Positions 1 to 64,000 of a stretch of DNA of 64,000 nucleotides are shown here, piece by piece; position 1 is the stretch's first letter; each line of letters opens with the position of its first letter. A program made the translations under genes and the position numbers. The stretch lies in NCBI RefSeq assembly GCF_001761365.1, contig NZ_CP017477.1, positions 1,324,501 through 1,388,500 of the forward strand, in the 5' to 3' direction. The notes below the pieces were generated by a model. The model made no database searches, had not been told where the DNA came from, and was given only the letters and a program-made list of their open reading frames with translations. Source of the DNA: Polaribacter vadi (GTDB taxonomy: Bacteria > Bacteroidota > Bacteroidia > Flavobacteriales > Flavobacteriaceae).

Positions 1-1020
1 TTGCACATCATCATACATTTCCCAATCGTCAACTCTAATTCTTCCTTTTTCATCCAAAGCTAAATCGCCTCCAAACAAACGCTCACTATACAAACGTTGA
101 ATCTGCTCAATACAACCTTCGTGAATTTCCTTATCCTTCATCACTTTAAACAACAAAGAAATATACAAAGGAATTACAGGAATTGCAGAACTAGCTTGTG
201 TTACCAGAGCTTTATTCACAGAAACATAGGCTTTTCCACCAATCGATTTTAAATCGTCAGTAATTTCAAAAGCAGTTGCTTCTAAATGATCTTTTGCAGC
301 ACCAATTGTTCCATTTCTATATACAGGTTTTGTAACTTCTGGGCCAATATAAGAATAGGCAACAGTGGTTGCTCCTTCAGCAAGTAAATTTTCTGCTTTT
401 AAAGCATCAATCCACATTTTCCAATCTTCACCACCCATTACTGTAACTGTATTTTCAATATCATCTCCTTCTGCAGGATTTATAGATATTTCTGAGACAA
501 CTCCTGTGTGAAAATCGACTGTTTTATTGGTAAAAACTTCGCCAATTGGTTTTAAAACCGATTTATATCTTTTTCCAGTATTTGGATGTGTTCTTACAGG
601 TGATGCTAAACTATATATTACCAAATCGATTTGCCCTAAATCTTCTTTGATTAAGTTAACAACCTCTTGTTTTATTTCGTTTGAAAAAGCATCTCCATTG
701 ATACTTTTTGCATATAAACCAGCTTTATGAGCATGTTTTTCAAAAGCTGCTGTATTATAATAACCTGGAGAACCTGGTCTACCTTCTGTTGGAGCTTTAT
801 CAAAAAAGACACCAATTGTTGCAGCATCAGATCCAAAAGCACTTGTAATTCTTGAAGCCAAACCAAAACCTGTTGATGCTCCTAAAACTAATACTTTTTT
901 TGCTCCTTCAATTTTCCCTTTCGATTTTACATACTCTATTTGATTGAGTACATTTTGCTCACAACCTGTTGGGTGTGATGTTAAACAAATAAAGCCTCTT
1001 GTTCTTGGTTCTATAATCAT
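1..1020 (-). CDS. fabV: Trans-2-enoyl-CoA/ACP reductase FabV, 3' end cut by window edge
   Basis: Reduces the trans-2 double bond of enoyl-ACP or enoyl-CoA with NAD(P)H in the last step of fatty acid elongation; cytoplasmic. Translating the minus strand from the ATG at 1020 gives 340 uninterrupted residues to the window edge. The N-terminus MIIEPRTRGFICLTSHPTGC is typical of FabV. The nucleotide-binding motif GASTGFG lies at residues 47-53, and the family's active-site stretch YSYIGPE, followed by a lysine nine residues after its first Tyr, lies at about residue 222. FabV is normally about 395-400 aa, so some 55-60 residues lie outside the window. It is the monomeric, triclosan-tolerant alternative to FabI. 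It sits 69 bp downstream of purC on the same strand. Frame and identity are very secure. Confidence 0.95.
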   Translation of the reverse strand, partial: MIIEPRTRGFICLTSHPTGCEQNVLNQIEYVKSKGKIEGAKKVLVLGASTGFGLASRITSAFGSDAATIGVFFDKAPTEGRPGSPGYYNTAAFEKHAHKAGLYAKSINGDAFSNEIKQEVVNLIKEDLGQIDLVIYSLASPVRTHPNTGKRYKSVLKPIGEVFTNKTVDFHTGVVSEISINPAEGDDIENTVTVMGGEDWKMWIDALKAENLLAEGATTVAYSYIGPEVTKPVYRNGTIGAAKDHLEATAFEITDDLKSIGGKAYVSVNKALVTQASSAIPVIPLYISLLFKVMKDKEIHEGCIEQIQRLYSERLFGGDLALDEKGRIRVDDWEMYDDVQ

Positions 1021-1089
1021 TTTTAATAGTTTTTATTATTTCTAAAACTCAAAGCTTTAAAAACTTAGGAGTTCTTTAATATTTTATAT

Positions 1090-2040
1090 TTAATTTGAAG
1101 CTAAAAACTCCAAAACATTCTTTTCAATTCTTTCCAACACATTTTCAGAAGAAGCTTTTACAAATTTTTCTCCAGTAATTTGTTCGTATAATTCTATATA
1201 TCTGTTAGAAATTTCGATGATTTTATCATCATCCATTACTGGAATTTGCTGATTTTCTTTTCCTTGGAAACCGTTTTCAATTAACCATTGACGCACAAAT
1301 TCTTTTGATAATTGCTTTTGATGTTCTCCTTTATCTTGTCTTTCTTGATAGCCATCAGCATAAAAATAACGAGAAGAATCTGGCGTATGAATTTCATCAA
1401 TCAAAACAATTTTACCTTCTTTGGTTTTACCAAATTCGTATTTTGTATCCACCAAAATTAAACCTCTTTTTGCAGCGATTTCTGTACCTCTTTGAAATAA
1501 TTTTCTGGTATAATCTTCTAAAACTAGATAATCTTGCTCACTTACAATACCTTTTGATAAAATTTCTTCTCTTGAAATATCTTCATCATGATCTCCATTA
1601 TCTGCTTTGGTTGATGGTGTAATTATCGGATTTGGAAATTTATCATTTTCTTTTAAACCTTCAGGCATTTCAACACCACACAAAACTCGCTTTCCTAATT
1701 TGTATTCACGAGCTGCATGACCAGAAACATAACCACGAATTACCATTTCTACTTTAAAAGGTTCACATAAATGACCAACAGCCACATTTTCATCAGGGTT
1801 TGCCAATAACCAATTAGGAACAATATCAGCAGTATCATTCATCATTTTGGTAGCAATCTGATTCAAAATTTGCCCTTTAAACGGAATTTGGCGTGGTAAA
1901 ATAACATCAAACGCAGATAATCTGTCTGTTGCAATCATTACCAAAAGGTCATCATTTATATTATAAACTTCTCTTACTTTTCCTTTATAAACAGATTTCT
2001 GATTCGGAAACTTGAAATTTGTTTCGTTAATTGTATTCAT
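1090..2040 (-). CDS. purC: Phosphoribosylaminoimidazole-succinocarboxamide synthase (SAICAR synthetase)
   Basis: Ligates aspartate to CAIR with ATP to give SAICAR in de novo purine synthesis; cytoplasmic. The protein has 316 aa, the long form usual in Bacteroidetes and yeast rather than the ~240-aa E. coli form. Both family signatures are present: [11 protein letters not shown] at residues 194-204 and [10 protein letters not shown] at 215-224. The N-terminal KGKVREVY (19-26) is the nucleotide-binding start of the domain. The ATG at 2040 is preceded by a good -7 box (2066-2073). A second purine gene, guaA, lies far away at 54 kb, so this is not a purine operon. Confidence 0.97.
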
Positions 2041-2065
2041 TTTACATCAAAATTAAAAACTGTTG

Positions 2066-2073
2066 CAAAAATA
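2066..2073 (-). promoter_or_regulatory. Candidate -7 box for purC
   Basis: The minus strand reads TATTTTTG, an exact match to the Bacteroidetes housekeeping -7 consensus TAnnTTTG. It lies 25 nt before the purC ATG. No convincing TTTG -33 element is visible at the normal spacing, so this is a one-box match. Confidence 0.4.
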
Positions 2074-2169
2074 AGCGTTTTGTAATATAAAACAGACCCT
2101 TATACTTTTTTTTAGAATAAATTTATTTAATTATAAATTAACAATATCATAATTTAGAGTGGCTAATCT

Positions 2170-2192
2170 ATATCATTTCAATGATATTTTTT
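2170..2192. promoter_or_regulatory. Palindrome ATATCATT-TC-AATGATAT with T run, upstream of the T9SS propeller gene
   Basis: A perfect 8-bp inverted repeat with a 2-nt centre (2170-2187) followed by T6. It sits 85 bp before the ATG of the 2272 gene and between divergent genes, so there is no upstream plus-strand transcript for it to terminate. It could be an operator or a weak leader hairpin. The AT-only flanks make chance occurrence possible. Confidence 0.3.
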
Positions 2193-2271
2193 ACAATGTA
2201 ATAACTTTTGATTAATGTAATCTCTCATTTTAATTAGTTTCTTGGACTCATTAATTTAAACCAATCTTAAA

Positions 2272-5200
2272 ATGAAGAAAACAACTTTACTAACTAGCTT
2301 ACTGCTAGTTGTTTCCATTACATTATTAACTGCTCAGAATGAGCTAAAACACGTATCAAGTTACCAAACAAACACAGAAGGTGTAGCAGAAACTGTAGCT
2401 TATGATGTTACTAACCAACGTGCTGTATTTACAAGTTCAGAAAACAATAATTTAACTTTCGTAGATATTAGTACACCTGCAACACCAACCTTCTTTACAT
2501 CTGTAGATTTATCTACTTATGGTGGTGGCCCAAATTCAATTGCAATTCATAGTAATATTATTGCTGTAGCTGTTGAAGCAAACACTAAACAAAATCCTGG
2601 TAAAGTTGTCTTTTTTGATTTATCAGGTACTTATATTAACGAAGTTACTGTAGGTTCTTTACCAGACATGTTAACTTTTACACCTGATGGCTCTAAAATT
2701 TTAGTTGCTAACGAAGGTGAACCAAATGACGATTACTCAGTAGATCCTGAAGGTTCTATTTCTGTAATTGATGTAAGTAGTGGTGCTGCAAATGCTACTG
2801 TAACTTCCATCAACTTTAATAGTTATGATGATAAAAAAGAATCTTTAAAAAACAAAGGAATTCGAATTTTTGGTAATAACGGAACTGCAACTGTTTCTCA
2901 AGATTTAGAACCAGAATTTATTACTGTTATAGAAGATGGTACAAAGGCTTATGTAAACTGCCAAGAAGCAAATGCTTTAGTCGTTTTAGATTTAACAAAT
3001 AATACTATTCTAGATATTTTACCTTTAGGTTACAAAAACCATATGTTAGGTACACCATCTGTAACTAGTTATACATTAAACGAATTAGTAGCAAATTGGC
3101 CAGCATTAGGAGCTCCTGCTTACGATGGTGGACAACCAGTTGTTAATTTAGGTGGTTTTTCTGGTTTGTATTTCGATGATGTAAACTCTACAGATACAGA
3201 TTATATTTTTTATGCAATTCCAGATAGAGGGCCAAATGATAGTCCTGTTAGTATTGCAGATGTTACTCCTGCTCCAACAAAAAACTTAAGACCTTTTAAA
3301 TTGCCTAATTATCAAGGTAGAATTGCAAAATTCACCTTAAATAAAGCAAACGGAACTGTAACTTTAGATGATCAAATAATGTTAACCAGAAAAGATGGTA
3401 CAACTCCTATAACTGGTAAAGGTAACATACCTGGTTATGATGAAGTTCCTGTAACGTATACTGATGCAAATACTGCTTACACAAATGTAGACTACACAAA
3501 TGGAACAGAAGAATATCACGCTTTACCTTTTGATGAATATGGAGGTGATTTTGAAGGTATTTTAATTGACAAAGATGGTAACTTTTGGATGTGTGATGAA
3601 TATAGACCTGCCATTTACAAATTTGATAATACAGGGAAATTAATAGAACGTTTTGTTTCTGAAGGTGCTTCTTTATTAGGCACAACAAATATGCCTACAG
3701 GTACTTATGGAGCTGAAACTTTACCAGAGGTTTACAATAAAAGAAGAGCAAATAGAGGTTTTGAAGCAATTGCTTACGATAAAGACAACCATATTATTTA
3801 TGCTTTTATTCAATCTCCTTTATATAATCCATCAAGTGGAACAAAAGACAATTCTGATGTAATTAGAATTTTAGGTGTTGATGCAAATAACGGAAATCCT
3901 GTAAGAGAATATGTATATTTATTAGAAAGAAATAAAGATGCTGGTTTTTCTTCTTCTAGAGTAGATAAAATCGGAGATGCTGTGTTTACAGAAAATGGTA
4001 AATTTTTAGTTATAGAAAGAGATTCTGAAGGACCAACGATAGCACATGGAAAAAAATATGTTTTTGAAATCGACATTAATTATGCTACCAATATTCTAAA
4101 TACAACATTTACAGGTAAAGAATTAGAAGAATTAACTGCAGATGAAATAGCAGCTCAGTCCATAATTCCTGTTCACAAAAACAAAGTAGTTAATTTACCA
4201 ACAGTTGGTTACCAAGGTTCTGACAAAGCAGAAGGAATTGCTTTATTACCAAATAACGAAATTGCTGTTTTAAATGACAACGATTTTGGTTTAGCTGGTG
4301 CAGGTGTTACAGATAATAGTGTTTTAGGAATTATTTCTTTTGCAAATGATTATGGTTTTGACGCCTCTAATAAAGATGATAAAATAAACATTAGAGAACA
4401 CCCAACATTAGGGATGTTTATGCCAGATGCAATTAGCTCTTATAATGTTAATGGTTTAAATTATATAGTTACTGCAAACGAAGGAGACTCTAGAGATTAT
4501 GATGGTTATTCTGAAGAAGAAAGAGTAAAAGATTTAACTTTAAATACAACTTATTATCCAGAAGCAGCAACTTTACAAGAAGATGAAAATCTTGGTCGAT
4601 TAAAAACTACCACTGCAAATGGCGATTATAATAATGATGGTGAATACGAACAAATTTATTCTTATGGAGCAAGATCTTTTTCAATTTTTGATGAATATGG
4701 AAATTTAGTTTTCGATAGCGCTAATCAATTTGGGTTAAAAATTGCTGAAGAAGAAGCATCATTATTCAATCAAGATGAAGAAGAACTTGATGGTAGATCT
4801 GATGATAGAGGGAGTGAGCCAGAAGCTATTGCAATTGGAACTATTGAAGGGAGAACTTTTGCTTTTATTGGTTTAGAAAGACAAAGTTCAATTTTAATGT
4901 ATGATATTACAGATCCAAAAGATGTAGAGTTTATTACTTATTATAAAGGAAATGTTACTTCTAAGGATGTTGCTCCAGAAATCATTAAATTTATTGCTGC
5001 TTCAGAAAGCCCAAATGGTAAAAACTTATTATTAGTTGGTTATGAAGTTAGTGGTTCTATGGGTATTTTAGAAATTGATGACGATGCTTTAAGTATTAGT
5101 GAAGAAGTTGCTGATAATAATTTTAAAATTTATCCAAATCCTGTTTTAAACAAAAATTTAAAGTTTAATAAAACAATATCTGGAGTTATTTACAATACAA

Positions 5201-5319
5201 ACGGACAAGAAATAAAAAGATTCGAAAATAAAGAAGCTATAAATGTTTCTGAATTCAATGCTGGTATTTATATTATTAAAACAATTAACAACGGAGTTAA
5301 GCGTTTTATTAAATTATAA
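2272..5319 (+). CDS. T9SS-secreted choice-of-anchor I / phytase-like esterase propeller protein
   Basis: A 1015-aa exported protein. Residues 1-21 form a signal peptide ending LTAQ. Residues ~22-255 and ~700-930 match the two halves of the choice-of-anchor I beta-propeller family (GGGPNSIAIH, LPDMLTFTPDG, NEGEPNDDYSVDPEG; then MFMPDAISSYNVNG, TANEGDSRDYDG). Between them, about 255-700, sits a domain like the esterase-like activity of phytase family (FDDVNSTDTDYIFYAIPDRG, FEGILIDKDGNFWMCDEY, EAIAYD). Residues ~950-1015 are a type A T9SS sorting tail (KIYPNPVLNKNLKF ... GIYIIKTINNGVKRFIKL). It is probably anchored on or released from the cell surface and acts on phosphate esters, but substrate and activity are inferred. 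It stands alone, with a strong terminator behind it. Confidence 0.85.
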   Translation: MKKTTLLTSLLLVVSITLLTAQNELKHVSSYQTNTEGVAETVAYDVTNQRAVFTSSENNNLTFVDISTPATPTFFTSVDLSTYGGGPNSIAIHSNIIAVAVEANTKQNPGKVVFFDLSGTYINEVTVGSLPDMLTFTPDGSKILVANEGEPNDDYSVDPEGSISVIDVSSGAANATVTSINFNSYDDKKESLKNKGIRIFGNNGTATVSQDLEPEFITVIEDGTKAYVNCQEANALVVLDLTNNTILDILPLGYKNHMLGTPSVTSYTLNELVANWPALGAPAYDGGQPVVNLGGFSGLYFDDVNSTDTDYIFYAIPDRGPNDSPVSIADVTPAPTKNLRPFKLPNYQGRIAKFTLNKANGTVTLDDQIMLTRKDGTTPITGKGNIPGYDEVPVTYTDANTAYTNVDYTNGTEEYHALPFDEYGGDFEGILIDKDGNFWMCDEYRPAIYKFDNTGKLIERFVSEGASLLGTTNMPTGTYGAETLPEVYNKRRANRGFEAIAYDKDNHIIYAFIQSPLYNPSSGTKDNSDVIRILGVDANNGNPVREYVYLLERNKDAGFSSSRVDKIGDAVFTENGKFLVIERDSEGPTIAHGKKYVFEIDINYATNILNTTFTGKELEELTADEIAAQSIIPVHKNKVVNLPTVGYQGSDKAEGIALLPNNEIAVLNDNDFGLAGAGVTDNSVLGIISFANDYGFDASNKDDKINIREHPTLGMFMPDAISSYNVNGLNYIVTANEGDSRDYDGYSEEERVKDLTLNTTYYPEAATLQEDENLGRLKTTTANGDYNNDGEYEQIYSYGARSFSIFDEYGNLVFDSANQFGLKIAEEEASLFNQDEEELDGRSDDRGSEPEAIAIGTIEGRTFAFIGLERQSSILMYDITDPKDVEFITYYKGNVTSKDVAPEIIKFIAASESPNGKNLLLVGYEVSGSMGILEIDDDALSISEEVADNNFKIYPNPVLNKNLKFNKTISGVIYNTNGQEIKRFENKEAINVSEFNAGIYIIKTINNGVKRFIKL

Positions 5320-5340
5320 AAACTTAAGGTCCTTAAAAGT

Positions 5341-5372
5341 AAAAATCCCGATTATTAATCGGGATTTTTTTT
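5341..5372. terminator. Bidirectional Rho-independent terminator
   Basis: The stem AATCCCGAT/ATCGGGATT with a 5-nt loop is flanked by A5 on the left and T8 on the right. It can end the 2272 gene (plus) and the 5399 gene (minus), which converge here. Confidence 0.9.
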
Positions 5373-5398
5373 GCTTTATGATGTATCTAATTTTATTT

Positions 5399-6016
5399 CT
5401 ATTCTTTAGCCTTTTCTAATACTTTTATCTGCTTTAAATTATCTGCAATTGGGGTTGCTGTAATTACTTTTTCCCCAGGAATAAAGTAGAAAAAATAGGC
5501 GGAATTTTGCCCAACTTTTCTAACATCTAACCTTGTGTTATCTTTAAATACTAATGTATAATTAGGTATAATTTCTTTGGTATTGTATTTATGCTTCATT
5601 CCAATACCCATTCCTGTTCTCATGGATATAAATAACAGAAAAAAGATAAACATCATACCAGGTATTATTTTATTTTTCTTCCCTAATTCTTCATGTTTTT
5701 TATCCCACTTTTCTATATCATAAATTTTTTGATACCATTTTTTGACTCTTAAATAAGTGTATAATTTAAACATCCATCTAGTGAAATATAAATACATCAA
5801 CCAAAACATCAAACCTAAAAAAAGCGATATTTTCCAGTTATTAATTAACAAACTTATGGGCGATATCAACGCATCTAAAATTGTAGTATAGTTTAAATAA
5901 GAAACTCCGAAAATTCCATAAAAAATAGCGTCGCTCACAATACCTAAAATAATTAGGTATAAATACCCAATATAAAAAACGTCTTGTAAGTTTAACTTTT
6001 TCTGTTTAATTTTCAT
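5399..6016 (-). CDS. Unrecognised membrane protein downstream of phoH
   Basis: A 205-aa protein of unknown function. Hydrophobic segments lie near residues 15-37, 45-57, 63-80 and 115-132, then a soluble C-terminal domain of about 70 residues (TLVFKDNTRLDVRKVGQNSAYFFYF...) that looks like a short beta-rich domain. A charged helix (RVKKWYQKIYDIEKWDKKHEEL) separates the membrane parts. Its ATG overlaps the stop codon of phoH by one base (TAATG), so the two are translationally coupled and surely co-transcribed. I recognise no family. Confidence 0.75.
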   Translation of the reverse strand: MKIKQKKLNLQDVFYIGYLYLIILGIVSDAIFYGIFGVSYLNYTTILDALISPISLLINNWKISLFLGLMFWLMYLYFTRWMFKLYTYLRVKKWYQKIYDIEKWDKKHEELGKKNKIIPGMMFIFFLLFISMRTGMGIGMKHKYNTKEIIPNYTLVFKDNTRLDVRKVGQNSAYFFYFIPGEKVITATPIADNLKQIKVLEKAKE

Positions 6017-6969
6017 TATTCAGTTTCTATACTTTTATATGCCGTAATTATTTTTCTTACCAATCTGTGTCTTACCACATCTTTATCATCTAAATAAACC
6101 TGTGCAATTCCATTAATATCTTTTAACGCTAACAAAGATTCCTTTAAACCAGAAACTTGTTTTCTTGGCAAATCTATTTGACCTGGATCTCCAGTAATAA
6201 TAAATTTTGCATGCATGCCCATTCTTGTCAAAAACATTTTCATTTGATTATGAGTTGTATTTTGAGCTTCATCTAAAATAACAAAGGCATTATCTAAAGT
6301 TCTACCTCTCATAAATGCTAATGGTGCAATTTGTATGACGCCTTTTTCTAAATGAGACTCTAGCCTTTCATGAGGAATCATATCTCTTAAAGCATCATAT
6401 AAAGGTTGCATATAAGGATCTAATTTTTCTTTTAAATCACCAGGTAAAAAACCTAAATTTTCGCCAGATTCTACAGCTGGTCTTGTTAAAATAATACGCC
6501 TAACTTCTTTTTCTTTTAATGCTTTTACAGCCAAAGCAACAGCTGTATATGTTTTACCAGTTCCTGCAGGACCAACAGCAAAAAGCATATCATTTTTAGC
6601 CATTTCTACAACCATTTTACGTTGGTTTTCTGTCTGTGGCTTAATCATCTTTCCATTAACACCATGCACTAAAATATCTTTTGCATTTTTTTTGGAAACA
6701 GTTTTTTCTTCATTTCCTGTAGATGTTAAAATACGCTCAATACTATTTTCATCTAATTTATTATAACGATCAAAATATTTTACCAAACGTTCAAAACGAA
6801 TTTCAAATTCATCTAAAATATCTGATTCTCCATAAATTTTTAATTTAGATCCTCGAGCAACAATTTTTATTTTAGGAAAATATCTTTTTAATTGCTCTAT
6901 TGTACTGTTTTGTGTGCCAAAGAAATCTTTTGGGTTTATTTCCGTTAACTCTATAATGCGTTCGTTCAA
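6016..6969 (-). CDS. phoH: PhoH-like ATPase (YbeZ type)
   Basis: A 317-aa cytoplasmic P-loop ATPase of the PhoH family, linked to RNA metabolism and, in many bacteria, found beside the endoribonuclease YbeY. The Walker A motif GPAGTGKT is at residues 133-140, and the Walker B region FVILDEAQNTT is near 229-239. The N-terminal ~90 residues are the KH-like region seen in YbeZ-type proteins. The frame opens with TTG (6967-6969) and contains no earlier or nearby in-frame ATG before residue 108, so a TTG start is the best reading. It is the first gene of a two-gene unit with the membrane protein ending at 5399. No ybeY is visible next to it. Confidence 0.93.
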   Translation of the reverse strand: MNERIIELTEINPKDFFGTQNSTIEQLKRYFPKIKIVARGSKLKIYGESDILDEFEIRFERLVKYFDRYNKLDENSIERILTSTGNEEKTVSKKNAKDILVHGVNGKMIKPQTENQRKMVVEMAKNDMLFAVGPAGTGKTYTAVALAVKALKEKEVRRIILTRPAVESGENLGFLPGDLKEKLDPYMQPLYDALRDMIPHERLESHLEKGVIQIAPLAFMRGRTLDNAFVILDEAQNTTHNQMKMFLTRMGMHAKFIITGDPGQIDLPRKQVSGLKESLLALKDINGIAQVYLDDKDVVRHRLVRKIITAYKSIETE

Positions 6970-7040
6970 ATTATTAAGTTTATTAAAATATTAGTTTGAA
7001 TTATTAAAATAAAAATAGGTATAAAAATTTCTAAAATGAT

Positions 7041-7048
7041 TAGATTTG
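7041..7048 (+). promoter_or_regulatory. Candidate -7 box for the 7099 gene
   Basis: TAGATTTG matches the Bacteroidetes -7 consensus TAnnTTTG. It lies 50 nt before the ATG. No clear -33 TTTG is seen at the usual spacing. Confidence 0.35.
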
Positions 7049-7098
7049 CTTAAAATAATTAACAACTTTTACACAACTAATTAACAGCCATAAAATTA

Positions 7099-7959
7099 AT
7101 GTCTTTTATCACTTTAACATCAGATTTCGGGACTAAAGACCATTTTGTTGGGGCTGTTAAAGGAGCTATTTATTCGGAATTAGCCGATGCTAAAATTGTA
7201 GATATTACGCACGAAATATCACCTTTTAACATTACAGAAACTGCTTATATTTTAAAAAATTCTTACAAAAGTTTTCCTAAAGGAACCATACATATTGTTG
7301 GTGTAGACTCAGAATTAAGCGCAGATAATAAGCACATTGCAATTTCTTTGGATGATCATTTTTTTGTATGTCCAGATAATGGATTAATCTCTATGATAGC
7401 TTCAGAAATTCAGCCTACAAAAATTGTGGAAATTAATATTCATGACAGAGTAGAAAGTAGTTTTCCTGTGTTAGATGTTTTTGTAAAAGTGGCTTGTTTT
7501 ATTGCACGTGGTGGAAATTTAACAGTGATTGGCAAAGAAATTAAGGAATATAAAAAGCTTATTGAAATTCAGCCAAAAGTAAATCAAGAGCAAAACCAAA
7601 TTATTGGTGGTGTTTTATATATTGATAATTATGGAAATGTAATTACCAACATCAGCAGAAAAATGTTTAATGATATTGGTAAAGGACGCACTTATAAAAT
7701 AAATGCTTCACGTTATACTTTTACTAAAATATATAATAAATACAACGAAATTACAGATAATAACTCCACAGATACAATGCAATTCGATGGTAATAAATTA
7801 GCCATTTTTAATTCTGCAGGTTTTTTAGAAATTGCTGTGTATAGAAGTAACTTAAAAACAGTTGGTGGTGCATCAACTTTATTAGGTTTGGAATATAGAG
7901 ATCCTGTAATTGTAGAATTTTTTATGGAATCGAAACCAGAATATTCCTCTTTAAATTAA
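7099..7959 (+). CDS. SAM hydroxide adenosyltransferase (DUF62 / SAM hydrolase family)
   Basis: A 286-aa protein of the DUF62 family, which splits S-adenosylmethionine into adenosine and methionine using activated water and is related to fluorinase and chlorinase. The N-terminus ITLTSDFGTKDHFVGAVKGA carries the conserved SDFG..D segment that binds the ribose and activates water. The second half has the typical GGVLYIDNYGNVITNI and the C-terminal beta domain (residues ~180-280). Length matches the family. It starts a tight run with the 7963 gene (3-nt gap) and the GNAT gene. Confidence 0.9.
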   Translation: MSFITLTSDFGTKDHFVGAVKGAIYSELADAKIVDITHEISPFNITETAYILKNSYKSFPKGTIHIVGVDSELSADNKHIAISLDDHFFVCPDNGLISMIASEIQPTKIVEINIHDRVESSFPVLDVFVKVACFIARGGNLTVIGKEIKEYKKLIEIQPKVNQEQNQIIGGVLYIDNYGNVITNISRKMFNDIGKGRTYKINASRYTFTKIYNKYNEITDNNSTDTMQFDGNKLAIFNSAGFLEIAVYRSNLKTVGGASTLLGLEYRDPVIVEFFMESKPEYSSLN

Positions 7960-7962
7960 ACT

Positions 7963-8259
7963 ATGTTTGTTAGAATCGTAAAAATGAGTTTTCACTCAAA
8001 ACATATTGCAGCATTTCTAGAAATGTTTGAAGAGAAAAAGCAACTAATTCGTAATTCTGATGGAAATAAATTGTTAGAATTATATCAAGATAAAAATAAC
8101 CCTGAAATATTTTTCACCTATTCTTATTGGGAACATGAAAGCGATTTAGAGAACTATAAAAACTCTGAATTGTTTTTAAAAACATGGAAACAAACCAAAA
8201 CTTATTTTAATGACAAACCACAAGCTTGGAGTGTTGATAAAAAAGTAAGTTTGCAATAA
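7963..8259 (+). CDS. Putative monooxygenase of the ABM / YgiN-like family
   Basis: A 98-aa single-domain protein of the antibiotic biosynthesis monooxygenase fold (dimeric ferredoxin-like alpha/beta barrel). Typical features are the opening strand MFVRIVKMSF, the helix HIAAFLEMFEEKKQLIRN, the strand LLELYQDKNNPEIFFTYSYWE and the terminal helix. The substrate cannot be told; quinol or reactive metabolites are usual guesses. It begins 3 nt after the SAM-hydrolase stop codon, so the two are probably one transcript. An internal ATG at residue 8 is an alternative start but would lose the first strand. Confidence 0.8.
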   Translation: MFVRIVKMSFHSKHIAAFLEMFEEKKQLIRNSDGNKLLELYQDKNNPEIFFTYSYWEHESDLENYKNSELFLKTWKQTKTYFNDKPQAWSVDKKVSLQ

Positions 8260-8291
8260 ATAAAAGCAGTAAGCAAAATTAAATACGATAA

Positions 8292-8819
8292 ATGGATTAC
8301 AATTTTACACCCTTTCCTGTTTTAGAAACAGAACGATTAACATTAAGAGCATTAAATTTAGATGATGCAAAAGCAATTTTTGGTTTAAGAACCAATAAAG
8401 AAGTGAATGAATATATTGATAGAAAAGTGCCTAGAAACCTTTCTGAAGCTAGAGCTTTTATTGATAGAATCTCAACATTAGCAGAAAATAATAAAGGGAT
8501 TTTTTGGGTAATAGCCTCAAAAAGCACCAATGAATTAATGGGAACAATTGGTTTGCGTAATTTTGAAGATGAAGAAGATTATGCAGAAATTGGGTACGAA
8601 ATAAATCCTGATTATCAAGAAAGAGGTTATATGAGCGAAGCTTTTATACCAGTTTTAGAATATGGATTTCAAAATTTAGAGTTAAAAACTATTGAAGCAT
8701 TCACACACAAAAATAATACGGCTTCAATTGCGTTATTAGAAAAACTAAACTTTGTTTTTGATCCTGAAAGAGAAGATGAAGGTTTCGAAAATAATATTAG
8801 TTACCTGTTAAAGAATTAG
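8292..8819 (+). CDS. GNAT acetyltransferase, RimJ/RimL type
   Basis: A 175-aa acetyl-CoA-dependent N-acetyltransferase of the Acetyltransf_3 group. The N-terminal LETERLTLRALNLDDAKAIF is characteristic of RimJ/RimL-like enzymes. The acetyl-CoA loop appears as the motif around YEINPDYQERGYMSEA (residues ~100-115), followed by HKNNTASIALLEKLNF. The acceptor could be a ribosomal protein N-terminus, another protein or a small amine. It is 32 bp downstream of the ABM gene. Confidence 0.88.
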   Translation: MDYNFTPFPVLETERLTLRALNLDDAKAIFGLRTNKEVNEYIDRKVPRNLSEARAFIDRISTLAENNKGIFWVIASKSTNELMGTIGLRNFEDEEDYAEIGYEINPDYQERGYMSEAFIPVLEYGFQNLELKTIEAFTHKNNTASIALLEKLNFVFDPEREDEGFENNISYLLKN

Positions 8820-8841
8820 GAGTTAGGAGTTAGGAGTTAGG
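8816..8841. repeat. Heptamer tandem repeat (TTAGGAG)n
   Basis: Three perfect TTAGGAG units plus a fourth TTAGG. The first unit contains the stop codon of the GNAT gene, so a slip in the array would change only the 3' UTR. Confidence 0.85.
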
Positions 8842-8930
8842 TGAAATAAATTTTTTAGACTTTATACTTTTGATAAACCAATAGTAGTTTTAAAATAAAC
8901 TTCAGAAACTAAATAATTTCATGGAAAAGT

Positions 8931-8951
8931 CTTCGACAAGCTCAGACTGAC
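8931..8951. repeat. Short REP-like extragenic element
   Basis: It contains CTTCGACAAGCTCAG followed by ACTGAC. From memory, this string recurs in intergenic DNA of many Flavobacteriia. It is GC-richer than its surroundings and lies in the 200-bp gap between the GNAT gene and the 9026 gene. Only half of the usual inverted pair is visible. Confidence 0.5.
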
Positions 8952-9025
8952 TTTCGTTAATTAAATTGGATTTTAGTTTCATTTATAATGAAGAGAAAAT
9001 TTAATTTAATGATAAGATTAAGTTT

Positions 9026-9430
9026 ATGACTAAAGAAGAAAAAGAAAAGTTTGAGAAGTGGAAAGTTAAATACCAAAAAAAGAAAGAAAAAGAAAAATTT
9101 AATTTTTTAAAACCGATTATTATTACAGCTCTAATAATTTCTATTATTGGAATATCTTTTTATTATTGGAATTCAGAAGAATATAAATTTATTTTTGATA
9201 AAACTAAAATTGTAAAAGCTGAAATAATTGAAACTAAAATGGTTCATATTGGAAAAGGCTATTATCATCAAATGTTGATATTTGAATATGAATATGATAA
9301 TCAAAAGTTTAAAGGAGAAAAAACAATCGGAAAAAGAGTAGGATTAAAAAAAATAGGTGATATTTTACAATTAAAAATTTCAATAGAAAATCCTGAAAGA
9401 AACAAAGTTTTGAGATATTATTATAATTAA
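9026..9430 (+). CDS. Small single-pass membrane protein, DUF3592-like
   Basis: A 134-aa protein with a very lysine/glutamate-rich cytoplasmic N-terminus (residues 1-30), one membrane segment (about 33-50, IIITALIISIIGISFYYW) and a C-terminal beta-rich domain (IVKAEIIETKMV...YYHQMLIFEYEYDNQKFKGEKTI). The latter resembles the DUF3592 fold that occurs in small envelope proteins. No function is known. Base composition is even more AT-rich than the neighbours. It is flanked by poorly conserved gaps on both sides. Confidence 0.65.
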   Translation: MTKEEKEKFEKWKVKYQKKKEKEKFNFLKPIIITALIISIIGISFYYWNSEEYKFIFDKTKIVKAEIIETKMVHIGKGYYHQMLIFEYEYDNQKFKGEKTIGKRVGLKKIGDILQLKISIENPERNKVLRYYYN

Positions 9431-9497
9431 AAGTTCAAAAACTTTTAGAAATTTGATAACAATTAAACGCTTCAACAGTTAAACAATTACACATATA

Positions 9498-10217
9498 TTG
9501 AAAGCAATCTTAAAAAAAGAATTCAACTCATTTTTTGCAAGTCCAATTGCGTATTTAGTTATTGGAGTTTTCTTGCTGATAAATGGTTTGTTTTTATTTA
9601 TTTTTGATGACGATTTTAATATTTTAAACGCTGGTTTTGCTGATATTACTCCGTTTTTCTATTTAGCTCCTTGGGTTTTTCTCTTTTTGATTCCTGCAAT
9701 TACCATGAAAAGTTTTGCTGATGAATTCAATACAGGAACCATAGAACTATTAAAAACAAAACCAATTTCTGATTGGCAAATTGTTTTGGGAAAATTCTGG
9801 GCTTCACTCCTATTGGTTTGTATTGCCATAATTCCGACTTTTATGTATGTCTATACAGTATATCAATTAGGAAATCCTGTTGGAAACATCGATTTTGGCA
9901 GCACAATTGGTTCGTATATTGGGTTACTATTTTTGGCAGCAACCTATACAGCTGTTGGTTTATTTACATCAACTTTATCAAAAAACCAGATTGTAGCTTT
10001 TATTTTAGGCGTTTTTATTACGTTTTTCCTTTTTTATGGTTTTGATGCGATTGCAACTTCTTTTGGAGATAGCAGCTTAACCATTCAGCAATTAGGTATT
10101 AACGAACATTTTAAAAGTATTTCTAGAGGTGTTATCGATACAAGAGATATTATCTACTTTTTAAGTGTTACTTTTTTCTTTTTATTCATTACTAAAACAC
10201 GTTTAGAAAATGAATAA
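9498..10217 (+). CDS. gldF: Gliding motility ABC transporter permease GldF
   Basis: A 239-aa ABC-2 type permease with six hydrophobic segments, required with GldG and the ATPase GldA for gliding in Flavobacterium. The N-terminus KAILKKEFNSFFASPIAYLV is characteristic of GldF. Translation opens with TTG at 9498, because no ATG lies in frame before the conserved start. The last 8 nt overlap gldG. The ATPase gene gldA is not in the window, as is common. Confidence 0.93.
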   Translation: MKAILKKEFNSFFASPIAYLVIGVFLLINGLFLFIFDDDFNILNAGFADITPFFYLAPWVFLFLIPAITMKSFADEFNTGTIELLKTKPISDWQIVLGKFWASLLLVCIAIIPTFMYVYTVYQLGNPVGNIDFGSTIGSYIGLLFLAATYTAVGLFTSTLSKNQIVAFILGVFITFFLFYGFDAIATSFGDSSLTIQQLGINEHFKSISRGVIDTRDIIYFLSVTFFFLFITKTRLENE

Positions 10218-11853
10218 AAACATCAAAAATATCGGTTTATTATTGATTGGTTTATTTGTTTTAAACATTCTCAATCAATCTTTTTACAAACGTTTCGATT
10301 TAACTGCAGATAAAAGATACACACTTTCTAAAACCACAAAATCAATTTTATCAACCTTTAAAAAACCACTTTTTATAACGGTTTATCTGGAGGGCGATTT
10401 TCCATCAGAATTTAAAAGACTGCAAGTTGAAACGCAACAATATTTGGAGGAACTTGCTGCAGAAAATGGCAACATAAAAATTCATTTTGAAAACCCTGAC
10501 AATCAACGTGAAGAATTGATTAAAAGAGGCATGATGCCAAGCCAATTAACAGTGGAAGAAAATGGTAAATTATCTGAAGTTATTATTTTTCCTTGGGCAG
10601 AGATTGTTTTTGAAGAAAAATCAACCATTGTTTCATTATTACCGAATGCAATTGTTGCAAGTCAAGAAGAACAGTTGCAAAAAGCGATTGAAAATTTAGA
10701 ATATAGTTTTAGTAATGCCATAAATTCCATCACTCAAAAGAAACAAAAATCTGTTGCCATTATTACAGGAAATGGCGAATTACAAGATATTTATCTATAT
10801 AGTTTTTTAAGCGAAGTTGCCAAAAAACACAAATTAGCAAAATTCACGTTAGATTCTGTGGCTACAAATCCGAGGCAAACTTTACAAGATATTACCAATT
10901 TCGATTTGGCAATTATTGCAAAACCCACTGAAAAATTTACATCCGAAGAAAAATTTACACTTGACCAATTTATAACAAATGGTGGTAAAACTTTGTGGAT
11001 GTTAGACAATGTACAAGCAGATCAAGACAGTTTATTAAACTCTGGAAAAATGTTGGCATATCCAAGAGATTTAAACTTAACAGATTTGTTATTTTCTTAC
11101 GGAATTAGAATCAACACCACTTTAATTAAAGATTTATATGCCGCAAAAATTGCATTGGCAACTGGCACAATTGGCAATCAAACTCAGTTTCAGAATTTAG
11201 ATTGGTTTTACCATCCTTTAGTTTCTGGGAATCCAAATCATTCAATTACAAAAAATGTTGCTCCTGTAAGATTACAGTTTGCAAATCAAATTGATACACT
11301 TAAAAACAACATCAAAAAAACACCTTTATTAATCAGTTCTCCATTATCTCAAAAAGTAGGAACACCAACCATTATTGAGCTACAATCTATTGCTGAAGAA
11401 CCCGAAGAAAAAGATTTTGTTGCAGGAAATCAATTATTTGCTGTCTTATTAGAAGGTGATTTTAATTCAGGATTTAAAAACCGTATAAAACCTTTTGAAA
11501 CTCCCATTTTTAAAGAAAATGCAACCCATAATAAAATGATTGTAATTGCTGATGGTGATATTGGGAAAAATCAAATTTTAAAAGGAGAACCAACAGATTT
11601 AGCTAGTGATAAATGGACAAACGAACAATTTGGCAACAAAGATTTTCTTCTAAATGCTGTTGATTATTTATTAGATGATACTGGTTTGATGGAATTAAGA
11701 AATAAAACTTTAAAAATTAATATTTTAGACAAACAAAAAGCGTTTAGAGAACGTACTTTTTGGCAGTTTTTAAATGTGGTTTTTCCACTAATTTTACTGT
11801 TTGCTTTCGGATTTGTTTTTAATTATATCAGAAAAAAGAAATATAGTAAATAA
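10210..11853 (+). CDS. gldG: Gliding motility ABC transporter auxiliary component GldG
   Basis: A 547-aa protein with an N-terminal membrane anchor (residues ~7-25), a long periplasmic ABC_transp_aux domain (KRYTLSKTTKSIL..., FDLAIIAKPT, GGKTLWMLDN) and a C-terminal membrane segment (~516-536). It partners with GldF in the GldAFG transporter. The ATG lies within the end of gldF (8-nt overlap), so translation is coupled. Confidence 0.94.
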   Translation: MNKNIKNIGLLLIGLFVLNILNQSFYKRFDLTADKRYTLSKTTKSILSTFKKPLFITVYLEGDFPSEFKRLQVETQQYLEELAAENGNIKIHFENPDNQREELIKRGMMPSQLTVEENGKLSEVIIFPWAEIVFEEKSTIVSLLPNAIVASQEEQLQKAIENLEYSFSNAINSITQKKQKSVAIITGNGELQDIYLYSFLSEVAKKHKLAKFTLDSVATNPRQTLQDITNFDLAIIAKPTEKFTSEEKFTLDQFITNGGKTLWMLDNVQADQDSLLNSGKMLAYPRDLNLTDLLFSYGIRINTTLIKDLYAAKIALATGTIGNQTQFQNLDWFYHPLVSGNPNHSITKNVAPVRLQFANQIDTLKNNIKKTPLLISSPLSQKVGTPTIIELQSIAEEPEEKDFVAGNQLFAVLLEGDFNSGFKNRIKPFETPIFKENATHNKMIVIADGDIGKNQILKGEPTDLASDKWTNEQFGNKDFLLNAVDYLLDDTGLMELRNKTLKINILDKQKAFRERTFWQFLNVVFPLILLFAFGFVFNYIRKKKYSK

Positions 11854-11887
11854 GTTTTTAGTCGATAAATATCATCAACAAAAAAGA

Positions 11888-13573
11888 TTAAAAACCAACT
11901 GCTGCATCATCTCCTCTTTTATCTGCACCAGCTTCTAATTTTCCATTTGGCAAAACAAGAATAGCATCTACTCTACCAATAATTAAAGAATTTCTTTCTA
12001 AAATTTCATATCCTAAAGATTCCAACTTATTTTTAGAAACTTCATCAAAACCATTGGGTTCCATTCTAATAACATCTGGCAACCATTGATGATGAAACCT
12101 TGGCTGATTCACAGATTCTTGCATTCCCATATCAAATTCTACCACATTTAAAATATTTTGCAAAACCGATGTTATAATTGTAGAACCTCCAGGAGTTCCT
12201 ACCACCATTTTTAACTTGCCATCTTTCTCTACAATTGTTGGTGTCATAGAACTCAACATTCTTTTTTCTGATGCAATTGAATTTGCCTCAGAACCTACTA
12301 AACCATAAACATTTGGCACACCTGGTTTGCTAGAAAAATCATCCATTTCATTATTCAGAATAAAACCTGCGCCTTTTACAACCACTTTAGATCCATAACC
12401 TGTATTTAGAGTTGTGGTTACAGAAACTGCATTTCCAAATTGATCTACAATGGAATAATGTGTGGTTTCATCACTTTCATACCCCAAAATTTTTCCCTGA
12501 GAAACTTCAGAGGAAGGTGTTGCTTTATCCCAAGAAAAAGATTTCATTCTATTGTTTATATAATTTTCGTCTGTTAAACTATCAATTGGCACGTTTACAA
12601 AATCAATATCACCCAAATAATGAGCTCTATCTGCATAACTTCTTCTAGATGCTTCTGTTAACAATTGGATATATTTTGTTGAATTATGTTCAATATCAGA
12701 TAAATCAAAAGGTTCTACCGATTTTAAAATTTGTGCCAAACAAATTCCACCACTTGCAGGCAAAGTCATAGAAGTAATGTTGTAATCTTTGTAAGAAAAT
12801 TCGATTGGTTTTCGCCAAATTGCTTCGTATTTTTCTAAATCTTCGTGAGTAATAATTCCACCTAATTCTGCAACATAATTTACTAATAAATCTGCTGTTT
12901 CTCCTTTGTAAAATCCGTCTTTTCCAAAATCACGAATTCGCTCTAAAGTTTGTGCTAGTTCCTCTTGTTTTAAAATATCTCCTGCTTTCCAATTATTCTC
13001 AAAAACGGTTTTATAGTTGTTAACTTTTTTAAATCTTTCTGTGGCATTATTTAAATCATCTGCTTGATTTTCGGTCACAACAATTCCTTTTCTAGCCAAA
13101 TCAATTGCTGGCTGAATCAAGTCTTTGATTGGTAAAGTTCCGAACTTTTTATGCACTTCAAAAACACCAGCAACAGACCCAGGAATGCCAACTGCAAAAG
13201 CTCCTAACACACTTTTGTTTTCAATTACATTGCCAAGCGAATCTAAATACATGTCTTTATGAGCTGTAATTGGGGCTTTTTCTCTAAAATCTAAAGCGCC
13301 TTTTGTGCCATCGTTATTTCTGTATACCATAAAACCTCCACCAGCAATATTCCCAGCAACAGGATATACAACAGCCAAAGCAAAATGCGTTGCAACCATT
13401 GCATCATAAGCATTTCCACCCTTTTGTAAAATAGCAGAACCAATTTTTGAAGCTTCTTCTCTTGCAGAAACTACCATTGCTTTTTCTGTGATTAAACCAA
13501 CTGTTTTTTCTTTTTTACAACCATTTAAAATTGATAAAAAAGTGATTAGAAAAAGGATTTTATATGCTTTCAT
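11888..13573 (-). CDS. ggt: Gamma-glutamyltransferase (lipoprotein)
   Basis: A 561-aa enzyme that cleaves or transfers the gamma-glutamyl group of glutathione and related peptides. It has a lipoprotein signal (LSILNGC, Cys at 19), so it is probably anchored in the periplasm or outer membrane. As in the family, the precursor should self-cleave at the catalytic threonine, here Thr370 in ETTHYSIVDQFGNAVSVT, giving large and small subunits. The substrate-binding segments GNIAGGGFMVYR (74-85) and the PGGSTIITSV loop near the C-terminus are present. Length fits. It converges with gldG. Confidence 0.95.
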   Translation of the reverse strand: MKAYKILFLITFLSILNGCKKEKTVGLITEKAMVVSAREEASKIGSAILQKGGNAYDAMVATHFALAVVYPVAGNIAGGGFMVYRNNDGTKGALDFREKAPITAHKDMYLDSLGNVIENKSVLGAFAVGIPGSVAGVFEVHKKFGTLPIKDLIQPAIDLARKGIVVTENQADDLNNATERFKKVNNYKTVFENNWKAGDILKQEELAQTLERIRDFGKDGFYKGETADLLVNYVAELGGIITHEDLEKYEAIWRKPIEFSYKDYNITSMTLPASGGICLAQILKSVEPFDLSDIEHNSTKYIQLLTEASRRSYADRAHYLGDIDFVNVPIDSLTDENYINNRMKSFSWDKATPSSEVSQGKILGYESDETTHYSIVDQFGNAVSVTTTLNTGYGSKVVVKGAGFILNNEMDDFSSKPGVPNVYGLVGSEANSIASEKRMLSSMTPTIVEKDGKLKMVVGTPGGSTIITSVLQNILNVVEFDMGMQESVNQPRFHHQWLPDVIRMEPNGFDEVSKNKLESLGYEILERNSLIIGRVDAILVLPNGKLEAGADKRGDDAAVGF

Positions 13574-13642
13574 ATTTTATAATTAGTTTTTTTATGCTAA
13601 TGTAATCTTCAGTAAATAAAATTAAGAGTTACTTAACGAATT

Positions 13643-14236
13643 CTAAATATCAGTTAATTCATTAAATTTCTGCTTTGTAAAAGTGACCAAATCTTGAAAG
13701 AAAATTGTAAAATCTTCTTCTAATTCAGTTTCTAAAAGTGATAAATCTTCGATGGCTAAATTCATTTGAGATTTGCCTTTTGTTCGAGCATTCATGCCAT
13801 TTAAAACTTTTGCAATTCCTTCTTTATATTGATAATTGAACAGAATATTATAGTCGATCATATACTTTATAAATTGTTGCGATTTTTTTGGTAATTCTGA
13901 TGAAATTGAATCAAACAAAGTATATACAGATTTTGTATAAACCTCTAAAGGAATTGAAGAATAAGTTGCCCAATTTTTGGCTAAAAAATAGTCGTAAAAA
14001 ATATCGATGATAACTCCATCATAATGTCTGTAACGTTTATGCAAACGTCGTTTGCTTTTTCTTACAATTTTATGAGCGTCTGTAAAAGTGTCTATTTCTC
14101 TGTGTAAAAAAATTCCTTGCTGAATTTCTTTTGAAAAACCTTCGTAATTATTCCCACGAATATGGTCTGCAATAAAATTGCCAATCATAATATTGGTGTC
14201 GTTTTGTGAGAGATATAAATGTGCTAAGAAATTCAT
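13643..14236 (-). CDS. acpH: Acyl carrier protein phosphodiesterase-like (DUF479)
   Basis: A 197-aa AcpH-family protein. The family removes the phosphopantetheine arm from holo-ACP and is distantly related to HD phosphohydrolases. The start MNFLAHLYLSQNDTNIMIGNF matches the E. coli AcpH N-terminus, and the conserved acidic/His residues are present (IADHIRG, FLHREIDTFTDAH, DIFYDYFLAKNW). The activity is shown only for E. coli, so the enzymatic role here is inference. Confidence 0.85.
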   Translation of the reverse strand: MNFLAHLYLSQNDTNIMIGNFIADHIRGNNYEGFSKEIQQGIFLHREIDTFTDAHKIVRKSKRRLHKRYRHYDGVIIDIFYDYFLAKNWATYSSIPLEVYTKSVYTLFDSISSELPKKSQQFIKYMIDYNILFNYQYKEGIAKVLNGMNARTKGKSQMNLAIEDLSLLETELEEDFTIFFQDLVTFTKQKFNELTDI

Positions 14237-14260
14237 AAATTAAATTGATCTAAAAGTAAT

Positions 14261-14288
14261 CAAAAAACCACAACTAGAAGTTGTGGTT
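14261..14288 (-). terminator. Terminator of the sigma/anti-sigma operon
   Basis: On the minus strand a 9-bp stem AACCACAAC/GTTGTGGTT with a 5-nt loop is followed by TTTTTTG. It lies 111 bp beyond the stop codon of the 14399 gene. Confidence 0.85.
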
Positions 14289-14398
14289 CAAAATTTAATA
14301 TCTCATTTTTAATTTTAGGAAAAAAAGCGGTTATCTTTTTCAGTATTATCCATGTTATTTAAACTCTAAATCGTTTTATAAAATAACTCTTTCTAGTT

Positions 14399-14809
14399 TT
14401 AATAAACTCTTTTATCAAAATGTTTCTTTAAGAATACAATTTGAGCGAAAAATAACAATCCAAAAAATAAAACTGCGTATAAAGTAATATTAGAAACAGA
14501 TAATGTGTCGAATAGATTTGTAAATTGTAATTTATCAAGAAAGTCAAACTCTATTTTTGGCAAATTAAAAGCGCTTTCTGTTGTTGTAAAAAATGAAATA
14601 AAAATTAATGCTAAAATTGATGCAGCAATTAACATCCAACCTTTTTTAGAAATTAGCGATTTTGCTTTAAAAACTTCTAAATTCTTTTCAAGCGTAATTT
14701 TCTGCATTAAAGAAGCTGTAAAATCTAAAGATGGTTGCTCTGTAGAAATCTCTTTTACATACTTTTTTGCAAAAGCATCTAATTCTTTGATATGTTTATT
14801 TTCTCCCAT
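14399..14809 (-). CDS. Putative membrane anti-sigma factor or sigma-linked membrane protein
   Basis: A 136-aa protein with a soluble N-terminal ~55 residues and two membrane segments (about 57-74 and 110-127). It overlaps the 3' end of the ECF sigma gene by 14 nt, which is the standard place for an anti-sigma factor. I do not see the zinc-finger HxxxCxxC motif of ZAS-type anti-sigmas, so assignment rests on context, size and topology. It probably holds the sigma factor at the inner membrane. Confidence 0.65.
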   Translation of the reverse strand: MGENKHIKELDAFAKKYVKEISTEQPSLDFTASLMQKITLEKNLEVFKAKSLISKKGWMLIAASILALIFISFFTTTESAFNLPKIEFDFLDKLQFTNLFDTLSVSNITLYAVLFFGLLFFAQIVFLKKHFDKRVY

Positions 14810-15380
14810 AATTTTCTATCATTTCTGGCACTACATTTTCTTTTACAATGGTCAATAATTTCTTTCTGGCTCTGTGTAACTTCACTTTTAAATTCGCTTC
14901 AGACATGGAGGTTATTTCCGTAATTTCTTTTAAAGATAGTTCATCATAATAAAACATCCAAATAATAGTACGTTCTTCATCTGGTAATTTATGCAAACAA
15001 ATTTCCATCATTTTTGCGCGTTCTTTTCTTTCAATTCCCTCTAAAATATTTTCTGTAGCTTTAATTTGATTAAAAGTAATTTCGTTAATTTCAAACGAAT
15101 TGTTATTATTTTTATTCTTTTTAAGATTGTCCAAACTTGTGTGATATGCAATTCTATACAACCAAGTAGAAAATTTAGAATCACCTTTAAACTTGCTTAA
15201 ATTTTTATACGCTTTTATAAACGTATCTTGACTAATTTCCTCTGCTTCTTCCCTATTCTTAGTCATTTTAAATGCCAAACTAAACACCATATTTTTATAA
15301 GTATCAACAAGAGATGCAAACGCATTTGTATCTCCATTAATAACTTTTGTAATATAAATTTGGTCGGTTTTGTTAGTCAT
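14796..15380 (-). CDS. ECF-family RNA polymerase sigma factor
   Basis: A 194-aa sigma-70 of the extracytoplasmic function group. Region 2 spans residues ~20-85 (FASLVDTYKNMVFSLAFKMT, EEAEEISQDTFIKAYKNL, FSTWLYRIAYHTSLDNLKK). Region 4 spans ~130-182 (LPDEERTIIWMFYYDELSLK, EITSMSEANLKVKLHRARKK). There is no region 3, as expected. It leads a two-gene unit with the 14399 membrane protein. An ECF-type promoter lies immediately upstream, with its -10 ending 6 nt from the ATG, so the mRNA would be nearly or fully leaderless. Confidence 0.95.
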   Translation of the reverse strand: MTNKTDQIYITKVINGDTNAFASLVDTYKNMVFSLAFKMTKNREEAEEISQDTFIKAYKNLSKFKGDSKFSTWLYRIAYHTSLDNLKKNKNNNNSFEINEITFNQIKATENILEGIERKERAKMMEICLHKLPDEERTIIWMFYYDELSLKEITEITSMSEANLKVKLHRARKKLLTIVKENVVPEMIENYGRK

Positions 15381-15386
15381 TTTATG

Positions 15387-15416
15387 TTTGACTGTTATTC
15401 ATATAAATAGGTTACA
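15387..15416 (-). promoter_or_regulatory. ECF-type promoter of the sigma factor gene
   Basis: On the minus strand, -35 TGTAACCT (15416-15409), 16-nt spacer, -10 GTCAAA (15392-15387). The AAC core and GTC core at 16-nt spacing are the classic layout of ECF promoters such as those of RpoE. An identical pair of boxes occurs on the opposite strand at 15528-15557. The expected transcription start falls at or beside the ATG at 15380. Confidence 0.75.
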
Positions 15417-15527
15417 GTTTTTAATTACTTTTTTTTTCTAAAATTTATTATAGAAGTCATAAAGTGAACATTTGTAAAATTAGTGCAATTGTTTTACTTA
15501 TTTTATTTTAAAAAAAATAGCTTTAGT

Positions 15528-15557
15528 TGTAACCTTAACTAAAAATGAATCGTCAAA
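15528..15557 (+). promoter_or_regulatory. ECF-type promoter of the divergent 15585 gene
   Basis: -35 TGTAACCT (15528-15535), 16-nt spacer, -10 GTCAAA (15552-15557). It is identical in both boxes and spacing to the promoter of the sigma gene itself, and lies 27 nt before the ATG. Confidence 0.75.
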
Positions 15558-15584
15558 GCTACAAACACAATAAAATTAATCATT

Positions 15585-15926
15585 ATGGAAGTAGCAATTT
15601 TAGCAGTAATTTTTGGAAGTCTTTTTGGTATCTTTTACTTATATTTTTCAACCAGAAACAAAGAACGTTTAGCATTGATAGAAAAAGGTGCAGATGCAAG
15701 TATTTTTATATCAACCAAAAATCAAAAAACAGCACCAATTTGGAAAGTGCTCATTTTAAATATTTCACTTTTATTAATGGGTATTGGTTTAGGAATTTTT
15801 ATAGGACTTATTTTGGATACTTATACAAATTTAGGTCAACCTGTTTATCCAGCAACCGTATTTTTCACAGCAGGTTTATGTTTATTTGCAGGGTTTCATC
15901 TAACTAAAAGTTTAGATAAAGAATAA
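15585..15926 (+). CDS. Small membrane protein, DUF6249-like, probable ECF target
   Basis: A 113-aa protein with an N-terminal membrane segment (residues 3-20), a short charged loop (FSTRNKERLALIEKGADASIF) and two C-terminal membrane segments (~53-75 and ~85-105). It resembles the DUF6249 family of small membrane proteins. Its function is unknown. It is divergent from the ECF sigma operon and carries a promoter with the same -35/-10 boxes, so it is the clearest candidate target of that sigma factor in the window. An out-of-frame open frame at 15545-15907 overlaps it and is ignored. Confidence 0.8.
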   Translation: MEVAILAVIFGSLFGIFYLYFSTRNKERLALIEKGADASIFISTKNQKTAPIWKVLILNISLLLMGIGLGIFIGLILDTYTNLGQPVYPATVFFTAGLCLFAGFHLTKSLDKE

Positions 15927-15953
15927 AAATAATTTAAAAACTTGTTAATTTTT

Positions 15954-15990
15954 AAAAGAGAATGGATTTCTAAAATCTATTCTCTTTTTT
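15954..15990 (+). terminator. Terminator after the DUF6249-like gene
   Basis: A 13-bp stem (AGAGAATGGATTT pairing with AAATCTATTCTCT, one G-T pair) with a 3-nt loop, followed by T6. It follows the 15926 stop codon by about 30 bp. Confidence 0.88.
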
Positions 15991-16019
15991 CTTTTGTAAA
16001 TTAGCCTTCTAAATAATTT

Positions 16020-17348
16020 ATGATGAAAAAAATTACACTCTTATTTTTACTAGTTTCATCTGTTACATTTGCTCAAACAGATCAAAAAATTTACGATATT
16101 ATTGAGGCTGTTTCTGCTGATAACATAAAAAATTACGTAAAAACTTTAACAGAATTTGGTACAAGAAACACCTTTTCCGATACAATTTCACAAACTCGTG
16201 GAATTGGAGCTGCAAGAAGATGGATAAAATCTGAATTTGATAAAATATCATCAGATTGCGAAAACTGTTTAAATGTATTTTATCAAAAGGATTTGGTAAC
16301 TAAAGAAGGCAACAGAAGAGTGCCTCATGATGCCTATGTTGTGAACGTTGTTGCCATTCAAAAAGGTACAAAATACCCAAATAAATATATTATTATGAGT
16401 GGTGATATAGATTCACGAGCAAGTGATACTATGGATTTTACGACAGATGCTCCAGGTGCAAATGATAATGCATCAGGAATGGCTGGAACTATAGAAGCTG
16501 CTAGAGTTTTATCAAAATACCAGTTTGAAAGTAGCATTATTTATGTAGGTTTATCTGGAGAAGAACAAGGGCTTTTTGGTGGAGCAGGTTTGGCAAAATA
16601 TGCTAAAGAAAAAGAATGGAACATTATCGGAATTTTAAACAACGATATGATTGGAAATATTACTGGAGTTGATGGCGTAATTGATAATAGAGCTTTTAGA
16701 ATTTTCTCTGAACCTGTACCTGCAAACGAAACTGAAAACCAAAGAAATGCGAGACGTTTTTATGGTGGTGAAGTTGATGGTATTTCTAGACAATTGGCAA
16801 GATATATTCATAAAACTACCAAAACTTACATGCCAGAAATGAACCCAATGATGATTTATAGATTGGACAGATTTGGAAGAGGAGGGCATCACAGACCTTT
16901 TAACGATTTAGGTTTTGCAGGAATAAGAATTATGGAAGCACATGAAAATTACACACAACAACATCAAGATATTAGAACTGAAAACGGAATTAATTATGGT
17001 GATACTTTTGAACATGTAAATTTTCCATATGCTAAAAAATTAACTGCTGTAAATGCCATAAATTTAGCCAGTTTAGCTTGGGCTCCAGAAGCTCCAGAAG
17101 TGGTGGAAATTGGTGGAATTGTAGAAGCTAATGCTAAATTAAAATGGAGCAAAGTTAAGGGTGCAAAAGGATATAAAATTTACTGGAGAGATACAACATC
17201 GCCAACTTGGGACCATAGTAGATATGTAGAAGCTACAGAATTTACTTTAGATGGAATTGTAATTGATAATTTCTTTTTTGGAGTTGCTGCTGTTGGTGAA
17301 AATGGACATGAAAGCGTAGTTGTTTTTCCAAACAAAATTTTGAGATAA
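16020..17348 (+). CDS. Secreted M28 family metallopeptidase
   Basis: A 442-aa exported zinc aminopeptidase-like protein. The signal peptide ends near FAQ (residue 19); two adjacent ATGs open the frame. The peptidase core spans ~105-350. Recognisable ligands are Asp131 in SGDIDSR, the bridging Asp149 in GANDNASG, catalytic and ligand glutamates in SGEEQGLFGG (181-182), Asp209 in NNDMIG, and a C-terminal His in RIMEAHENY. The first ligand, normally His in an HxD pair, is Asp129 here. Residues ~360-440 look like a fibronectin type III module (KLKWSKVKGAKGYKIYWRD). It probably trims peptides in the periplasm or outside the cell. Confidence 0.9.
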   Translation: MMKKITLLFLLVSSVTFAQTDQKIYDIIEAVSADNIKNYVKTLTEFGTRNTFSDTISQTRGIGAARRWIKSEFDKISSDCENCLNVFYQKDLVTKEGNRRVPHDAYVVNVVAIQKGTKYPNKYIIMSGDIDSRASDTMDFTTDAPGANDNASGMAGTIEAARVLSKYQFESSIIYVGLSGEEQGLFGGAGLAKYAKEKEWNIIGILNNDMIGNITGVDGVIDNRAFRIFSEPVPANETENQRNARRFYGGEVDGISRQLARYIHKTTKTYMPEMNPMMIYRLDRFGRGGHHRPFNDLGFAGIRIMEAHENYTQQHQDIRTENGINYGDTFEHVNFPYAKKLTAVNAINLASLAWAPEAPEVVEIGGIVEANAKLKWSKVKGAKGYKIYWRDTTSPTWDHSRYVEATEFTLDGIVIDNFFFGVAAVGENGHESVVVFPNKILR

Positions 17349-17451
17349 ATGAAATATTTAAGTTTTATTTTTTCAATTTATTTCTCTTTTTTTCAAATTA
17401 AAAAAATCTTTGAGATCTGAAAAAAATTTTATTATTAGCTTTTCAAAAAAA

Positions 17452-18333
17452 CTAATTTTTCATAAAATCAGTAATCTCTTTGGTAGAAATAAAAGGATTT
17501 GCACCTTCTTTTTGAGCCACTAAAGCACCAACTGCACAAGCTGTATCAATTGCTTTTTGTGGATTTTCTTTTTGCAACAAATTGCTAATTAACGTTGCTA
17601 TAAATGAATCTCCAGAACCAACTGTATCTGCTACTTTTATTTGATAACCACTATTATAAAACATCTTATTATCATATAATAAAACTGCACCATGTTCGCC
17701 TTTGGTTACACAAATTTGGTTTGTATTTGTTTCTTTTGATAAAAAATGAATATTCTGCTCTAAATTTTTATAGGGAGAATTTAAAAAAGCAGCAATCTCA
17801 TAGATTTCTTCATCATTAAATTTAACGAAATTTGCTTTTTGCATCAACTCAAATAAAATATTTTTCTCATAAAAAGGTTTGCGTAAATTCACATCAAAAA
17901 CTTTATAATTTGGGTGTGTTAAAAATTTATACAAGGTGTTTTTTGAAACTTCATCTCGAGTAATTAAACTTCCAAAAACAAAAGCATCAGCATTTTTTAC
18001 AACTGCTGATGCTTTTTCTGTAAACTGAATTTTATCCCAAGCTTTTGGATGCGCAATTTTGTAACTCGCAGCTCCTTTATCATTTAAAGTTACTGCAACT
18101 TCTCCAGTTTCAAAATCATCTAAAACTTGAATTTGTGATGAATTTATGTTGTGTTCTTTTAAATATTCTAAAATAAGTTTTCCTAAACGATCATTACCAA
18201 TAGCACTAATCATAGTAACATCATTTTTAAAAGATTGCAAACGTGTTGCAACATTTAAAGGTGCACCTCCAATCTTTTTATGATTTGAAAAAACATCCCA
18301 AAGAACTTCTCCAAAACAAACAATTTTAGACAT
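17452..18333 (-). CDS. PfkB-family carbohydrate kinase, probable fructokinase
   Basis: A 293-aa ribokinase-fold sugar kinase. The N-terminal GEVLWDVFSNHKKIGGAPLNVA is the PfkB signature 1 region. Near the C-terminus DTVGSGDSFIATLI holds the anion hole and catalytic Asp of signature 2. The GEVLWD opening is typical of fructokinases. It is the last gene of a three-gene unit with the glycosyltransferase (15-nt gap) and the phosphatase-hydrolase fusion. Context suggests it phosphorylates fructose freed by hydrolysis of a fructose-containing disaccharide. Confidence 0.88.
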   Translation of the reverse strand: MSKIVCFGEVLWDVFSNHKKIGGAPLNVATRLQSFKNDVTMISAIGNDRLGKLILEYLKEHNINSSQIQVLDDFETGEVAVTLNDKGAASYKIAHPKAWDKIQFTEKASAVVKNADAFVFGSLITRDEVSKNTLYKFLTHPNYKVFDVNLRKPFYEKNILFELMQKANFVKFNDEEIYEIAAFLNSPYKNLEQNIHFLSKETNTNQICVTKGEHGAVLLYDNKMFYNSGYQIKVADTVGSGDSFIATLISNLLQKENPQKAIDTACAVGALVAQKEGANPFISTKEITDFMKN

Positions 18334-18348
18334 ATTATAGATCGATTT

Positions 18349-19623
18349 TTAGTAGATATTAGTTTCTGATGTTCTCTGATTTATAGAACTCGCAAAAATG
18401 GCTAACATACGTTTTGCAATTCCTGTCCAACCAAAATTTCTACGCGCAAAACGTGCACCTTCAACAGACATTTCGTTTCTTAAATTTGGGTATAAAAGTG
18501 GCATAGCCATCATTGCTCCAAATTCTTTTGGTCTGTGAGGATCTGCAAATAAAGCTTGATTTCCAAAATCTATCAAATCGCACAAACCACCATGAACAGT
18601 TATTACACTTGGCGTTCCACAAGCCATTGCCTCAATAGCTACCATTCCAAAAGGTTCGTATCTAGATGGCATTGCAAAAATACTTGCAGATCTATATACG
18701 TTTGCTAAATCTTCATCTGCAATGTAACTTTTCCATTTTATTTTATCCATTACACCAATTTCTGACGCTACTTGTTTCAGCTTTTCAATTCCTTCTTTAT
18801 CTTGTTTAGAATCGCCACCAATTGCAGCTACTAAACCTGCTTCAGGGCATAATTCGAATAAAGTTGGTAAAGAATTTATTAAAAGATCATATCCTTTATT
18901 ATGCGCCATTCTTCCTAACGCCAATACATCAGTAGGACTTATGTCGTATTTCTGGCGAATTTTATCATTCTCTTTAGATGGTACTGGAAAAAATTTATTT
19001 TCATCTATTCCTGGAGGAATCATGCTACAATTTTTTGTTAAAACATCATATTGTTGCACCAATAAATCTACCTGTGGCAAAGTTGTAGCAATTACATAAT
19101 TACACATTTGGTATACAAAATATTCTTTTCTAATACGTTCTTTAAATCTGTAGGTTTTTTCCATTTCCTTTTCATCCATATCACTTCCCATAGAATGTTG
19201 TTTCCACCAACCTAAAGAATGTGGTGTATGAACATGACAAATACCTAATTCTTCTGATATTTTTTGACCTGCCCAACCTGCGTCCCAATAATGAGAATAC
19301 ACAACATCATACTTCTTATTCTCTTTTTTTATGGCTGCTAACGTGTTTGTAACAAACTTTTTTAAATGATCGTGCATATCCTCTTTTCTGATAAATTTTT
19401 TACCACCAAATGGAATTCTCCAAACACTATAATTTTCATTTACATCATCATATTCTGGTTGATCTTCAAATTGACGAGTCACTAAATCTACTCTTTTTCC
19501 AAGTCTGCTGAATCGTTCTGCTAATTCTAAAACATAAACAACTTGTCCTCCAGTATCTGGTTTTCCTAATTCTGGATTTGCTCCAACATAACCATGTAAA
19601 GAGATCATTAAAATTGATTTCAT
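18349..19623 (-). CDS. GT4 glycosyltransferase of the sucrose-phosphate synthase type
   Basis: A 424-aa GT-B glycosyltransferase. The N-terminal HGYVGANPELGKPDTGGQVV (residues 10-29) is the hallmark of sucrose-phosphate synthase, sucrose synthase and mannosylfructose-phosphate synthase. HVHTPHSLGWWK and MIPPGIDENKF follow. The nucleotide-sugar site EPFGMVAIEAMACGTPSVIT contains the E-x7-E motif. Bacterial sucrose-phosphate synthases of this length lack the plant-type C-terminal phosphatase domain, which here is encoded by the adjacent gene. The donor (UDP-/ADP-glucose or GDP-mannose) cannot be told by eye. Product: sucrose 6-phosphate or mannosylfructose phosphate. Confidence 0.85.
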   Translation of the reverse strand: MKSILMISLHGYVGANPELGKPDTGGQVVYVLELAERFSRLGKRVDLVTRQFEDQPEYDDVNENYSVWRIPFGGKKFIRKEDMHDHLKKFVTNTLAAIKKENKKYDVVYSHYWDAGWAGQKISEELGICHVHTPHSLGWWKQHSMGSDMDEKEMEKTYRFKERIRKEYFVYQMCNYVIATTLPQVDLLVQQYDVLTKNCSMIPPGIDENKFFPVPSKENDKIRQKYDISPTDVLALGRMAHNKGYDLLINSLPTLFELCPEAGLVAAIGGDSKQDKEGIEKLKQVASEIGVMDKIKWKSYIADEDLANVYRSASIFAMPSRYEPFGMVAIEAMACGTPSVITVHGGLCDLIDFGNQALFADPHRPKEFGAMMAMPLLYPNLRNEMSVEGARFARRNFGWTGIAKRMLAIFASSINQRTSETNIY

Positions 19624-19628
19624 AGTTT

Positions 19629-21728
19629 TTATTTTTTAGTATTCATATTTGTTAATTTTAAATCGTGACAGGCTGCTATGTATTGAGCTGCAGACCAAGC
19701 TTGATAAGCCTTACCCATTGGTTTTCCTGTAACTCCATGTGCCCATTCTGTAAATTCCCATTCGTTATTTATTCCTTCTTTATTGATGAGTGCAAGTTTG
19801 TGCAATTCTGCAATAGCAATATCTCTAAAACCTAATTTATTTACATATTTTACCCAAAAACCACCAACAAAAGGCCAAATACCTCCATTATGATAATGGT
19901 TGGGTAAATTCAATAAATTAACGGTATAATAAGGTCTCCAATCTGGATCTCCAGGACTTACAACAGGATATACATTTGCAATAGGAAAAGGATCATTTAC
20001 ACCAACACCTAACATAAATTTAAAAGTTTGATGCGCTTTTTCAGAATCTATTGTTCCATGTAAAAAAGCTAACACATTTCCTAAAGTATCACATCTCCAA
20101 GAAAAATCGAAAGGTGTGGTTTGTGCAATTAAGTATGATGTATCTCCCAAGGTAAATTGCTTTTCAGCAAAAGATACAGATGAAAAAAGTTGTTGTTGTG
20201 TTGATGGCCAAAAATTCTGAACAATTTCTTTTTTTATCACTTGAGACCAACGTATATATTCACCAGCTTCTTCATGATTCCCTAACATTTCTAACAATCT
20301 ACCAAAACAAACGTTAGATCTGTACCAGAGAATTTCATCATAAAGAATATTATAACTTCTTCCAAAAAGATCTGTCCAATCTCCAGCTTCAGGAATTTCT
20401 AAAAGTGCGTCATTATTACTATCATGAGCTCCCAACCAACGCATTGTTTCTTTGATATCGCCAATATATTTTCTTGCAAATTCTATGTCTTTAGTAACAT
20501 TTACGTATTCGTAAAATGCAATAACCACCCAAATTCCACTATCAATTGAACAGATACCTCCAACTCCAGAATAATCTGGTTCATTATCTTTTAAACGAAC
20601 ATTTGATGGGATTTGGCCATTTCTAGAAATATGACCTAACAACGTTTCTAATGTTTGACGTTGACATTTATGAATTTCTTCATCATCTATTAAAGAAAGA
20701 GAACCAATTACTGTAATTGCGCCATCTCTAGCCCAAACTGAATGGTAGTTTTCATCTGTTCCATTAGGAATATTATCTGGTATAGAACAAGCAGAAAAAC
20801 CTAAAGGTGTAATATTTTTACGCAAAGCTTCAATTGCTTTTTTATAGCCTTCTTGAATTAATTCTATTTTTTCACTGTCATCTTCATCAGCAATGTTATC
20901 TAATTCTTTTTTGATGAAAAAATCTTCTGTATGATCGATATTAGAAATTTCTGAGGCTTCTTTTGGTAAGATTCCATAAAATATTAAGCCTTCTATAATA
21001 CCATCTCCTTTTGCTTTTTCTGTATGATAAACTTTTTTATGTTTTGTATATTTATACAATTCTTCGTGTGCATTTGCAACTACAATTCCTGAGACATCTT
21101 TTAAATCGAACATTGCAGAATCGTTTCCACTATCTCCAGCTACTAAAACCTGATTTGTTTCTAAAGTTAATCTTTTTAACAGCCATTGTAAAGCATTTCC
21201 TTTATTCGCCCATTTTGGTAAAACGTCTAAAAATTTATCACCAGAATAAATTACGTTCACATCCATATTTGCATTGGAAAAATCTTGTGCAACGCTTTCT
21301 ACTAATTCATCTGTGGCATCATGAAAAAAGTAACTTCTTTTATAAGAGTGTTGAAATTTACTGGGCTGCTGACTTATTGGGTGATTTATTTTATTAATGA
21401 TATTTTCTACTGCTTTTAAATTCCAGCCATCATCTAAAACATCATTAAATTCTTTTACGACCTTTCCTTCCTCATAATTATAAATATGTGTACCAACTCC
21501 AGAAATTATATAATCTGGTTTTGGTAATACCCCTTTATTGATCAAATTCAAAACATCATCAATTAATCTGCCTGTGTTGTAGGTAATAATAATGTCTAAA
21601 TCTTTAGCGTATTTAACCCAAGTTTTTGTAAAATTACTTTTGTAAGTGTGGAAATCAATTAATGTATTATCTATATCAAAAGACAATAATTTAATTCGAT
21701 TCTCCTTTTTCAAATTCTTATTTTTCAT
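19629..21728 (-). CDS. Fusion of SPP-like HAD phosphatase and GH100/invertase-like glycoside hydrolase
   Basis: A 699-aa two-domain protein. Residues ~12-255 are a HAD-IIB phosphatase like sucrose-6-phosphate phosphatase: DxD nucleophile Asp18/Asp20 in SFDIDNTL, TYNTGR (49-54), Lys176 in ANKGNAL and GDSGND at 198-203. Residues ~290-690 form an (alpha/alpha)6 hydrolase: YHSVWARDGAI (328-338), EAGDWTDLFG (447-456), YHNGGIWPFVGGFW (612-625) and GKPMGKAYQAWSAAQYIAA (668-686). These resemble alkaline/neutral invertases (GH100) more than amylo-glucosidases, though a GH63- or GDE-like role is possible. First gene of the operon, 5 nt before the glycosyltransferase. One protein would thus both finish and undo disaccharide synthesis. 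Confidence 0.8.
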   Translation of the reverse strand: MKNKNLKKENRIKLLSFDIDNTLIDFHTYKSNFTKTWVKYAKDLDIIITYNTGRLIDDVLNLINKGVLPKPDYIISGVGTHIYNYEEGKVVKEFNDVLDDGWNLKAVENIINKINHPISQQPSKFQHSYKRSYFFHDATDELVESVAQDFSNANMDVNVIYSGDKFLDVLPKWANKGNALQWLLKRLTLETNQVLVAGDSGNDSAMFDLKDVSGIVVANAHEELYKYTKHKKVYHTEKAKGDGIIEGLIFYGILPKEASEISNIDHTEDFFIKKELDNIADEDDSEKIELIQEGYKKAIEALRKNITPLGFSACSIPDNIPNGTDENYHSVWARDGAITVIGSLSLIDDEEIHKCQRQTLETLLGHISRNGQIPSNVRLKDNEPDYSGVGGICSIDSGIWVVIAFYEYVNVTKDIEFARKYIGDIKETMRWLGAHDSNNDALLEIPEAGDWTDLFGRSYNILYDEILWYRSNVCFGRLLEMLGNHEEAGEYIRWSQVIKKEIVQNFWPSTQQQLFSSVSFAEKQFTLGDTSYLIAQTTPFDFSWRCDTLGNVLAFLHGTIDSEKAHQTFKFMLGVGVNDPFPIANVYPVVSPGDPDWRPYYTVNLLNLPNHYHNGGIWPFVGGFWVKYVNKLGFRDIAIAELHKLALINKEGINNEWEFTEWAHGVTGKPMGKAYQAWSAAQYIAACHDLKLTNMNTKK

Positions 21729-22014
21729 CTATAATTATTTATTAATTAACACTAATCGCCCTAAAATAGGGAAATAATTAGTTGTAGATGAACGCATTTA
21801 CTATTAATATGTGCTTTAAAATTTACTTTTATGATACTCGTAATTTTTGTATGTTATAAATAATATAATGAGATTTTAAGTACCTATAATTGACATATAT
21901 TAAATTGATGAAAATTTTGAAATGACTTATTTTATGTTAAACATCTATTAAAAAGTTATTTTAATTTCATTAATAAAAGTATTACTATTATATTTATGAA
22001 TAAAACTATTAATC
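21729..22014. other. Divergent intergenic region, no gene seen
   Basis: 286 bp of very AT-rich DNA between the sugar operon (minus) and the 22015 gene (plus). It must hold both promoters. I see a small inverted repeat CCCTAAAATAGGG near 21759-21771, but no clear TAnnTTTG box for either gene. Confidence 0.5.
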
Positions 22015-22629
22015 ATGAAAAAACTACTAATATTATGTTTTGTTCTTGCTATTAATTTAACATTTGCTCAAGAAAATTCAGCCACCTTTTTAACTGTACT
22101 TCATAAAGAAAGTAAAAACGCTCTATTAATTACAAATAATAATGACAAGATGATTGGTTTTCAGGAAATAGTTCCTGTAGATTTCGAAACCAAAAAAATA
22201 ATTGATGAAGCAAAGTTTTCACTTAATGACTTTAATGATAAAAGTTTAAACGCGCTTTTATTAGAATTAGATAAAAAAAATAAAATTGAATTTTTTATTG
22301 TTGAAAAAATCTCAACTGACATCAATAAAACTTCAACTAAAAAAAGCTTTATAATTACAACTAATAAAGATTTTATAGATCAACTAATAACAGCTAAAAT
22401 TGTTCAGGAAGGTTTACTAAATGAAAGTGTTAATTATGGAGATAGAGATATTGAAATTTTTAAAAACTATTCAGAATCGAAGGACATTTTAAATGTAACC
22501 TACAAAATTACATCAAGTACACAATTACAAATTGGTAATAATATAATTCCTTTTATAAAGAAGCCTTTTAAAACTGAAATTGACAAAACATTAGTAAACA
22601 GTTTGAATTTATTGGCAATAAACTTTTAG
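22015..22629 (+). CDS. Secreted protein of unknown function
   Basis: A 204-aa protein with a clean signal peptide (MKKLLILCFVLAINLTFAQ). The mature part is lysine- and asparagine-rich with alternating helix and strand and no cysteine. I recognise no family. It stands alone, ended by a strong terminator at 22659-22707. Low GC and lack of recognisable relatives suggest a narrow taxonomic spread. Confidence 0.7.
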   Translation: MKKLLILCFVLAINLTFAQENSATFLTVLHKESKNALLITNNNDKMIGFQEIVPVDFETKKIIDEAKFSLNDFNDKSLNALLLELDKKNKIEFFIVEKISTDINKTSTKKSFIITTNKDFIDQLITAKIVQEGLLNESVNYGDRDIEIFKNYSESKDILNVTYKITSSTQLQIGNNIIPFIKKPFKTEIDKTLVNSLNLLAINF

Positions 22630-22658
22630 TATTTTATTTTGAATTATAGTACTAATCG

Positions 22659-22707
22659 AAATTGGTTAATTTGTATTAAAACGCTATAAATTAACCAATT
22701 TTATTTT
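22659..22707 (+). terminator. Terminator of the 22015 gene
   Basis: A perfect 14-bp inverted repeat (AAATTGGTTAATTT, 22659-22672, and its complement at 22688-22701) around a 15-nt loop, followed by TTTTATTTTG. Confidence 0.85.
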
Positions 22708-22745
22708 GCCAATAAGTTAAAAGAATAAGAAATATGTATTCATTA

Positions 22746-22778
22746 AAAAGCCATCTAGAATTTATCTAAATGGCTTTT
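22746..22778. terminator. Bidirectional terminator
   Basis: Outer stem AAAAGCCAT/ATGGCTTTT (9 bp) with an inner TAGA/TCTA. A-run and T-run flanks let it work in both directions. It can end transcripts from the partial hmuY copy on the minus strand. Confidence 0.75.
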
Positions 22779-22927
22779 ATCAACAAAAATTCAAAAAATA
22801 AACAAATACTTACGTACTCATAATATGTATCTCCTTTATTATAGTTAATCTAAAATTAAAGCTAAAAAAATTCTTCAATACTTCCTGAAGACAGCATAAA
22901 ATTTTGAAATAATAAGTAAAAGTTCTA

Positions 22928-23187
22928 TTAGTCTAATAAACTGTATACGAATTCTGGATGACCACGCTCACCATCTGCATTTGTAAATGCTAAAAATTTA
23001 AGCTTGTATAAGTTTCCATCTGTATCATTTACAACATAAAACACATTTTCTTTTAAAGATGGTAAAGTACCTGGTCCACCACCATTTCTCCAACTACTAC
23101 CAATACTTCTTTGATCGTTTGTAAAATTAGCAGAAACAACATCTTCTTTCGTAAAAGTATCATAAATACTATTTTCTACATCAGTAC
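22928..23187 (-). pseudogene. 3' fragment duplicate of hmuY
   Basis: The last ~84 codons are a near copy of the C-terminus of the HmuY lipoprotein encoded at 25079-26161: shared blocks include YDTFTKEDVVSANFTNDQR, SSWRNGGG and NVFYVVNDTDGNLYKLKFLA. By hand alignment the DNA is about 92% identical over ~250 bp, and the reading frame is intact with a fresh stop. Upstream the frame runs on to a TTG at 23338, but those ~50 residues have no HmuY similarity and no signal peptide, so the copy is an amputated remnant or a silent cassette. Similarity ends abruptly near 23187. Confidence 0.85.
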
Positions 23188-23339
23188 CTGTTGTGCCTTG
23201 GAATATTAAAAATATAATTAGTATTCCTATCATTTTTTGGAGCTTAAAAACAACAAATGCATTCGAGTTTTTTTTAAAGTTCTTCAACAAACAAAAAGTA
23301 ATTGTATTAACTTTTACAATCTTCCTTCCTCTAGCCAAT

Positions 23340-23640
23340 AATTTAGCTAGTTTTTATGACAACCTACTTTCTTTTCACTTTTTTACGACAGATTTAAAAT
23401 ATTATAATATTTTTATAAGTGAAGAATTAAAAGAAGATTTGCATGAATATATTGAAATTTTTTACCGTTTTAAGAATGGAAAAACCTAATCTAAATAACA
23501 ATGAATGGGCACAATATGACAACAAAGTGTTGTTTTACCCTGAAGAAATAATCATTAGAAAACTAGATAATTACTTGCGTTCTTATGCAGATAACCCTGA
23601 TGAAAAAGTATTGACAAAATTAGTCGTTTATAATCAATAA
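23340..23640 (+). pseudogene. Unrecognised broken coding remnant
   Basis: Two plus-strand frames abut: one ends at 23489 (…FISEELKEDLHEYIEIFYRF), and the +1 frame continues from about 23475 to a stop at 23640 (NNNEWAQYDNKVLFYPEEII…DNPDEKVLTKLVVYNQ). Both segments have protein-like composition, and a single frameshift near 23480 would join them. There is no good start and no family I recognise. A terminator follows directly at 23641. It lies inside the segment bracketed by the hmuY direct repeats, so it is plausibly the 3' remnant of a gene that arrived with, or was cut by, that event. Confidence 0.4.
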
Positions 23641-23674
23641 AAAATCTCTTTAAACTTTTGTCTAAAGAGATTTT
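23641..23674. terminator. Bidirectional terminator
   Basis: A perfect 12-bp stem AAAATCTCTTTA/TAAAGAGATTTT with a 10-nt loop. It lies between the plus-strand remnant and the 3' end of the minus-strand TSP3 gene. Confidence 0.85.
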
Positions 23675-23696
23675 ATGTTAAGTTAAATAAATTTTA

Positions 23697-25052
23697 TCAA
23701 TTATTAATAAGTATTTTCTTTATATCAAGATCAGTCTTTAAAATATAAATTCCGTTTTTTAAGTTTTTCAAAATATCATTCTCTTGATTTTTATTTTTTA
23801 CAATAGTTTCTTTCACTATAATTTTTCCTAAAATACTATATACTGAAATTTTATAAGGTTGAATAAGATTATTTTGTTGTTTATCATATGTTACCTTTGA
23901 ATAAATATTATCCTTCTCAATTGGTGACAGTTTTGAAGAAGAATATGATAATGAAGCAATAAATAAATTGTTATTTTCATTAGACTCATCAATATTATCA
24001 TTCTCATCAACAAAAGCATGTAGGTAATTATAACTACTCAAACTATTACCTAAATAGTTGTCAAAAATAAAAATAGATACAGATATTTCTGTTGTTTCAC
24101 CTGGATCAAGATTTACGTTACTATTAATTGATGATAATCCAGAAACAATACTTGCAGATAATAAATTTGTTCCATTAGACATGATTAGTTCTATATTCTT
24201 TGGAGCTCCAGCACTATCTCCGATATTTTTTACTTCTACAAAAAATTTATGATTCTTATTTTTCTTTAAAGTTAAGAGATTTGGCGTTGAAGTTTTATTG
24301 TTGTCTATTTCTATAGATAAATTTGTAATTATTAAATCTGGTTTTCCGTTAGAAGTATCACATAGATCTCCAATACCATCATTATCAGAATCTAATTGGG
24401 TTGGATTGTAAATGTTTGGACAATTATCACTTGAGTTATTAAATCCATCTCCATCAATATCACTATCACAAGCATCTCCTAGCCCATCTCCATCGACATC
24501 AGATTGATTTGGATTAGAAATGTTTGGACAATTATCATTTATATCCAGAATATTGTCATTATCGTCGTCGTCACAAGCATCACCTATTCCATCATTATCA
24601 GAATCTATTTGATTTGGATTGGCAGTATATGGACAATTATCAACTAAGAAATCAACATCATCTCCATCTGGGTCATAACTAGGACCAGCCCAATTTGAAT
24701 ATGAAACTTCGTTATCAGAAGTTACTTTTCTCCGAAAATAAATACCAATGCTATGAGCGGTTTGAACTTGACCCGCATTTAAAATAACATTTTTACTTGT
24801 ACCTATATATTGATTTACTCCTGTCCCACTCGGAACTACCCAAATTTCCCAACTATAAGTAAAAATTCCATTACCACCAGAAGGTGTACTACCAACCAAT
24901 GTATATATTCCATCAAATGATATAGTATTATTGCTTATTGGTATTATTATTTTTTTTATTTTATTATGAGACTCATCAATAGTTGTATTTTTATTGGCAA
25001 AACCTACACCCGTAAAAATAAAAATCAATAATAAAGTTAGTTTTTTTTTCAT
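23697..25052 (-). CDS. T9SS-secreted protein with thrombospondin type 3 repeats and CARDB-like domain
   Basis: A 451-aa exported protein. Residues 1-19 are a signal peptide; ~35-120 an N-terminal beta domain; ~127-232 three calcium-binding thrombospondin type 3 repeats ([36 protein letters not shown], each with a DNCPN spacer). Residues ~237-370 form a CARDB-like adhesion module ([39 protein letters not shown]), and ~380-451 a type A T9SS sorting tail. It lies 27 bp after hmuY on the same strand and is probably read through from the heme receptor operon. It is bracketed by the hmuY 3' direct repeat, so it may be a recent arrival. Its role in heme use is unproven. Confidence 0.85.
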
Positions 25053-25078
25053 TTTTTTTATATTTAAATTTTAATATA

Positions 25079-26161
25079 TTATTTTAATAAACTGTATACA
25101 AATTCTGGATAACCACGCTCACCATCAGCATTTGTAAGTGCTAAAAATTTAAGCTTATATAAGTTACCATCAGTATCATTTACAACATAAAATACATTTT
25201 CTTTTAAAGATGGTAAAGAACTAGGTCCACCACCATTTCTCCAACTACTTCCAATACCTCTTTGATCGTTTGTAAAATTAGCAGAAACAACATCTTCTTT
25301 CGTAAAAGTATCATAAGTACTATTCTCTTCATCAGTATCAATCATATAAACTTGTGCTGAAGCCTTGGTATTATTTGTTACATAATCTGGATATACATAA
25401 GGCCCTGCAGTTGGAATTAAGTTAGTAAAAATTGTAAAATTTAAATCCCATTCGTTTTTTAAAGGTTCTACATTAACTTCATTTTCGGTGTTAAAACTAA
25501 AAAAAGTAAAATGATATGCATCATTTTTAGAAATAGCAATTTCTATATGTGTAGTAGCATCTAAATCTGCATATTGTAAAATGTAGTTGTCTCCATCTTT
25601 TAGAATTCTTATTTTTTTCCATCCTCTAGCCTCTCCATTTGCAGAATAACTACCTGTCGCAGGCGTTGTAGCACCTACTTCATAACCAAGATTTAATAAA
25701 TATACGCTATTTTCTGAATCAATATCAGAAATTTCAGTAATTGCAGTTTCAAGAATATCTCCATTTGGAGCATCCACAAAAGGAGCACTTTCATCTGTAT
25801 ACGTATTTGTTCTTACTAATGGCTGTAAATCTATTACTTCTTGATCTGAAGATTTAACAGCATCTATATTAGTTGTAGAAAGCTTTGCAGATGCCATAGA
25901 AATTGAGCCATTAATAACAACTCTAAAGTTCGATCCTGAATAGAAACCTAAATCCCAAGAATCTCTTTTCACTGCTGTTGATGTATTTGTGCTTAAATCT
26001 ACATACACTTGGTTGGGTTCATTTGGTCCACCTACTTCTGGTGATACTGATGCTCCATCAATAATAATTACAATAGGATCTGTTGGTGTACTATCGCTGT
26101 CACAACTTGTGAAAGAAAATACTGCTAAACATAAAATAAAAGTTAAAAATTTGTTTGTCAT
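25079..26161 (-). CDS. hmuY: HmuY-family heme-binding lipoprotein
   Basis: A 360-aa outer-membrane lipoprotein with the lipobox FSFTSC (Cys20). HmuY proteins capture heme, often from host or environmental hemoproteins, and pass it to a TonB-dependent receptor. Family features here are VYVDLSTNTSTAVKRDSWDLGFYSGSNF near the start, KNEWDLNFT in the middle and the C-terminal GSSWRNGGG...LYKLKFLALTNADGERG...FVYSLLK. It lies 11 bp after the receptor gene. Its last 84 codons are duplicated at 22928-23187. Confidence 0.9.
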   Translation of the reverse strand: MTNKFLTFILCLAVFSFTSCDSDSTPTDPIVIIIDGASVSPEVGGPNEPNQVYVDLSTNTSTAVKRDSWDLGFYSGSNFRVVINGSISMASAKLSTTNIDAVKSSDQEVIDLQPLVRTNTYTDESAPFVDAPNGDILETAITEISDIDSENSVYLLNLGYEVGATTPATGSYSANGEARGWKKIRILKDGDNYILQYADLDATTHIEIAISKNDAYHFTFFSFNTENEVNVEPLKNEWDLNFTIFTNLIPTAGPYVYPDYVTNNTKASAQVYMIDTDEENSTYDTFTKEDVVSANFTNDQRGIGSSWRNGGGPSSLPSLKENVFYVVNDTDGNLYKLKFLALTNADGERGYPEFVYSLLK

Positions 26162-26172
26162 AATTAAGTAAT

Positions 26173-28299
26173 TTAAAAATTAAGGTTATATAATAGTTTT
26201 AAGTAATAAGATTTGCCATAACCCAATAACAGAGCACTGTTATTGGCAGCATGTGTGCCTTCAGAATTTGTTCCACTAACATTAACATTTGTAACATCAA
26301 ATAAATTTCTAGCACCTAAAGTGGCTTGAATTTTATTTTTAAAAAATGATTTTTTTAGAGAAACATCTAACCAATTATAGGCACTTGTGGTAGATTTAGT
26401 AAAAATGGAATTTCCATCTGCATCAACTCCTGAAGAAACATAATTTTGTTGTTTACCATTATGTTTTAGTAAAACAGTAGCAGCAGTTTGCCATTTAAGT
26501 ATATTGTATGTTGCACTTGTATTTAATTGAAAAGAGTATAAAAAATCGTCTTCTGCTTGTAATTCATTTCCTGCAACTCTAGAAATTCCTTGCAATGTAG
26601 CTCCTAAATTAAAAGTCCAATTTTTCTTTTTTAAGCTATTATTTGACGTAATTCCCCATAATTTATAAGCATCAATATTTATATATTGATATTGTAAAGG
26701 AATTGTTTTTACAATTGCTAAATCTATTTTGTCAGAAACATCTACATAACTCAACTTTAAGCTATTGAGTAAAGAAATGTCATTTATATAACTATATTTT
26801 TTTAAATTGATGAATGCTGTAAAACCATTTTCTGGATTCAAGTTTTCATTTCCTCTCACATCATGATTAGAATCTACAAAATAATAATACAACTCCTCAA
26901 AATTTGGTGTCCTGTATGATGTACCAATATTTCCACGCAATTCAAAACCATGTTTCATTAAATAACGAGCACTTAAAGAGGCTAATATTTTAGATTTAAA
27001 CAAAGAATTGTATTCGTATCTTATTCCTGGTCTTACAATAAATTTTTCTGAAAACTTATATTCTGATGAACCAAAAACTGCAAAATTATTTTGTGATTGT
27101 TCTTTATCTTCTTGCGTAACATCTCCAGAAGCTTCTGTATCAAAACCAGTTATAAAACGAGTTTCGTACCCTAATTGAAAATTAAATGTGTTACTTTTTA
27201 CAAGATTGTTTATATTTCCTTTCGAATAAAAAACTTTACTAGATTGATAAATTTCATCAGTTTCATTGCTTCTTTCTTTACTTAAAATAAAGTGATTAAA
27301 CTCATTTAAATGCCTTTTTTGCTCTTGATAAGAAAGAGAAACATCATAATTTGCTCCTGAATTTAACTTGCCAATAAAATTTAGGTTATTTACAAAACGA
27401 TGTGTCGTAAATATTTTATCTGTAGCAGATGGATTACTAGTTTGAGCATTTACATCGATATTAGCTCTTACAGTAGCATCATAATAATTAATGGATTCGT
27501 TAAAATATTCAAATTTATAAAAAAGTTGAAACTGCTCTTTTTTAAATTGCACAAAAGCGTTTGTATTTAACTGCTCTTTTGGCAACCAATCATAACCTCT
27601 TAAACCATCATTTTTATAATAATTTTCTCCTTGTTTACCATTATAAAAACCCGCAAACTGATTTCGATTTACACCTACTCTTGCAAACCAGTTTTCAGAA
27701 ATCTTATTCGCAACATTTAAAGCTTGTATGTGCCTACCCTTATTAAACCAAGCATACTCATTACTTACAGTTTCTTCTTGTAAAGAAGCTTTAATATTCC
27801 AATTTTCTTTGATGTTTTTTTTCGTAATAATATTAATTACTCCAGATACTGCATTGGCTCCATACTCTACTCCCATTGCTCCTTCTACAATTTCTATACG
27901 TTCTATATCATCTAAATTAATCTGGGTTAAATCGATGTTATTTCCTAATCCACTATCACTTACTAAAGGAATATTATCTACTAAAATATTAAAATATTGA
28001 GCATCTAAGCCAAAAAATGAAATGGTAGATTTTCCTGTTTGAGAACTTGGTATAATTGTTAGGTTCAAATTAAAATTTAACAAGTCTGCCAAATTATTTG
28101 CTGCCTGATTTTCGATCTGCTCTCTTTTAATAACAATTACATTATGAACAGATTTTTTTATAGATCTAGGATTGTATTGTCCTGTAATTACCACTTCATC
28201 TAATGTGGTAATTTTTGTAGAGTCTATTTTTTCCTCTTGACTGAAAGCAACAGTACTTACAAATATGAAAAAGACAAATAATCTTCTATTTAGAAACAT
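26173..28299 (-). CDS. TonB-dependent outer membrane receptor, HmuR-like (heme)
   Basis: A 708-aa outer-membrane beta-barrel receptor. Signal peptide 1-20; a TonB-box-like TLDEVVITGQ at ~33-42; a plug domain up to ~160 (NLADLLNFNLNLTI, IEIVEGAMGVEYGANAVSGVINI); then a 22-strand-type barrel ending LKLLYNLNF with the terminal Phe. It is followed by hmuY, which identifies heme or an iron-porphyrin as the likely ligand. It begins a minus-strand operon (receptor, hmuY, TSP3 protein). Its promoter region faces the DUF6607 operon. Confidence 0.92.
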   Translation of the reverse strand: MFLNRRLFVFFIFVSTVAFSQEEKIDSTKITTLDEVVITGQYNPRSIKKSVHNVIVIKREQIENQAANNLADLLNFNLNLTIIPSSQTGKSTISFFGLDAQYFNILVDNIPLVSDSGLGNNIDLTQINLDDIERIEIVEGAMGVEYGANAVSGVINIITKKNIKENWNIKASLQEETVSNEYAWFNKGRHIQALNVANKISENWFARVGVNRNQFAGFYNGKQGENYYKNDGLRGYDWLPKEQLNTNAFVQFKKEQFQLFYKFEYFNESINYYDATVRANIDVNAQTSNPSATDKIFTTHRFVNNLNFIGKLNSGANYDVSLSYQEQKRHLNEFNHFILSKERSNETDEIYQSSKVFYSKGNINNLVKSNTFNFQLGYETRFITGFDTEASGDVTQEDKEQSQNNFAVFGSSEYKFSEKFIVRPGIRYEYNSLFKSKILASLSARYLMKHGFELRGNIGTSYRTPNFEELYYYFVDSNHDVRGNENLNPENGFTAFINLKKYSYINDISLLNSLKLSYVDVSDKIDLAIVKTIPLQYQYINIDAYKLWGITSNNSLKKKNWTFNLGATLQGISRVAGNELQAEDDFLYSFQLNTSATYNILKWQTAATVLLKHNGKQQNYVSSGVDADGNSIFTKSTTSAYNWLDVSLKKSFFKNKIQATLGARNLFDVTNVNVSGTNSEGTHAANNSALLLGYGKSYYLKLLYNLNF

Positions 28300-28315
28300 T
28301 CTTAATAATTTTCGA

Positions 28316-28323
28316 CAAATATA
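28316..28323 (-). promoter_or_regulatory. Candidate -7 box of the heme receptor operon
   Basis: The minus strand reads TATATTTG, matching TAnnTTTG. A TTG lies 16 nt further upstream, inside the palindromic element at 28332-28352. The box is 16 nt before the receptor ATG. Confidence 0.4.
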
Positions 28324-28331
28324 TATACTTA

Positions 28332-28352
28332 TTTTAATTCAATCTAAATAAA
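28332..28352. promoter_or_regulatory. Candidate metal-regulator operator between divergent heme operons
   Basis: The minus strand contains TTTAGATTGAATTAAA, an imperfect dyad resembling the TTTAGA..TCTAAA pattern I associate with Fur-type boxes in Flavobacteriaceae. It lies between the two divergent -7 boxes and covers the -33 region of the receptor promoter, so bound repressor could shut both operons. Motif match is weak; position is the main argument. Confidence 0.35.
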
Positions 28353-28357
28353 ATTAC

Positions 28358-28365
28358 TATTTTTG
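28358..28365 (+). promoter_or_regulatory. Candidate -7 box of the DUF6607 operon
   Basis: TATTTTTG matches TAnnTTTG and lies 34 nt before the ATG at 28400. No -33 TTTG at the normal distance is evident. Confidence 0.4.
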
Positions 28366-28399
28366 GCAAAAATTAATAATAATCAAAATAATTTATAAA

Positions 28400-29302
28400 A
28401 TGAAAAAACTAGTACTTGGAAGTTTGTTATTATTTTTAGCAATCTCCATCAATGCTCAAAGCAAAAAAACGAAAGATCAAAATGCTATTAAAGAAATGTG
28501 TGGCTGTTTTGAAGTTACTTTTAACTTTGCAGAAACTTTTAATTACAGCAAAGACTCTACATATAAACCTTCTGAAACAAAAGTTGATAAAGGTTTAGAG
28601 TGGGCTGGTTTAGTTACAGATGATAACAACAAAATATCTATTCAGCATCTTTTACAAGTTGGTAATCCTGCAAAACCAATGATTATAAAACATTGGAGAC
28701 AAGATTGGATCTATGAAAACACCGATTTTTATATGTACAATGGAGATAATAACTGGACTTTTGAACAAAAAGATAAAAAGAATGTAAAAAAACAATGGAC
28801 TCAAAAAGTATATCAAGTAGATGATAGTCCACGTTATGAAGGTTCTGGTTCTTGGGTTCATGTAGATGGAAAAAGCTACTGGGAAAATACCACAACTGCT
28901 CCTTTACCAAGAAGAGAATACACCAAAAGAAGCGATTACAATATTACTTTAAGGGGAAATAGACAAGAAATTACTGACTATGGTTGGGTTCATGACCAAG
29001 ACAACAGTAAAATAATTCGTGAAGCTGGTAAAGATGATGTTGTTTTAGCGAATGAAAAAGGATACAATACTTATAAGAGAGTTGCTGATAGCAGATGTAA
29101 AGCTGCTGCAGATTGGTGGGTTGCCAACAATGATAAATGGCAATTGGTTAGAAATAAATGGGATGAAGTTTATAGTAGAAATACCAACTTATCTTTAGAA
29201 ACAAAAGTGGACAACAAACCTTTATACAAGCATTTATTTTCTGATGATGTTACTCAAGAAAAAGAAATGAATACCATAATCGAATCATTTGTAAAAAAAT
29301 AA
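28400..29302 (+). CDS. DUF6607 family exported protein
   Basis: A 300-aa protein with a signal peptide (LFLAISINAQS, residues ~10-21). The mature part has many Trp residues (KHWRQDWIYENTDFYMYNGDNNW, RREYTKR, ADWWVANNDKW), a pattern of the DUF6607 family. Its function is unknown. It heads a tightly packed plus-strand operon (ankyrin gene 5 nt later, then DUF2271 and the PepSY-flavodoxin gene) divergent from the heme receptor, suggesting an iron or heme role in the envelope. Confidence 0.82.
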   Translation: MKKLVLGSLLLFLAISINAQSKKTKDQNAIKEMCGCFEVTFNFAETFNYSKDSTYKPSETKVDKGLEWAGLVTDDNNKISIQHLLQVGNPAKPMIIKHWRQDWIYENTDFYMYNGDNNWTFEQKDKKNVKKQWTQKVYQVDDSPRYEGSGSWVHVDGKSYWENTTTAPLPRREYTKRSDYNITLRGNRQEITDYGWVHDQDNSKIIREAGKDDVVLANEKGYNTYKRVADSRCKAAADWWVANNDKWQLVRNKWDEVYSRNTNLSLETKVDNKPLYKHLFSDDVTQEKEMNTIIESFVKK

Positions 29303-29307
29303 AAAAA

Positions 29308-30786
29308 ATGAAAAATTCACAAAAAATATCAATCTTATTATTTCTGATTAGTTTTAGTGCATTTGCACAACAACAAAACATTTTTCACGACAGAAGTTTT
29401 TGGGAATCTAAACCAAGTTTAGCAACTGTAAATCAAAAAATTGCAGAAGGTAATGATATCGAAAAATCCAATAGAAATGCTTTTGATGCAACTGTTTACG
29501 CTATAAACGCTAAAGCTGATGATGATGTAATTAAATATATCATTGCAAAAAATAATAACAAAGTAAATAAACTTACTCATGATGGAAGAACTTATTTACA
29601 TTGGGCTGCTTACAGTGGAAAATTAGAAATCATGAAATATCTAATTTCTAAAGGCGCAAAAACAGATATTGTTGATACACATGGAAATACATTCTTGAAT
29701 TTTGCAGCTTCTTCTGGTCAATCAAATCCAGAAATTTACAAATTTGGTATTGAAGCTGGTGCAAATATCACCAAAGAAAAAAATCATGATGGAGCAAATG
29801 CTTTATTGTTAGTTGCTTCTAACGTTAAAGATTTTGAAATTGTAGACCTATTAGTAGCAAATGGTGCTTCTTTAAATGATAAAGATAATTATGGAAATGG
29901 CTTTTTTGAATATGCAGCAAAAGGTGGAAACACTAAATTTTTATCAACATTAATTAATAAAGGAATTGATACTGGTAAAAACGCAATGATTTTTGCGAGC
30001 CAAGGTTCTAGAAGAAATAGCAACACTTTAGCAACATATCAGTTTTTAGCAGATAAAGGAATTAAGGTGAATGTGATTGATCATGAAAATAGAAACCCTT
30101 TACATTTAATTGCTAGAAATAATAAAGACATTAATATTTATAAATTCTTTTTAGATAAAGGTGTAGATGTAAATTTACAAGATAATGAAGGCAATACACC
30201 TTTCATGGTAGCTGCAAATGGAGGTGATTTAAAAGTTGTAGAATTTTTAGAGAAAGATGTTAAAAACATCAACCTAAAAAATAATAAAGGAGCTACAGCT
30301 TTAACAAATGCTGTTAGTAGAAACTCTGTTGATGTTGTTGGTTTTTTAATTGAAAAAGGTGCTGATATTAATACTTTAGATAAAGATGATAACACACTTT
30401 CTTACTATTTAATTAATAGTTTTAATGATAGAAACAAAGATGCTTTTGAAGCAAAATTAAAAGTTTTAGAAAAAAACGGATTAATTATTAACAAACCACA
30501 AAACTCGGGTAACACTTTATTACATATTGCTGCAAACGAAAATAATTTAGCTTTATTAAAAAGGTTGGCTGGTTTTAATATTGATGTGAATGCTAAAAAT
30601 AAAGAAGGAATTACTGCTTTACAAATTTCAGCAATGAAAGCCAAAGATGATAAAATCATAAAATACTTATTAGGTATTGGTGCAGATAAAACCATTAAAA
30701 CAGATTTTGATGAAACTGTATATGATTTAGCATCAGAAAATGAATTATTAAAGAAACAAAACGTAAATATTAGCTTTTTAAAATAA
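29308..30786 (+). CDS. Exported ankyrin repeat protein
   Basis: A 492-aa protein with a signal peptide (residues 1-20, ending FAQQ) and about ten to eleven ankyrin repeats (DGRTYLHWAAYSGKLEIMKYL, NGFFEYAAKGGNTKFL, NRNPLHLIARNNKDINIYKF, EGNTPFMVAANGGDLKVVEF, GNTLLHIAANENNLALLKRL). Ankyrin arrays bind partner proteins. Some catalase-associated periplasmic ankyrin proteins bind heme enzymes, but no such link can be claimed here. Five nt after DUF6607 and four nt before DUF2271, so firmly in the operon. Confidence 0.92.
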   Translation: MKNSQKISILLFLISFSAFAQQQNIFHDRSFWESKPSLATVNQKIAEGNDIEKSNRNAFDATVYAINAKADDDVIKYIIAKNNNKVNKLTHDGRTYLHWAAYSGKLEIMKYLISKGAKTDIVDTHGNTFLNFAASSGQSNPEIYKFGIEAGANITKEKNHDGANALLLVASNVKDFEIVDLLVANGASLNDKDNYGNGFFEYAAKGGNTKFLSTLINKGIDTGKNAMIFASQGSRRNSNTLATYQFLADKGIKVNVIDHENRNPLHLIARNNKDINIYKFFLDKGVDVNLQDNEGNTPFMVAANGGDLKVVEFLEKDVKNINLKNNKGATALTNAVSRNSVDVVGFLIEKGADINTLDKDDNTLSYYLINSFNDRNKDAFEAKLKVLEKNGLIINKPQNSGNTLLHIAANENNLALLKRLAGFNIDVNAKNKEGITALQISAMKAKDDKIIKYLLGIGADKTIKTDFDETVYDLASENELLKKQNVNISFLK

Positions 30787-30790
30787 GAAG

Positions 30791-31285
30791 ATGAAGACTA
30801 AAAGAACCCTTTTACTATTGCCAGTTGTATTATTAATGATAACTGCTTTATTTAGTTTTAAAAAATACACAGAAAGTTCGCCTTATAAATGTATGATTCA
30901 AATGAAAAATTATACAGGTGAAGGTGCTTATATCGTAATCTCAATATTAAACCCTAAAGGTGAATATGAAGAAACCTTATATGTACAAGGAGATGATGAT
31001 GAATGGTATTTTGATATTACAGAATGGTGGAATTTTCAAGGAAAAAAACGTGCTAATATAGATGCAATTACAGGTGCAACTATTAGTGGTGGAGAACGTT
31101 CTATAAGCGTAATTCAAATTCCTAAAGATAAAGTAAACCAAGGCTATAAAATTCGTTTTGAAACAGCTGTAGAAGATCAAGGTTATCATAAAGATGATGT
31201 TGAGTTTGAGCTAACTTCAGAAAATTTAAAATCTAAACTTGAGGGTAAAGGATTTATTCGTTACATAAGAATGATACCTCAATAA
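30791..31285 (+). CDS. DUF2271 family periplasmic protein
   Basis: A 164-aa protein with an N-terminal signal or anchor (LLLLPVVLLMITALFSF, residues 6-22). The core YTGEGAYIVISILNPKGEYEETLYVQGDDDEWYFDITEWW and IDAITGATISGGE are typical of DUF2271, a family repeatedly found next to PepSY-TM reductases. Its function is unknown. The short ITGATISGGE stretch is reminiscent of flavin-attachment and FMN-binding contexts, but there is no clear SGAT attachment motif. Confidence 0.85.
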   Translation: MKTKRTLLLLPVVLLMITALFSFKKYTESSPYKCMIQMKNYTGEGAYIVISILNPKGEYEETLYVQGDDDEWYFDITEWWNFQGKKRANIDAITGATISGGERSISVIQIPKDKVNQGYKIRFETAVEDQGYHKDDVEFELTSENLKSKLEGKGFIRYIRMIPQ

Positions 31286-31301
31286 CCAACCTAATTAACA
31301 G

Positions 31302-31352
31302 CAATTCCACTAAGTAAGCTAATTTGATTCAACTTGCAAATTGGTGGAATTG
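31302..31352. other. Hairpin in the gap between DUF2271 and the PepSY reductase gene
   Basis: Outer arms CAATTCCAC (31302-31310) and GTGGAATTG (31344-31352) are perfectly complementary. An inner CTAATTTG/CAAATTGG stem can extend the structure. A short T4 follows. It may be an attenuator or processing site inside the operon. Confidence 0.35.
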
Positions 31353-31384
31353 TTTTATAAAATATAGTCAGAACTAACACTTTT

Positions 31385-33580
31385 ATGACAATTTCTATCT
31401 GGAGATTTAGCCATTTAACACTCGCTATTTCAGCTACTTTATTTATTACAGTTGCTTCTTTAACAGGAATTATTTTAGCTTTTGAACCCATTTCAAATAA
31501 AATAAATCCCTATAATGTAGTTGATACACAAACAATTTCTATTGCAGAAGCCATAGCTGCTTTACAAAATGAATATGAAGAAACGATTACTATAAATATT
31601 GATGAAAATGACTTTGTTATTGCTAACATAATTACAAAAGAAGGTAAAAGTGAAACAATTTACATCAACCCAAAAACAGGAAAAAAAGTAGGAGATTTAA
31701 TTGAAAAATCTCCCTTATTTGAGTTTGCAACTAATTTACATAGGTCTTTATTTTTAAAAACCACAGGAAGGTTTATTATTGGTTTTGTTTCCTTTTTGCT
31801 TTTTTTAATTTCAATTACAGGCACAATTTTAATTGTAAAAAGACAAGGTGGTTTTAAAAAGATTTTTTCTAAAGTTGTAAAAGAAGATTTTAACCAATAT
31901 TATCATATTATATTAGGAAAATGGTTTCTAATCCCAATAGCAATCATTACTTTAACAGGTATTTATTTGTCTTTGGAGAAATTTTCTTTACTTCCAAAAA
32001 ACAAAGCAATTCATGAAGAAATTACTCAAAATTCACCTTCATCAAAATTAAAACCAACAGAGTTTGAAATTTTTAAAACCACGAAACTAAGTGATATAAC
32101 AGCATTAGAATTTCCTTTTTCGAGTGATGAAGAAGATTATTTTAATATTACAACTGTGAATAAAGAGTTCGCTGTTCATCAATTTAATGGAACAATTATT
32201 ACACAAAAAAAACAAGGTTTAGTTTCTTTAGGGAGTTATTATAGCCTTATTTTACATACAGGAAAAGGCTCAATTATTTGGTCTTTAGTTTTATTATTGT
32301 CTTGTTTTGCTATCTTATTTTTTATTATTTCTGGGTTTTCAATGACTTTAAAAAGGAGAAAATCTAAAACTAATATCAATAATAAATTCACAAAAGATAA
32401 AGCTGAGTTTATAGTGTTGGTAGGTTCTGAAACTGGTAGTACTTTTAATTTTGCAAATGCATTTTACAATGCTTTATTAAAAATCGACAAAAAGGTTTTT
32501 ATCACCACTTTAAATGAATATACAACTTATAAAGAAGCAAAAAACATCATCATATTTACAGCAACTTATGGAGATGGAGATGCACCCATAAATGCCAATA
32601 AATTCATTGAAATTAGCAAAAAAATAAAACAACAAAATATATTAAAATTTGCAGTTGTTGGTTTTGGCTCAAAAGCATATCCTGAGTTTTGCAAGTTTGC
32701 AATTTTGGCACACGCTAATTTGCAAATTCATGAAAAATTTATTCCTACACTTCCTATTTACAAAATCGATAACCAATCTTTTGAATCTTTTAAAATTTGG
32801 GTTAAACAATGGAGTTTTAACAATCAGTTAGTGTTAAACATTCATGAGGAAGACATCAAAAAAACATCAAAAGAAAACATAGATTTTAAGGTGCTAGAAA
32901 AAACAAATCAAAATGTTGATGATACTTTTTTACTAAAAATAAAGCCTTCTAAAAAAGTGAAATTTGTTTCAGGAGATTTGCTTTCCATCAGCCTAAAAAA
33001 TGAAAATAAAAATCGATTATATTCTGTTGCAAAAATTGACAAAACTATTTTATTAAGCATTAAAAAACATGAGTTTGGGGTTTGCTCAACATATTTAAAT
33101 AACCTTCAATTAAATGAAAATTTAAGTGCTCATATTCAAGAAAATAAACAGTTTCATTTTCCTAAAAAAGCAACTGAAGGTATCTTAATTGCAAACGGAA
33201 CAGGAATTGCGCCTTTTTTAGGAATGATCAAAAAAAATAAAAAGAAGAAAATTCATTTATTTTGGGGAGGAAAAACAAAAGAATCTATAAAAATTTATAC
33301 TGATTTAATCAATATTGCATTAGAAAACAAATCACTATCAACTTTCAAATCTGTGTTTTCTCAAGAGCAGCAAGAAAAAATATACGTTCAGTATATTTTA
33401 AAAAATCATGCTAAATTAGTTGTAGATGTTTTAAAAAACGGAAATGTAATTATGATTTGTGGTTCTATTGCCATGCAAAAAGGCGTGGAAAGTGAATTAG
33501 AAAAAATTGTAAATACTCATTTAAATACCTCTTTAACTGAATTTATAAATAGAGGTCAAATAAAAACAGATTGCTATTAA
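31385..33580 (+). CDS. PepSY-TM flavodoxin-type NADPH reductase (ferric/heme reductase-like)
   Basis: A 731-aa inner-membrane fusion. Residues ~1-320 are a PepSY-associated membrane module with membrane segments near 10-32, 138-160, 178-200 and 300-325. About 340-480 is a flavodoxin domain (VLVGSETGSTFNFANAFYNA, FTATYGDGDAPINA, FAVVGFGSKAYPEF). About 490-731 is a ferredoxin-NADP reductase-like domain (EGILIANGTGIAPFLGMI). This is the layout of sulfite-reductase-alpha-like proteins that carry electrons from NADPH across the membrane. With the neighbouring heme receptor, reduction of ferric iron or heme in the periplasm is the likely job. Confidence 0.88.
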   Translation: MTISIWRFSHLTLAISATLFITVASLTGIILAFEPISNKINPYNVVDTQTISIAEAIAALQNEYEETITINIDENDFVIANIITKEGKSETIYINPKTGKKVGDLIEKSPLFEFATNLHRSLFLKTTGRFIIGFVSFLLFLISITGTILIVKRQGGFKKIFSKVVKEDFNQYYHIILGKWFLIPIAIITLTGIYLSLEKFSLLPKNKAIHEEITQNSPSSKLKPTEFEIFKTTKLSDITALEFPFSSDEEDYFNITTVNKEFAVHQFNGTIITQKKQGLVSLGSYYSLILHTGKGSIIWSLVLLLSCFAILFFIISGFSMTLKRRKSKTNINNKFTKDKAEFIVLVGSETGSTFNFANAFYNALLKIDKKVFITTLNEYTTYKEAKNIIIFTATYGDGDAPINANKFIEISKKIKQQNILKFAVVGFGSKAYPEFCKFAILAHANLQIHEKFIPTLPIYKIDNQSFESFKIWVKQWSFNNQLVLNIHEEDIKKTSKENIDFKVLEKTNQNVDDTFLLKIKPSKKVKFVSGDLLSISLKNENKNRLYSVAKIDKTILLSIKKHEFGVCSTYLNNLQLNENLSAHIQENKQFHFPKKATEGILIANGTGIAPFLGMIKKNKKKKIHLFWGGKTKESIKIYTDLINIALENKSLSTFKSVFSQEQQEKIYVQYILKNHAKLVVDVLKNGNVIMICGSIAMQKGVESELEKIVNTHLNTSLTEFINRGQIKTDCY

Positions 33581-33590
33581 AAAACAGCAT

Positions 33591-33944
33591 ATGTGCAAAA
33601 ATTCAAAAATAATATCTAGTGTTAAAAATGGAGAAATATCCCTATGTAAAGGTTGTAAAGTTTATGCTGTAACTTTTAAAAATATTTTCTTTCAATTTAC
33701 GAGTGATCAATTAAAAAAGTTTAAATCTTACGTTGCTCAAATCGATGTAAATTATTGGTTAGATTATAATTCGTGCTCTACTCAAAAAAGAAAAATTCCT
33801 ATTCCAACTTCTCATGAAAATTTAATTTTAATTTTTGATATGCATGAAATTAAAGAATTGCAAACTTTATTAGAAATTGATCAAAAAAACCTCATCAAAA
33901 TAATTTCACCTTCAGAAATTGATGTCCCTTTAATTTTAAATTGA
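33591..33944 (+). CDS. DUF6686 family small protein
   Basis: A 117-aa protein with a cysteine pair (SLCKGCKVYAVTFKNIFFQF) after an N-terminal Cys2, consistent with the DUF6686 family. No signal peptide. It is 10 bp after the PepSY reductase, so probably the last gene of the operon. Its function is unknown. The three N-terminal cysteines could bind a metal, which is inference. Confidence 0.75.
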   Translation: MCKNSKIISSVKNGEISLCKGCKVYAVTFKNIFFQFTSDQLKKFKSYVAQIDVNYWLDYNSCSTQKRKIPIPTSHENLILIFDMHEIKELQTLLEIDQKNLIKIISPSEIDVPLILN

Positions 33945-33993
33945 TATATGTAGAAAGAATATTTATATTAGTTTCTTAAAATTAAATAAAACA

Positions 33994-34488
33994 ATGATTT
34001 TAAAAAGCTCAATATTTAAAATTACACATATAGATATTTACAATATTTTTATTCCAAAAGAAATTTATACGTCTTTTGCAGATAAAAACATGAGTCGTGT
34101 AAAAGTAAAACTCTTCTTTAATGATAAAATTTTAGACTTTTATGCAGCTGTAAAAAGAGATAAAAATTCTGGAAATTTTAAAATGATGTTTAGCAAGCAG
34201 AAACAAAAAGAGCTTAATTTATCTTTAGGTGATGAATTTGAAATGCAACTTTTTGAAGATACTTCTAAATACGGAGTGGATGTTCCTGAAGAATTAGAAG
34301 AAGTATTCTTAACAGATTATGAAGCTTTTAAAATTTTTGAAACGCTCACAAAAGGCAAACAAAGAAGTATAATTTATGGTTTGAAACGTTTTAAAACAAG
34401 TCAACAAAAAATTGACAAAGCTTTAATTATGTGCGAAAATTTAAAGAGAAGAAATTTTGAGCCAATAAAAATGTTTAAGTTGGAGTAA
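33994..34488 (+). CDS. YdeI/OmpD-associated-like protein (DUF1905 type)
   Basis: A 164-aa cytoplasmic protein. The N-terminal half holds a DUF1905-like beta barrel (SRVKVKLFFNDKILDFYAAV, LSLGDEFEMQLFED). The C-terminal half matches the bacteriocin-protection YdeI-type helix pair (VFLTDYEAFKIFETLTKGKQ, RSIIYGLKRFKTSQQKIDKA). Its function is poorly known. It follows the iron operon by 50 bp and may be a separate unit. A minus-directed terminator follows it. Confidence 0.78.
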   Translation: MILKSSIFKITHIDIYNIFIPKEIYTSFADKNMSRVKVKLFFNDKILDFYAAVKRDKNSGNFKMMFSKQKQKELNLSLGDEFEMQLFEDTSKYGVDVPEELEEVFLTDYEAFKIFETLTKGKQRSIIYGLKRFKTSQQKIDKALIMCENLKRRNFEPIKMFKLE

Positions 34489-34500
34489 AAAAATTTCAAT

Positions 34501-34539
34501 AAAAAAAGACCTGACAGGTTTTAAAAACCTGTGAGGTCT
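34501..34539 (-). terminator. Terminator of the ATPase gene
   Basis: A long hairpin (AGACCTGACAGGTT against AACCTGTGAGGTCT, one G/G mismatch) followed on the minus strand by T7. The sequence resembles a terminator type that, from memory, is repeated widely in Flavobacteriaceae. Confidence 0.85.
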
Positions 34540-34561
34540 AAATTAATTAAATATTTAAATT

Positions 34562-36025
34562 CTACAATCCACTCATAAAATTACCATAAGGATCTCTGAA
34601 TTGTGTCCCTTCTGCAAAACGATGTTTGCTTAGTTTTTTAAACTCAACCAAAGCCCAAAGAATAAATTCTTTTACAAAATAACCATCTACTGTATTCATA
34701 TTTGGTTGATGTTTTTCTAAAAAGGCATTTAAAGGAGTAATTTTATCCAACTCGTTTTTATACTCTTGTTCAGTATGTTCATCTAACAATTCGAAATCTT
34801 CATCAGCATTAAAAAACCACGAAATAATATCGTCATAAGGTGTTTCTGCACTTTGCTTTTCTAGCTTTTTTATCTCTGGAAAATAGGTTGGGAATAATGT
34901 TTTAATGGCATTTTTAATTAACGTTTCTGCAACTACTTGCGCTCCTTCTTGCTCACCTTCATACACCAATTCTACTTTTCCAGTAATTGCAGGAATAATT
35001 CCGTCAAAATCATTTAAACGAATCATCGTTTTAGAATCTCCAGACAATAATGCTCGTCTTTCTGCTGTACTTAACAAGTTTTCAAAAGCTGTAATACTTA
35101 AACGCGCACTCACACCACTTTTTGCATCAATAAATTCGCTTTCTCTTGCTTCAAAAACAATTTGCTCTAACAAATCTCTTGCTAATTCTGGCACTTGAAT
35201 AAATTCTTTTTGTGCACTAGCTTTATCTGTTTCTTGTTGTGTAATTGTTTTGGCAGTTTCTATATCTTCTGGATAATGTGTTAAAATTTGCGAACCAATC
35301 CTGTCTTTTAAAGGAGTTACAATACTTCCTCTATTGGTGTAATCTTCTGGATTTGCAGTAAAAACAAACTGCATATCTAAAGGCAAACGCAATTTAAAAC
35401 CACGAATCTGAATGTCTCCTTCTTGCAAAATATTAAACAAAGCAACTTGAATTCTAGCTTGTAAATCTGGCAATTCATTAATCACAAAAATACATCTGTT
35501 TGCTCTTGGAATCATTCCATAATGAATTACTCTATCATCTGCATAACTTAATTTTAAGTTTGCTGCTTTTATAGGGTCTACATCTCCAATAATATCTGCA
35601 ACAGTAACATCTGGAGTTGCTAATTTTTCTGCAAAACGCTCACTTCTATGCAACCAATAAATTGGAGTTTCATCTCCTTTTTCGTCAATTAATTCTTTTG
35701 CAAATCTTGAAATAGGATTTAAGGGATCGTCATTAATTTCTGAACCTTCCACAACTGGAATATATTCATCCAATAAATCGACCATTAATCTTGCCAAACG
35801 AGTTTTTGCTTGTCCTCTTAACCCTAATAAATTAATATTATGTCTGCTTAAAATTGCTCTTTCTAATTCAGGAATTACTGTATTTTCATAACCATGAATT
35901 CCTTTAAAAACGGTTTCTTTACTCATCATTTTACTGATTAAGTTTTCACGTAACTCGTCTTTAATTGATTTTGATTTGTATCCTGATTTTACTAATTCTC
36001 CGAATGTATTTATGTTTTCTATCAT
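34562..36025 (-). CDS. MoxR/BchI-type AAA+ ATPase (magnesium-chelatase-like)
   Basis: A 487-aa AAA+ ATPase. Walker A GLRGQAKT is at residues 68-75. The Walker B/sensor region is RCIFVINELPDLQARIQVALFN, and the helix-2 insert QIRGFKLRLPLDMQFVFTANP is typical of magnesium chelatase subunit I and MoxR proteins. It is paired with the VWA protein upstream (36116-37240), the usual two-part assembly. No chlorophyll or cobalamin genes are near, so it most likely remodels or inserts a cofactor into some other protein. Confidence 0.88.
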   Translation of the reverse strand: MIENINTFGELVKSGYKSKSIKDELRENLISKMMSKETVFKGIHGYENTVIPELERAILSRHNINLLGLRGQAKTRLARLMVDLLDEYIPVVEGSEINDDPLNPISRFAKELIDEKGDETPIYWLHRSERFAEKLATPDVTVADIIGDVDPIKAANLKLSYADDRVIHYGMIPRANRCIFVINELPDLQARIQVALFNILQEGDIQIRGFKLRLPLDMQFVFTANPEDYTNRGSIVTPLKDRIGSQILTHYPEDIETAKTITQQETDKASAQKEFIQVPELARDLLEQIVFEARESEFIDAKSGVSARLSITAFENLLSTAERRALLSGDSKTMIRLNDFDGIIPAITGKVELVYEGEQEGAQVVAETLIKNAIKTLFPTYFPEIKKLEKQSAETPYDDIISWFFNADEDFELLDEHTEQEYKNELDKITPLNAFLEKHQPNMNTVDGYFVKEFILWALVEFKKLSKHRFAEGTQFRDPYGNFMSGL

Positions 36026-36037
36026 ATATCTTTAATT

Positions 36038-36107
36038 GAGAAAAAAGAAAATAGACGAAAGAAAATAGATTTTCTCATCTTTTCTCTAAACTCTATTTTC
36101 CTTTCTC
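36038..36107. other. Purine/pyrimidine-skewed inverted repeat between the VWA and ATPase genes
   Basis: GAG followed by an A-run and GAAAATAGA (36038-36055) can pair with TCTATTTTCCTTTCTC (36092-36107). The block AAAGAAAATAGA is repeated directly at 36058-36069. It may form an intercistronic hairpin. Confidence 0.45.
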
Positions 36108-36115
36108 TTTTAATT

Positions 36116-37240
36116 TTATCCTCTTAATCTTTTCTTTCTATTTGTTTCATAATCTTCAAAAATCATTTCTCCTAAACCTTTTAGGCCAGTGTAAAATGCT
36201 TTTCCTTGATTTGCTTGTGTAAATGCTTTTACAAATTGCATTAAATATGGGTCTTGTGCAATCATAAAAGTGGTAATTGGTATGTGTAATTTCCTGGCTT
36301 GTTGTGCCATTCCATAACATTTATCAACAATATATTTATCCAAACCATTACTGTTTTTATAATACTGTCCATCAGGCAAACGTAAGCAACTTGGTTTTCC
36401 ATCAGTAATCATAAAAATTTGTTTGTTGGTATTTCGTTTTCTTCTCAATAAATCCATTGCCAATTGCAAACCAGCAACTGTATTTGTGTGATAAGGCCCT
36501 ACTTGTAAATATGGTAAATCTTTAATCTTTATAGGCCAAGAATCGTTTCCAAACACAATAATATCTAAGGTATCTTTTGGATAGCGAGTTGTAATTAATT
36601 CAGCCAAAGCCATCGCTACTTTTTTGGCTGGTGTAATTCTATCCTCACCATATAAAATCATAGAGTGACTAATATCAATCATTAAAACTGTACTCATTTG
36701 GCTTTTATGCATGGTTTCTTCCACCACCAAATCGTTTTCAGTTAAATTAAAATTATCAATTCCGTTATTAATTTGGGCGTTTCTAATACTTTCAGTCATA
36801 GAAACTTTATCTAAAGCATCACCAAATTGATAGGCTCTAAAATCTCCTGTGTGCTCATCTCCTATTCCTGGAGATTTACTTTTATGATTTCCAGCACCAC
36901 TCCTTTTTATCTTACCAAAAATCTGATTTAAAGCTTGCTGACGAATTGCACGTTCTGTTTTAGAAGTAATTTTTGTACCTCCAGTTCCATCTCCTTTTAT
37001 TTCTTCTTTTATATAACCTTTCTTTTTAAGATCTTCAATAAAATCATCAATTGTATAATTTTCGTCTGTTAAATTATATTCTTTATCTAAAGAACGTAAC
37101 CAATCTATAGCTTCATCAAAATCTCCAGAAGTATGGGTTATTAATTCTTTAAAAATATCAAATAATTTCTCAAAAGGCGACTGTTTATCTGCCTCATAAG
37201 TAGTAAAGACAAAACCGTTTCTTTTATTCTTGTTTTTCAT
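36116..37240 (-). CDS. VWA-domain protein partner of the MoxR-type ATPase
   Basis: A 374-aa cytoplasmic protein. The C-terminal half (from ~175) is a von Willebrand A domain with a complete MIDAS start DISHS in LMIDISHSMILYGEDRITPAKK, followed by LDIIVFGNDSWPI and FMITDGKPS. The N-terminal half is helical (FEKLFDIFKELITHTSGDFDEA). It is upstream of the ATPase gene on the same strand with a 90-bp gap containing an inverted repeat. Together they resemble the BchI/BchD or MoxR/VWA chaperone pair. Confidence 0.88.
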   Translation of the reverse strand: MKNKNKRNGFVFTTYEADKQSPFEKLFDIFKELITHTSGDFDEAIDWLRSLDKEYNLTDENYTIDDFIEDLKKKGYIKEEIKGDGTGGTKITSKTERAIRQQALNQIFGKIKRSGAGNHKSKSPGIGDEHTGDFRAYQFGDALDKVSMTESIRNAQINNGIDNFNLTENDLVVEETMHKSQMSTVLMIDISHSMILYGEDRITPAKKVAMALAELITTRYPKDTLDIIVFGNDSWPIKIKDLPYLQVGPYHTNTVAGLQLAMDLLRRKRNTNKQIFMITDGKPSCLRLPDGQYYKNSNGLDKYIVDKCYGMAQQARKLHIPITTFMIAQDPYLMQFVKAFTQANQGKAFYTGLKGLGEMIFEDYETNRKKRLRG

Positions 37241-37451
37241 CAGTATAAAAATACGTCATTAATTTATGGTTTTAAAAAGATTAACATTGCTTTAATATAT
37301 GTGTTCATTCAAAAAATTTATTCCTAAAAAATGTAACTATTCTTTAAAAACTAAGTCTTTACTGAGTAGCTGTTTTTTTTATAATAAAATTAACATTTAT
37401 TTAGCTACCTAAAAACTAACTTGTTAACCTAATTAATTCAAACTAAATTTT

Positions 37452-40064
37452 ATGAAAATAGTAACATCTACAAGATTCAAAGTTGTATGTACATTGTTTT
37501 TAACCCTGGCAGTAACTGGCGTTCAAAATACAAATGCACAATTTTGGAAAAAAAAGAAAAAAGAAACTCCAACTCAAAAAGCTGTACCCAAAAAGAAAGA
37601 TAAAACAATTGCTGATTTAACAAAAAGTAGTAAAAAAATTGAAGGTTTATTTACTATTTATCAAGATACAGTTACTGGGAGTGTAAAATTATTGGTAAAA
37701 GAAGACCAGCTAAACAAAGACTTTATTTACTTTTCTCAAATTGCCAATGGAGTTACAGAATCAGGTGCTTTTAGAGGTTCTTTTAGAGCAAATTCTGTAT
37801 TCCATGTTATAAAATATTTTAATCGATTAGAGTTTTTAGCTCCAAACACTGCCTTTTATTTTGATAAAAACAGTGCACTTTCAAAATCTTCTGAAGCTAA
37901 TATTAGTGATGCTGTGCTTGCAAGTGGTAAACTTTTAGCCTCTGATGATGAAAAAGGCGAATATTTAATTGATGCTGATGGTTTATTCTTATCAGAAACA
38001 TTTACAAGAATTAAACAACCAAGATTTCCTGGTCAATCTCCTTTCGCTTTTAGTTTAGGAAGTTTAGATAAAAACAAATCTAAAATAAACGAAATTAAAA
38101 ACTACCCAGAAAACACCAACATAAAAACAGAATATGTGTATAGCAATCCTGCTGTAATAAATGGTGGTTCTCAAGCAGTAACAGATGGTAGAAGTGTTTC
38201 TATTAAGGTTTTTCATACGTTTATGAATATGCCAGAAAGCGATTACAAACCTAGAATGGATGATGCTAGAGTTGGTTACTTTTTAACGCAAACAAATGAT
38301 ATGACAACCACTGCAACTATTAATTATAGAGATATGATTCATAGATGGAAGTTGGTAAAGAAAAATCCAGATGCTGCAATTTCTGAACCTGTTACTCCAA
38401 TTACTTGGTGGATGGAAAAATCGACTCCTGTTGAGTGGAGAGAAACTATTAAAGAAGGTGTTTTAGCTTGGAACGAAGCCTTTGAAAAAGCGGGTTTTAA
38501 AAATGCAATGGCTGTAAAAATGCAACCAGATAGTGCAACTTGGGATGCTGGAGATGTAAGATATAATGTTTTACGTTGGACGTCTTCTCCTAATCCTCCT
38601 TTTGGTGGTTATGGACCAAGTTTTGTAAATCCTAGAACTGGAGAAATTTTAGGTGCAGACATTATGTTAGAATTTGTACATTTTACAAACCGTGTTTTTG
38701 CTGATAAATTATATAATAATGCAGCTGCAAACATGAATTTGGAAACTTCTCAAGAATTAGAAGTTAAAAAATATTTAGCTAAAAATAACTTATTATTTTG
38801 TTCTGCTGGTCATATTATGCACGAGAATTTACAACTTGGAACTGCTGTTTTACAAGCTACTGGAGCAACTGAGTTAGAAATGGAAGGTATTAAAAAAGAA
38901 GGAATGAAATCTTTAATAATGCACGAAGTTGGGCATACTTTAGGATTAAATCATAATATGAAAGCAAGTATTTTATATACTCCAGAACAATTAGCAGATG
39001 CAAATTTTATTAAAGGAAAAGCTTTAACTGGATCTGTAATGGATTATGCAGGTATTAATATTACCAATGATAGAAGCAAACAAGGACAATATTATGACAT
39101 GGCTGTAGGTCCTTATGATGTTTGGGCAATTCAATTTGGATATACGCCTTTTAAAAATGAATCAGAAAGAAATACTTTGTTAGAAAAATCTACAGAACCT
39201 CAACTAATTTTTGGGAATGATGCAGATGATATGCGTGCTCCAGGAAAAGCAATTGATCCAAGAGTTATGATTGGAGATTTATCTAGCGATCAAATTACTT
39301 ATTCCGTAAATAGGTTTGAATTGGTAAATGACATGATGAAAAACTTGAAAACGCAATTCACTAAAAAAGGAGAAACTTTTGAAGAGTTAAGAAGAGCTTT
39401 TTATACATTACATAGTCAAACTGCAATTGCTGGTGGTGTAGTATCTAGATTTATTGGAGGTGTGTATGTTGATAGAGCTACTTTTGGGCAAGATGGAGCT
39501 ACACAACCTTTTACTCCAGTAAGTTTAAAAGATCAAAAAAGAGCAATGAATGCTTTAGAAAAATACATTTTTGCTCCTAATTCTTTTGATACTCCAAATG
39601 AAGTTTACAACTATTTAGCAAGACAAAGAAGAGGTTACAATTTCTTTAGCGGAACTGAAGACCCTAAAATTCATGAGCAAGTTTTAGCCTATCAAACTAG
39701 TATTTTAGCACATATTATGCATCCAAATACATTACAAAGATTGTCTAATTCAGAATTGTATGGTAATGAATATAAATTATCTGCTTTTATGACCGATTTA
39801 AATAATATGATGTTTGTTGCTGATATTAATGGAAGTGTAAATTCTTTCCGTCAAAATTTACAAGCTGCTTATACAAAACAATTAATCGAGATAGTTTCTG
39901 GAAAAGCAAGTAGCAGATTTACTGTAGCCTCTAGATCTATGGCAATTTATAACTTAGAGAAAATTAAATCTTGGGTAAGTAATAACAGAGGTGATGTTGC
40001 TACAAAAGCACATAAAAACCACTTAAAAACGTTGATTACAAATGCAATGAAAGAAATAAAATAA
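37452..40064 (+). CDS. Large secreted zinc metalloprotease (metzincin, DUF5117/DUF4953 type)
   Basis: An 870-aa exported protease. The signal peptide ends near NTNAQ (residue ~30), followed by a lysine-rich stretch. Residues ~80-300 form the DUF5117/5118-type N-terminal region. The zinc site HEVGHTLGLNH (about 490-500) is a perfect HExxHxxGxxH metzincin motif, followed by the Met-turn-like SVMDYAG. The C-terminal ~300 residues are the DUF4953-type helical region. Length is typical for Bacteroidetes homologues. It stands alone with a strong terminator. Confidence 0.93.
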   Translation: MKIVTSTRFKVVCTLFLTLAVTGVQNTNAQFWKKKKKETPTQKAVPKKKDKTIADLTKSSKKIEGLFTIYQDTVTGSVKLLVKEDQLNKDFIYFSQIANGVTESGAFRGSFRANSVFHVIKYFNRLEFLAPNTAFYFDKNSALSKSSEANISDAVLASGKLLASDDEKGEYLIDADGLFLSETFTRIKQPRFPGQSPFAFSLGSLDKNKSKINEIKNYPENTNIKTEYVYSNPAVINGGSQAVTDGRSVSIKVFHTFMNMPESDYKPRMDDARVGYFLTQTNDMTTTATINYRDMIHRWKLVKKNPDAAISEPVTPITWWMEKSTPVEWRETIKEGVLAWNEAFEKAGFKNAMAVKMQPDSATWDAGDVRYNVLRWTSSPNPPFGGYGPSFVNPRTGEILGADIMLEFVHFTNRVFADKLYNNAAANMNLETSQELEVKKYLAKNNLLFCSAGHIMHENLQLGTAVLQATGATELEMEGIKKEGMKSLIMHEVGHTLGLNHNMKASILYTPEQLADANFIKGKALTGSVMDYAGINITNDRSKQGQYYDMAVGPYDVWAIQFGYTPFKNESERNTLLEKSTEPQLIFGNDADDMRAPGKAIDPRVMIGDLSSDQITYSVNRFELVNDMMKNLKTQFTKKGETFEELRRAFYTLHSQTAIAGGVVSRFIGGVYVDRATFGQDGATQPFTPVSLKDQKRAMNALEKYIFAPNSFDTPNEVYNYLARQRRGYNFFSGTEDPKIHEQVLAYQTSILAHIMHPNTLQRLSNSELYGNEYKLSAFMTDLNNMMFVADINGSVNSFRQNLQAAYTKQLIEIVSGKASSRFTVASRSMAIYNLEKIKSWVSNNRGDVATKAHKNHLKTLITNAMKEIK

Positions 40065-40083
40065 TTCTTAAAATTACTCAAAT

Positions 40084-40122
40084 AAAAAATCGCAATCTAA
40101 ACTTTAGATTGCGATTTTTTTA
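40084..40122. terminator. Bidirectional terminator
   Basis: A near-perfect palindrome with core ATCGCAATCTAAA/TTTAGATTGCGAT flanked by A-run and T-run. It separates the convergent protease and 40149 genes. Confidence 0.93.
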
Positions 40123-40148
40123 TTTTACTTATAATGTAACCTGGATAA

Positions 40149-40475
40149 TTACATTAAAATATTTTCATCATTAGTCAAATTTTCTTTAGGTACTGTATTA
40201 AAAAATTCAGCAACTTCTGTATCTGCAGCAGAACCATAAGAAGCTAAAAAAGTTCCTTTAGTATCTTCCATGTCTAATACATATAATATTGACATATCAG
40301 AAGGATTACTCATCCCTTCAAATCTATGTTCTGCAACTATGTAAATATCTTCTGCTTTAAATTCTTTTTTAGTTGAATTATCTATTAAGGTATTATCTAC
40401 AACTCTAAAATTGTGTGAATACCCTTTTGCTTGATATTTTTTAATTAACTCTAACTCATTTTTTGCGTTTTCCAT
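40149..40475 (-). CDS. Small conserved protein of unknown function
   Basis: I place the start at the ATG at 40475 (MENAKNELELIKKYQAKGYS), giving 108 aa; an ATG further upstream adds ten residues of non-conserved look. The fold appears to be alpha then beta (VVDNTLIDNSTKKEFKAEDI, RFEGMSNPSDMSILYVLDME). Such short flavobacterial proteins are sometimes labelled phosphoribosylpyrophosphate synthetase in databases, but no PRPP-binding motif is visible, so I treat that name as wrong. Function unknown. Confidence 0.72.
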   Translation of the reverse strand: MENAKNELELIKKYQAKGYSHNFRVVDNTLIDNSTKKEFKAEDIYIVAEHRFEGMSNPSDMSILYVLDMEDTKGTFLASYGSAADTEVAEFFNTVPKENLTNDENILM

Positions 40476-40679
40476 AATGTGGTTTATTTTAATTCTCATC
40501 AAAGAACATCAAAATCATTCATAAGTATTATTGCAAACAGTTTTTATTTTAACTCAAATATTATTTTATCAAATTATATTTTAGAAGAAAACATCATTTT
40601 CTTAAATGAATTACAATTAAATGTAATTGAGATACTTTTAAAGTTGATAAAAAAGCATCTTTGTATAAAACCAACAACT

Positions 40680-42197
40680 ATGGCTATTTTAGGAAACATT
40701 ATTAAAGGCGTTATCAACCTAACAGATACATTTTCATTTGAATCTAACCCAATTGAAAATCAAGAAAAAGTATTGAAAAACTTATTAGAAACTGCTAAAA
40801 ACACCAAATTCGGAGAAAAATATCACTTTAAAACAATTTTATTAAGTGATGATTTACAAGAATCTTTTGCAGATGAAGTGCCATATTTTGATTACAATAA
40901 AATCAACAAAAAATGGTGGAGTAAATTACACAAAGGTAAAACTGATGTAACTTGGCCAGGAACACCTTCTTATTTTGCTTTAAGCTCTGGAACCACAGGA
41001 AAAAAAAGTAAAAGAATTCCTGTAACAGATGAAATGATAGACGCCATAAAAAGTTCTGGCATTAAGCAAGTAACTTCTTTAAGCAATTTTGATTTACCAG
41101 CAGATTTTTTTGAAAAAGAAATTATGATGTTGGGTAGTTCTACAGATTTAAAAGAAAAAAACGATCATTTAGAAGGAGAAATCAGCGGAATTAGTGCAAG
41201 TAATATTCCTTTTTGGTTTAAAGGATATTACAAACCTGGAGAAGAAATTGCTAAAATTGATGATTGGGATGAACGTGTTGCAAACATCGCAGAAAATGCA
41301 AAAACTTGGGATATTGGTGCTTTAAGTGGGATTCCTGCTTGGATTGAGTTGATGATGAAGGAAGTGATTAAATATCATAATGTAGAAAACATTCACGAAG
41401 TTTGGCCAAACTTACAAGTGTACACTTCTGGTGGAGTTGCTTTTAGCCCTTATGAAAAAAGTTTTAATGCACTTTTAGGAAAACCAGTTACAGTAATTGA
41501 CACTTATTTAGCCTCTGAAGGTTACATTGCCACACAAATAAGACCAGATGCAAATGCCATGCAATTAAATACCGAAAACGGAATTTATTTTGAGTTTGTA
41601 CCTATGAATCCAGATTATATAAAAGAGGATGGTTCTTTAAAGAAAAGTGCGCCTGCAATTTCTATTAAAGACGTGGAATTAGACCAAGATTATATTTTAA
41701 TTATTAGTACAGTTTCTGGTGCTTGGCGTTATTTAATTGGTGATACAATTGCTTTTACAGATATTGAAAAAGCAGAAATTAAAATTACAGGAAGAACTAA
41801 ATTCTTTTTAAATACAGTGGGTTCGCAATTATCTGTTAATAAAATGGATGATGCCATGAAGCATTTAGAAGAAACATATAACACAGAAATTACAGAATAT
41901 ACAATTTGTGCAAAACGTTTTGAAGATGGTGAATTTTATCACTCTTGGTATTTAGGAACCGATTTAAATGCTGATGAAAATGAAGTTGCAGATACTTTAG
42001 ATACTTTCTTAAAAGATGCCAATAAAAATTATAAAGTTGCCAGAAGTAAAGCTTTAAAAGGAGTTAAAGTAAAAATAATTCCTCAAGAAAAATTTTATGA
42101 ATGGAGTGATAAAAACAAGAAAAAAGGTGGCCAAGTAAAAATGGAACGTGTTATGAAAGAAGATAAATTTGCTGAATGGGAAGAGTTTGTAAACTAA
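40680..42197 (+). CDS. GH3 auxin-responsive-promoter family acyl-acid amido synthetase-like
   Basis: A 505-aa member of the GH3 branch of adenylate-forming enzymes. I use the ATG at 40680 (MAILGNIIKGVINLTDTFSF) because the frame upstream to 40479 has no domain character and the shorter form matches the family. The ATP-binding region SSGTTGKKSKRIPVT is near residue 105, YTSGGVAFSPYEKSF near 245 and the adenylate-binding WRYLIGDTIAFTD near 350. Plant GH3 proteins join amino acids to acyl acids; the bacterial substrate is unknown. Confidence 0.88.
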   Translation: MAILGNIIKGVINLTDTFSFESNPIENQEKVLKNLLETAKNTKFGEKYHFKTILLSDDLQESFADEVPYFDYNKINKKWWSKLHKGKTDVTWPGTPSYFALSSGTTGKKSKRIPVTDEMIDAIKSSGIKQVTSLSNFDLPADFFEKEIMMLGSSTDLKEKNDHLEGEISGISASNIPFWFKGYYKPGEEIAKIDDWDERVANIAENAKTWDIGALSGIPAWIELMMKEVIKYHNVENIHEVWPNLQVYTSGGVAFSPYEKSFNALLGKPVTVIDTYLASEGYIATQIRPDANAMQLNTENGIYFEFVPMNPDYIKEDGSLKKSAPAISIKDVELDQDYILIISTVSGAWRYLIGDTIAFTDIEKAEIKITGRTKFFLNTVGSQLSVNKMDDAMKHLEETYNTEITEYTICAKRFEDGEFYHSWYLGTDLNADENEVADTLDTFLKDANKNYKVARSKALKGVKVKIIPQEKFYEWSDKNKKKGGQVKMERVMKEDKFAEWEEFVN

Positions 42198-42212
42198 ATT
42201 TTCTCTAAAAAT

Positions 42213-42246
42213 AAAAAACCTCAAGATGAATTTCTTGAGTTTTTTT
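42213..42246. terminator. Bidirectional terminator
   Basis: Stem CTCAAGA/TCTTGAG with a 6-nt loop between A6 and T7 runs. It separates the convergent GH3 and nuclease genes. Confidence 0.85.
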
Positions 42247-42264
42247 ATGAATTAAATTTAAAAG

Positions 42265-43350
42265 TTATTTATTGAGCTTTTTTGTTCGAGGATCATTCTT
42301 TTCGAAGTTTTTAATTTGATCATTTGCTGCTTTTAAATCTTCTTTGTCTACTTGTTTTGGTTTTTGCTCAAAAGCTTTTTCTGGTTCAAAACTAAAATCT
42401 GTATATAAAGGATAGTGATCAGAATGTATATCCTCTCTAACTTCCATTTTTTTAACTCTAAATTCTTTGGAGATAAAAATATGATCTAAAGGCCATTTTA
42501 AAATATAACTATCTGCAGAATAGGTATTAAACAAACCTCTACCAATTCTAGCATCTAATAGTTCACTTACATTTTTAAATAATTGAGAAGTTTCAGACCA
42601 AGCAACATCATTAAAATCGCCCAAAACAATTACTGGTAAATCAGACTCTAAACTCATTTTTGCAGTAAACATCATTTCTGTATCTCTATCAGTAGACATA
42701 GAGTTTTCTTGAGGCATAGGAGGAGTTGGATGAATTGCATACATTTGAATTGTATCTCCACCTTTTAAAATAACTTTTACCTCTATAGATGGAATACTGT
42801 CGCTCACCAAGTATTTAGTCTGCGGATTTATCAACTCTAAATTAGAATACAAAGCCATTCCATAAGCATTATCTAAAGGAATTTCGTGTTTGTACCTATA
42901 AGAATTTGTAGCACTTTTATTTAATTCATTTAACCATCTTTTATTTACTTCTGTTAATAAAATAATGTCTGGTTTTAATACATTGATTTCGTTTATAATT
43001 TTTTGCGATTTTTTATTTTTTTGCAAAACATTCGCAGTTAAAATCTTAATAGAATTGTCTGTATTTTCTGACGCGTTTAAAACATCATAACCTGCAAAAG
43101 CTGTGTAAGGATAAATTTTTGCGAATTGAAAAACACAACAACCTACAAGTATTGTCATAAAAATATAATCCTTTTTACTTTTAAAATCAAACTTAATAAA
43201 ATAAGTGACAATGGCTAAAGCTGTTAAAAAAGTTAATTGAATATGAGGAAAATCAAAAGCTCTAATCCACCAATAATCTACTGCTATAAATGGCGTAATT
43301 GTTAACAGAATTGCTAACATACCAAAACCAATCAAAAATTTCTTAAACAT
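42265..43350 (-). CDS. Membrane-anchored endonuclease/exonuclease/phosphatase family protein
   Basis: A 361-aa protein. Three N-terminal membrane segments (about 5-25, 36-52, 63-80) are followed by an EEP domain from ~105: ILTANVLQKNKKSQ, PDIILLTEVNKRW, VLGDFNDVAWS, WPLDHIFISKEF and DHYPLYTDF. These give the metal-binding Asn/Glu and catalytic Asp/His of the family. The C-terminus is lysine-rich. The active domain probably faces the periplasm and may act on nucleic acids or phospholipids. Confidence 0.88.
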   Translation of the reverse strand: MFKKFLIGFGMLAILLTITPFIAVDYWWIRAFDFPHIQLTFLTALAIVTYFIKFDFKSKKDYIFMTILVGCCVFQFAKIYPYTAFAGYDVLNASENTDNSIKILTANVLQKNKKSQKIINEINVLKPDIILLTEVNKRWLNELNKSATNSYRYKHEIPLDNAYGMALYSNLELINPQTKYLVSDSIPSIEVKVILKGGDTIQMYAIHPTPPMPQENSMSTDRDTEMMFTAKMSLESDLPVIVLGDFNDVAWSETSQLFKNVSELLDARIGRGLFNTYSADSYILKWPLDHIFISKEFRVKKMEVREDIHSDHYPLYTDFSFEPEKAFEQKPKQVDKEDLKAANDQIKNFEKNDPRTKKLNK

Positions 43351-43537
43351 ATTTTGAGATAACTTAATTGTTAAAATAAAGCATAAAATGTAAATCTAAA
43401 AAAATGTTAAAGATACTCAAAGACTTTGTTAAACTATTATTTGTGGCAAGAACTCAATTAAATGAGCAAAAGGAAAGCTTTTTTGAGTTGTAAATTTGAG
43501 TAAACAAATACTATTAATTAAAAAACACATACAAGAT

Positions 43538-44023
43538 ATGAAAACTTTAAAAGATTTATTCGGACACGAAATACAAGATATTTATTCAGCAGAAAAACAA
43601 TTAAAAGCAGCTTTTCCAGAATTTATTGCTGCAACAGATGATAAAGAACTAACAAATTTGCTTGAAAAATATCAAGAGCAAACAAATAACCAGTTTGATA
43701 AAGTAAGAAAAATTGCAGACGATTTAGATATTAATCCAGGAAATTCGAAATGTGAAGCTATGGAAGGTTTGATTAAAGAAGCAAATGGATTATTAAAACA
43801 CGATATGACTAAAAATGTAAAAGATGCAGGAATTATTGCTCGTGTTCAAAGAATTATGCATTATGAAATTTCTGCTTATGGAACAGCTGTTAGATATGCA
43901 AAAGAATTAGATATGAATGAAGTTTCATCTAAACTACAAGAAATTTTAGATGCTAAATATACTGTAGATGAAAAATTAGGGAAAATGGCGAAAAGAAGAA
44001 TTAATGAAGAAGCAATTGCCTAA
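43538..44023 (+). CDS. Ferritin-like YciE/YciF-type protein (DUF892)
   Basis: A 161-aa four-helix protein. I start at the ATG at 43538 (MKTLKDLFGHEIQDIYSAEKQL), which matches the family start; a TTG at 43496 gives a poorly conserved 14-residue extension. Conserved acidic residues in HEIQDIYSAEKQ, RIMHYEISAYGTA and YTVDEKLGKMA suit a di-iron centre. YciE/F proteins are stress-induced. A terminator follows directly. Confidence 0.9.
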   Translation: MKTLKDLFGHEIQDIYSAEKQLKAAFPEFIAATDDKELTNLLEKYQEQTNNQFDKVRKIADDLDINPGNSKCEAMEGLIKEANGLLKHDMTKNVKDAGIIARVQRIMHYEISAYGTAVRYAKELDMNEVSSKLQEILDAKYTVDEKLGKMAKRRINEEAIA

Positions 44024-44046
44024 TTTTAAATAAAAATTACACATTC

Positions 44047-44074
44047 AAAAACCGATTTTAAAATCGGTTTTTTT
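44047..44074 (+). terminator. Terminator of the DUF892 gene
   Basis: Stem AAAACCGATT/AATCGGTTTT followed by a T-run. Confidence 0.88.
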
Positions 44075-44193
44075 ATGCGATTTTGTTATTCATTTAAAGA
44101 ATTTTATCAATATTATTCTTTAAATTGTAAGTTGAAATCAACCTTCACAAATTTACTAAACAAAGAAAACAAACAACTAAATAACAACTATTT

Positions 44194-45456
44194 ATGTCTT
44201 TTGAACGCACTTTAGAAAAACTGAAAATTTTAGCAGATGCTGCTAAATATGATGTTTCTTGTTCTTCGAGTGGAAGCAAAAGAACGAACACAAATAAAGG
44301 TTTAGGAAATGCAACAGGAATGGGAATTTGCCATTCGTATACAGAAGATGGCAGATGTGTTTCTTTATTAAAAATACTACTAACAAATCACTGTATTTTT
44401 GATTGCGCTTATTGTGTAACTAGAAAAAGTAACGATGTAAAACGCGCAGCTTTTAAAGTGCAAGAAGTGGTTGATTTAACCATCAATTTTTATAGAAGAA
44501 ATTATATTGAAGGTTTGTTTTTAAGTTCTGGTATTTTTAAAAGTGCAGATTATACTATGGAACGCTTGGTGGCTGTTGCCAAAAAATTGCGTTTAGAAGA
44601 AAATTTTAATGGTTATATTCATTTAAAATCAATTCCTGGAGCATCAGATGAGTTGATGCGTGAAGCTGGTTTGTATGCAGATAGATTAAGTGTAAACATA
44701 GAAATTCCAACCAAATCTGGTTTAAAATTATTAGCTCCTGATAAAAATTTCGAAGATTTTATAAAACCAATGGAAAAGGTGAAGAATGAAATCATTCAAT
44801 ATAAATCTGAGAAAAAAATTATAAAGAGTACACCAAAATATGCACCTGCAGGTCAAAGTACACAAATGATTGTTGGTGCAAGTGGCGAAAATGATTTTCA
44901 GATTTTAAAAACTGCTGAACATTATTATAAGAACTTCAATTTAAAGAGAGTTTATTATTCTGGTTATGTACCAATTTCTTATGACAATCGTTTACCAAAT
45001 ATTGGTAGTGAAGTACCCATGTTACGTGAAAACAGGTTGTATCAATCAGATTGGTTAACTCGTTTTTATGGATTTCAAACGAATGAAATCGTCAACATTA
45101 ATCATCAGAATTTAGATTTAGATATTGATCCAAAATTAAGTTGGGCTTTAAGAAATATGCATGAATTTCCTGTGGATGTAAATAGAGCAGACAAAAGAAT
45201 GTTAGCACGAATTCCGGGTATTGGTATGAAATCTGTAGCCAAAATTTTAATGGCTAGAAAATATAGACGTTTAAATTGGGATCATTTAAAAAAAATAGGA
45301 ATTGCGTTTAACAGAGCTCAATATTTTTTAGTGTGTGACAGCAATCAGTTTGAAAAAAGAGATTTAACTGCGGATAAAATAAAAGCATTTATCTTAAAAA
45401 ATTCTACGAGTAAATACGATACAATTTTAAATCCTCAATTAAATTTATTTGAGTGA
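44194..45456 (+). CDS. Radical SAM protein of the DNA modification/repair type
   Basis: A 420-aa radical SAM enzyme. The cluster motif is C67-x3-C71-x2-C74 (HCIFDCAYC), a CxxxCxxC set. The N-terminal MSFERTLEKLKILADAAKYD and the cysteine-bearing SYTEDGRCVSLLKILLTNHC are typical of the TIGR03916 family. Near the C-terminus MLARIPGIGMKSVAKILMAR is a helix-hairpin-helix DNA-binding element. The family always travels with the TIGR03915/DUF4130 protein, as here (1-nt stop/start overlap). Predicted to act on a DNA base; the chemistry is not established. Confidence 0.9.
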   Translation: MSFERTLEKLKILADAAKYDVSCSSSGSKRTNTNKGLGNATGMGICHSYTEDGRCVSLLKILLTNHCIFDCAYCVTRKSNDVKRAAFKVQEVVDLTINFYRRNYIEGLFLSSGIFKSADYTMERLVAVAKKLRLEENFNGYIHLKSIPGASDELMREAGLYADRLSVNIEIPTKSGLKLLAPDKNFEDFIKPMEKVKNEIIQYKSEKKIIKSTPKYAPAGQSTQMIVGASGENDFQILKTAEHYYKNFNLKRVYYSGYVPISYDNRLPNIGSEVPMLRENRLYQSDWLTRFYGFQTNEIVNINHQNLDLDIDPKLSWALRNMHEFPVDVNRADKRMLARIPGIGMKSVAKILMARKYRRLNWDHLKKIGIAFNRAQYFLVCDSNQFEKRDLTADKIKAFILKNSTSKYDTILNPQLNLFE

Positions 45457-46232
45457 TGCAAAATAAAACCTTAATTTACGATGGCACTTTCGAAGGTTTT
45501 TTAAGCTGTGTTTTTTACGTTTTTGAATATAAACTCACACAAGTAACTATTCAAAATGAATATGTATTGCAAAATGCATTATTTTCTGAAAACGAAAACA
45601 TTGTTACTGACAAAACAAAATCAGATCGAGTTTGGCAAGGCTTAAAGCAAAGAGCGTCCAGAATATCATCAACCAAAATATATTATGCTTTTTTAAGTGA
45701 ACAGCCTAATGTTGAAAATATTTTGTTAGATTATATTCAATATATTTTTAAAAATAAAGAAAAAGTCGATACGGATTTTACACATTCAAGTGTTTTAAAA
45801 ACATCTCAAATAGCAAAAAATGTAAGCAGAGAAAAACATAGAATGGAAGCTTTTGTGCGTTTCAGATTGACAAAAGACAGTATTTATTTTGCAAATATTG
45901 AACCCGATTTTAATGTATTGCCTTTAATTTCAAAGCATTTTAAAAGCAGATATGCAGATCAAAAATGGGTAATTTATGACATTAAAAGAAATTATGGTTT
46001 ATATTATGACTTGCAAACGTTAGATTTTATCAATATGGATTTCCCTGATAATTTTGATTTTTCAAAAACCTCCACAGATTTTTTTGCAAATGAAGAATTC
46101 GATTTTCAGAAACTCTGGAAAGATTATTTTGATAGCACAAACATAAAAGAACGAAAAAATATGAAACTACATATTAGGCATGTTCCAAAACGTTATTGGA
46201 AATATTTAAGTGAAAAGCAGCCTAATTTATAA
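45456..46232 (+). CDS. TIGR03915/DUF4130 DNA metabolism partner protein
   Basis: A 258-aa protein beginning at the ATG at 45456, which shares its A with the TGA of the radical SAM gene; a GTG three bases earlier is possible. MQNKTLIYDGTFEGFLSCVFYVFE is the family start. Residues ~80-250 form the DUF4130 domain (SREKHRMEAFVRFRLTKDSI, IYDIKRNYGLYYDL). In many genomes this domain is fused to a uracil-DNA-glycosylase-like domain, but this copy is the short form without it. The gene is translationally coupled to its partner. Confidence 0.88.
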   Translation: MQNKTLIYDGTFEGFLSCVFYVFEYKLTQVTIQNEYVLQNALFSENENIVTDKTKSDRVWQGLKQRASRISSTKIYYAFLSEQPNVENILLDYIQYIFKNKEKVDTDFTHSSVLKTSQIAKNVSREKHRMEAFVRFRLTKDSIYFANIEPDFNVLPLISKHFKSRYADQKWVIYDIKRNYGLYYDLQTLDFINMDFPDNFDFSKTSTDFFANEEFDFQKLWKDYFDSTNIKERKNMKLHIRHVPKRYWKYLSEKQPNL

Positions 46233-46250
46233 ATTTTAAAAAAACAACTT

Positions 46251-47618
46251 ATGGAAAAAACAACGAGTATAAACCCAGCAACTGAAGAGCAAATTGCAAG
46301 TTATGAGAGAATAACTCCAGAAATTGCAAAAGAAAAAGTAGCGAAAGCGAATAAAACTCATCAATCTTGGAAAAAAACAACATTTGCAGAGCGTTCTAAA
46401 TTGATGAACAAACTTGCCGATATTTTTGAAGAAAATAAAGAAAAATACGCTCAGTTAGCAACTCAAGAAATGGGTAAAACTTTGAAGCAATCAATAAGCG
46501 AAATAGAAAAATGTGCTAAAATTTGCAGGTATTATGCAGATAATATTCAAGAATTATTGGCAGATAAAATTATAAAAACAGAAGCTAAAAAGAGTTATGT
46601 AACCTACCAACCTTTAGGCGTTGTTTTAGCAGTGATGCCTTGGAACTTTCCTTTTTATCAAGTAATTCGTTTTGCTGCACCAGCAGTTATGACTGGAAAT
46701 ACTGGCGTTTTAAAACACGCAAGTAATGTGCAAGGTTGTGCTTTTGCTTTAGAAGATGCTTTTACAAAAGCTGGTTTTCCTGAAGGAGTTTTTACCAACT
46801 TAAATATAAATTCTGATGCTATAAAAGCAATTATTGAAGATAAAAACATTATTGGAGTTACACTTACTGGAAGTGAACCTGCAGGACGTTCTGTAGCAAA
46901 AATTGCTGGTGAAAATTTAAAGAAAACCGTTTTAGAATTAGGTGGAAGTGATGCCTATATTATTTTAGAAGATGCTGATTTAGAAAAAGTAACAGATGTA
47001 GCTACTTATGGAAGATTACAAAATAATGGACAAACTTGTATTGCAGCAAAACGCTTTATTGTTTTAGAAGAAATTTATGATGATTTTCTAAAAATGTTCA
47101 CTCAAAAAATGGCAGCTGCAAAAATGGGTGAACCTACAAATGAAGATACTTATTATGGACCCATGGCTAGAGTTGATTTGCGTGATGAACTTCATAATCA
47201 AGTAGAAAAAACCGTAAAACAAGGAGGAAAATTAATTTTGGGCGGAAAAATTCCAAACAAAAAAGGAGCCTATTATCCTGCCACAATTTTAGCCGATTTA
47301 AAACCTGGAATGACCGCTTTTGATGAAGAACTTTTTGGGCCAGTTGCTTCTGTAATAAAAGCAAAAGACGAAAATGAAGCCATTGAATTAGCAAATAATT
47401 CAGCTTTTGGCCTGGGTTCTGGAGTACTTACAGGAAATTCTGAAAGAGGAGAGAAAATTGCTCTACAATTAGAAGCTGGAAATAGTTTTGTAAATAAGTT
47501 GGTAGCAAGTGACCCAAGATTGCCTTTTGGAGGTATAAAAAATAGTGGTTATGGAAGAGAATTATATGATTTTGGCGTTAAAGAATTTGTAAATACAAAA
47601 ACTATTTGGGTTGATTAA
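46251..47618 (+). CDS. NAD(P)-dependent aldehyde dehydrogenase, succinate-semialdehyde type
   Basis: A 455-aa ALDH-superfamily enzyme. Catalytic Cys263 lies in NNGQTCIAAKRF and the general-base Glu229 in VLELGGSDA. The cofactor stretch is MPWNFPFYQVIRFAAPA (129-145). Length and the short N-terminus fit the NAD(P)-dependent succinate-semialdehyde dehydrogenase clade (GabD/Sad-like), which oxidises succinate semialdehyde to succinate. It is only 18 bp after the DNA-repair pair but is functionally unrelated. A 51-bp palindrome follows. Confidence 0.9.
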   Translation: MEKTTSINPATEEQIASYERITPEIAKEKVAKANKTHQSWKKTTFAERSKLMNKLADIFEENKEKYAQLATQEMGKTLKQSISEIEKCAKICRYYADNIQELLADKIIKTEAKKSYVTYQPLGVVLAVMPWNFPFYQVIRFAAPAVMTGNTGVLKHASNVQGCAFALEDAFTKAGFPEGVFTNLNINSDAIKAIIEDKNIIGVTLTGSEPAGRSVAKIAGENLKKTVLELGGSDAYIILEDADLEKVTDVATYGRLQNNGQTCIAAKRFIVLEEIYDDFLKMFTQKMAAAKMGEPTNEDTYYGPMARVDLRDELHNQVEKTVKQGGKLILGGKIPNKKGAYYPATILADLKPGMTAFDEELFGPVASVIKAKDENEAIELANNSAFGLGSGVLTGNSERGEKIALQLEAGNSFVNKLVASDPRLPFGGIKNSGYGRELYDFGVKEFVNTKTIWVD

Positions 47619-47652
47619 ACTTACCTTTTAGATAAACTTAAAATCATTTTTA

Positions 47653-47703
47653 CCAGATAATAACAAAGAACAAATAGCCTATTTGTTCTTTGTTATTATC
47701 TGG
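47653..47703. terminator. Perfect 25-bp inverted repeat, terminator-like
   Basis: Positions 47653-47677 are the exact reverse complement of 47679-47703, with a single C at 47678 in the centre. It begins CCAGATAATAACAAAG and is followed by ATTTTTAAA. It lies between convergent genes and can end either. The stem is about twice as long as other terminators in the window, and the T-run is short. Confidence 0.75.
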
Positions 47704-47737
47704 ATTTTTAAATAAATATATGTGTTCTATATACTAT

Positions 47738-48337
47738 TTAGGCTAGTTGCTGCATATTTTCTGCAACTTTATCTCTGTCTTTAACCAAAACCATAATTTC
47801 TTCTGGAGACAAATAATATCTTTTCATTCTATTTTTATATACTTCAGGAATTTCTGCGTGATTTAAAATAAAGTTCTTTGTCTTTAAAATGTAATCCTCC
47901 ATTTTATGTTTTACAGCAAAACCATCTGCAGCTCTCTCAGCTTCCACAATATGATTTTCCGAAAATAAATATTTTAAACCAAACCATATTAGGTTTAATT
48001 TACTTCTATTTTGATAATCCATAATATGCCCTAGTTCATGACCAATCCAACCTATAAAAATATCATCAGGAATATCTAAAGTAGAAAATTCCTTATCAGA
48101 AATTTTAAACTTTTTACTTATCAATATTAAAAACTTTCTATCTTTTTTAGATTTAAAAAAACTATCAAAAGTAGGTCTTGCCTGCATTGTAGATTTTTTT
48201 ATGTTTTTTTTAATTTTAAACTCTATATGAATATTTTTTAGTTGAGGATAATATCCCAAAGCAACTTCTACTCTCTCCCTTATTTTGTTTGGTATTATGT
48301 GTTTATCTGCCATAAATTTTGTCATATTTTTTAACAA
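47738..48337 (-). CDS. Small putative zinc-metallopeptidase-like protein
   Basis: A 199-aa soluble protein with a clear HELGH in GWIGHELGHIMDYQNRSKL (His101-Glu-x-x-His region), followed by AERAADGFAVKH, which may supply the third zinc ligand as in gluzincins. No signal peptide. The precise start is uncertain: ATGs at residues 1, 5 and 9 are all possible. I do not recognise a named family. It converges with the aldehyde dehydrogenase gene. Confidence 0.75.
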   Translation of the reverse strand: MLKNMTKFMADKHIIPNKIRERVEVALGYYPQLKNIHIEFKIKKNIKKSTMQARPTFDSFFKSKKDRKFLILISKKFKISDKEFSTLDIPDDIFIGWIGHELGHIMDYQNRSKLNLIWFGLKYLFSENHIVEAERAADGFAVKHKMEDYILKTKNFILNHAEIPEVYKNRMKRYYLSPEEIMVLVKDRDKVAENMQQLA

Positions 48338-48390
48338 TTCTTAATAGAGAAATATAACTGAAACTGACTTACTTTTTGTGCTTTTATCCT

Positions 48391-48398
48391 TAAATTTG
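48391..48398 (+). promoter_or_regulatory. Candidate -7 box of the ccsBA gene
   Basis: TAAATTTG matches TAnnTTTG and lies 28 nt before the ATG. A TTTG 12 nt upstream is too close to be a normal -33. Confidence 0.35.
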
Positions 48399-48426
48399 TA
48401 ACTCTTTTAAAAAGCACAAATTAAGG

Positions 48427-51400
48427 ATGAAAAATTTTTTTAGTTTCCTCTACTCTACACGTTTAATGGCCGTTTTATTTATCCTTTTTGCAGTTGCAAT
48501 GGGAATTGCTACTTTTATAGAAAACGATTTTGGCACACAAACCTCTAAAGCTCTAGTTTACAATACTTGGTGGTTTGAACTTATCATAATTTTCTTTGTC
48601 ATCAATTTTTTTGGTAACATTTTTAGATACAAATTATATAAAAAAGAAAAATGGGCAACTTTTATGTTTCATGCAGCATTTTTACTAATTATAATTGGTG
48701 CAGCAGTCACAAGATACATTGGTTATGAAGGCATTATGTTGATTAATGAAGGTGAAACTACCAGCCAATTTTTATCGGAAACCACTTATATAAATGTTAT
48801 TGTTGATAATAATAAGGAGCAAAAAGAATTACATGAACCTATTTTATTATCTGCTTGGGGATCTAATAATTGGTCTTTTTCCGACAATTTTAGAGGTCAA
48901 GATTATGAGATCGAATTAGTAGATTACATTCCTTGGGCTGAAAAGAAATTTATTGATGATGAAAATGGTGTGGAACATTTATTTTTGGTTGAATCATCAG
49001 AAGGAAGCAGACATGAACATTATGTAAAATCTGGAACTGTTCAAAATATCCATAATATTTTAGTGGGTTATAATGCAACAGATAATAATGCATCTATCAA
49101 TATATTTAAAAGAAATGATTCTTTAAAAATCGTAACCAAATCTGATGGAGCTTATCAAGTGATGGCAACCATGGCAGAAGGCACTGTGCAAAAAGATACT
49201 GTGCAAGATTTTAATTTAAGATCGCTTTATAATATTGCTGGTTTGCCTTTTGTGGTGCCTCAATATCCATCAAAAGGATCAATGGAAACAGTTTCTGGAC
49301 CAAAAGATGATAAAAAGCTAGATGTTGTTGTTTTAGATTTAACTGCTAATAACGAGACTAAAAGAGTAGAACTTACAGGAGGAAAATTCAATAATGATAA
49401 TTTTAAAGAATTCACTTTAAATTCTTTAAATTTTAGAATGTGGTATGGAGCAAGAATTTTACAAGCTCCTTTTCAAGTTAAATTAAACGATTTTCAATTA
49501 GAGAAATATCCAGGTTCAGAAAGTGCTGCTTCTTACGCAAGTGAAGTTACTGTAATTGATGGCGAAGAAAAGTTTGATTATAGAATTTTTATGAATCATA
49601 TTTTAGATCATAAAGGGTATAAATTATTTCAGGCTAGTTATGATTTATCAGGAGAAAAAGAGCAAACACACTTATCTGTAAATCATGATTGGTGGGGTAC
49701 TTTTATTACCTATTTAGGATATTCATTTTTATATACAGGAATGATTTGTATCTTCTTTGCAAAACATACACGTTTTGATAGTTTAAAAAAATCTTTGAAA
49801 AAAATTAAAAAGAAAAAATTGACGATGGCTGTTCTTTTAGCTGTTTTTGTTTCTTCTTTTAGCTTTGCACAAGAGGCAGATCATGATCATAGTGACCCAA
49901 ATCACACACATAAAACTCCTCAAAAACCAGTAATAAATCAAGAACATGATCATAGTGATCCAAATCACACTCATGAAGCTCCTCTAGGGGTAACACAAAC
50001 ACAGCCTGCAAATCATTCAGCTAGGTTAGTTACAGACCAACAAATAGATTCTATTTTAAAAGCAAACTTAGTTTCTTTAGAACATGCAGAAAGTTTTAAC
50101 AAACTAATTATTCAAGATGCAGGTGGTAGAATGAAACCTGCACATACTTTTGCTTCTGAATTAGTGCGTAAAGTTAGCCAATCAGAAACTTTAAATGGCA
50201 TGGAACCAAGTCAGGTTTTGTTATCTATCATAGAAAATGCTAGACTTTGGTATGAAGTACCTGCTATTTATTTAGAGAAACAAAATTTAAAAATTAGAGA
50301 ACAACTAGGGTTGGCAGATACAGTAAAATATGCAAGATTATCTGACTTTTTTACAGATAGAGGTGAGTATATTATTAGAGAACAAGTTGCTGAAGCTCAA
50401 AAAACAAACGTAAAAAATTACTTTGAAAAAGATTTAATTAAGATTGATAGACGTTTAGGATTGTTATACAATGCTATTGGTGGTGGAATTTTAAAAATTT
50501 ATCCTATTCCAGATGATGAGAACAACAAATGGGTTTCACAACCTGAAACATCTACTACAAAAGGTTTTAAACCTGCAGACACTGTTTTTGTTCAGAAATC
50601 TTTACCACTTTACGTGCAATTATTACAAACAGCTAAAAAAACTGGCGATTATTCAAAAGCTAATCAAGTTTTAGAGGGTATTAAAAAATATCAAAAGAAA
50701 TATGGTGCAGCAATATATCCTTCTGATGATAAAATTGAATTAGAAATTGCCTATAATAAATTCAACGTTTTTACCAAGTTAGTTCGCTATTACGGTTTTG
50801 CGAGTTTATTATTAATCTTCTTTGTAATTGCACAAATATTCAGCAATAAAAAATGGCTTAATTATGTTGTAAAAGGCTTAATTGGAGTTGTTGTCGTTTT
50901 ATTCATTTTACATACTTCAGGTTTAATTAGCAGATGGTATATTAGTGGAAATGCACCTTGGAGTAATGCCTATGAATCTATAATATTCGTTGCTTGGTCC
51001 ACCATGTTATTTGGTTTTTTCTTAGGAAGAAATTCTGCTTTAACCATTACTGCAACTACTTTTGTAACAGCAGTTACTTTATTTTTTGCCAGTCAAAACT
51101 GGTTAGATCCAGAAATTGCAAACTTACAACCTGTATTAAATTCTTGGTGGTTACTAGTGCATGTTTCTATAATTGTTGCAAGTTATGGGCCTTTAACTTT
51201 AGGAATGATTTTAGGAATTTTCGCGTTGTTTTTTATTGTTTTCACCACTAAAAACAATAAAAAGAAAATGGATATCCATATTAAAGAAATTACCATTATC
51301 AATGAAATGGCTGTAACAGTTGGTTTGGTAATGCTTACGATTGGTAACTTTTTAGGTGGAATGTGGGCTAACGAAAGTTGGGGACGTTATTGGGGTTGGG

Positions 51401-51690
51401 ATCCAAAAGAAACTTGGGCATTAATTTCAATTATGGTCTACGCTTTTGTTTTACACATGCGTTTAATTCCTGGTTTACGAGGTAGATATACGTTTAACCT
51501 TTGGACAATAATTGCTTATTTTTCTATTATGATGACCTATTTTGGTGTAAATTTCTACTTATCTGGTTTGCATTCTTACGCAAGTGGAGATCAAGTAATA
51601 ACACCAACAACTGTGTACTATTGTGTAGGATTTGTAGTTATTCTAGGAACTTTAGCTTGGTTTCAATATAGAAAACATTACAAAAAATAA
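48427..51690 (+). CDS. Fused cytochrome c maturation protein CcsBA (ResB-ResC)
   Basis: A 1087-aa inner-membrane protein of system II cytochrome c biogenesis, which exports heme and joins it to apocytochrome c. Residues ~1-450 are ResB/CcsB-like (membrane segments near 10-30, 50-65, 78-97 and 420-440). About 780-1085 is CcsA/ResC-like with the heme-handling WWLLVHVSI and the WWD-type motif WGRYWGWDPKETWAL (near 985-1000). Between them, a segment that looks like an internal signal peptide (KKKLTMAVLLAVFVSSFSFAQ, ~463-483) leads into a His-rich linker with HDHSDPNHTH twice (486-495, 507-516), then an ~250-residue periplasmic region. Length is normal for Bacteroidetes fusions. Confidence 0.92.
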   Translation: MKNFFSFLYSTRLMAVLFILFAVAMGIATFIENDFGTQTSKALVYNTWWFELIIIFFVINFFGNIFRYKLYKKEKWATFMFHAAFLLIIIGAAVTRYIGYEGIMLINEGETTSQFLSETTYINVIVDNNKEQKELHEPILLSAWGSNNWSFSDNFRGQDYEIELVDYIPWAEKKFIDDENGVEHLFLVESSEGSRHEHYVKSGTVQNIHNILVGYNATDNNASINIFKRNDSLKIVTKSDGAYQVMATMAEGTVQKDTVQDFNLRSLYNIAGLPFVVPQYPSKGSMETVSGPKDDKKLDVVVLDLTANNETKRVELTGGKFNNDNFKEFTLNSLNFRMWYGARILQAPFQVKLNDFQLEKYPGSESAASYASEVTVIDGEEKFDYRIFMNHILDHKGYKLFQASYDLSGEKEQTHLSVNHDWWGTFITYLGYSFLYTGMICIFFAKHTRFDSLKKSLKKIKKKKLTMAVLLAVFVSSFSFAQEADHDHSDPNHTHKTPQKPVINQEHDHSDPNHTHEAPLGVTQTQPANHSARLVTDQQIDSILKANLVSLEHAESFNKLIIQDAGGRMKPAHTFASELVRKVSQSETLNGMEPSQVLLSIIENARLWYEVPAIYLEKQNLKIREQLGLADTVKYARLSDFFTDRGEYIIREQVAEAQKTNVKNYFEKDLIKIDRRLGLLYNAIGGGILKIYPIPDDENNKWVSQPETSTTKGFKPADTVFVQKSLPLYVQLLQTAKKTGDYSKANQVLEGIKKYQKKYGAAIYPSDDKIELEIAYNKFNVFTKLVRYYGFASLLLIFFVIAQIFSNKKWLNYVVKGLIGVVVVLFILHTSGLISRWYISGNAPWSNAYESIIFVAWSTMLFGFFLGRNSALTITATTFVTAVTLFFASQNWLDPEIANLQPVLNSWWLLVHVSIIVASYGPLTLGMILGIFALFFIVFTTKNNKKKMDIHIKEITIINEMAVTVGLVMLTIGNFLGGMWANESWGRYWGWDPKETWALISIMVYAFVLHMRLIPGLRGRYTFNLWTIIAYFSIMMTYFGVNFYLSGLHSYASGDQVITPTTVYYCVGFVVILGTLAWFQYRKHYKK

Positions 51691-51738
51691 GTTCTCGACA
51701 CAAAATTTCTAAAAAAGAAATTTCACTCGAACTGACAA
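51691..51738. repeat. REP-like extragenic hairpin element
   Basis: Starts GTTCTCGACA and ends CACTCGAACTGACAA, with an inner stem AAATTTC/GAAATTT. The ends resemble a GTTCTCGA…TCGAACTGACA element that, from memory, is repeated between genes in many Polaribacter-like genomes. It directly follows the ccsBA stop codon. Confidence 0.55.
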
Positions 51739-51758
51739 CATCTTTTAATAAGAAAATG

Positions 51759-51766
51759 TATTTTTG
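51759..51766 (+). promoter_or_regulatory. Candidate -7 box of the 51798 gene
   Basis: TATTTTTG matches TAnnTTTG, 31 nt before the ATG; no -33 box is clear. Confidence 0.35.
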
Positions 51767-51797
51767 CTTTTCAATTTTTTAATTATAAAAATAAATC

Positions 51798-52313
51798 ATG
51801 TTTCATAAAAACATAAAATTAATATTAGCAGGTTTAATTACAGTTTGGTCTGTATATCAATTTAGCCAAGGAAATATCATGAACGGAATTTCTATCTTAT
51901 TATTAGCTGGAATTTTCATCCTATTTTACTTTAAAAACGAATTTATATTACTTGCTTTTTTACAATTGCGTAAACAAAATTTTGATGGCGCAAAAAAATG
52001 GCTAGGCTATATTAAAAATCCTGAAAAAGCATTAATTGTAAAGCAACAAGGATATTATAATTATTTACATGGCATTATGTTAAGCCAAACAAATATTACT
52101 CAAGCTGAAAAATATTTAAGAAAAGCTGTAAGATTAGGTTTGTCTATGAATCATGATTTGGCAATGGCTAAATTACAACTAGCAGGAATTGCAATGACTA
52201 AAAGACGCAAACGTGAAGCTACTAATTTAATGGCAGAAGCTAAAAAGTTAGACAAAAACGGAATGCTAAAAGAGCAAATACAAATGATGAAACAGCAGAT
52301 GAAAAAAATCTAA
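51798..52313 (+). CDS. Membrane protein with TPR-like helices
   Basis: A 171-aa protein. Two N-terminal membrane segments (residues ~8-24 and 29-46, MNGISILLLAGIFILFYF) precede a cytoplasmic helical domain with TPR-like pairs (LRKQNFDGAKKWLGYIKNPEKAL, GYYNYLHGIMLSQTNITQAE, KYLRKAVRLGLSMNHDLAMA). The C-terminus is a lysine- and methionine-rich coiled stretch. Probably a scaffold; function unknown. Confidence 0.82.
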   Translation: MFHKNIKLILAGLITVWSVYQFSQGNIMNGISILLLAGIFILFYFKNEFILLAFLQLRKQNFDGAKKWLGYIKNPEKALIVKQQGYYNYLHGIMLSQTNITQAEKYLRKAVRLGLSMNHDLAMAKLQLAGIAMTKRRKREATNLMAEAKKLDKNGMLKEQIQMMKQQMKKI

Positions 52314-52336
52314 CGTTTTATCAATTTTGTGATATA

Positions 52337-52367
52337 AAAAAAAATCCGCTAAAAGCGGATTTTTTTA
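52337..52367. terminator. Bidirectional terminator
   Basis: Stem ATCCGCT/AGCGGAT with a 3-nt loop between A9 and T7 runs. It separates convergent genes. Confidence 0.93.
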
Positions 52368-52411
52368 TGTTTGTAACTATACCAAAAGTTTAAAACTTTC
52401 TTCTATGTTAT

Positions 52412-54034
52412 TTATTTCAATCTCGATAAAGATAAATCTTTGTTGTATTGCACAATAAATAAACCTTTATTTTCAGATGTAAATTCGCTATTTCTATAAT
52501 CGAACTTTGTTTCTACTCTTGCAGACATTCCTTCTTTTAAAGTTGATTTCAAATCATTTCCAGAAGCTAATCTTATTAGAATATCATAAGTGATATCAAA
52601 ACCTTTAGTTGCATAAAAAGAAGGCAATGCATTGTTTTTGTTCAAATATTGCTTTCTAAAAACTCTTGAGGCTAAAGAAGTTTCATCAACAAAATCATCA
52701 CTTACATAGGTAAAACCAATTTTGGCTAATTTACTATTATCAATTTTGTCATAAACATCTCCTTTATCAAAAGTAAATAATTTTACAGTTGTTTCTTTTG
52801 GCAAACTAATTAAACTATTTACTACATCAGAAACGATAACCATATCATCTGTAGCTATAATGATCCAATTTTTAGTATTCGGTTTTAAAACATTTAAAAA
52901 TTTACTTTTTGCAATATATCCATTACTTGGTGTAAGTGTATAGATATTTTTAACAATTGTATCAGCTTGTTGCAAAGAATACCTCATATTTTTAATGGCT
53001 TGTATCGATTCAGATTTACCATCACTTACCATAATTATGTTTCCACCAGTAAAGTTTTCTTTAATATAATTTTCTAACTCTTCTCTAAAAACTTTTTTAT
53101 CAGGTGATGTTTTGATAATATTCGAGGCATTAAAATCGGATTGATTTTTAGAGTACACAGGAAAAATAACTGGAATATTTACATTGGAAGCAACTGTTTG
53201 TACTTCCTCAGAATATAAAGGACCAATAATTACATCGTTGCTATTTAAATTTTTATTTGAAATAATTCTGTTAATTTCATTTGTTCTTCTATCTCCAGTA
53301 TCAAAAACATTAAAGTCTATTTTAACGCCTTTTCTTCTTAAAGAATCAACAGCAATTTCTGCACCTAAATAAAAATCGGTAGCAATATTTACCAAGGCAG
53401 AATTATTTGCAAAGATTTCTTTTAAACGAGTCGAATCATTTGAATATCTTGCTGCTCTAAAAGGTAATAACAAAGCAACTTTTAAGTCTTTATTTCTTTT
53501 GATATAATCATCATAATAAACTTCATCTATGGTTACTTCTAAAGGAATTTCTTTAATTTTCAAAATCATTCCTAACTTTAAACCTTCTTTTAATTCAGGG
53601 TTTAAAAGTAATAATTCTCCTCTTGTAACATCAAAAGTTTTACCCAAGCTATAAAAAGTATCGCCTTTTTTTACTTCATAAATTACATATTTGCTTCTAA
53701 ACTCATCAGTTAAGTCAAGTTGTGTATTTAAACCATCTAAATCATTAATAGAATCTATGGTTACTTGGCTTAAGTTTTCTTTATTCTCTCTAATTCTTTT
53801 GTTAAGAAGATCCCACTTTTTTTGAGGAACTACAATGTAAGAATTTACTTTTGGTAAAGTATCCATACCAGGATTTAAACGAATTAAATCTCTAGTAGAC
53901 ATGTCCAATTTTTCAGCAATTTTACTGGCAGAATCTCCTTTTTTAACTTTATACTGAATGTATCTGTTTTGTTGTCCACAAGAAACTGTGAACGATAAAA
54001 TACACAGAAAAACAAAAAATTTTAAATGCTTCAT
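52412..54034 (-). CDS. LysM-domain lipoprotein with periplasmic-binding (amino-acid receptor-like) domain
   Basis: A 540-aa lipoprotein. I start at the ATG at 54034 (MKHLKFFVFLCILSFTVSC), which gives a clean lipobox (Cys19) and avoids overlapping guaA; an ATG at 54049 would overlap it. Two LysM modules follow (YIQYKVKKGDSASKIAEKLD at ~25-70 and YVIYEVKKGDTFYSLGKTFD at ~135-180), which bind peptidoglycan. About 200-540 is a type I periplasmic-binding fold (LKVALLLPFRAARY, NDVIIGPLYSEEV). It begins 5 nt after the guaA stop, so probably co-transcribed. It may tether a ligand-sensing domain to the wall. Confidence 0.88.
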   Translation of the reverse strand: MKHLKFFVFLCILSFTVSCGQQNRYIQYKVKKGDSASKIAEKLDMSTRDLIRLNPGMDTLPKVNSYIVVPQKKWDLLNKRIRENKENLSQVTIDSINDLDGLNTQLDLTDEFRSKYVIYEVKKGDTFYSLGKTFDVTRGELLLLNPELKEGLKLGMILKIKEIPLEVTIDEVYYDDYIKRNKDLKVALLLPFRAARYSNDSTRLKEIFANNSALVNIATDFYLGAEIAVDSLRRKGVKIDFNVFDTGDRRTNEINRIISNKNLNSNDVIIGPLYSEEVQTVASNVNIPVIFPVYSKNQSDFNASNIIKTSPDKKVFREELENYIKENFTGGNIIMVSDGKSESIQAIKNMRYSLQQADTIVKNIYTLTPSNGYIAKSKFLNVLKPNTKNWIIIATDDMVIVSDVVNSLISLPKETTVKLFTFDKGDVYDKIDNSKLAKIGFTYVSDDFVDETSLASRVFRKQYLNKNNALPSFYATKGFDITYDILIRLASGNDLKSTLKEGMSARVETKFDYRNSEFTSENKGLFIVQYNKDLSLSRLK

Positions 54035-54039
54035 ATATT

Positions 54040-55575
54040 CTATTCCCATTCTATAGTTGCAGGTGGTTTAGAGCTAATATCATACACTACTCTGTTAACA
54101 CCTTTTACTTGATTTATAATTTTGTTTGATGTTTTCTGCAAAAATTTATAAGGTAAATCTACCCAATCTGCAGTCATTCCATCTGTACTTTCTACAGCTC
54201 TTAAAGCCACAACTTTTTCGTATGTTCTTTCATCTCCCATAACTCCTACAGAGTTTACAGGTAATAACATTGCTCCAGCTTGCCAAACTTTATCATACAA
54301 ACCATCTTCTTTTAAACCGTTGATAAAAATGGCATCTACTTCTTGTAAAATTCTTACTTTTTCTGGAGTAATATCTCCTAAAATTCTAATTGCCAAACCT
54401 GGTCCTGGAAAAGGATGACGTCCTAATAATTCTTTATCAATTCCTAATGATGCTCCTACTCTTCTTACTTCATCTTTAAAAATCATTCTTAAAGGTTCCA
54501 CAATTTTCAGTTTCATAAAATCTGGCAAACCACCAACATTATGATGACTTTTAATAGTTGCAGAAGGACCACCATTTACAGAAACAGATTCAATTACATC
54601 TGGATAAATTGTACCTTGAGCCAACCATTTTACGTCTTTAATTTGATGTGCTTCATCATCAAAAACCTCTATAAACGCATTCCCAATTGCTTTTCTTTTC
54701 AATTCTGGATCACTTAGATCTTTTAAAGCTGATAAAAAACGATCTGAAGCATCTACACCTTTAACGTTTAAACCCATTCCTTGGTATTGATTCAATACAC
54801 TTTCGAACTCATTTTTACGTAATAAACCATTATTCACAAAAATACAATATAGGTTTTTACCAATTGCCTTGTGCAATAAAACTGCTGCAACAGAAGAATC
54901 TACACCTCCTGAAAGTCCTAAAACAACTTTATCATTCCCAACTTTTTCTTGAATTGCTGCAACTGTGCTATCAACAAAAGAATCTGGAGTCCAATTTTGT
55001 TCCACTTTTGCAATATCCACCAAAAAGTTTGCCAACAATTGTTTCCCATCTGTAGAATGATACACTTCTGGGTGAAATTGAATTCCGAAAGTATCTTCTC
55101 CTTCAATTTTATAAGCAGCATTTTCTACATCTGTAGTGCTTGCCAATAAAACAGCATTGGTTGGTAATTCTTTTATAGTATCTGAATGGCTCATCCAAAC
55201 TTGGCTGCCTTCCACTATATTTCTAAAGAAATTTTCGCTGGTTTTAATATATGATAAATTTGCTCTACCATATTCTCTTGTGTTAGATTCTGCTACTTTT
55301 CCACCAGAAAAATGAGCCAAATATTGTGCTCCATAACAAACTGCTAATAATGGTTTTTTGCCTTTAATTGCAGATAAATCTGGATGTAAAACGAGTTCTC
55401 CTCTCACAGAATTTGGACTTCCTGATAAAATAACAGCTTTAAAATTCTCTAAACTTTCTGGTATTTTATTGTAAGGATGAATTTCACAATAAATATTAAG
55501 TTCTCTAACTCTTCTTGCAATTAATTGCGTGTATTGAGAACCAAAATCTAAAATAAGTACGTTGTGTTGTTGCAT
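54040..55575 (-). CDS. guaA: GMP synthase (glutamine-hydrolysing)
   Basis: A 511-aa enzyme making GMP from XMP. Start chosen at the ATG at 55575 ([20 protein letters not shown]); an upstream in-frame TTG adds two residues. The class I glutamine amidotransferase domain (1-190) has the Cys nucleophile in [13 protein letters not shown] and the FHPEV His/Glu pair. The ATP pyrophosphatase P-loop SGGVDSS lies near residue 225. The C-terminal dimerisation domain ends [18 protein letters not shown]. Length is normal. Confidence 0.97.
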
Positions 55576-55578
55576 GCG

Positions 55579-55586
55579 CAAAAATA
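55579..55586 (-). promoter_or_regulatory. Candidate -7 box abutting guaA
   Basis: The minus strand reads TATTTTTG, matching TAnnTTTG, ending only 3 nt before the guaA ATG. The start of transcription would fall on or next to the ATG, implying a leaderless mRNA. A 7-bp inverted repeat ATTTCAG (55589-55595)/CTGAAAT (55611-55617) lies just upstream and could be an operator. Confidence 0.35.
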
Positions 55587-55729
55587 GTATTTCAGATTAA
55601 ATTTTTAACACTGAAATTTATATTTTTTTGATAAATTAGAATTCGTTGCCTTTTTTGAGAATTCGTATGAATAATTTTGATGAAATAAGAATAGATAAAG
55701 GAAAGCTAAACAAATTTGGATCTAAAATA

Positions 55730-55749
55730 GATCCCGAAATAAATTCAGG
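55730..55749. repeat. REP-like fragment
   Basis: It reads GATCCCGAAATAAATTCAGG, close to a GATCCTGAAATAAATTCAGG-type repeat that I recall as common between genes in Flavobacteriia. It lies in the 235-bp gap between guaA and rpmE2, which holds no gene; small frames there overlap the rpmE2 terminator. Confidence 0.45.
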
Positions 55750-55751
55750 CC

Positions 55752-55786
55752 AAGAAAAAACTCCAACAAATACATGTTGGAGTTTT
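55752..55786 (-). terminator. Terminator of rpmE2
   Basis: A 10-bp stem AACTCCAACA/TGTTGGAGTT, 6-nt loop, followed on the minus strand by TTTTTTCTT. It lies 25 bp past the rpmE2 stop. Confidence 0.88.
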
Positions 55787-55810
55787 AAATATGTTGAAAA
55801 TTCTAAAAGA

Positions 55811-56065
55811 TTAGTCTTTTTTGAATTTTGCGTATTTGTTTTTAAATTTATCAATACGTCCTGCAGCATCAATAAGTTTAGATTTACCAGTGTAAAAAGG
55901 GTGAGAAGTTCTAGAAATCTCTAATTTTACTAAAGGATACTCAACACCATCCACTTCTAAAGTTTCTTTAGTGTCTACTGTAGATCTTGTTAAAAAAACA
56001 TCTTCATTAGACATATCTTTAAAAGCTACCATTCTGTAATTTTCTGGATGAATTCCTTTTTTCAT
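55811..56065 (-). CDS. rpmE2: 50S ribosomal protein L31, type B
   Basis: An 84-aa ribosomal protein. It starts at the ATG at 56065 ([20 protein letters not shown]), the family start; the open frame upstream to 56167 is not part of it. Type B L31 lacks the zinc-binding CxxC set of type A, as here (no cysteine), and is used when zinc is scarce or, in some Bacteroidetes, as the only L31. The C-terminus is [20 protein letters not shown]. Confidence 0.96.
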
Positions 56066-56251
56066 TTTATAATATTTTAAATCTTTAATGTTATGTTTGC
56101 AAAGTAAAGTTGGTAAAGCCTTACTAAATTCTTTAAATAGCTTTATATTACTATTTTGAGGATGCAAATTTAACGATATTTTTTAATTTACAAATAAATA
56201 AGTTGCTTTTATTTGTAGAACTTTGAATATCTTATGTAAATCGCTCTATTT

Positions 56252-56284
56252 TGAGACCTAAAATTACATGAAGGTCTCATTTTT
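56252..56284 (+). terminator. Terminator-like hairpin with no upstream plus-strand gene
   Basis: An 8-bp stem TGAGACCT/AGGTCTCA with a 12-nt loop followed by T5. It points towards the 56306 gene and sits 22 nt before its ATG. No plus-strand gene precedes it. Another hairpin (ACAAATAA/TTATTTGT) lies at 56190-56216. It may end a short RNA or act as a leader attenuator. Confidence 0.55.
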
Positions 56285-56305
56285 AAGTACTAAATTAAAA
56301 TAATA

Positions 56306-57343
56306 ATGAAGAAAATTGCTTTTTTTACATCAATCTTAACCCTTTTTTTATTGGCAAGTTGCAGTGATGCTTATAAATTCACCTTAAATGTTCCTAAAAA
56401 AACGACTTTAAATGAAGAAATCACCATCACTTTAAAAGAGGAAAATGATAAAGTTTTAGATAATATTCAGTTTTTTGTAAATGGAAAAGAAATTGATGCT
56501 TCTGGAAATTCTATCACTTTAAATACAAACGATTTGGGTGTTGGTAAACATCAAGTTGCTGCTTTGGCTTTTTATCCAGGGAAAACAAAAAAAACAAATA
56601 ATTCTTTTGAGGTTTTTCCAAGTGAAAAATACCAAGCTTACACCTATGAAATCATAAATACATATCCTCATGACACTAAAGCCTACACACAAGGTTTGGA
56701 ATATTATAATGGCTTTTTATACGAGACTACTGGAAGAAGAGGACAATCAACTTTAAGAAAAGTGGAATTAGAAACAGGTAAAGTTCTTAAAAAAATTGAT
56801 TTAGAAAATGAATATTTTGGGGAAGGAATGACCATTTTGAACAACAAAATATATTGGTTAACTTGGGAAGCAAATAAAGGTTTTATCTATAATTTAGATA
56901 CTTTTGAAAGAGAAAAAGAATTCTCTTACAATAACAGTAAACAAGGTTGGGGTTTAACTAACAATGGTCAAGAATTAATAAAATCAGATGGAACTCATAA
57001 AATTTGGTTCTTGAATCCTGAAACGCAAAAAGAATTACGCTACATACAAGCCTATAACTACAAGCAAAAAATACCAAAACTAAACGAATTAGAATATTAC
57101 AATGGTAAAATCTATGCCAATTATTATCTAAAACCTTTAATTTCTATTATTGATGTAAAAACAGGTGCTGTAGAAGGTATTGCAAATTTATCTGGTTTGG
57201 TTAAAGAAATGCAGAAAACCCAAAATTTAGTAAAAGATGATGAAGTTTTAAACGGAATTGCTTTCGATAAAGAAAATAATCGTCTTTTTGTAACAGGTAA
57301 AAATTGGGGAAAACTTTTTGAAATCAAATTGATAAAAGAATAA
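56306..57343 (+). CDS. Glutaminyl-peptide cyclotransferase, lipoprotein
   Basis: A 345-aa protein with the lipobox LLASC (Cys19). Residues ~25-105 form a short Ig-like beta domain. About 110-345 is a five-bladed propeller of the plant-type glutaminyl cyclase family (INTYPHDTKAYTQGLEYYNG, LYETTGRRGQSTLRKVELET, YWLTWEANKGFIYNLDTFE, LNGIAFDKENNRLFVTGKNW), which turns N-terminal glutamine into pyroglutamate. Probably in the periplasm or outer membrane. Confidence 0.92.
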   Translation: MKKIAFFTSILTLFLLASCSDAYKFTLNVPKKTTLNEEITITLKEENDKVLDNIQFFVNGKEIDASGNSITLNTNDLGVGKHQVAALAFYPGKTKKTNNSFEVFPSEKYQAYTYEIINTYPHDTKAYTQGLEYYNGFLYETTGRRGQSTLRKVELETGKVLKKIDLENEYFGEGMTILNNKIYWLTWEANKGFIYNLDTFEREKEFSYNNSKQGWGLTNNGQELIKSDGTHKIWFLNPETQKELRYIQAYNYKQKIPKLNELEYYNGKIYANYYLKPLISIIDVKTGAVEGIANLSGLVKEMQKTQNLVKDDEVLNGIAFDKENNRLFVTGKNWGKLFEIKLIKE

Positions 57344-57456
57344 TAAAGTCTTTATTTTATAGTTTTATTTTATATCATTAATATAATGTCTGGTTACGCA
57401 ATGTCAAAACCTAAATTAACTTTTCAACTCTAATCAATTATACAGAAAACATTTAT

Positions 57457-58965
57457 ATGCGTTATTTTATTACTTTTATTATTTGTGCTGTTTTAATTTC
57501 GATGAGTTCTTGTAGAAAAGATTTCTCTACAATTCCTAATTTCGGAAGTTTAGAATTCTCTAAAGACACTGTTTTTTTAGACACTATTTTCACCAATATT
57601 GGTTCTGCAACCTATAATTTAAAAGTTTATAATCGAGGAAATAAAGCTATTACAATTCCTAAAATTGCTTTAGAAAACGGAACCTCATCTAACTACAGAT
57701 TAAATGTTGATGGAATTCCTGGTAAAGAATTTAACGATATTGATATTCTTGGTAAAGACAGTCTTTTTATTTTTGTTGAAACAACCATTGATGTTAACAC
57801 CACAACAGACCCATTATATACAGACAGAATTTTGTTTGATACTGGAAGCAATCAACAAGATGTAGATTTGGTAACTTTAGTGCAAGATGCCAATTTTATT
57901 TTTCCTGACAGAAACCCAATATCAATGAAAATTGATAGTTTAACTTTTGATGGACAACCAACCACTATTAAAGGTAGGTTTCTAACAGATGCTGAATTGA
58001 CAATTACCAACTCAAAACCAACAGTTATCTATGGTTATGCAGCTGTTCCAGCCAACAAAACATTAACAATTGAAGCAGGTTCAAAAGTTTATTTTCATAG
58101 CAATTCTGGTTTAATCGTAGATAACAAATCAACTTTAAAAGTAAATGGAACTTTAGCTGAAAAAGTAACGTTTGAAGGCGATCGATTAGAAAATAGATTT
58201 AGCCAAACTCCAGGTCAATGGGGTACAATTTGGATGCGTGCAGGAAGTAAAGAGAATGAAGTACATCATGCACAAATAAGAAACGGAATTATTGGTATTT
58301 TAATAGATAGTATTGGGTCTACTTCTACTCCAACTTTAAAATTACAGAACACTGAAATTTACAACCATTCTAACTTTGGTATTTTGGCAAGAGAAACTAA
58401 TATTGAAGGCCATAATGTTGTAATTGGTTCTGCAGGACAAGCTTCTTTAGCTGCCACAATTGGCGGAACTTATAATTTTACACATAGCACTTTTGCCAAT
58501 TTTTGGAATAATGGCATTCGTCAATTACCAGCTGTTTTAGTGAATAATTTCTTTATTTATAATGATGCAAATGGTCAAGAAATTACAGAAACAAGAGATT
58601 TAAAAGCGGCTAATTTTACCAATTGTATTTTTGATGGCAACAATAATATTGAATTTATTTTAGATAAAGTTGATGGTGGTCTTTTTAATTATAACATTAG
58701 CAATTGTATGATATCTTTTATAGATGCTAACAATTCTTTTGCAGGAAATATTGAAATGGATATTTTAAATAACAGCAATTATCAAGATATTATCTTAAAT
58801 GGATTTGCTAATTTTAAAAATACTCAAAATGAAGATTTTATTATTGGCCAAGATTCTGATGCCATCAACAAAGCAAAAGCAACACAGTTTAATTTAGATA
58901 TATTAGGTGTTGACAGAACTGTAAATCCAGCTATTGGTGCTTATCAAAGTATTATTTTTGATTAA
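57457..58965 (+). CDS. Right-handed beta-helix lipoprotein
   Basis: A 502-aa lipoprotein (SMSSC, Cys19). The N-terminal ~130 residues resemble choice-of-anchor D/Ig-like modules (DTIFTNIGSATYNLKVYNRG). About 190-430 is rich in short strands with Asn ladders (GTIWMRAGSKENEVHHAQIR, NHSNFGILARETNIEGHNVV), a parallel beta-helix pattern. The C-terminus GVDRTVNPAIGAYQ is the usual end of such proteins. Ligand or substrate unknown. It follows the cyclotransferase gene by 113 bp. Confidence 0.82.
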   Translation: MRYFITFIICAVLISMSSCRKDFSTIPNFGSLEFSKDTVFLDTIFTNIGSATYNLKVYNRGNKAITIPKIALENGTSSNYRLNVDGIPGKEFNDIDILGKDSLFIFVETTIDVNTTTDPLYTDRILFDTGSNQQDVDLVTLVQDANFIFPDRNPISMKIDSLTFDGQPTTIKGRFLTDAELTITNSKPTVIYGYAAVPANKTLTIEAGSKVYFHSNSGLIVDNKSTLKVNGTLAEKVTFEGDRLENRFSQTPGQWGTIWMRAGSKENEVHHAQIRNGIIGILIDSIGSTSTPTLKLQNTEIYNHSNFGILARETNIEGHNVVIGSAGQASLAATIGGTYNFTHSTFANFWNNGIRQLPAVLVNNFFIYNDANGQEITETRDLKAANFTNCIFDGNNNIEFILDKVDGGLFNYNISNCMISFIDANNSFAGNIEMDILNNSNYQDIILNGFANFKNTQNEDFIIGQDSDAINKAKATQFNLDILGVDRTVNPAIGAYQSIIFD

Positions 58966-58973
58966 AATACGTT

Positions 58974-59010
58974 AAAAAAACCTCAAAGGCTTTGAAAACC
59001 TTTGAGGTTT
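58974..59010 (-). terminator. Terminator of the amidohydrolase gene
   Basis: A perfect 12-bp stem AAACCTCAAAGG/CCTTTGAGGTTT; on the minus strand it runs into T7. It lies just past the 59020 stop. Confidence 0.85.
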
Positions 59011-59019
59011 AAATATAAT

Positions 59020-60294
59020 TTATTGCTTAAAAACAACTCCATCTTTCATTACAAAAACAACGTTTTCCATTGTTGAAATATTCTTTGTAGGATCATCATT
59101 GACAGCAATAATATCTGCTAAAAAACCTTTTTTAACTTGCCCAACTTCATCTTCCATTTTTAATAACATTGCATTTGTAATGGTTGCAGATTGCAAAGCT
59201 TCTATTGCAGGCATTCCAGCTTCTACCATAAAAGAAAACTCTTTTCCATTATTACCATGTGCAAAAACACCAGCATCTGTTCCAAAGGCAATTCCTACAC
59301 CTTTTTTATAAGCTTTTGCAAAAGTTCCTTGAATTTGTGGCCCAACAGCCAAAGCTTTTGGCACAACAATATCTGGGTAAAAACCTTTAATTTTCGCTTT
59401 CTCTTCTACTTCTTTTCCTGCAGTAATTGTTGGCACTAAATACGCATCATGTTTAATCATCAATTCCATGGTTTTATCACTCATATAAGTGCCATGTTCA
59501 ATTGTTTTTACACCACCAATAATAGCTCTTTGCATACCTTCATCTCCATGTGCATGAGCAGCAACATGCATTCCATAATCCTTTGCAGTATCGCAAATTA
59601 CTTTTACTTCTTCTATTGTAAATTGTGGATTATCTCCTGATTTGGCAACACTTAACACACCACCAGTTGCAGTAATTTTTATACAATCTGCGCCATTTTT
59701 ATAACGTTGTCTAACTGCTTTTTTTGCATCTTCTATAGAATTTACAACCCCTTCTTTTGGTCCAGGATCTCCAATTAAATTTCTACTACTTCCATTTGTT
59801 GGATCTGCATGACCACCAGTTGTTGCTAAAGATTTACCAGCAGTAAAAACTCTTGGTCCAGGAATTTTACCAGCATTAATGGCATTTCTAATAGATATAT
59901 TTACACCTGTTCCTCCTAAATCTCTAACAGTTGTAAAGCCATTTAACAACGTAGTTTTAGCAAAGCCTACAGAATTAAAAGCAACATCTGCTTCATTTAA
60001 AATATAACCTTCTATTCTTGTTCTGGCAGAAAATTCTTGCTCAATATGAACATGCATATCAATTAAACCTGGCATCACAACCTTATCTCGTAAATCGATT
60101 AAAGTTCCGCCTTTTGGCATGATGTAACCATCTTTTACATCAATAATTTTATTTTCTTTGACTAAAATTGTCTTTTCAGTGCTAATTTTTCCTGATTTTG
60201 TATCAATCAATTTTCCACATAAAATATAAGTGGTTTGTGCTACAATGTTGTGAAGACAAAAAATTGCTAAAAAAAGTAGAATTGTTTTTTTCAT
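59020..60294 (-). CDS. Secreted amidohydrolase family protein
   Basis: A 424-aa metal-dependent hydrolase with a signal peptide (LFLAIFCLHNIVAQ). The TIM-barrel metal site starts with HVH in VMPGLIDMHVHIEQ. Later ligands are KITATGG (the lysine likely carbamylated), HVAAHAHGDEGM, EHGTYM and GTDAG. It resembles imidazolonepropionase-like and Xaa-Pro dipeptidase amidohydrolases; substrate not predictable. Single gene. Confidence 0.9.
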   Translation of the reverse strand: MKKTILLFLAIFCLHNIVAQTTYILCGKLIDTKSGKISTEKTILVKENKIIDVKDGYIMPKGGTLIDLRDKVVMPGLIDMHVHIEQEFSARTRIEGYILNEADVAFNSVGFAKTTLLNGFTTVRDLGGTGVNISIRNAINAGKIPGPRVFTAGKSLATTGGHADPTNGSSRNLIGDPGPKEGVVNSIEDAKKAVRQRYKNGADCIKITATGGVLSVAKSGDNPQFTIEEVKVICDTAKDYGMHVAAHAHGDEGMQRAIIGGVKTIEHGTYMSDKTMELMIKHDAYLVPTITAGKEVEEKAKIKGFYPDIVVPKALAVGPQIQGTFAKAYKKGVGIAFGTDAGVFAHGNNGKEFSFMVEAGMPAIEALQSATITNAMLLKMEDEVGQVKKGFLADIIAVNDDPTKNISTMENVVFVMKDGVVFKQ

Positions 60295-60362
60295 TTGTTT
60301 GATTTTAATTCTTAAATGTATGAAATTTTAAGTAATTTGGTACTTCAAAATTTTTTAATTAA

Positions 60363-61043
60363 ATGAAAAACGTTGTTATAACAGGAACTAGTAGAGGAAT
60401 TGGTTTTGAATTGGCAAAATTGTTTGCAGATAAAGGCCATAATGTTTTGGCAATTTCTAGAAATACAGCTCCTTTAAAGACTGTAAATCATCAAAATATA
60501 ACGTTGCTTTCTGTTGATCTTTCTATAAATTCTGATGTAAAAAAAGTAGCAGATTTCATCAAAAATAATTGGAAAACAGTTGATATTTTAATCAATAATG
60601 CAGGAAAACTCATCAACAAACCTTTTACAGAATTAACTTCGGATGATTTTTTAGAAGTGTATAAAGTGAATGTTTTTGGAGTAGCGGAATTGACGAAAAA
60701 TTTAATTCCGTTTTTACAAAAAGGAAGTCATGTTGTAACGATTAGTTCTATGGGTGGCGTTCAAGGAAGTATGAAATTTCCTGGTTTAGCAGCATATTCA
60801 TCAGCAAAAGGAGCAGTTATTACGTTATCAGAATTATTAGCAGAAGAATACAAAGAACAACAAATTTCCTTTAATGTTTTGGCTTTAGGAGCTGTACAAA
60901 CAGAAATGTTAGCAGAAGCTTTTCCTGATTATAAAGCACCTTTATCTGCAGTAGAAATGGCAAATTATATTTTTGATTTTTCTACAACAGGAAATAAATT
61001 TTATAATGGGAAGGTTTTGGAGGTTTCATCAACAACACCATAA
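60363..61043 (+). CDS. Short-chain dehydrogenase/reductase
   Basis: A 226-aa SDR enzyme. The NAD(P)-binding GTSRGIGFELA is at residues 8-18, NNAG in ILINNAGKLIN at ~78-81, and the catalytic Ser and YxxxK in VVTISSMGG and YSSAKGAVI (~143-147). SRNTA after strand 2 suggests NADP preference. Substrate unknown. It is 68 bp after the divergent amidohydrolase start. Confidence 0.9.
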   Translation: MKNVVITGTSRGIGFELAKLFADKGHNVLAISRNTAPLKTVNHQNITLLSVDLSINSDVKKVADFIKNNWKTVDILINNAGKLINKPFTELTSDDFLEVYKVNVFGVAELTKNLIPFLQKGSHVVTISSMGGVQGSMKFPGLAAYSSAKGAVITLSELLAEEYKEQQISFNVLALGAVQTEMLAEAFPDYKAPLSAVEMANYIFDFSTTGNKFYNGKVLEVSSTTP

Positions 61044-61045
61044 TT

Positions 61046-61084
61046 CAGTTGGCAGTAAAAAAAGTTAGCAGTACTCAGTAGTAA
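61046..61084. repeat. Degenerate CAGT/AGCAGT-rich repeat
   Basis: A short string of imperfect repeats (CAGTTGGCAGT, GTTAGCAGTACTCAGTAGT) directly after the SDR stop codon, similar in style to the heptamer array at 8816. Confidence 0.5.
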
Positions 61085-61101
61085 ATAAGTAGATTTAAAT
61101 A

Positions 61102-61692
61102 TTGAATTCAAATTACCAAAATTTTGTTCCACCTAAAGCAATTCCATTTGTTCAATTTTTAATTGATGCACATTCTTTTGATTTATTAATTGTAAATCAA
61201 CGCCAAACAAAACATGGCGATTTTAGAAAGTTGCCTAATGGGAAATATCAAATAACAGTTAACAACAACCTGAACAAACATCAATTTTTATTAACGTTAG
61301 TGCATGAAATTGCACATCATGTTACACATCAAAAATTCGGGAGAGTTCAGCCTCATGGACAAGAATGGAAAAAAGTTTTTCAGCATTTAATGTTGCCTTT
61401 TTTACGCCTAGAGATTTATCCGAAAGAAATGATTGGTCATTTAGCAAACTACTTAAAAAACCCAAAAGCAAGCACAGATTCTGATGTAAAACTTTCGTTG
61501 GCTTTAAGAGGAAATATCGCTGAGGAAGGTAAGAATTTTATTTTCTCACTTCCTTTCGGAACTTTATTCATTTTTAAAAATGCAGTTTATAAAAGAGGAA
61601 ATATAAGAAGAACAAGAATTGAATGTTTAGAAATGAAGACTAAAAAAGTATATCTTTTTAATCAAAATGTGGAAGTAAAATTATACGAATAA
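61102..61692 (+). CDS. SprT-like zinc metalloprotease domain protein
   Basis: A 196-aa soluble protein. The zinc site HEIAHH lies in TLVHEIAHHVTHQKFGRVQP, with a later HGQEWKKVF typical of SprT/Spartan-like domains. Translation must begin with the TTG at 61102, since the conserved N-terminus (FVPPKAIPFVQFLIDAHSFD) has no ATG ahead of it. The C-terminal zinc ribbon of many SprT proteins is absent. May cleave DNA-protein crosslinks; role unproven. Confidence 0.88.
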   Translation: MNSNYQNFVPPKAIPFVQFLIDAHSFDLLIVNQRQTKHGDFRKLPNGKYQITVNNNLNKHQFLLTLVHEIAHHVTHQKFGRVQPHGQEWKKVFQHLMLPFLRLEIYPKEMIGHLANYLKNPKASTDSDVKLSLALRGNIAEEGKNFIFSLPFGTLFIFKNAVYKRGNIRRTRIECLEMKTKKVYLFNQNVEVKLYE

Positions 61693-61729
61693 TTTTTACC
61701 TCCACATAAATCATCAATCTAAAAAAAAG

Positions 61730-63214
61730 TTATTTTTCTCTTTTGATAAATAAAGTATCTAACTTCATTTCTGCTTGCAACCAAGTTCTTAATTCTCGCT
61801 CTTTAGGCGCAATTATGCTATCTGCCATTTTTGCTCTCCATTTAATAGTTGCTACAGGAATGGTATCAATTTTAATAAAATCTTTAGAAAACAGCATTTT
61901 AGCAAAACCTATCTGCTGAATATCTGTATATCTAATTTTTGCATCTTTAGCAATGGTACTAAATGCAATTACTTTTTGATTGTTGTAAGAAGCATCTTGC
62001 TCAATCCTTTGGTTTAAGCTAGTTATTGTTTCTTGTAAATCTGTAATTTGTTTTTGTAAACCTGCAATAATATTTTTACTTTCTTGAAGCTCTTCTCTAT
62101 TTTCTTTATAAGCTGTTGTAATTACCTCAAAACTCTTGGTATCACTATCTCTAACCTTTAAAGTGATTTCATTTAGATATTCATATCTTGGATCTGTTAA
62201 CAAGCGGTTTTTCAAAGAATTTTCTTCAGCATCACTTACTTCATTAAAAAACTTTAACTCTAACGTTTTGGTTTCTTCATTATAATTAGGTTGCTCCATT
62301 AAAATATAATGATCATTAGATTTGATCTCATTTTTTGTAAACGCCTCTATTTGAGTCTTTATTTGATTTTCTTGAAATACATTAACAAATGTAAAAATAG
62401 CAGGAATCATTACAGCAATCCCAACTAAAGTCGCAATTGTAGAGGAGCGTTTTCTCTTAGCTGCATTTGCATATTTATGCATTGGAAAACGCAAAAATTT
62501 TAAAACTAAAAATGCTGCTAAAGCAATAAATATTGTATTAATTGTAAACAAATACATTGCTCCCAAAAAATAGTAGAAATTACCTTTTGCTAAACCATAA
62601 CCAGCAGTACACAAAGGTGGCATTAACGCTGTTGCAATAGCAACCCCAAAAATTACTGAAGCAATAGTCCCTTTTTTAGTTCTAGCAACCATTAATGCTA
62701 AACCACCAAAAAAAGCGATTAAAACATCTCTAATATCTGGTTTTACTCTCCCTAATAATTCTGATGTATCTTCACTTAAAGGAAAAAAATAAAAGAACAT
62801 AAAAGAGGCGAATAAACTTAAGCCAATCATAACCCCAAGGTTCTTTAAAGACTTTTTAAAGGTAGCAATATCATTTAATGCAAAAGACATTCCTAAACCT
62901 AAAATTGGGCCCATTAATGGCGATATTAACATGGCTCCAATTACAACTGCTGTAGAATCTGCATTTAAACCAATGGATGCTACAAAAACAGCGAAAATTA
63001 AAATCCAAGCTGTTGCACCTTTAAAAGGAATATCTGCTTTAATAGCGTCTATAGTTGCTGCATGATCAGTATCTTCTCTAAAGTCAAAAAGTTCTACAAC
63101 AAATTTCTTAAGATTTTCAAAAAGACCTTTGGCATCTTTTTTTATATTTTCTGTAGAATCTTGCTCTTCTTTAGGAGGATGAGGCTTTATGTTTTTTTGG
63201 ATATCTTCTTCCAT
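61730..63214 (-). CDS. DUF389 family membrane protein
   Basis: A 494-aa inner-membrane protein of the DUF389/TIGR00341 type. About seven membrane segments lie between residues 65 and 285, with the family hallmarks DSTAVVIGAMLISPLMGPIL and VAIATALMPPLCTAGYGLAKG. Residues ~290-494 are a long soluble, partly coiled-coil tail (ESKNIIAGLQKQITDLQETI) that is unusual in length compared with short DUF389 proteins. Function unknown. Confidence 0.9.
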   Translation of the reverse strand: MEEDIQKNIKPHPPKEEQDSTENIKKDAKGLFENLKKFVVELFDFREDTDHAATIDAIKADIPFKGATAWILIFAVFVASIGLNADSTAVVIGAMLISPLMGPILGLGMSFALNDIATFKKSLKNLGVMIGLSLFASFMFFYFFPLSEDTSELLGRVKPDIRDVLIAFFGGLALMVARTKKGTIASVIFGVAIATALMPPLCTAGYGLAKGNFYYFLGAMYLFTINTIFIALAAFLVLKFLRFPMHKYANAAKRKRSSTIATLVGIAVMIPAIFTFVNVFQENQIKTQIEAFTKNEIKSNDHYILMEQPNYNEETKTLELKFFNEVSDAEENSLKNRLLTDPRYEYLNEITLKVRDSDTKSFEVITTAYKENREELQESKNIIAGLQKQITDLQETITSLNQRIEQDASYNNQKVIAFSTIAKDAKIRYTDIQQIGFAKMLFSKDFIKIDTIPVATIKWRAKMADSIIAPKERELRTWLQAEMKLDTLFIKREK

Positions 63215-63270
63215 TTTATAATAGTATCAATTTTGAAAGATACAAAAAAGTATTTCTATTTTAAATTGTT

Positions 63271-63807
63271 TTACTGTAGATAAATTTTTCTTATTTCTAA
63301 TCGAAAATTCTCTTCTTTTTTATTACCAATAAGTAGTGCAATCTCTTCAATTTCGTTTGATGAAAAATTACTCATATCTAAATTTCTACCTCTAAAAGCA
63401 GGATACATATCAGATAAATTAATTTCAACAAACTCCCATTCTTTTGAGGTTTCGAAAGTTTGTATATAAGAATAATAATTTTGATAATTATCTTTTATCC
63501 TAAATTGATATTTTTTTCCATCACCTTTAATTTTTAAAATAACTTTAGAAAACTTTTCAACATTAATTTTATCAAATCGATATCTTAAAGAAGAGAATCC
63601 GCCATTATTTTCTAAAGATATTTCACCTGTATACAATCCATTTCCTTCTTCATTAATTTCAAAATTCCCAGAAGAGACACCTCCCATTACAACATCATCT
63701 ACAACCCTCCAAGAAGAGATATTAGATTGCTTTGAAAACTCAAAAATAATATGCGCTGAATTATTCATAATTAGAAAAAATAAGATGATATAAAAGTATT
63801 TGTTCAT
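63271..63807 (-). CDS. CIA30 family protein
   Basis: A 178-aa protein with an N-terminal hydrophobic segment (residues 3-14). The rest is the CIA30/galactose-binding-like fold: WRVVDDVVMGGVSSGNFE, GGFSSLRYRF, YQFRIKDNYQNYYSYIQTF, WEFVEINLSDMYPAFRGR. Named after a mitochondrial complex I assembly factor; the bacterial role is unknown. Probably periplasmic. Confidence 0.9.
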   Translation of the reverse strand: MNKYFYIILFFLIMNNSAHIIFEFSKQSNISSWRVVDDVVMGGVSSGNFEINEEGNGLYTGEISLENNGGFSSLRYRFDKINVEKFSKVILKIKGDGKKYQFRIKDNYQNYYSYIQTFETSKEWEFVEINLSDMYPAFRGRNLDMSNFSSNEIEEIALLIGNKKEENFRLEIRKIYLQ

Positions 63808-63919
63808 TTTTCATCAAATTAAAACAAAAATAAAACTTTTAAAACTTTAGGTGAGTTAAATAAAAACTTTAAATAAAAAAACATTTTTCGTTTCAAATAA
63901 AAAAAAACTCTTAAAATCA

Positions 63920-63951
63920 AAAAAAGTTTGCAGAAAACTGCAAACTTTTTT
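63920..63951 (-). terminator. Terminator of the tRNA-Lys transcript
   Basis: A perfect 13-bp stem AAAAAGTTTGCAG/CTGCAAACTTTTT with a 4-nt loop, 9 bp past the tRNA 3' end on the minus strand. Confidence 0.88.
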
Positions 63952-63959
63952 ATTTCTTG

Positions 63960-64000
63960 TGACCGGGCTGGGGCTCGAACCCAGGACCCTCTCCTTAAAA
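63960..64000 (-). tRNA. tRNA-Lys (TTT), 5' part cut by window edge
   Basis: The minus strand reads TTTTAAGGAGA, then variable loop GGGTC, T-arm CTGGG-TTCGAGC-CCCAG, acceptor strand CCCGGTC and discriminator A. Bases TTTTAA fit the 3' part of a TTT anticodon loop (U33, UUU, AA). CCA is not encoded. About half of the gene is visible. Confidence 0.85.

Follow-up and report, generated by a model that had tools for sequence, protein, structure and literature searches.

A putative synthesis-recovery operon for a fructose disaccharide in Polaribacter vadi, with a phosphatase and a hydrolase domain in one protein

Introduction

On the minus strand of the Polaribacter vadi genome, three closely spaced genes bring together a glycosyltransferase (GT), a sugar kinase, and a protein in which a predicted phosphatase is joined to a predicted glycoside hydrolase (Table 1). 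The locus raises the question of which sugar would be made and cleaved by such an enzyme set, and how two opposing activities would coexist in a single chain. We addressed it by analyzing a stretch of 64,000 nucleotides of contig NZ_CP017477.1 (hereafter, the window), along with the rest of the host genome and genomes of related bacteria. An earlier note had read the locus as an operon for making and breaking a sucrose-like disaccharide. The cycle of a fructose disaccharide and the fructokinase-like kinase are both supported by the present analysis, whereas sucrose itself now appears a less likely product because the GT is of the mannosylfructose-phosphate synthase (MfpsA, MFPS) clade. In our preferred reading, to which we assign a probability of roughly 0.5, the operon encodes a cycle that makes and recovers a non-reducing disaccharide of fructose, which most likely is mannosylfructose and would serve as a compatible solute.

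Results and discussion

Layout of the locus

Table 1. Positions of the operon genes and of the parts of the fusion protein in the window
Feature	Coordinates	Strand	Length
Phosphatase-hydrolase fusion gene, first of the operon	19629..21728	-	699 aa
GT4 glycosyltransferase gene, MfpsA clade (mannosylfructose-phosphate synthase-like)	18349..19623	-	424 aa
PfkB sugar kinase gene, probable fructokinase	17452..18333	-	293 aa
HAD phosphatase domain, SPP family, fusion residues 12-254	20967..21695	-	
Linker, fusion residues 255-285	20874..20966	-	
GH100-like (alpha/alpha)6 hydrolase domain, fusion residues 286-690	19659..20873	-	

The three ORFs and the short gaps that separate them, 5 nt between the fusion and GT genes (19624-19628) and 15 nt between the GT and PfkB genes (18334-18348), are as first described, and so are the motifs of the fusion protein, namely, D18/D20, GDSGND (198-203), YHNGGIWP (612-619), and QAWSAAQYIAA (676-686). 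Promoter-like and terminator-like sites show no excess over shuffled sequences in positions 17300-22100 (19 vs 25.7 and 1 vs 1.4, respectively). The Bacteroidota-type promoter pattern, likewise, is not in excess: it occurs 3 times in the window, with 0 occurrences within the operon, compared to 6.03 in shuffles.

Conservation of the fusion

The fusion recurs, with its architecture kept, in related genomes. According to precomputed Pfam assignments, both halves are present in the best 120 of its 2281 relatives (7999 scored). In all 33 loci from named genomes, the fusion gene is followed by the GT gene, and a PfkB gene lies nearby in 26 of these and is missing in 7; among the loci compared, one ends at a contig edge (L041), one has a broken HAD frame (L035), and one has a broken PfkB frame (L036). 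The fusion query was matched in 57 of the 299 sampled genomes of the host's family, of which 23, the host's own included, encode the full fusion, 33 contain a hydrolase-only match with 25-39% identity, and 1 contains a phosphatase match within a 730-aa protein. The GT gene is located downstream of the fusion in each of the 22 other carriers of this sample, and 7 of the 22 short loci show PfkB at their edge; the 22 carriers and the 33 loci overlap, with several giving identical figures. Across 395 genomes of the phylum, we detected the fusion in 2 (the host's own and G219), against a background of strong matches to the S6PP phosphatase family in 29 genomes: the 2 fusions, 26 bidomain proteins consisting of a GT and a sucrose-phosphate phosphatase (SPP), and 1 unclassified protein (G002). 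The fusion and the bidomain protein, a combined sucrose-phosphate synthase (SPS) and SPP, co-occur in 0 genomes of the family sample, a comparison with almost no power given their frequencies of 23 and 1 of 299. These counts of relatives with both halves, of loci, and of family genomes rule out an artefact or a one-off fusion.

Both sets of catalytic residues are retained, in agreement with the earlier note, and degeneration of one of the halves is thus ruled out: the catalytic positions are invariant in all covering rows of the alignment, with the exception of T52 (56 T, 3 S). Mean identity over 58 rows is 0.88 in the hydrolase half, 0.73 in the phosphatase half, and lowest, 0.55, in the linker. 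The hydrolase half is more constrained than the phosphatase half and, therefore, is no decaying appendage. This conservation bears on the possibility that the operon is a breakdown or overflow device, in which the fusion would dephosphorylate and then cleave the disaccharide phosphate, preventing the disaccharide or its phosphate from accumulating instead of storing the product. Having the most conserved part of the fusion in the hydrolase half fits such a device, as would the fixed ratio of the two activities in a single chain. The presence of a synthase in the same operon argues against it, implying a futile cycle unless regulated, and so does the account in PMC6753628 of a cyanobacterial sucrose pool that is balanced between synthesis on one side and invertase on the other; we consider this explanation improbable.

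Some public databases name the fusion, by homology, beta-fructofuranosidase or sucrose-6F-phosphate phosphohydrolase, and no description of it was found in titles and abstract openings of open-licence PubMed Central papers. Upstream of the fusion, a gene for a MoxR-type AAA protein is present in 28 of the 33 loci and a VWA gene in 27, and neither was seen among the ORFs listed for positions 12000-28000 of the window. We did not adopt these genes as pathway members, given that they show no link to sugar metabolism and were not seen among those ORFs.

The phosphatase half

Residues 13-253 of the fusion match the Pfam S6PP family with high significance (1.7e-62; 211.7 bits vs a cut-off of 20.3). 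The score against the SPP model TIGR01485, 157.6 bits, is below the equivalog cut-off of 183.65. The best solved match of this half is the structure of Synechocystis SPP, and D18, D20, T52, K176, D199, N202, and D203 align with the catalytic positions of that enzyme. In the HAD tree, which carries long-branch warnings, the window domain groups with Synechocystis SPP and with a HAD protein from a Paracoccus plasmid, away from the 26 bidomain SPP. On that plasmid, a GH32-like gene (2.2e-5), the S6PP HAD gene, and an MFPS-like GT gene lie in a row. Because the S6PP score extends to a HAD protein encoded next to a GT of the MFPS type, the family label does not decide between a glucosyl and a mannosyl substrate of the predicted phosphatase.

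The hydrolase half is GH100-like

In the second half of the fusion, Pfam detects GDE_C (1.6e-14), GH100 (9.9e-14), and MGH1-like (4.7e-8) domains, the former two at similar scores, 54.1 bits (cut-off 21) and 51.3 bits, also over its cut-off. The NCBIfam models for GDE and glucosylglycerate hydrolase score far below their cut-offs (23 vs 364.15 and 20.6 vs 550, respectively). When a profile was compared to solved structures, the C-terminal part of the domain matched Anabaena alkaline invertase of GH100 (1.3e-7), and also AtCINV1 and Alr0819; the list of 31 sequences contained neither a GDE nor a glucosylglycerate hydrolase. In a single-sequence search, 5ohc/5oi1, structures of glucosylglycerate hydrolase, appeared at E=0.62. 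The expectation that this domain would stand apart from GDE and glucosylglycerate hydrolases is borne out by the profile comparison with solved structures and blurred by the 5ohc/5oi1 match and the near-equal Pfam scores. By these comparisons, the hydrolase half is GH100-like, that is, nearest to GH100 yet divergent.

The putative catalytic base, E661, aligns with the catalytic Glu414 of InvA and is invariant in 60 of 60 rows. The putative general acid, D453, is invariant as well and is located at the offset expected for InvA Asp188, as judged from a non-significant stretch of the alignment; it is a likely candidate for the equivalent of the GH100 catalytic Asp. The Arg that GH100 enzymes have 15 positions downstream of the Glu (Arg430 of InvB) has no counterpart in the window, a result that depends on the alignment, in which this position falls inside a 3-residue insertion of InvA. 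The motif WARD occupies residues 332-335, and an Arg-Asp pair, W-x-D, HNGG, and the Glu are common to the 13 standalone relatives and 1 kinase-fused relative that were aligned. For a Deinococcus relative, GH100 is the best match (6e-10), followed by glucosylceramidase and, weakly, a GDE.

The similar GDE_C and GH100 scores of this divergent (alpha/alpha)6 domain would also be compatible with activity on another glycoside, imported or stored, the fusion to the phosphatase being incidental. The company of the more distant standalone GH100-like relatives points the same way: in 4 loci, these adjoin PfkB-like genes (20-24% identity to the window PfkB), with TonB and MFS genes as further neighbors in the one such locus scanned, and others adjoin GT4 and PIG-L genes. 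All the hydrolase relatives with at least 68% identity that we saw, however, are parts of the fusion beside the same GT, and we consider activity on a different glycoside improbable. A different fusion, of a GH100-like domain to PfkB, is encoded in another member of Bacteroidota (G231).

The glycosyltransferase belongs to the MfpsA clade

The GT contains a GT4 domain (Pfam, 6.1e-30). Over 410 aa, it shares 50% identity with P0241, an MfpsA-type protein representing a cluster of 392 sequences, compared to 25-33% with the 26 bidomain SPS of Bacteroidota. P0241, which is 98% identical to the sequence used as Agrobacterium MfpsA, carries no source name; some sources apply the name mannosylfructose-phosphate synthase to other proteins of its list. 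Public sources also differ on the close relatives of the window GT, some calling them mannosylfructose-phosphate synthase and others only glycosyltransferase. The nearest plasmid relative is the Paracoccus GT (58.6%), itself 48% identical to P0241.

In a 53-row tree that includes all 26 bidomain SPS, the window GT joins the Rhizobiaceae MFPS and the Paracoccus GT with 98/93 support and is parted from the bidomain SPS and HoSPS with 100/99; the tree carries long-branch warnings on the PDB rows, and Tll1590, presumably an SPS, groups with MshA. Among 31 columns fixed differently in MFPS (7 rows) and SPS (26 rows), the window GT has the MFPS residue in 22, the SPS residue in 2, and neither in 7. 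The score of the SPS model TIGR02472, 203.9 bits, is below the cut-off of 576. For the GT, the top NCBIfam model and the top matches among solved structures are of the MshA type; P0241 likewise has MshA as its best solved relative. Taken together, the identity levels, the tree, and the clade-specific columns rule out SPS, so that the label of an SPS-type enzyme given to this GT in the earlier note has to be abandoned: judged by its sequence, the GT belongs to the MfpsA clade. Mannosylfructose is therefore a likelier product than sucrose. The donor motif at residues 316-347 averages 75% identity with MFPS, compared to 41% with SPS, a resemblance that fits GDP-mannose as the putative donor. The loop at 296-309 agrees less well, with only 38% identity to MFPS (0% to SPS). 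We know of no assayed enzyme in the arm of the MfpsA clade that contains the window GT.

The third gene encodes a probable fructokinase. The product matches Pfam PfkB (7.7e-42), and its best solved relative, 2qhp, was deposited as a fructokinase (E=2.6e-53); the score is below the cut-offs of all 25 NCBIfam models shown.

Supply of GDP-mannose and the sucrose alternative

A mannosyl donor would have to come from the host, the genome of which is assembled in one contig and is 99.97% complete. No match to TIGR01479 (ManC) over the guanylyltransferase part was found in this genome, compared to 273 of the 299 family genomes with a match at E<=1e-20 (5 of these at only 1e-26 to 1e-35), including all 22 other fusion carriers. 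ManC is not enriched in carriers (22/23 vs 251/276 in non-carriers). The 20 listed genomes without a match are the host and 19 others of 1.3-2.5 Mb, with 6 more unlisted. The host encodes ManA and five NTP-transferases, namely, RmlA, GlgC, glucose-1-phosphate cytidylyltransferase, and two without a family call, one of which weakly resembles eukaryotic GMPP; an enzyme other than ManC may thus supply GDP-mannose. No mannokinase was identified in the host genome: by its score, the one ROK gene detected there is a polyphosphate-glucose phosphotransferase.

The lack of a detectable ManC weakens the mannosylfructose reading and, together with the lack of an identified mannokinase, makes sucrose a serious rival. 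Under this alternative, the cycle would be the same, with the GT using UDP-glucose or ADP-glucose, the HAD half acting as a sucrose-6-phosphate phosphatase, and the hydrolase as a GH100-type invertase. GlgC of the host scores over its cut-off and could provide ADP-glucose; the HAD half best matches the S6PP and SPP models and the Synechocystis structure, and it clusters, on long branches, with the SPP of Synechocystis and the HAD protein of Paracoccus, which can be read the same way. Furthermore, the invertases nearest to the hydrolase half among solved structures belong to the alkaline/neutral type, which PMC6753628 and PMC6995568 describe as sucrose-specific glucosidases, not fructosidases; cleavage of mannosylfructose would, therefore, need a changed -1 subsite. 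Against sucrose stands the GT, which groups with MfpsA and resembles it in the motifs of the donor site; the S6PP score, shared by the Paracoccus HAD, does not tell the two products apart. On balance, we consider sucrose the less likely product, albeit one to be taken seriously.

The proposed cycle

From sequence comparison, we infer the enzyme activities, the mannosyl donor, and the solute role as follows. In the mannosylfructose cycle, the MfpsA-type GT would transfer a hexosyl group, with mannosyl from GDP-mannose favored, to fructose-6-phosphate, yielding a disaccharide 6-phosphate from which the HAD half of the fusion would remove the phosphate. Cleavage of the finished disaccharide would fall to the GH100-like half of that chain, and the PfkB kinase would convert the fructose back to fructose-6-phosphate. 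Left unregulated, such a cycle would only waste nucleotide sugar and ATP, so its opposing activities must be under some form of control. The regulated switch or channelled turnover suggested in the earlier note is a possibility to which only the fusion itself points. A more specific and tentative version, which we would not bet on at even odds, is that the fusion both completes and destroys mannosylfructose, its hydrolase half being dedicated to this sugar, such that one chain would set the size of the osmolyte pool. If the mannosylfructose cycle is real, mannosylfructose metabolism would extend from Alphaproteobacteria to Bacteroidota, and a breakdown enzyme would be supplied for this sugar, for which, to our knowledge, none is known. 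The fusion would also be a compact test case for how a futile cycle is avoided with opposing activities in one polypeptide.

Comparison with known systems

One of the closest parallels is the mannosylfructose pathway of Agrobacterium, reportedly an operon of MfpsA, MfppA, and fructokinase (Torres and Salerno 2007). The window operon shares with it the MfpsA-type GT, an SPP-family phosphatase, and a PfkB kinase, and differs in the fusion of the phosphatase to a GH100-like hydrolase, in the Bacteroidota host, and in the lack of a detectable ManC. On the Paracoccus plasmid, the same gene company includes the GH32-like gene, of an invertase-type family unrelated to the window hydrolase.

The cyanobacterial system of SPS, SPP, and GH100 alkaline/neutral invertase follows the same three-step logic, with the HAD half aligning with Synechocystis SPP, and InvA Glu414 with E661. 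Unlike in that system, the window GT is outside the SPS clade, and the hydrolase, in the alignment, lacks the Arg following the catalytic Glu; moreover, cyanobacterial SPP and invertase are separate proteins. The bidomain SPS-SPP of Bacteroidota (about 720 aa; 26 of the 395 phylum genomes) also combines a GT4 with an S6PP phosphatase for a fructose disaccharide, but there the phosphatase is fused to the synthase, and no hydrolase was matched.

By domain arrangement, the window fusion resembles OtsB1 of Mycobacterium tuberculosis, a member of the trehalose family in which a sugar-phosphatase-like domain is joined to a GH65-like hydrolase part of the (alpha/alpha)6 kind. According to PMC11046441, OtsB1 is a 1327-aa protein of unknown function, with no trehalose-6-phosphate phosphatase activity shown. 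The same paper describes the Synechococcus operon spsA-sppA-frkA-amsA, in which, as in the window, synthase, phosphatase, fructokinase, and cleaving enzyme are encoded together, but the cleaving enzyme is an amylosucrase with its own gene. The make-and-break logic of such operons is, thus, already known; what is new is that the two opposing domains, phosphatase and hydrolase, share a single chain, an architecture that was fairly called unusual.

Genomic neighbourhood of the fusion and related gene rows

In loci from other genomes in which the fused phosphatase-hydrolase gene is followed by the GT gene (L009-L041), a MoxR-type AAA gene (28 of the 33 loci) and a VWA gene (27 of the 33) are found upstream of the fusion, mostly directly 5' of it and on the same strand. 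Neither gene adjoins the window operon among the ORFs listed for window positions 12000-28000. Elsewhere in the window, one short ORF appears, by eye, to be a partial duplication, near-exactly repeating the C-terminal end of a longer ORF; this pair adjoins a putative TonB receptor, recognized by the appearance of its ORF.

No match to ManC, which supplies GDP-mannose, was detected in the complete genome of P. vadi, an absence unusual for the family, given that 273 of the 299 sampled genomes contain one.

Coordinates of the operons, genes and ORFs discussed here
Feature	Location	Remarks
GH100-like hydrolase, GT4, ~205-217 aa gene	L077:7744-10698	Third gene PIG-L
GH100-like hydrolase, GT4, ~205-217 aa gene	L078:8932-11916	Third gene PIG-L
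GH100-like hydrolase, GT4, ~205-217 aa gene	L079:5903-8895	
GH100-like hydrolase + PfkB	L076:8028-10187	G231
GH32-like, S6PP-type HAD, MFPS-like GT	L042:5677-9269	Plasmid
Repeat ORF	window 22928-23338	
Longer ORF	window 25079-26161	
Putative TonB receptor	window 26173-28299	

A GH100-like hydrolase is joined to a PfkB kinase in a single 719 aa protein, and a Paracoccus sp. TOH plasmid carries three consecutive genes, encoding a GH32-like protein, an S6PP-type HAD and an MFPS-like GT. In three Bacteroidota genomes, a GH100-like hydrolase and a GT4 form a short operon with a small third gene, assigned to PIG-L by Pfam in two of them (L077 and L078); these operons resemble a thiol-glycoside pathway equipped with a hydrolase of its own.
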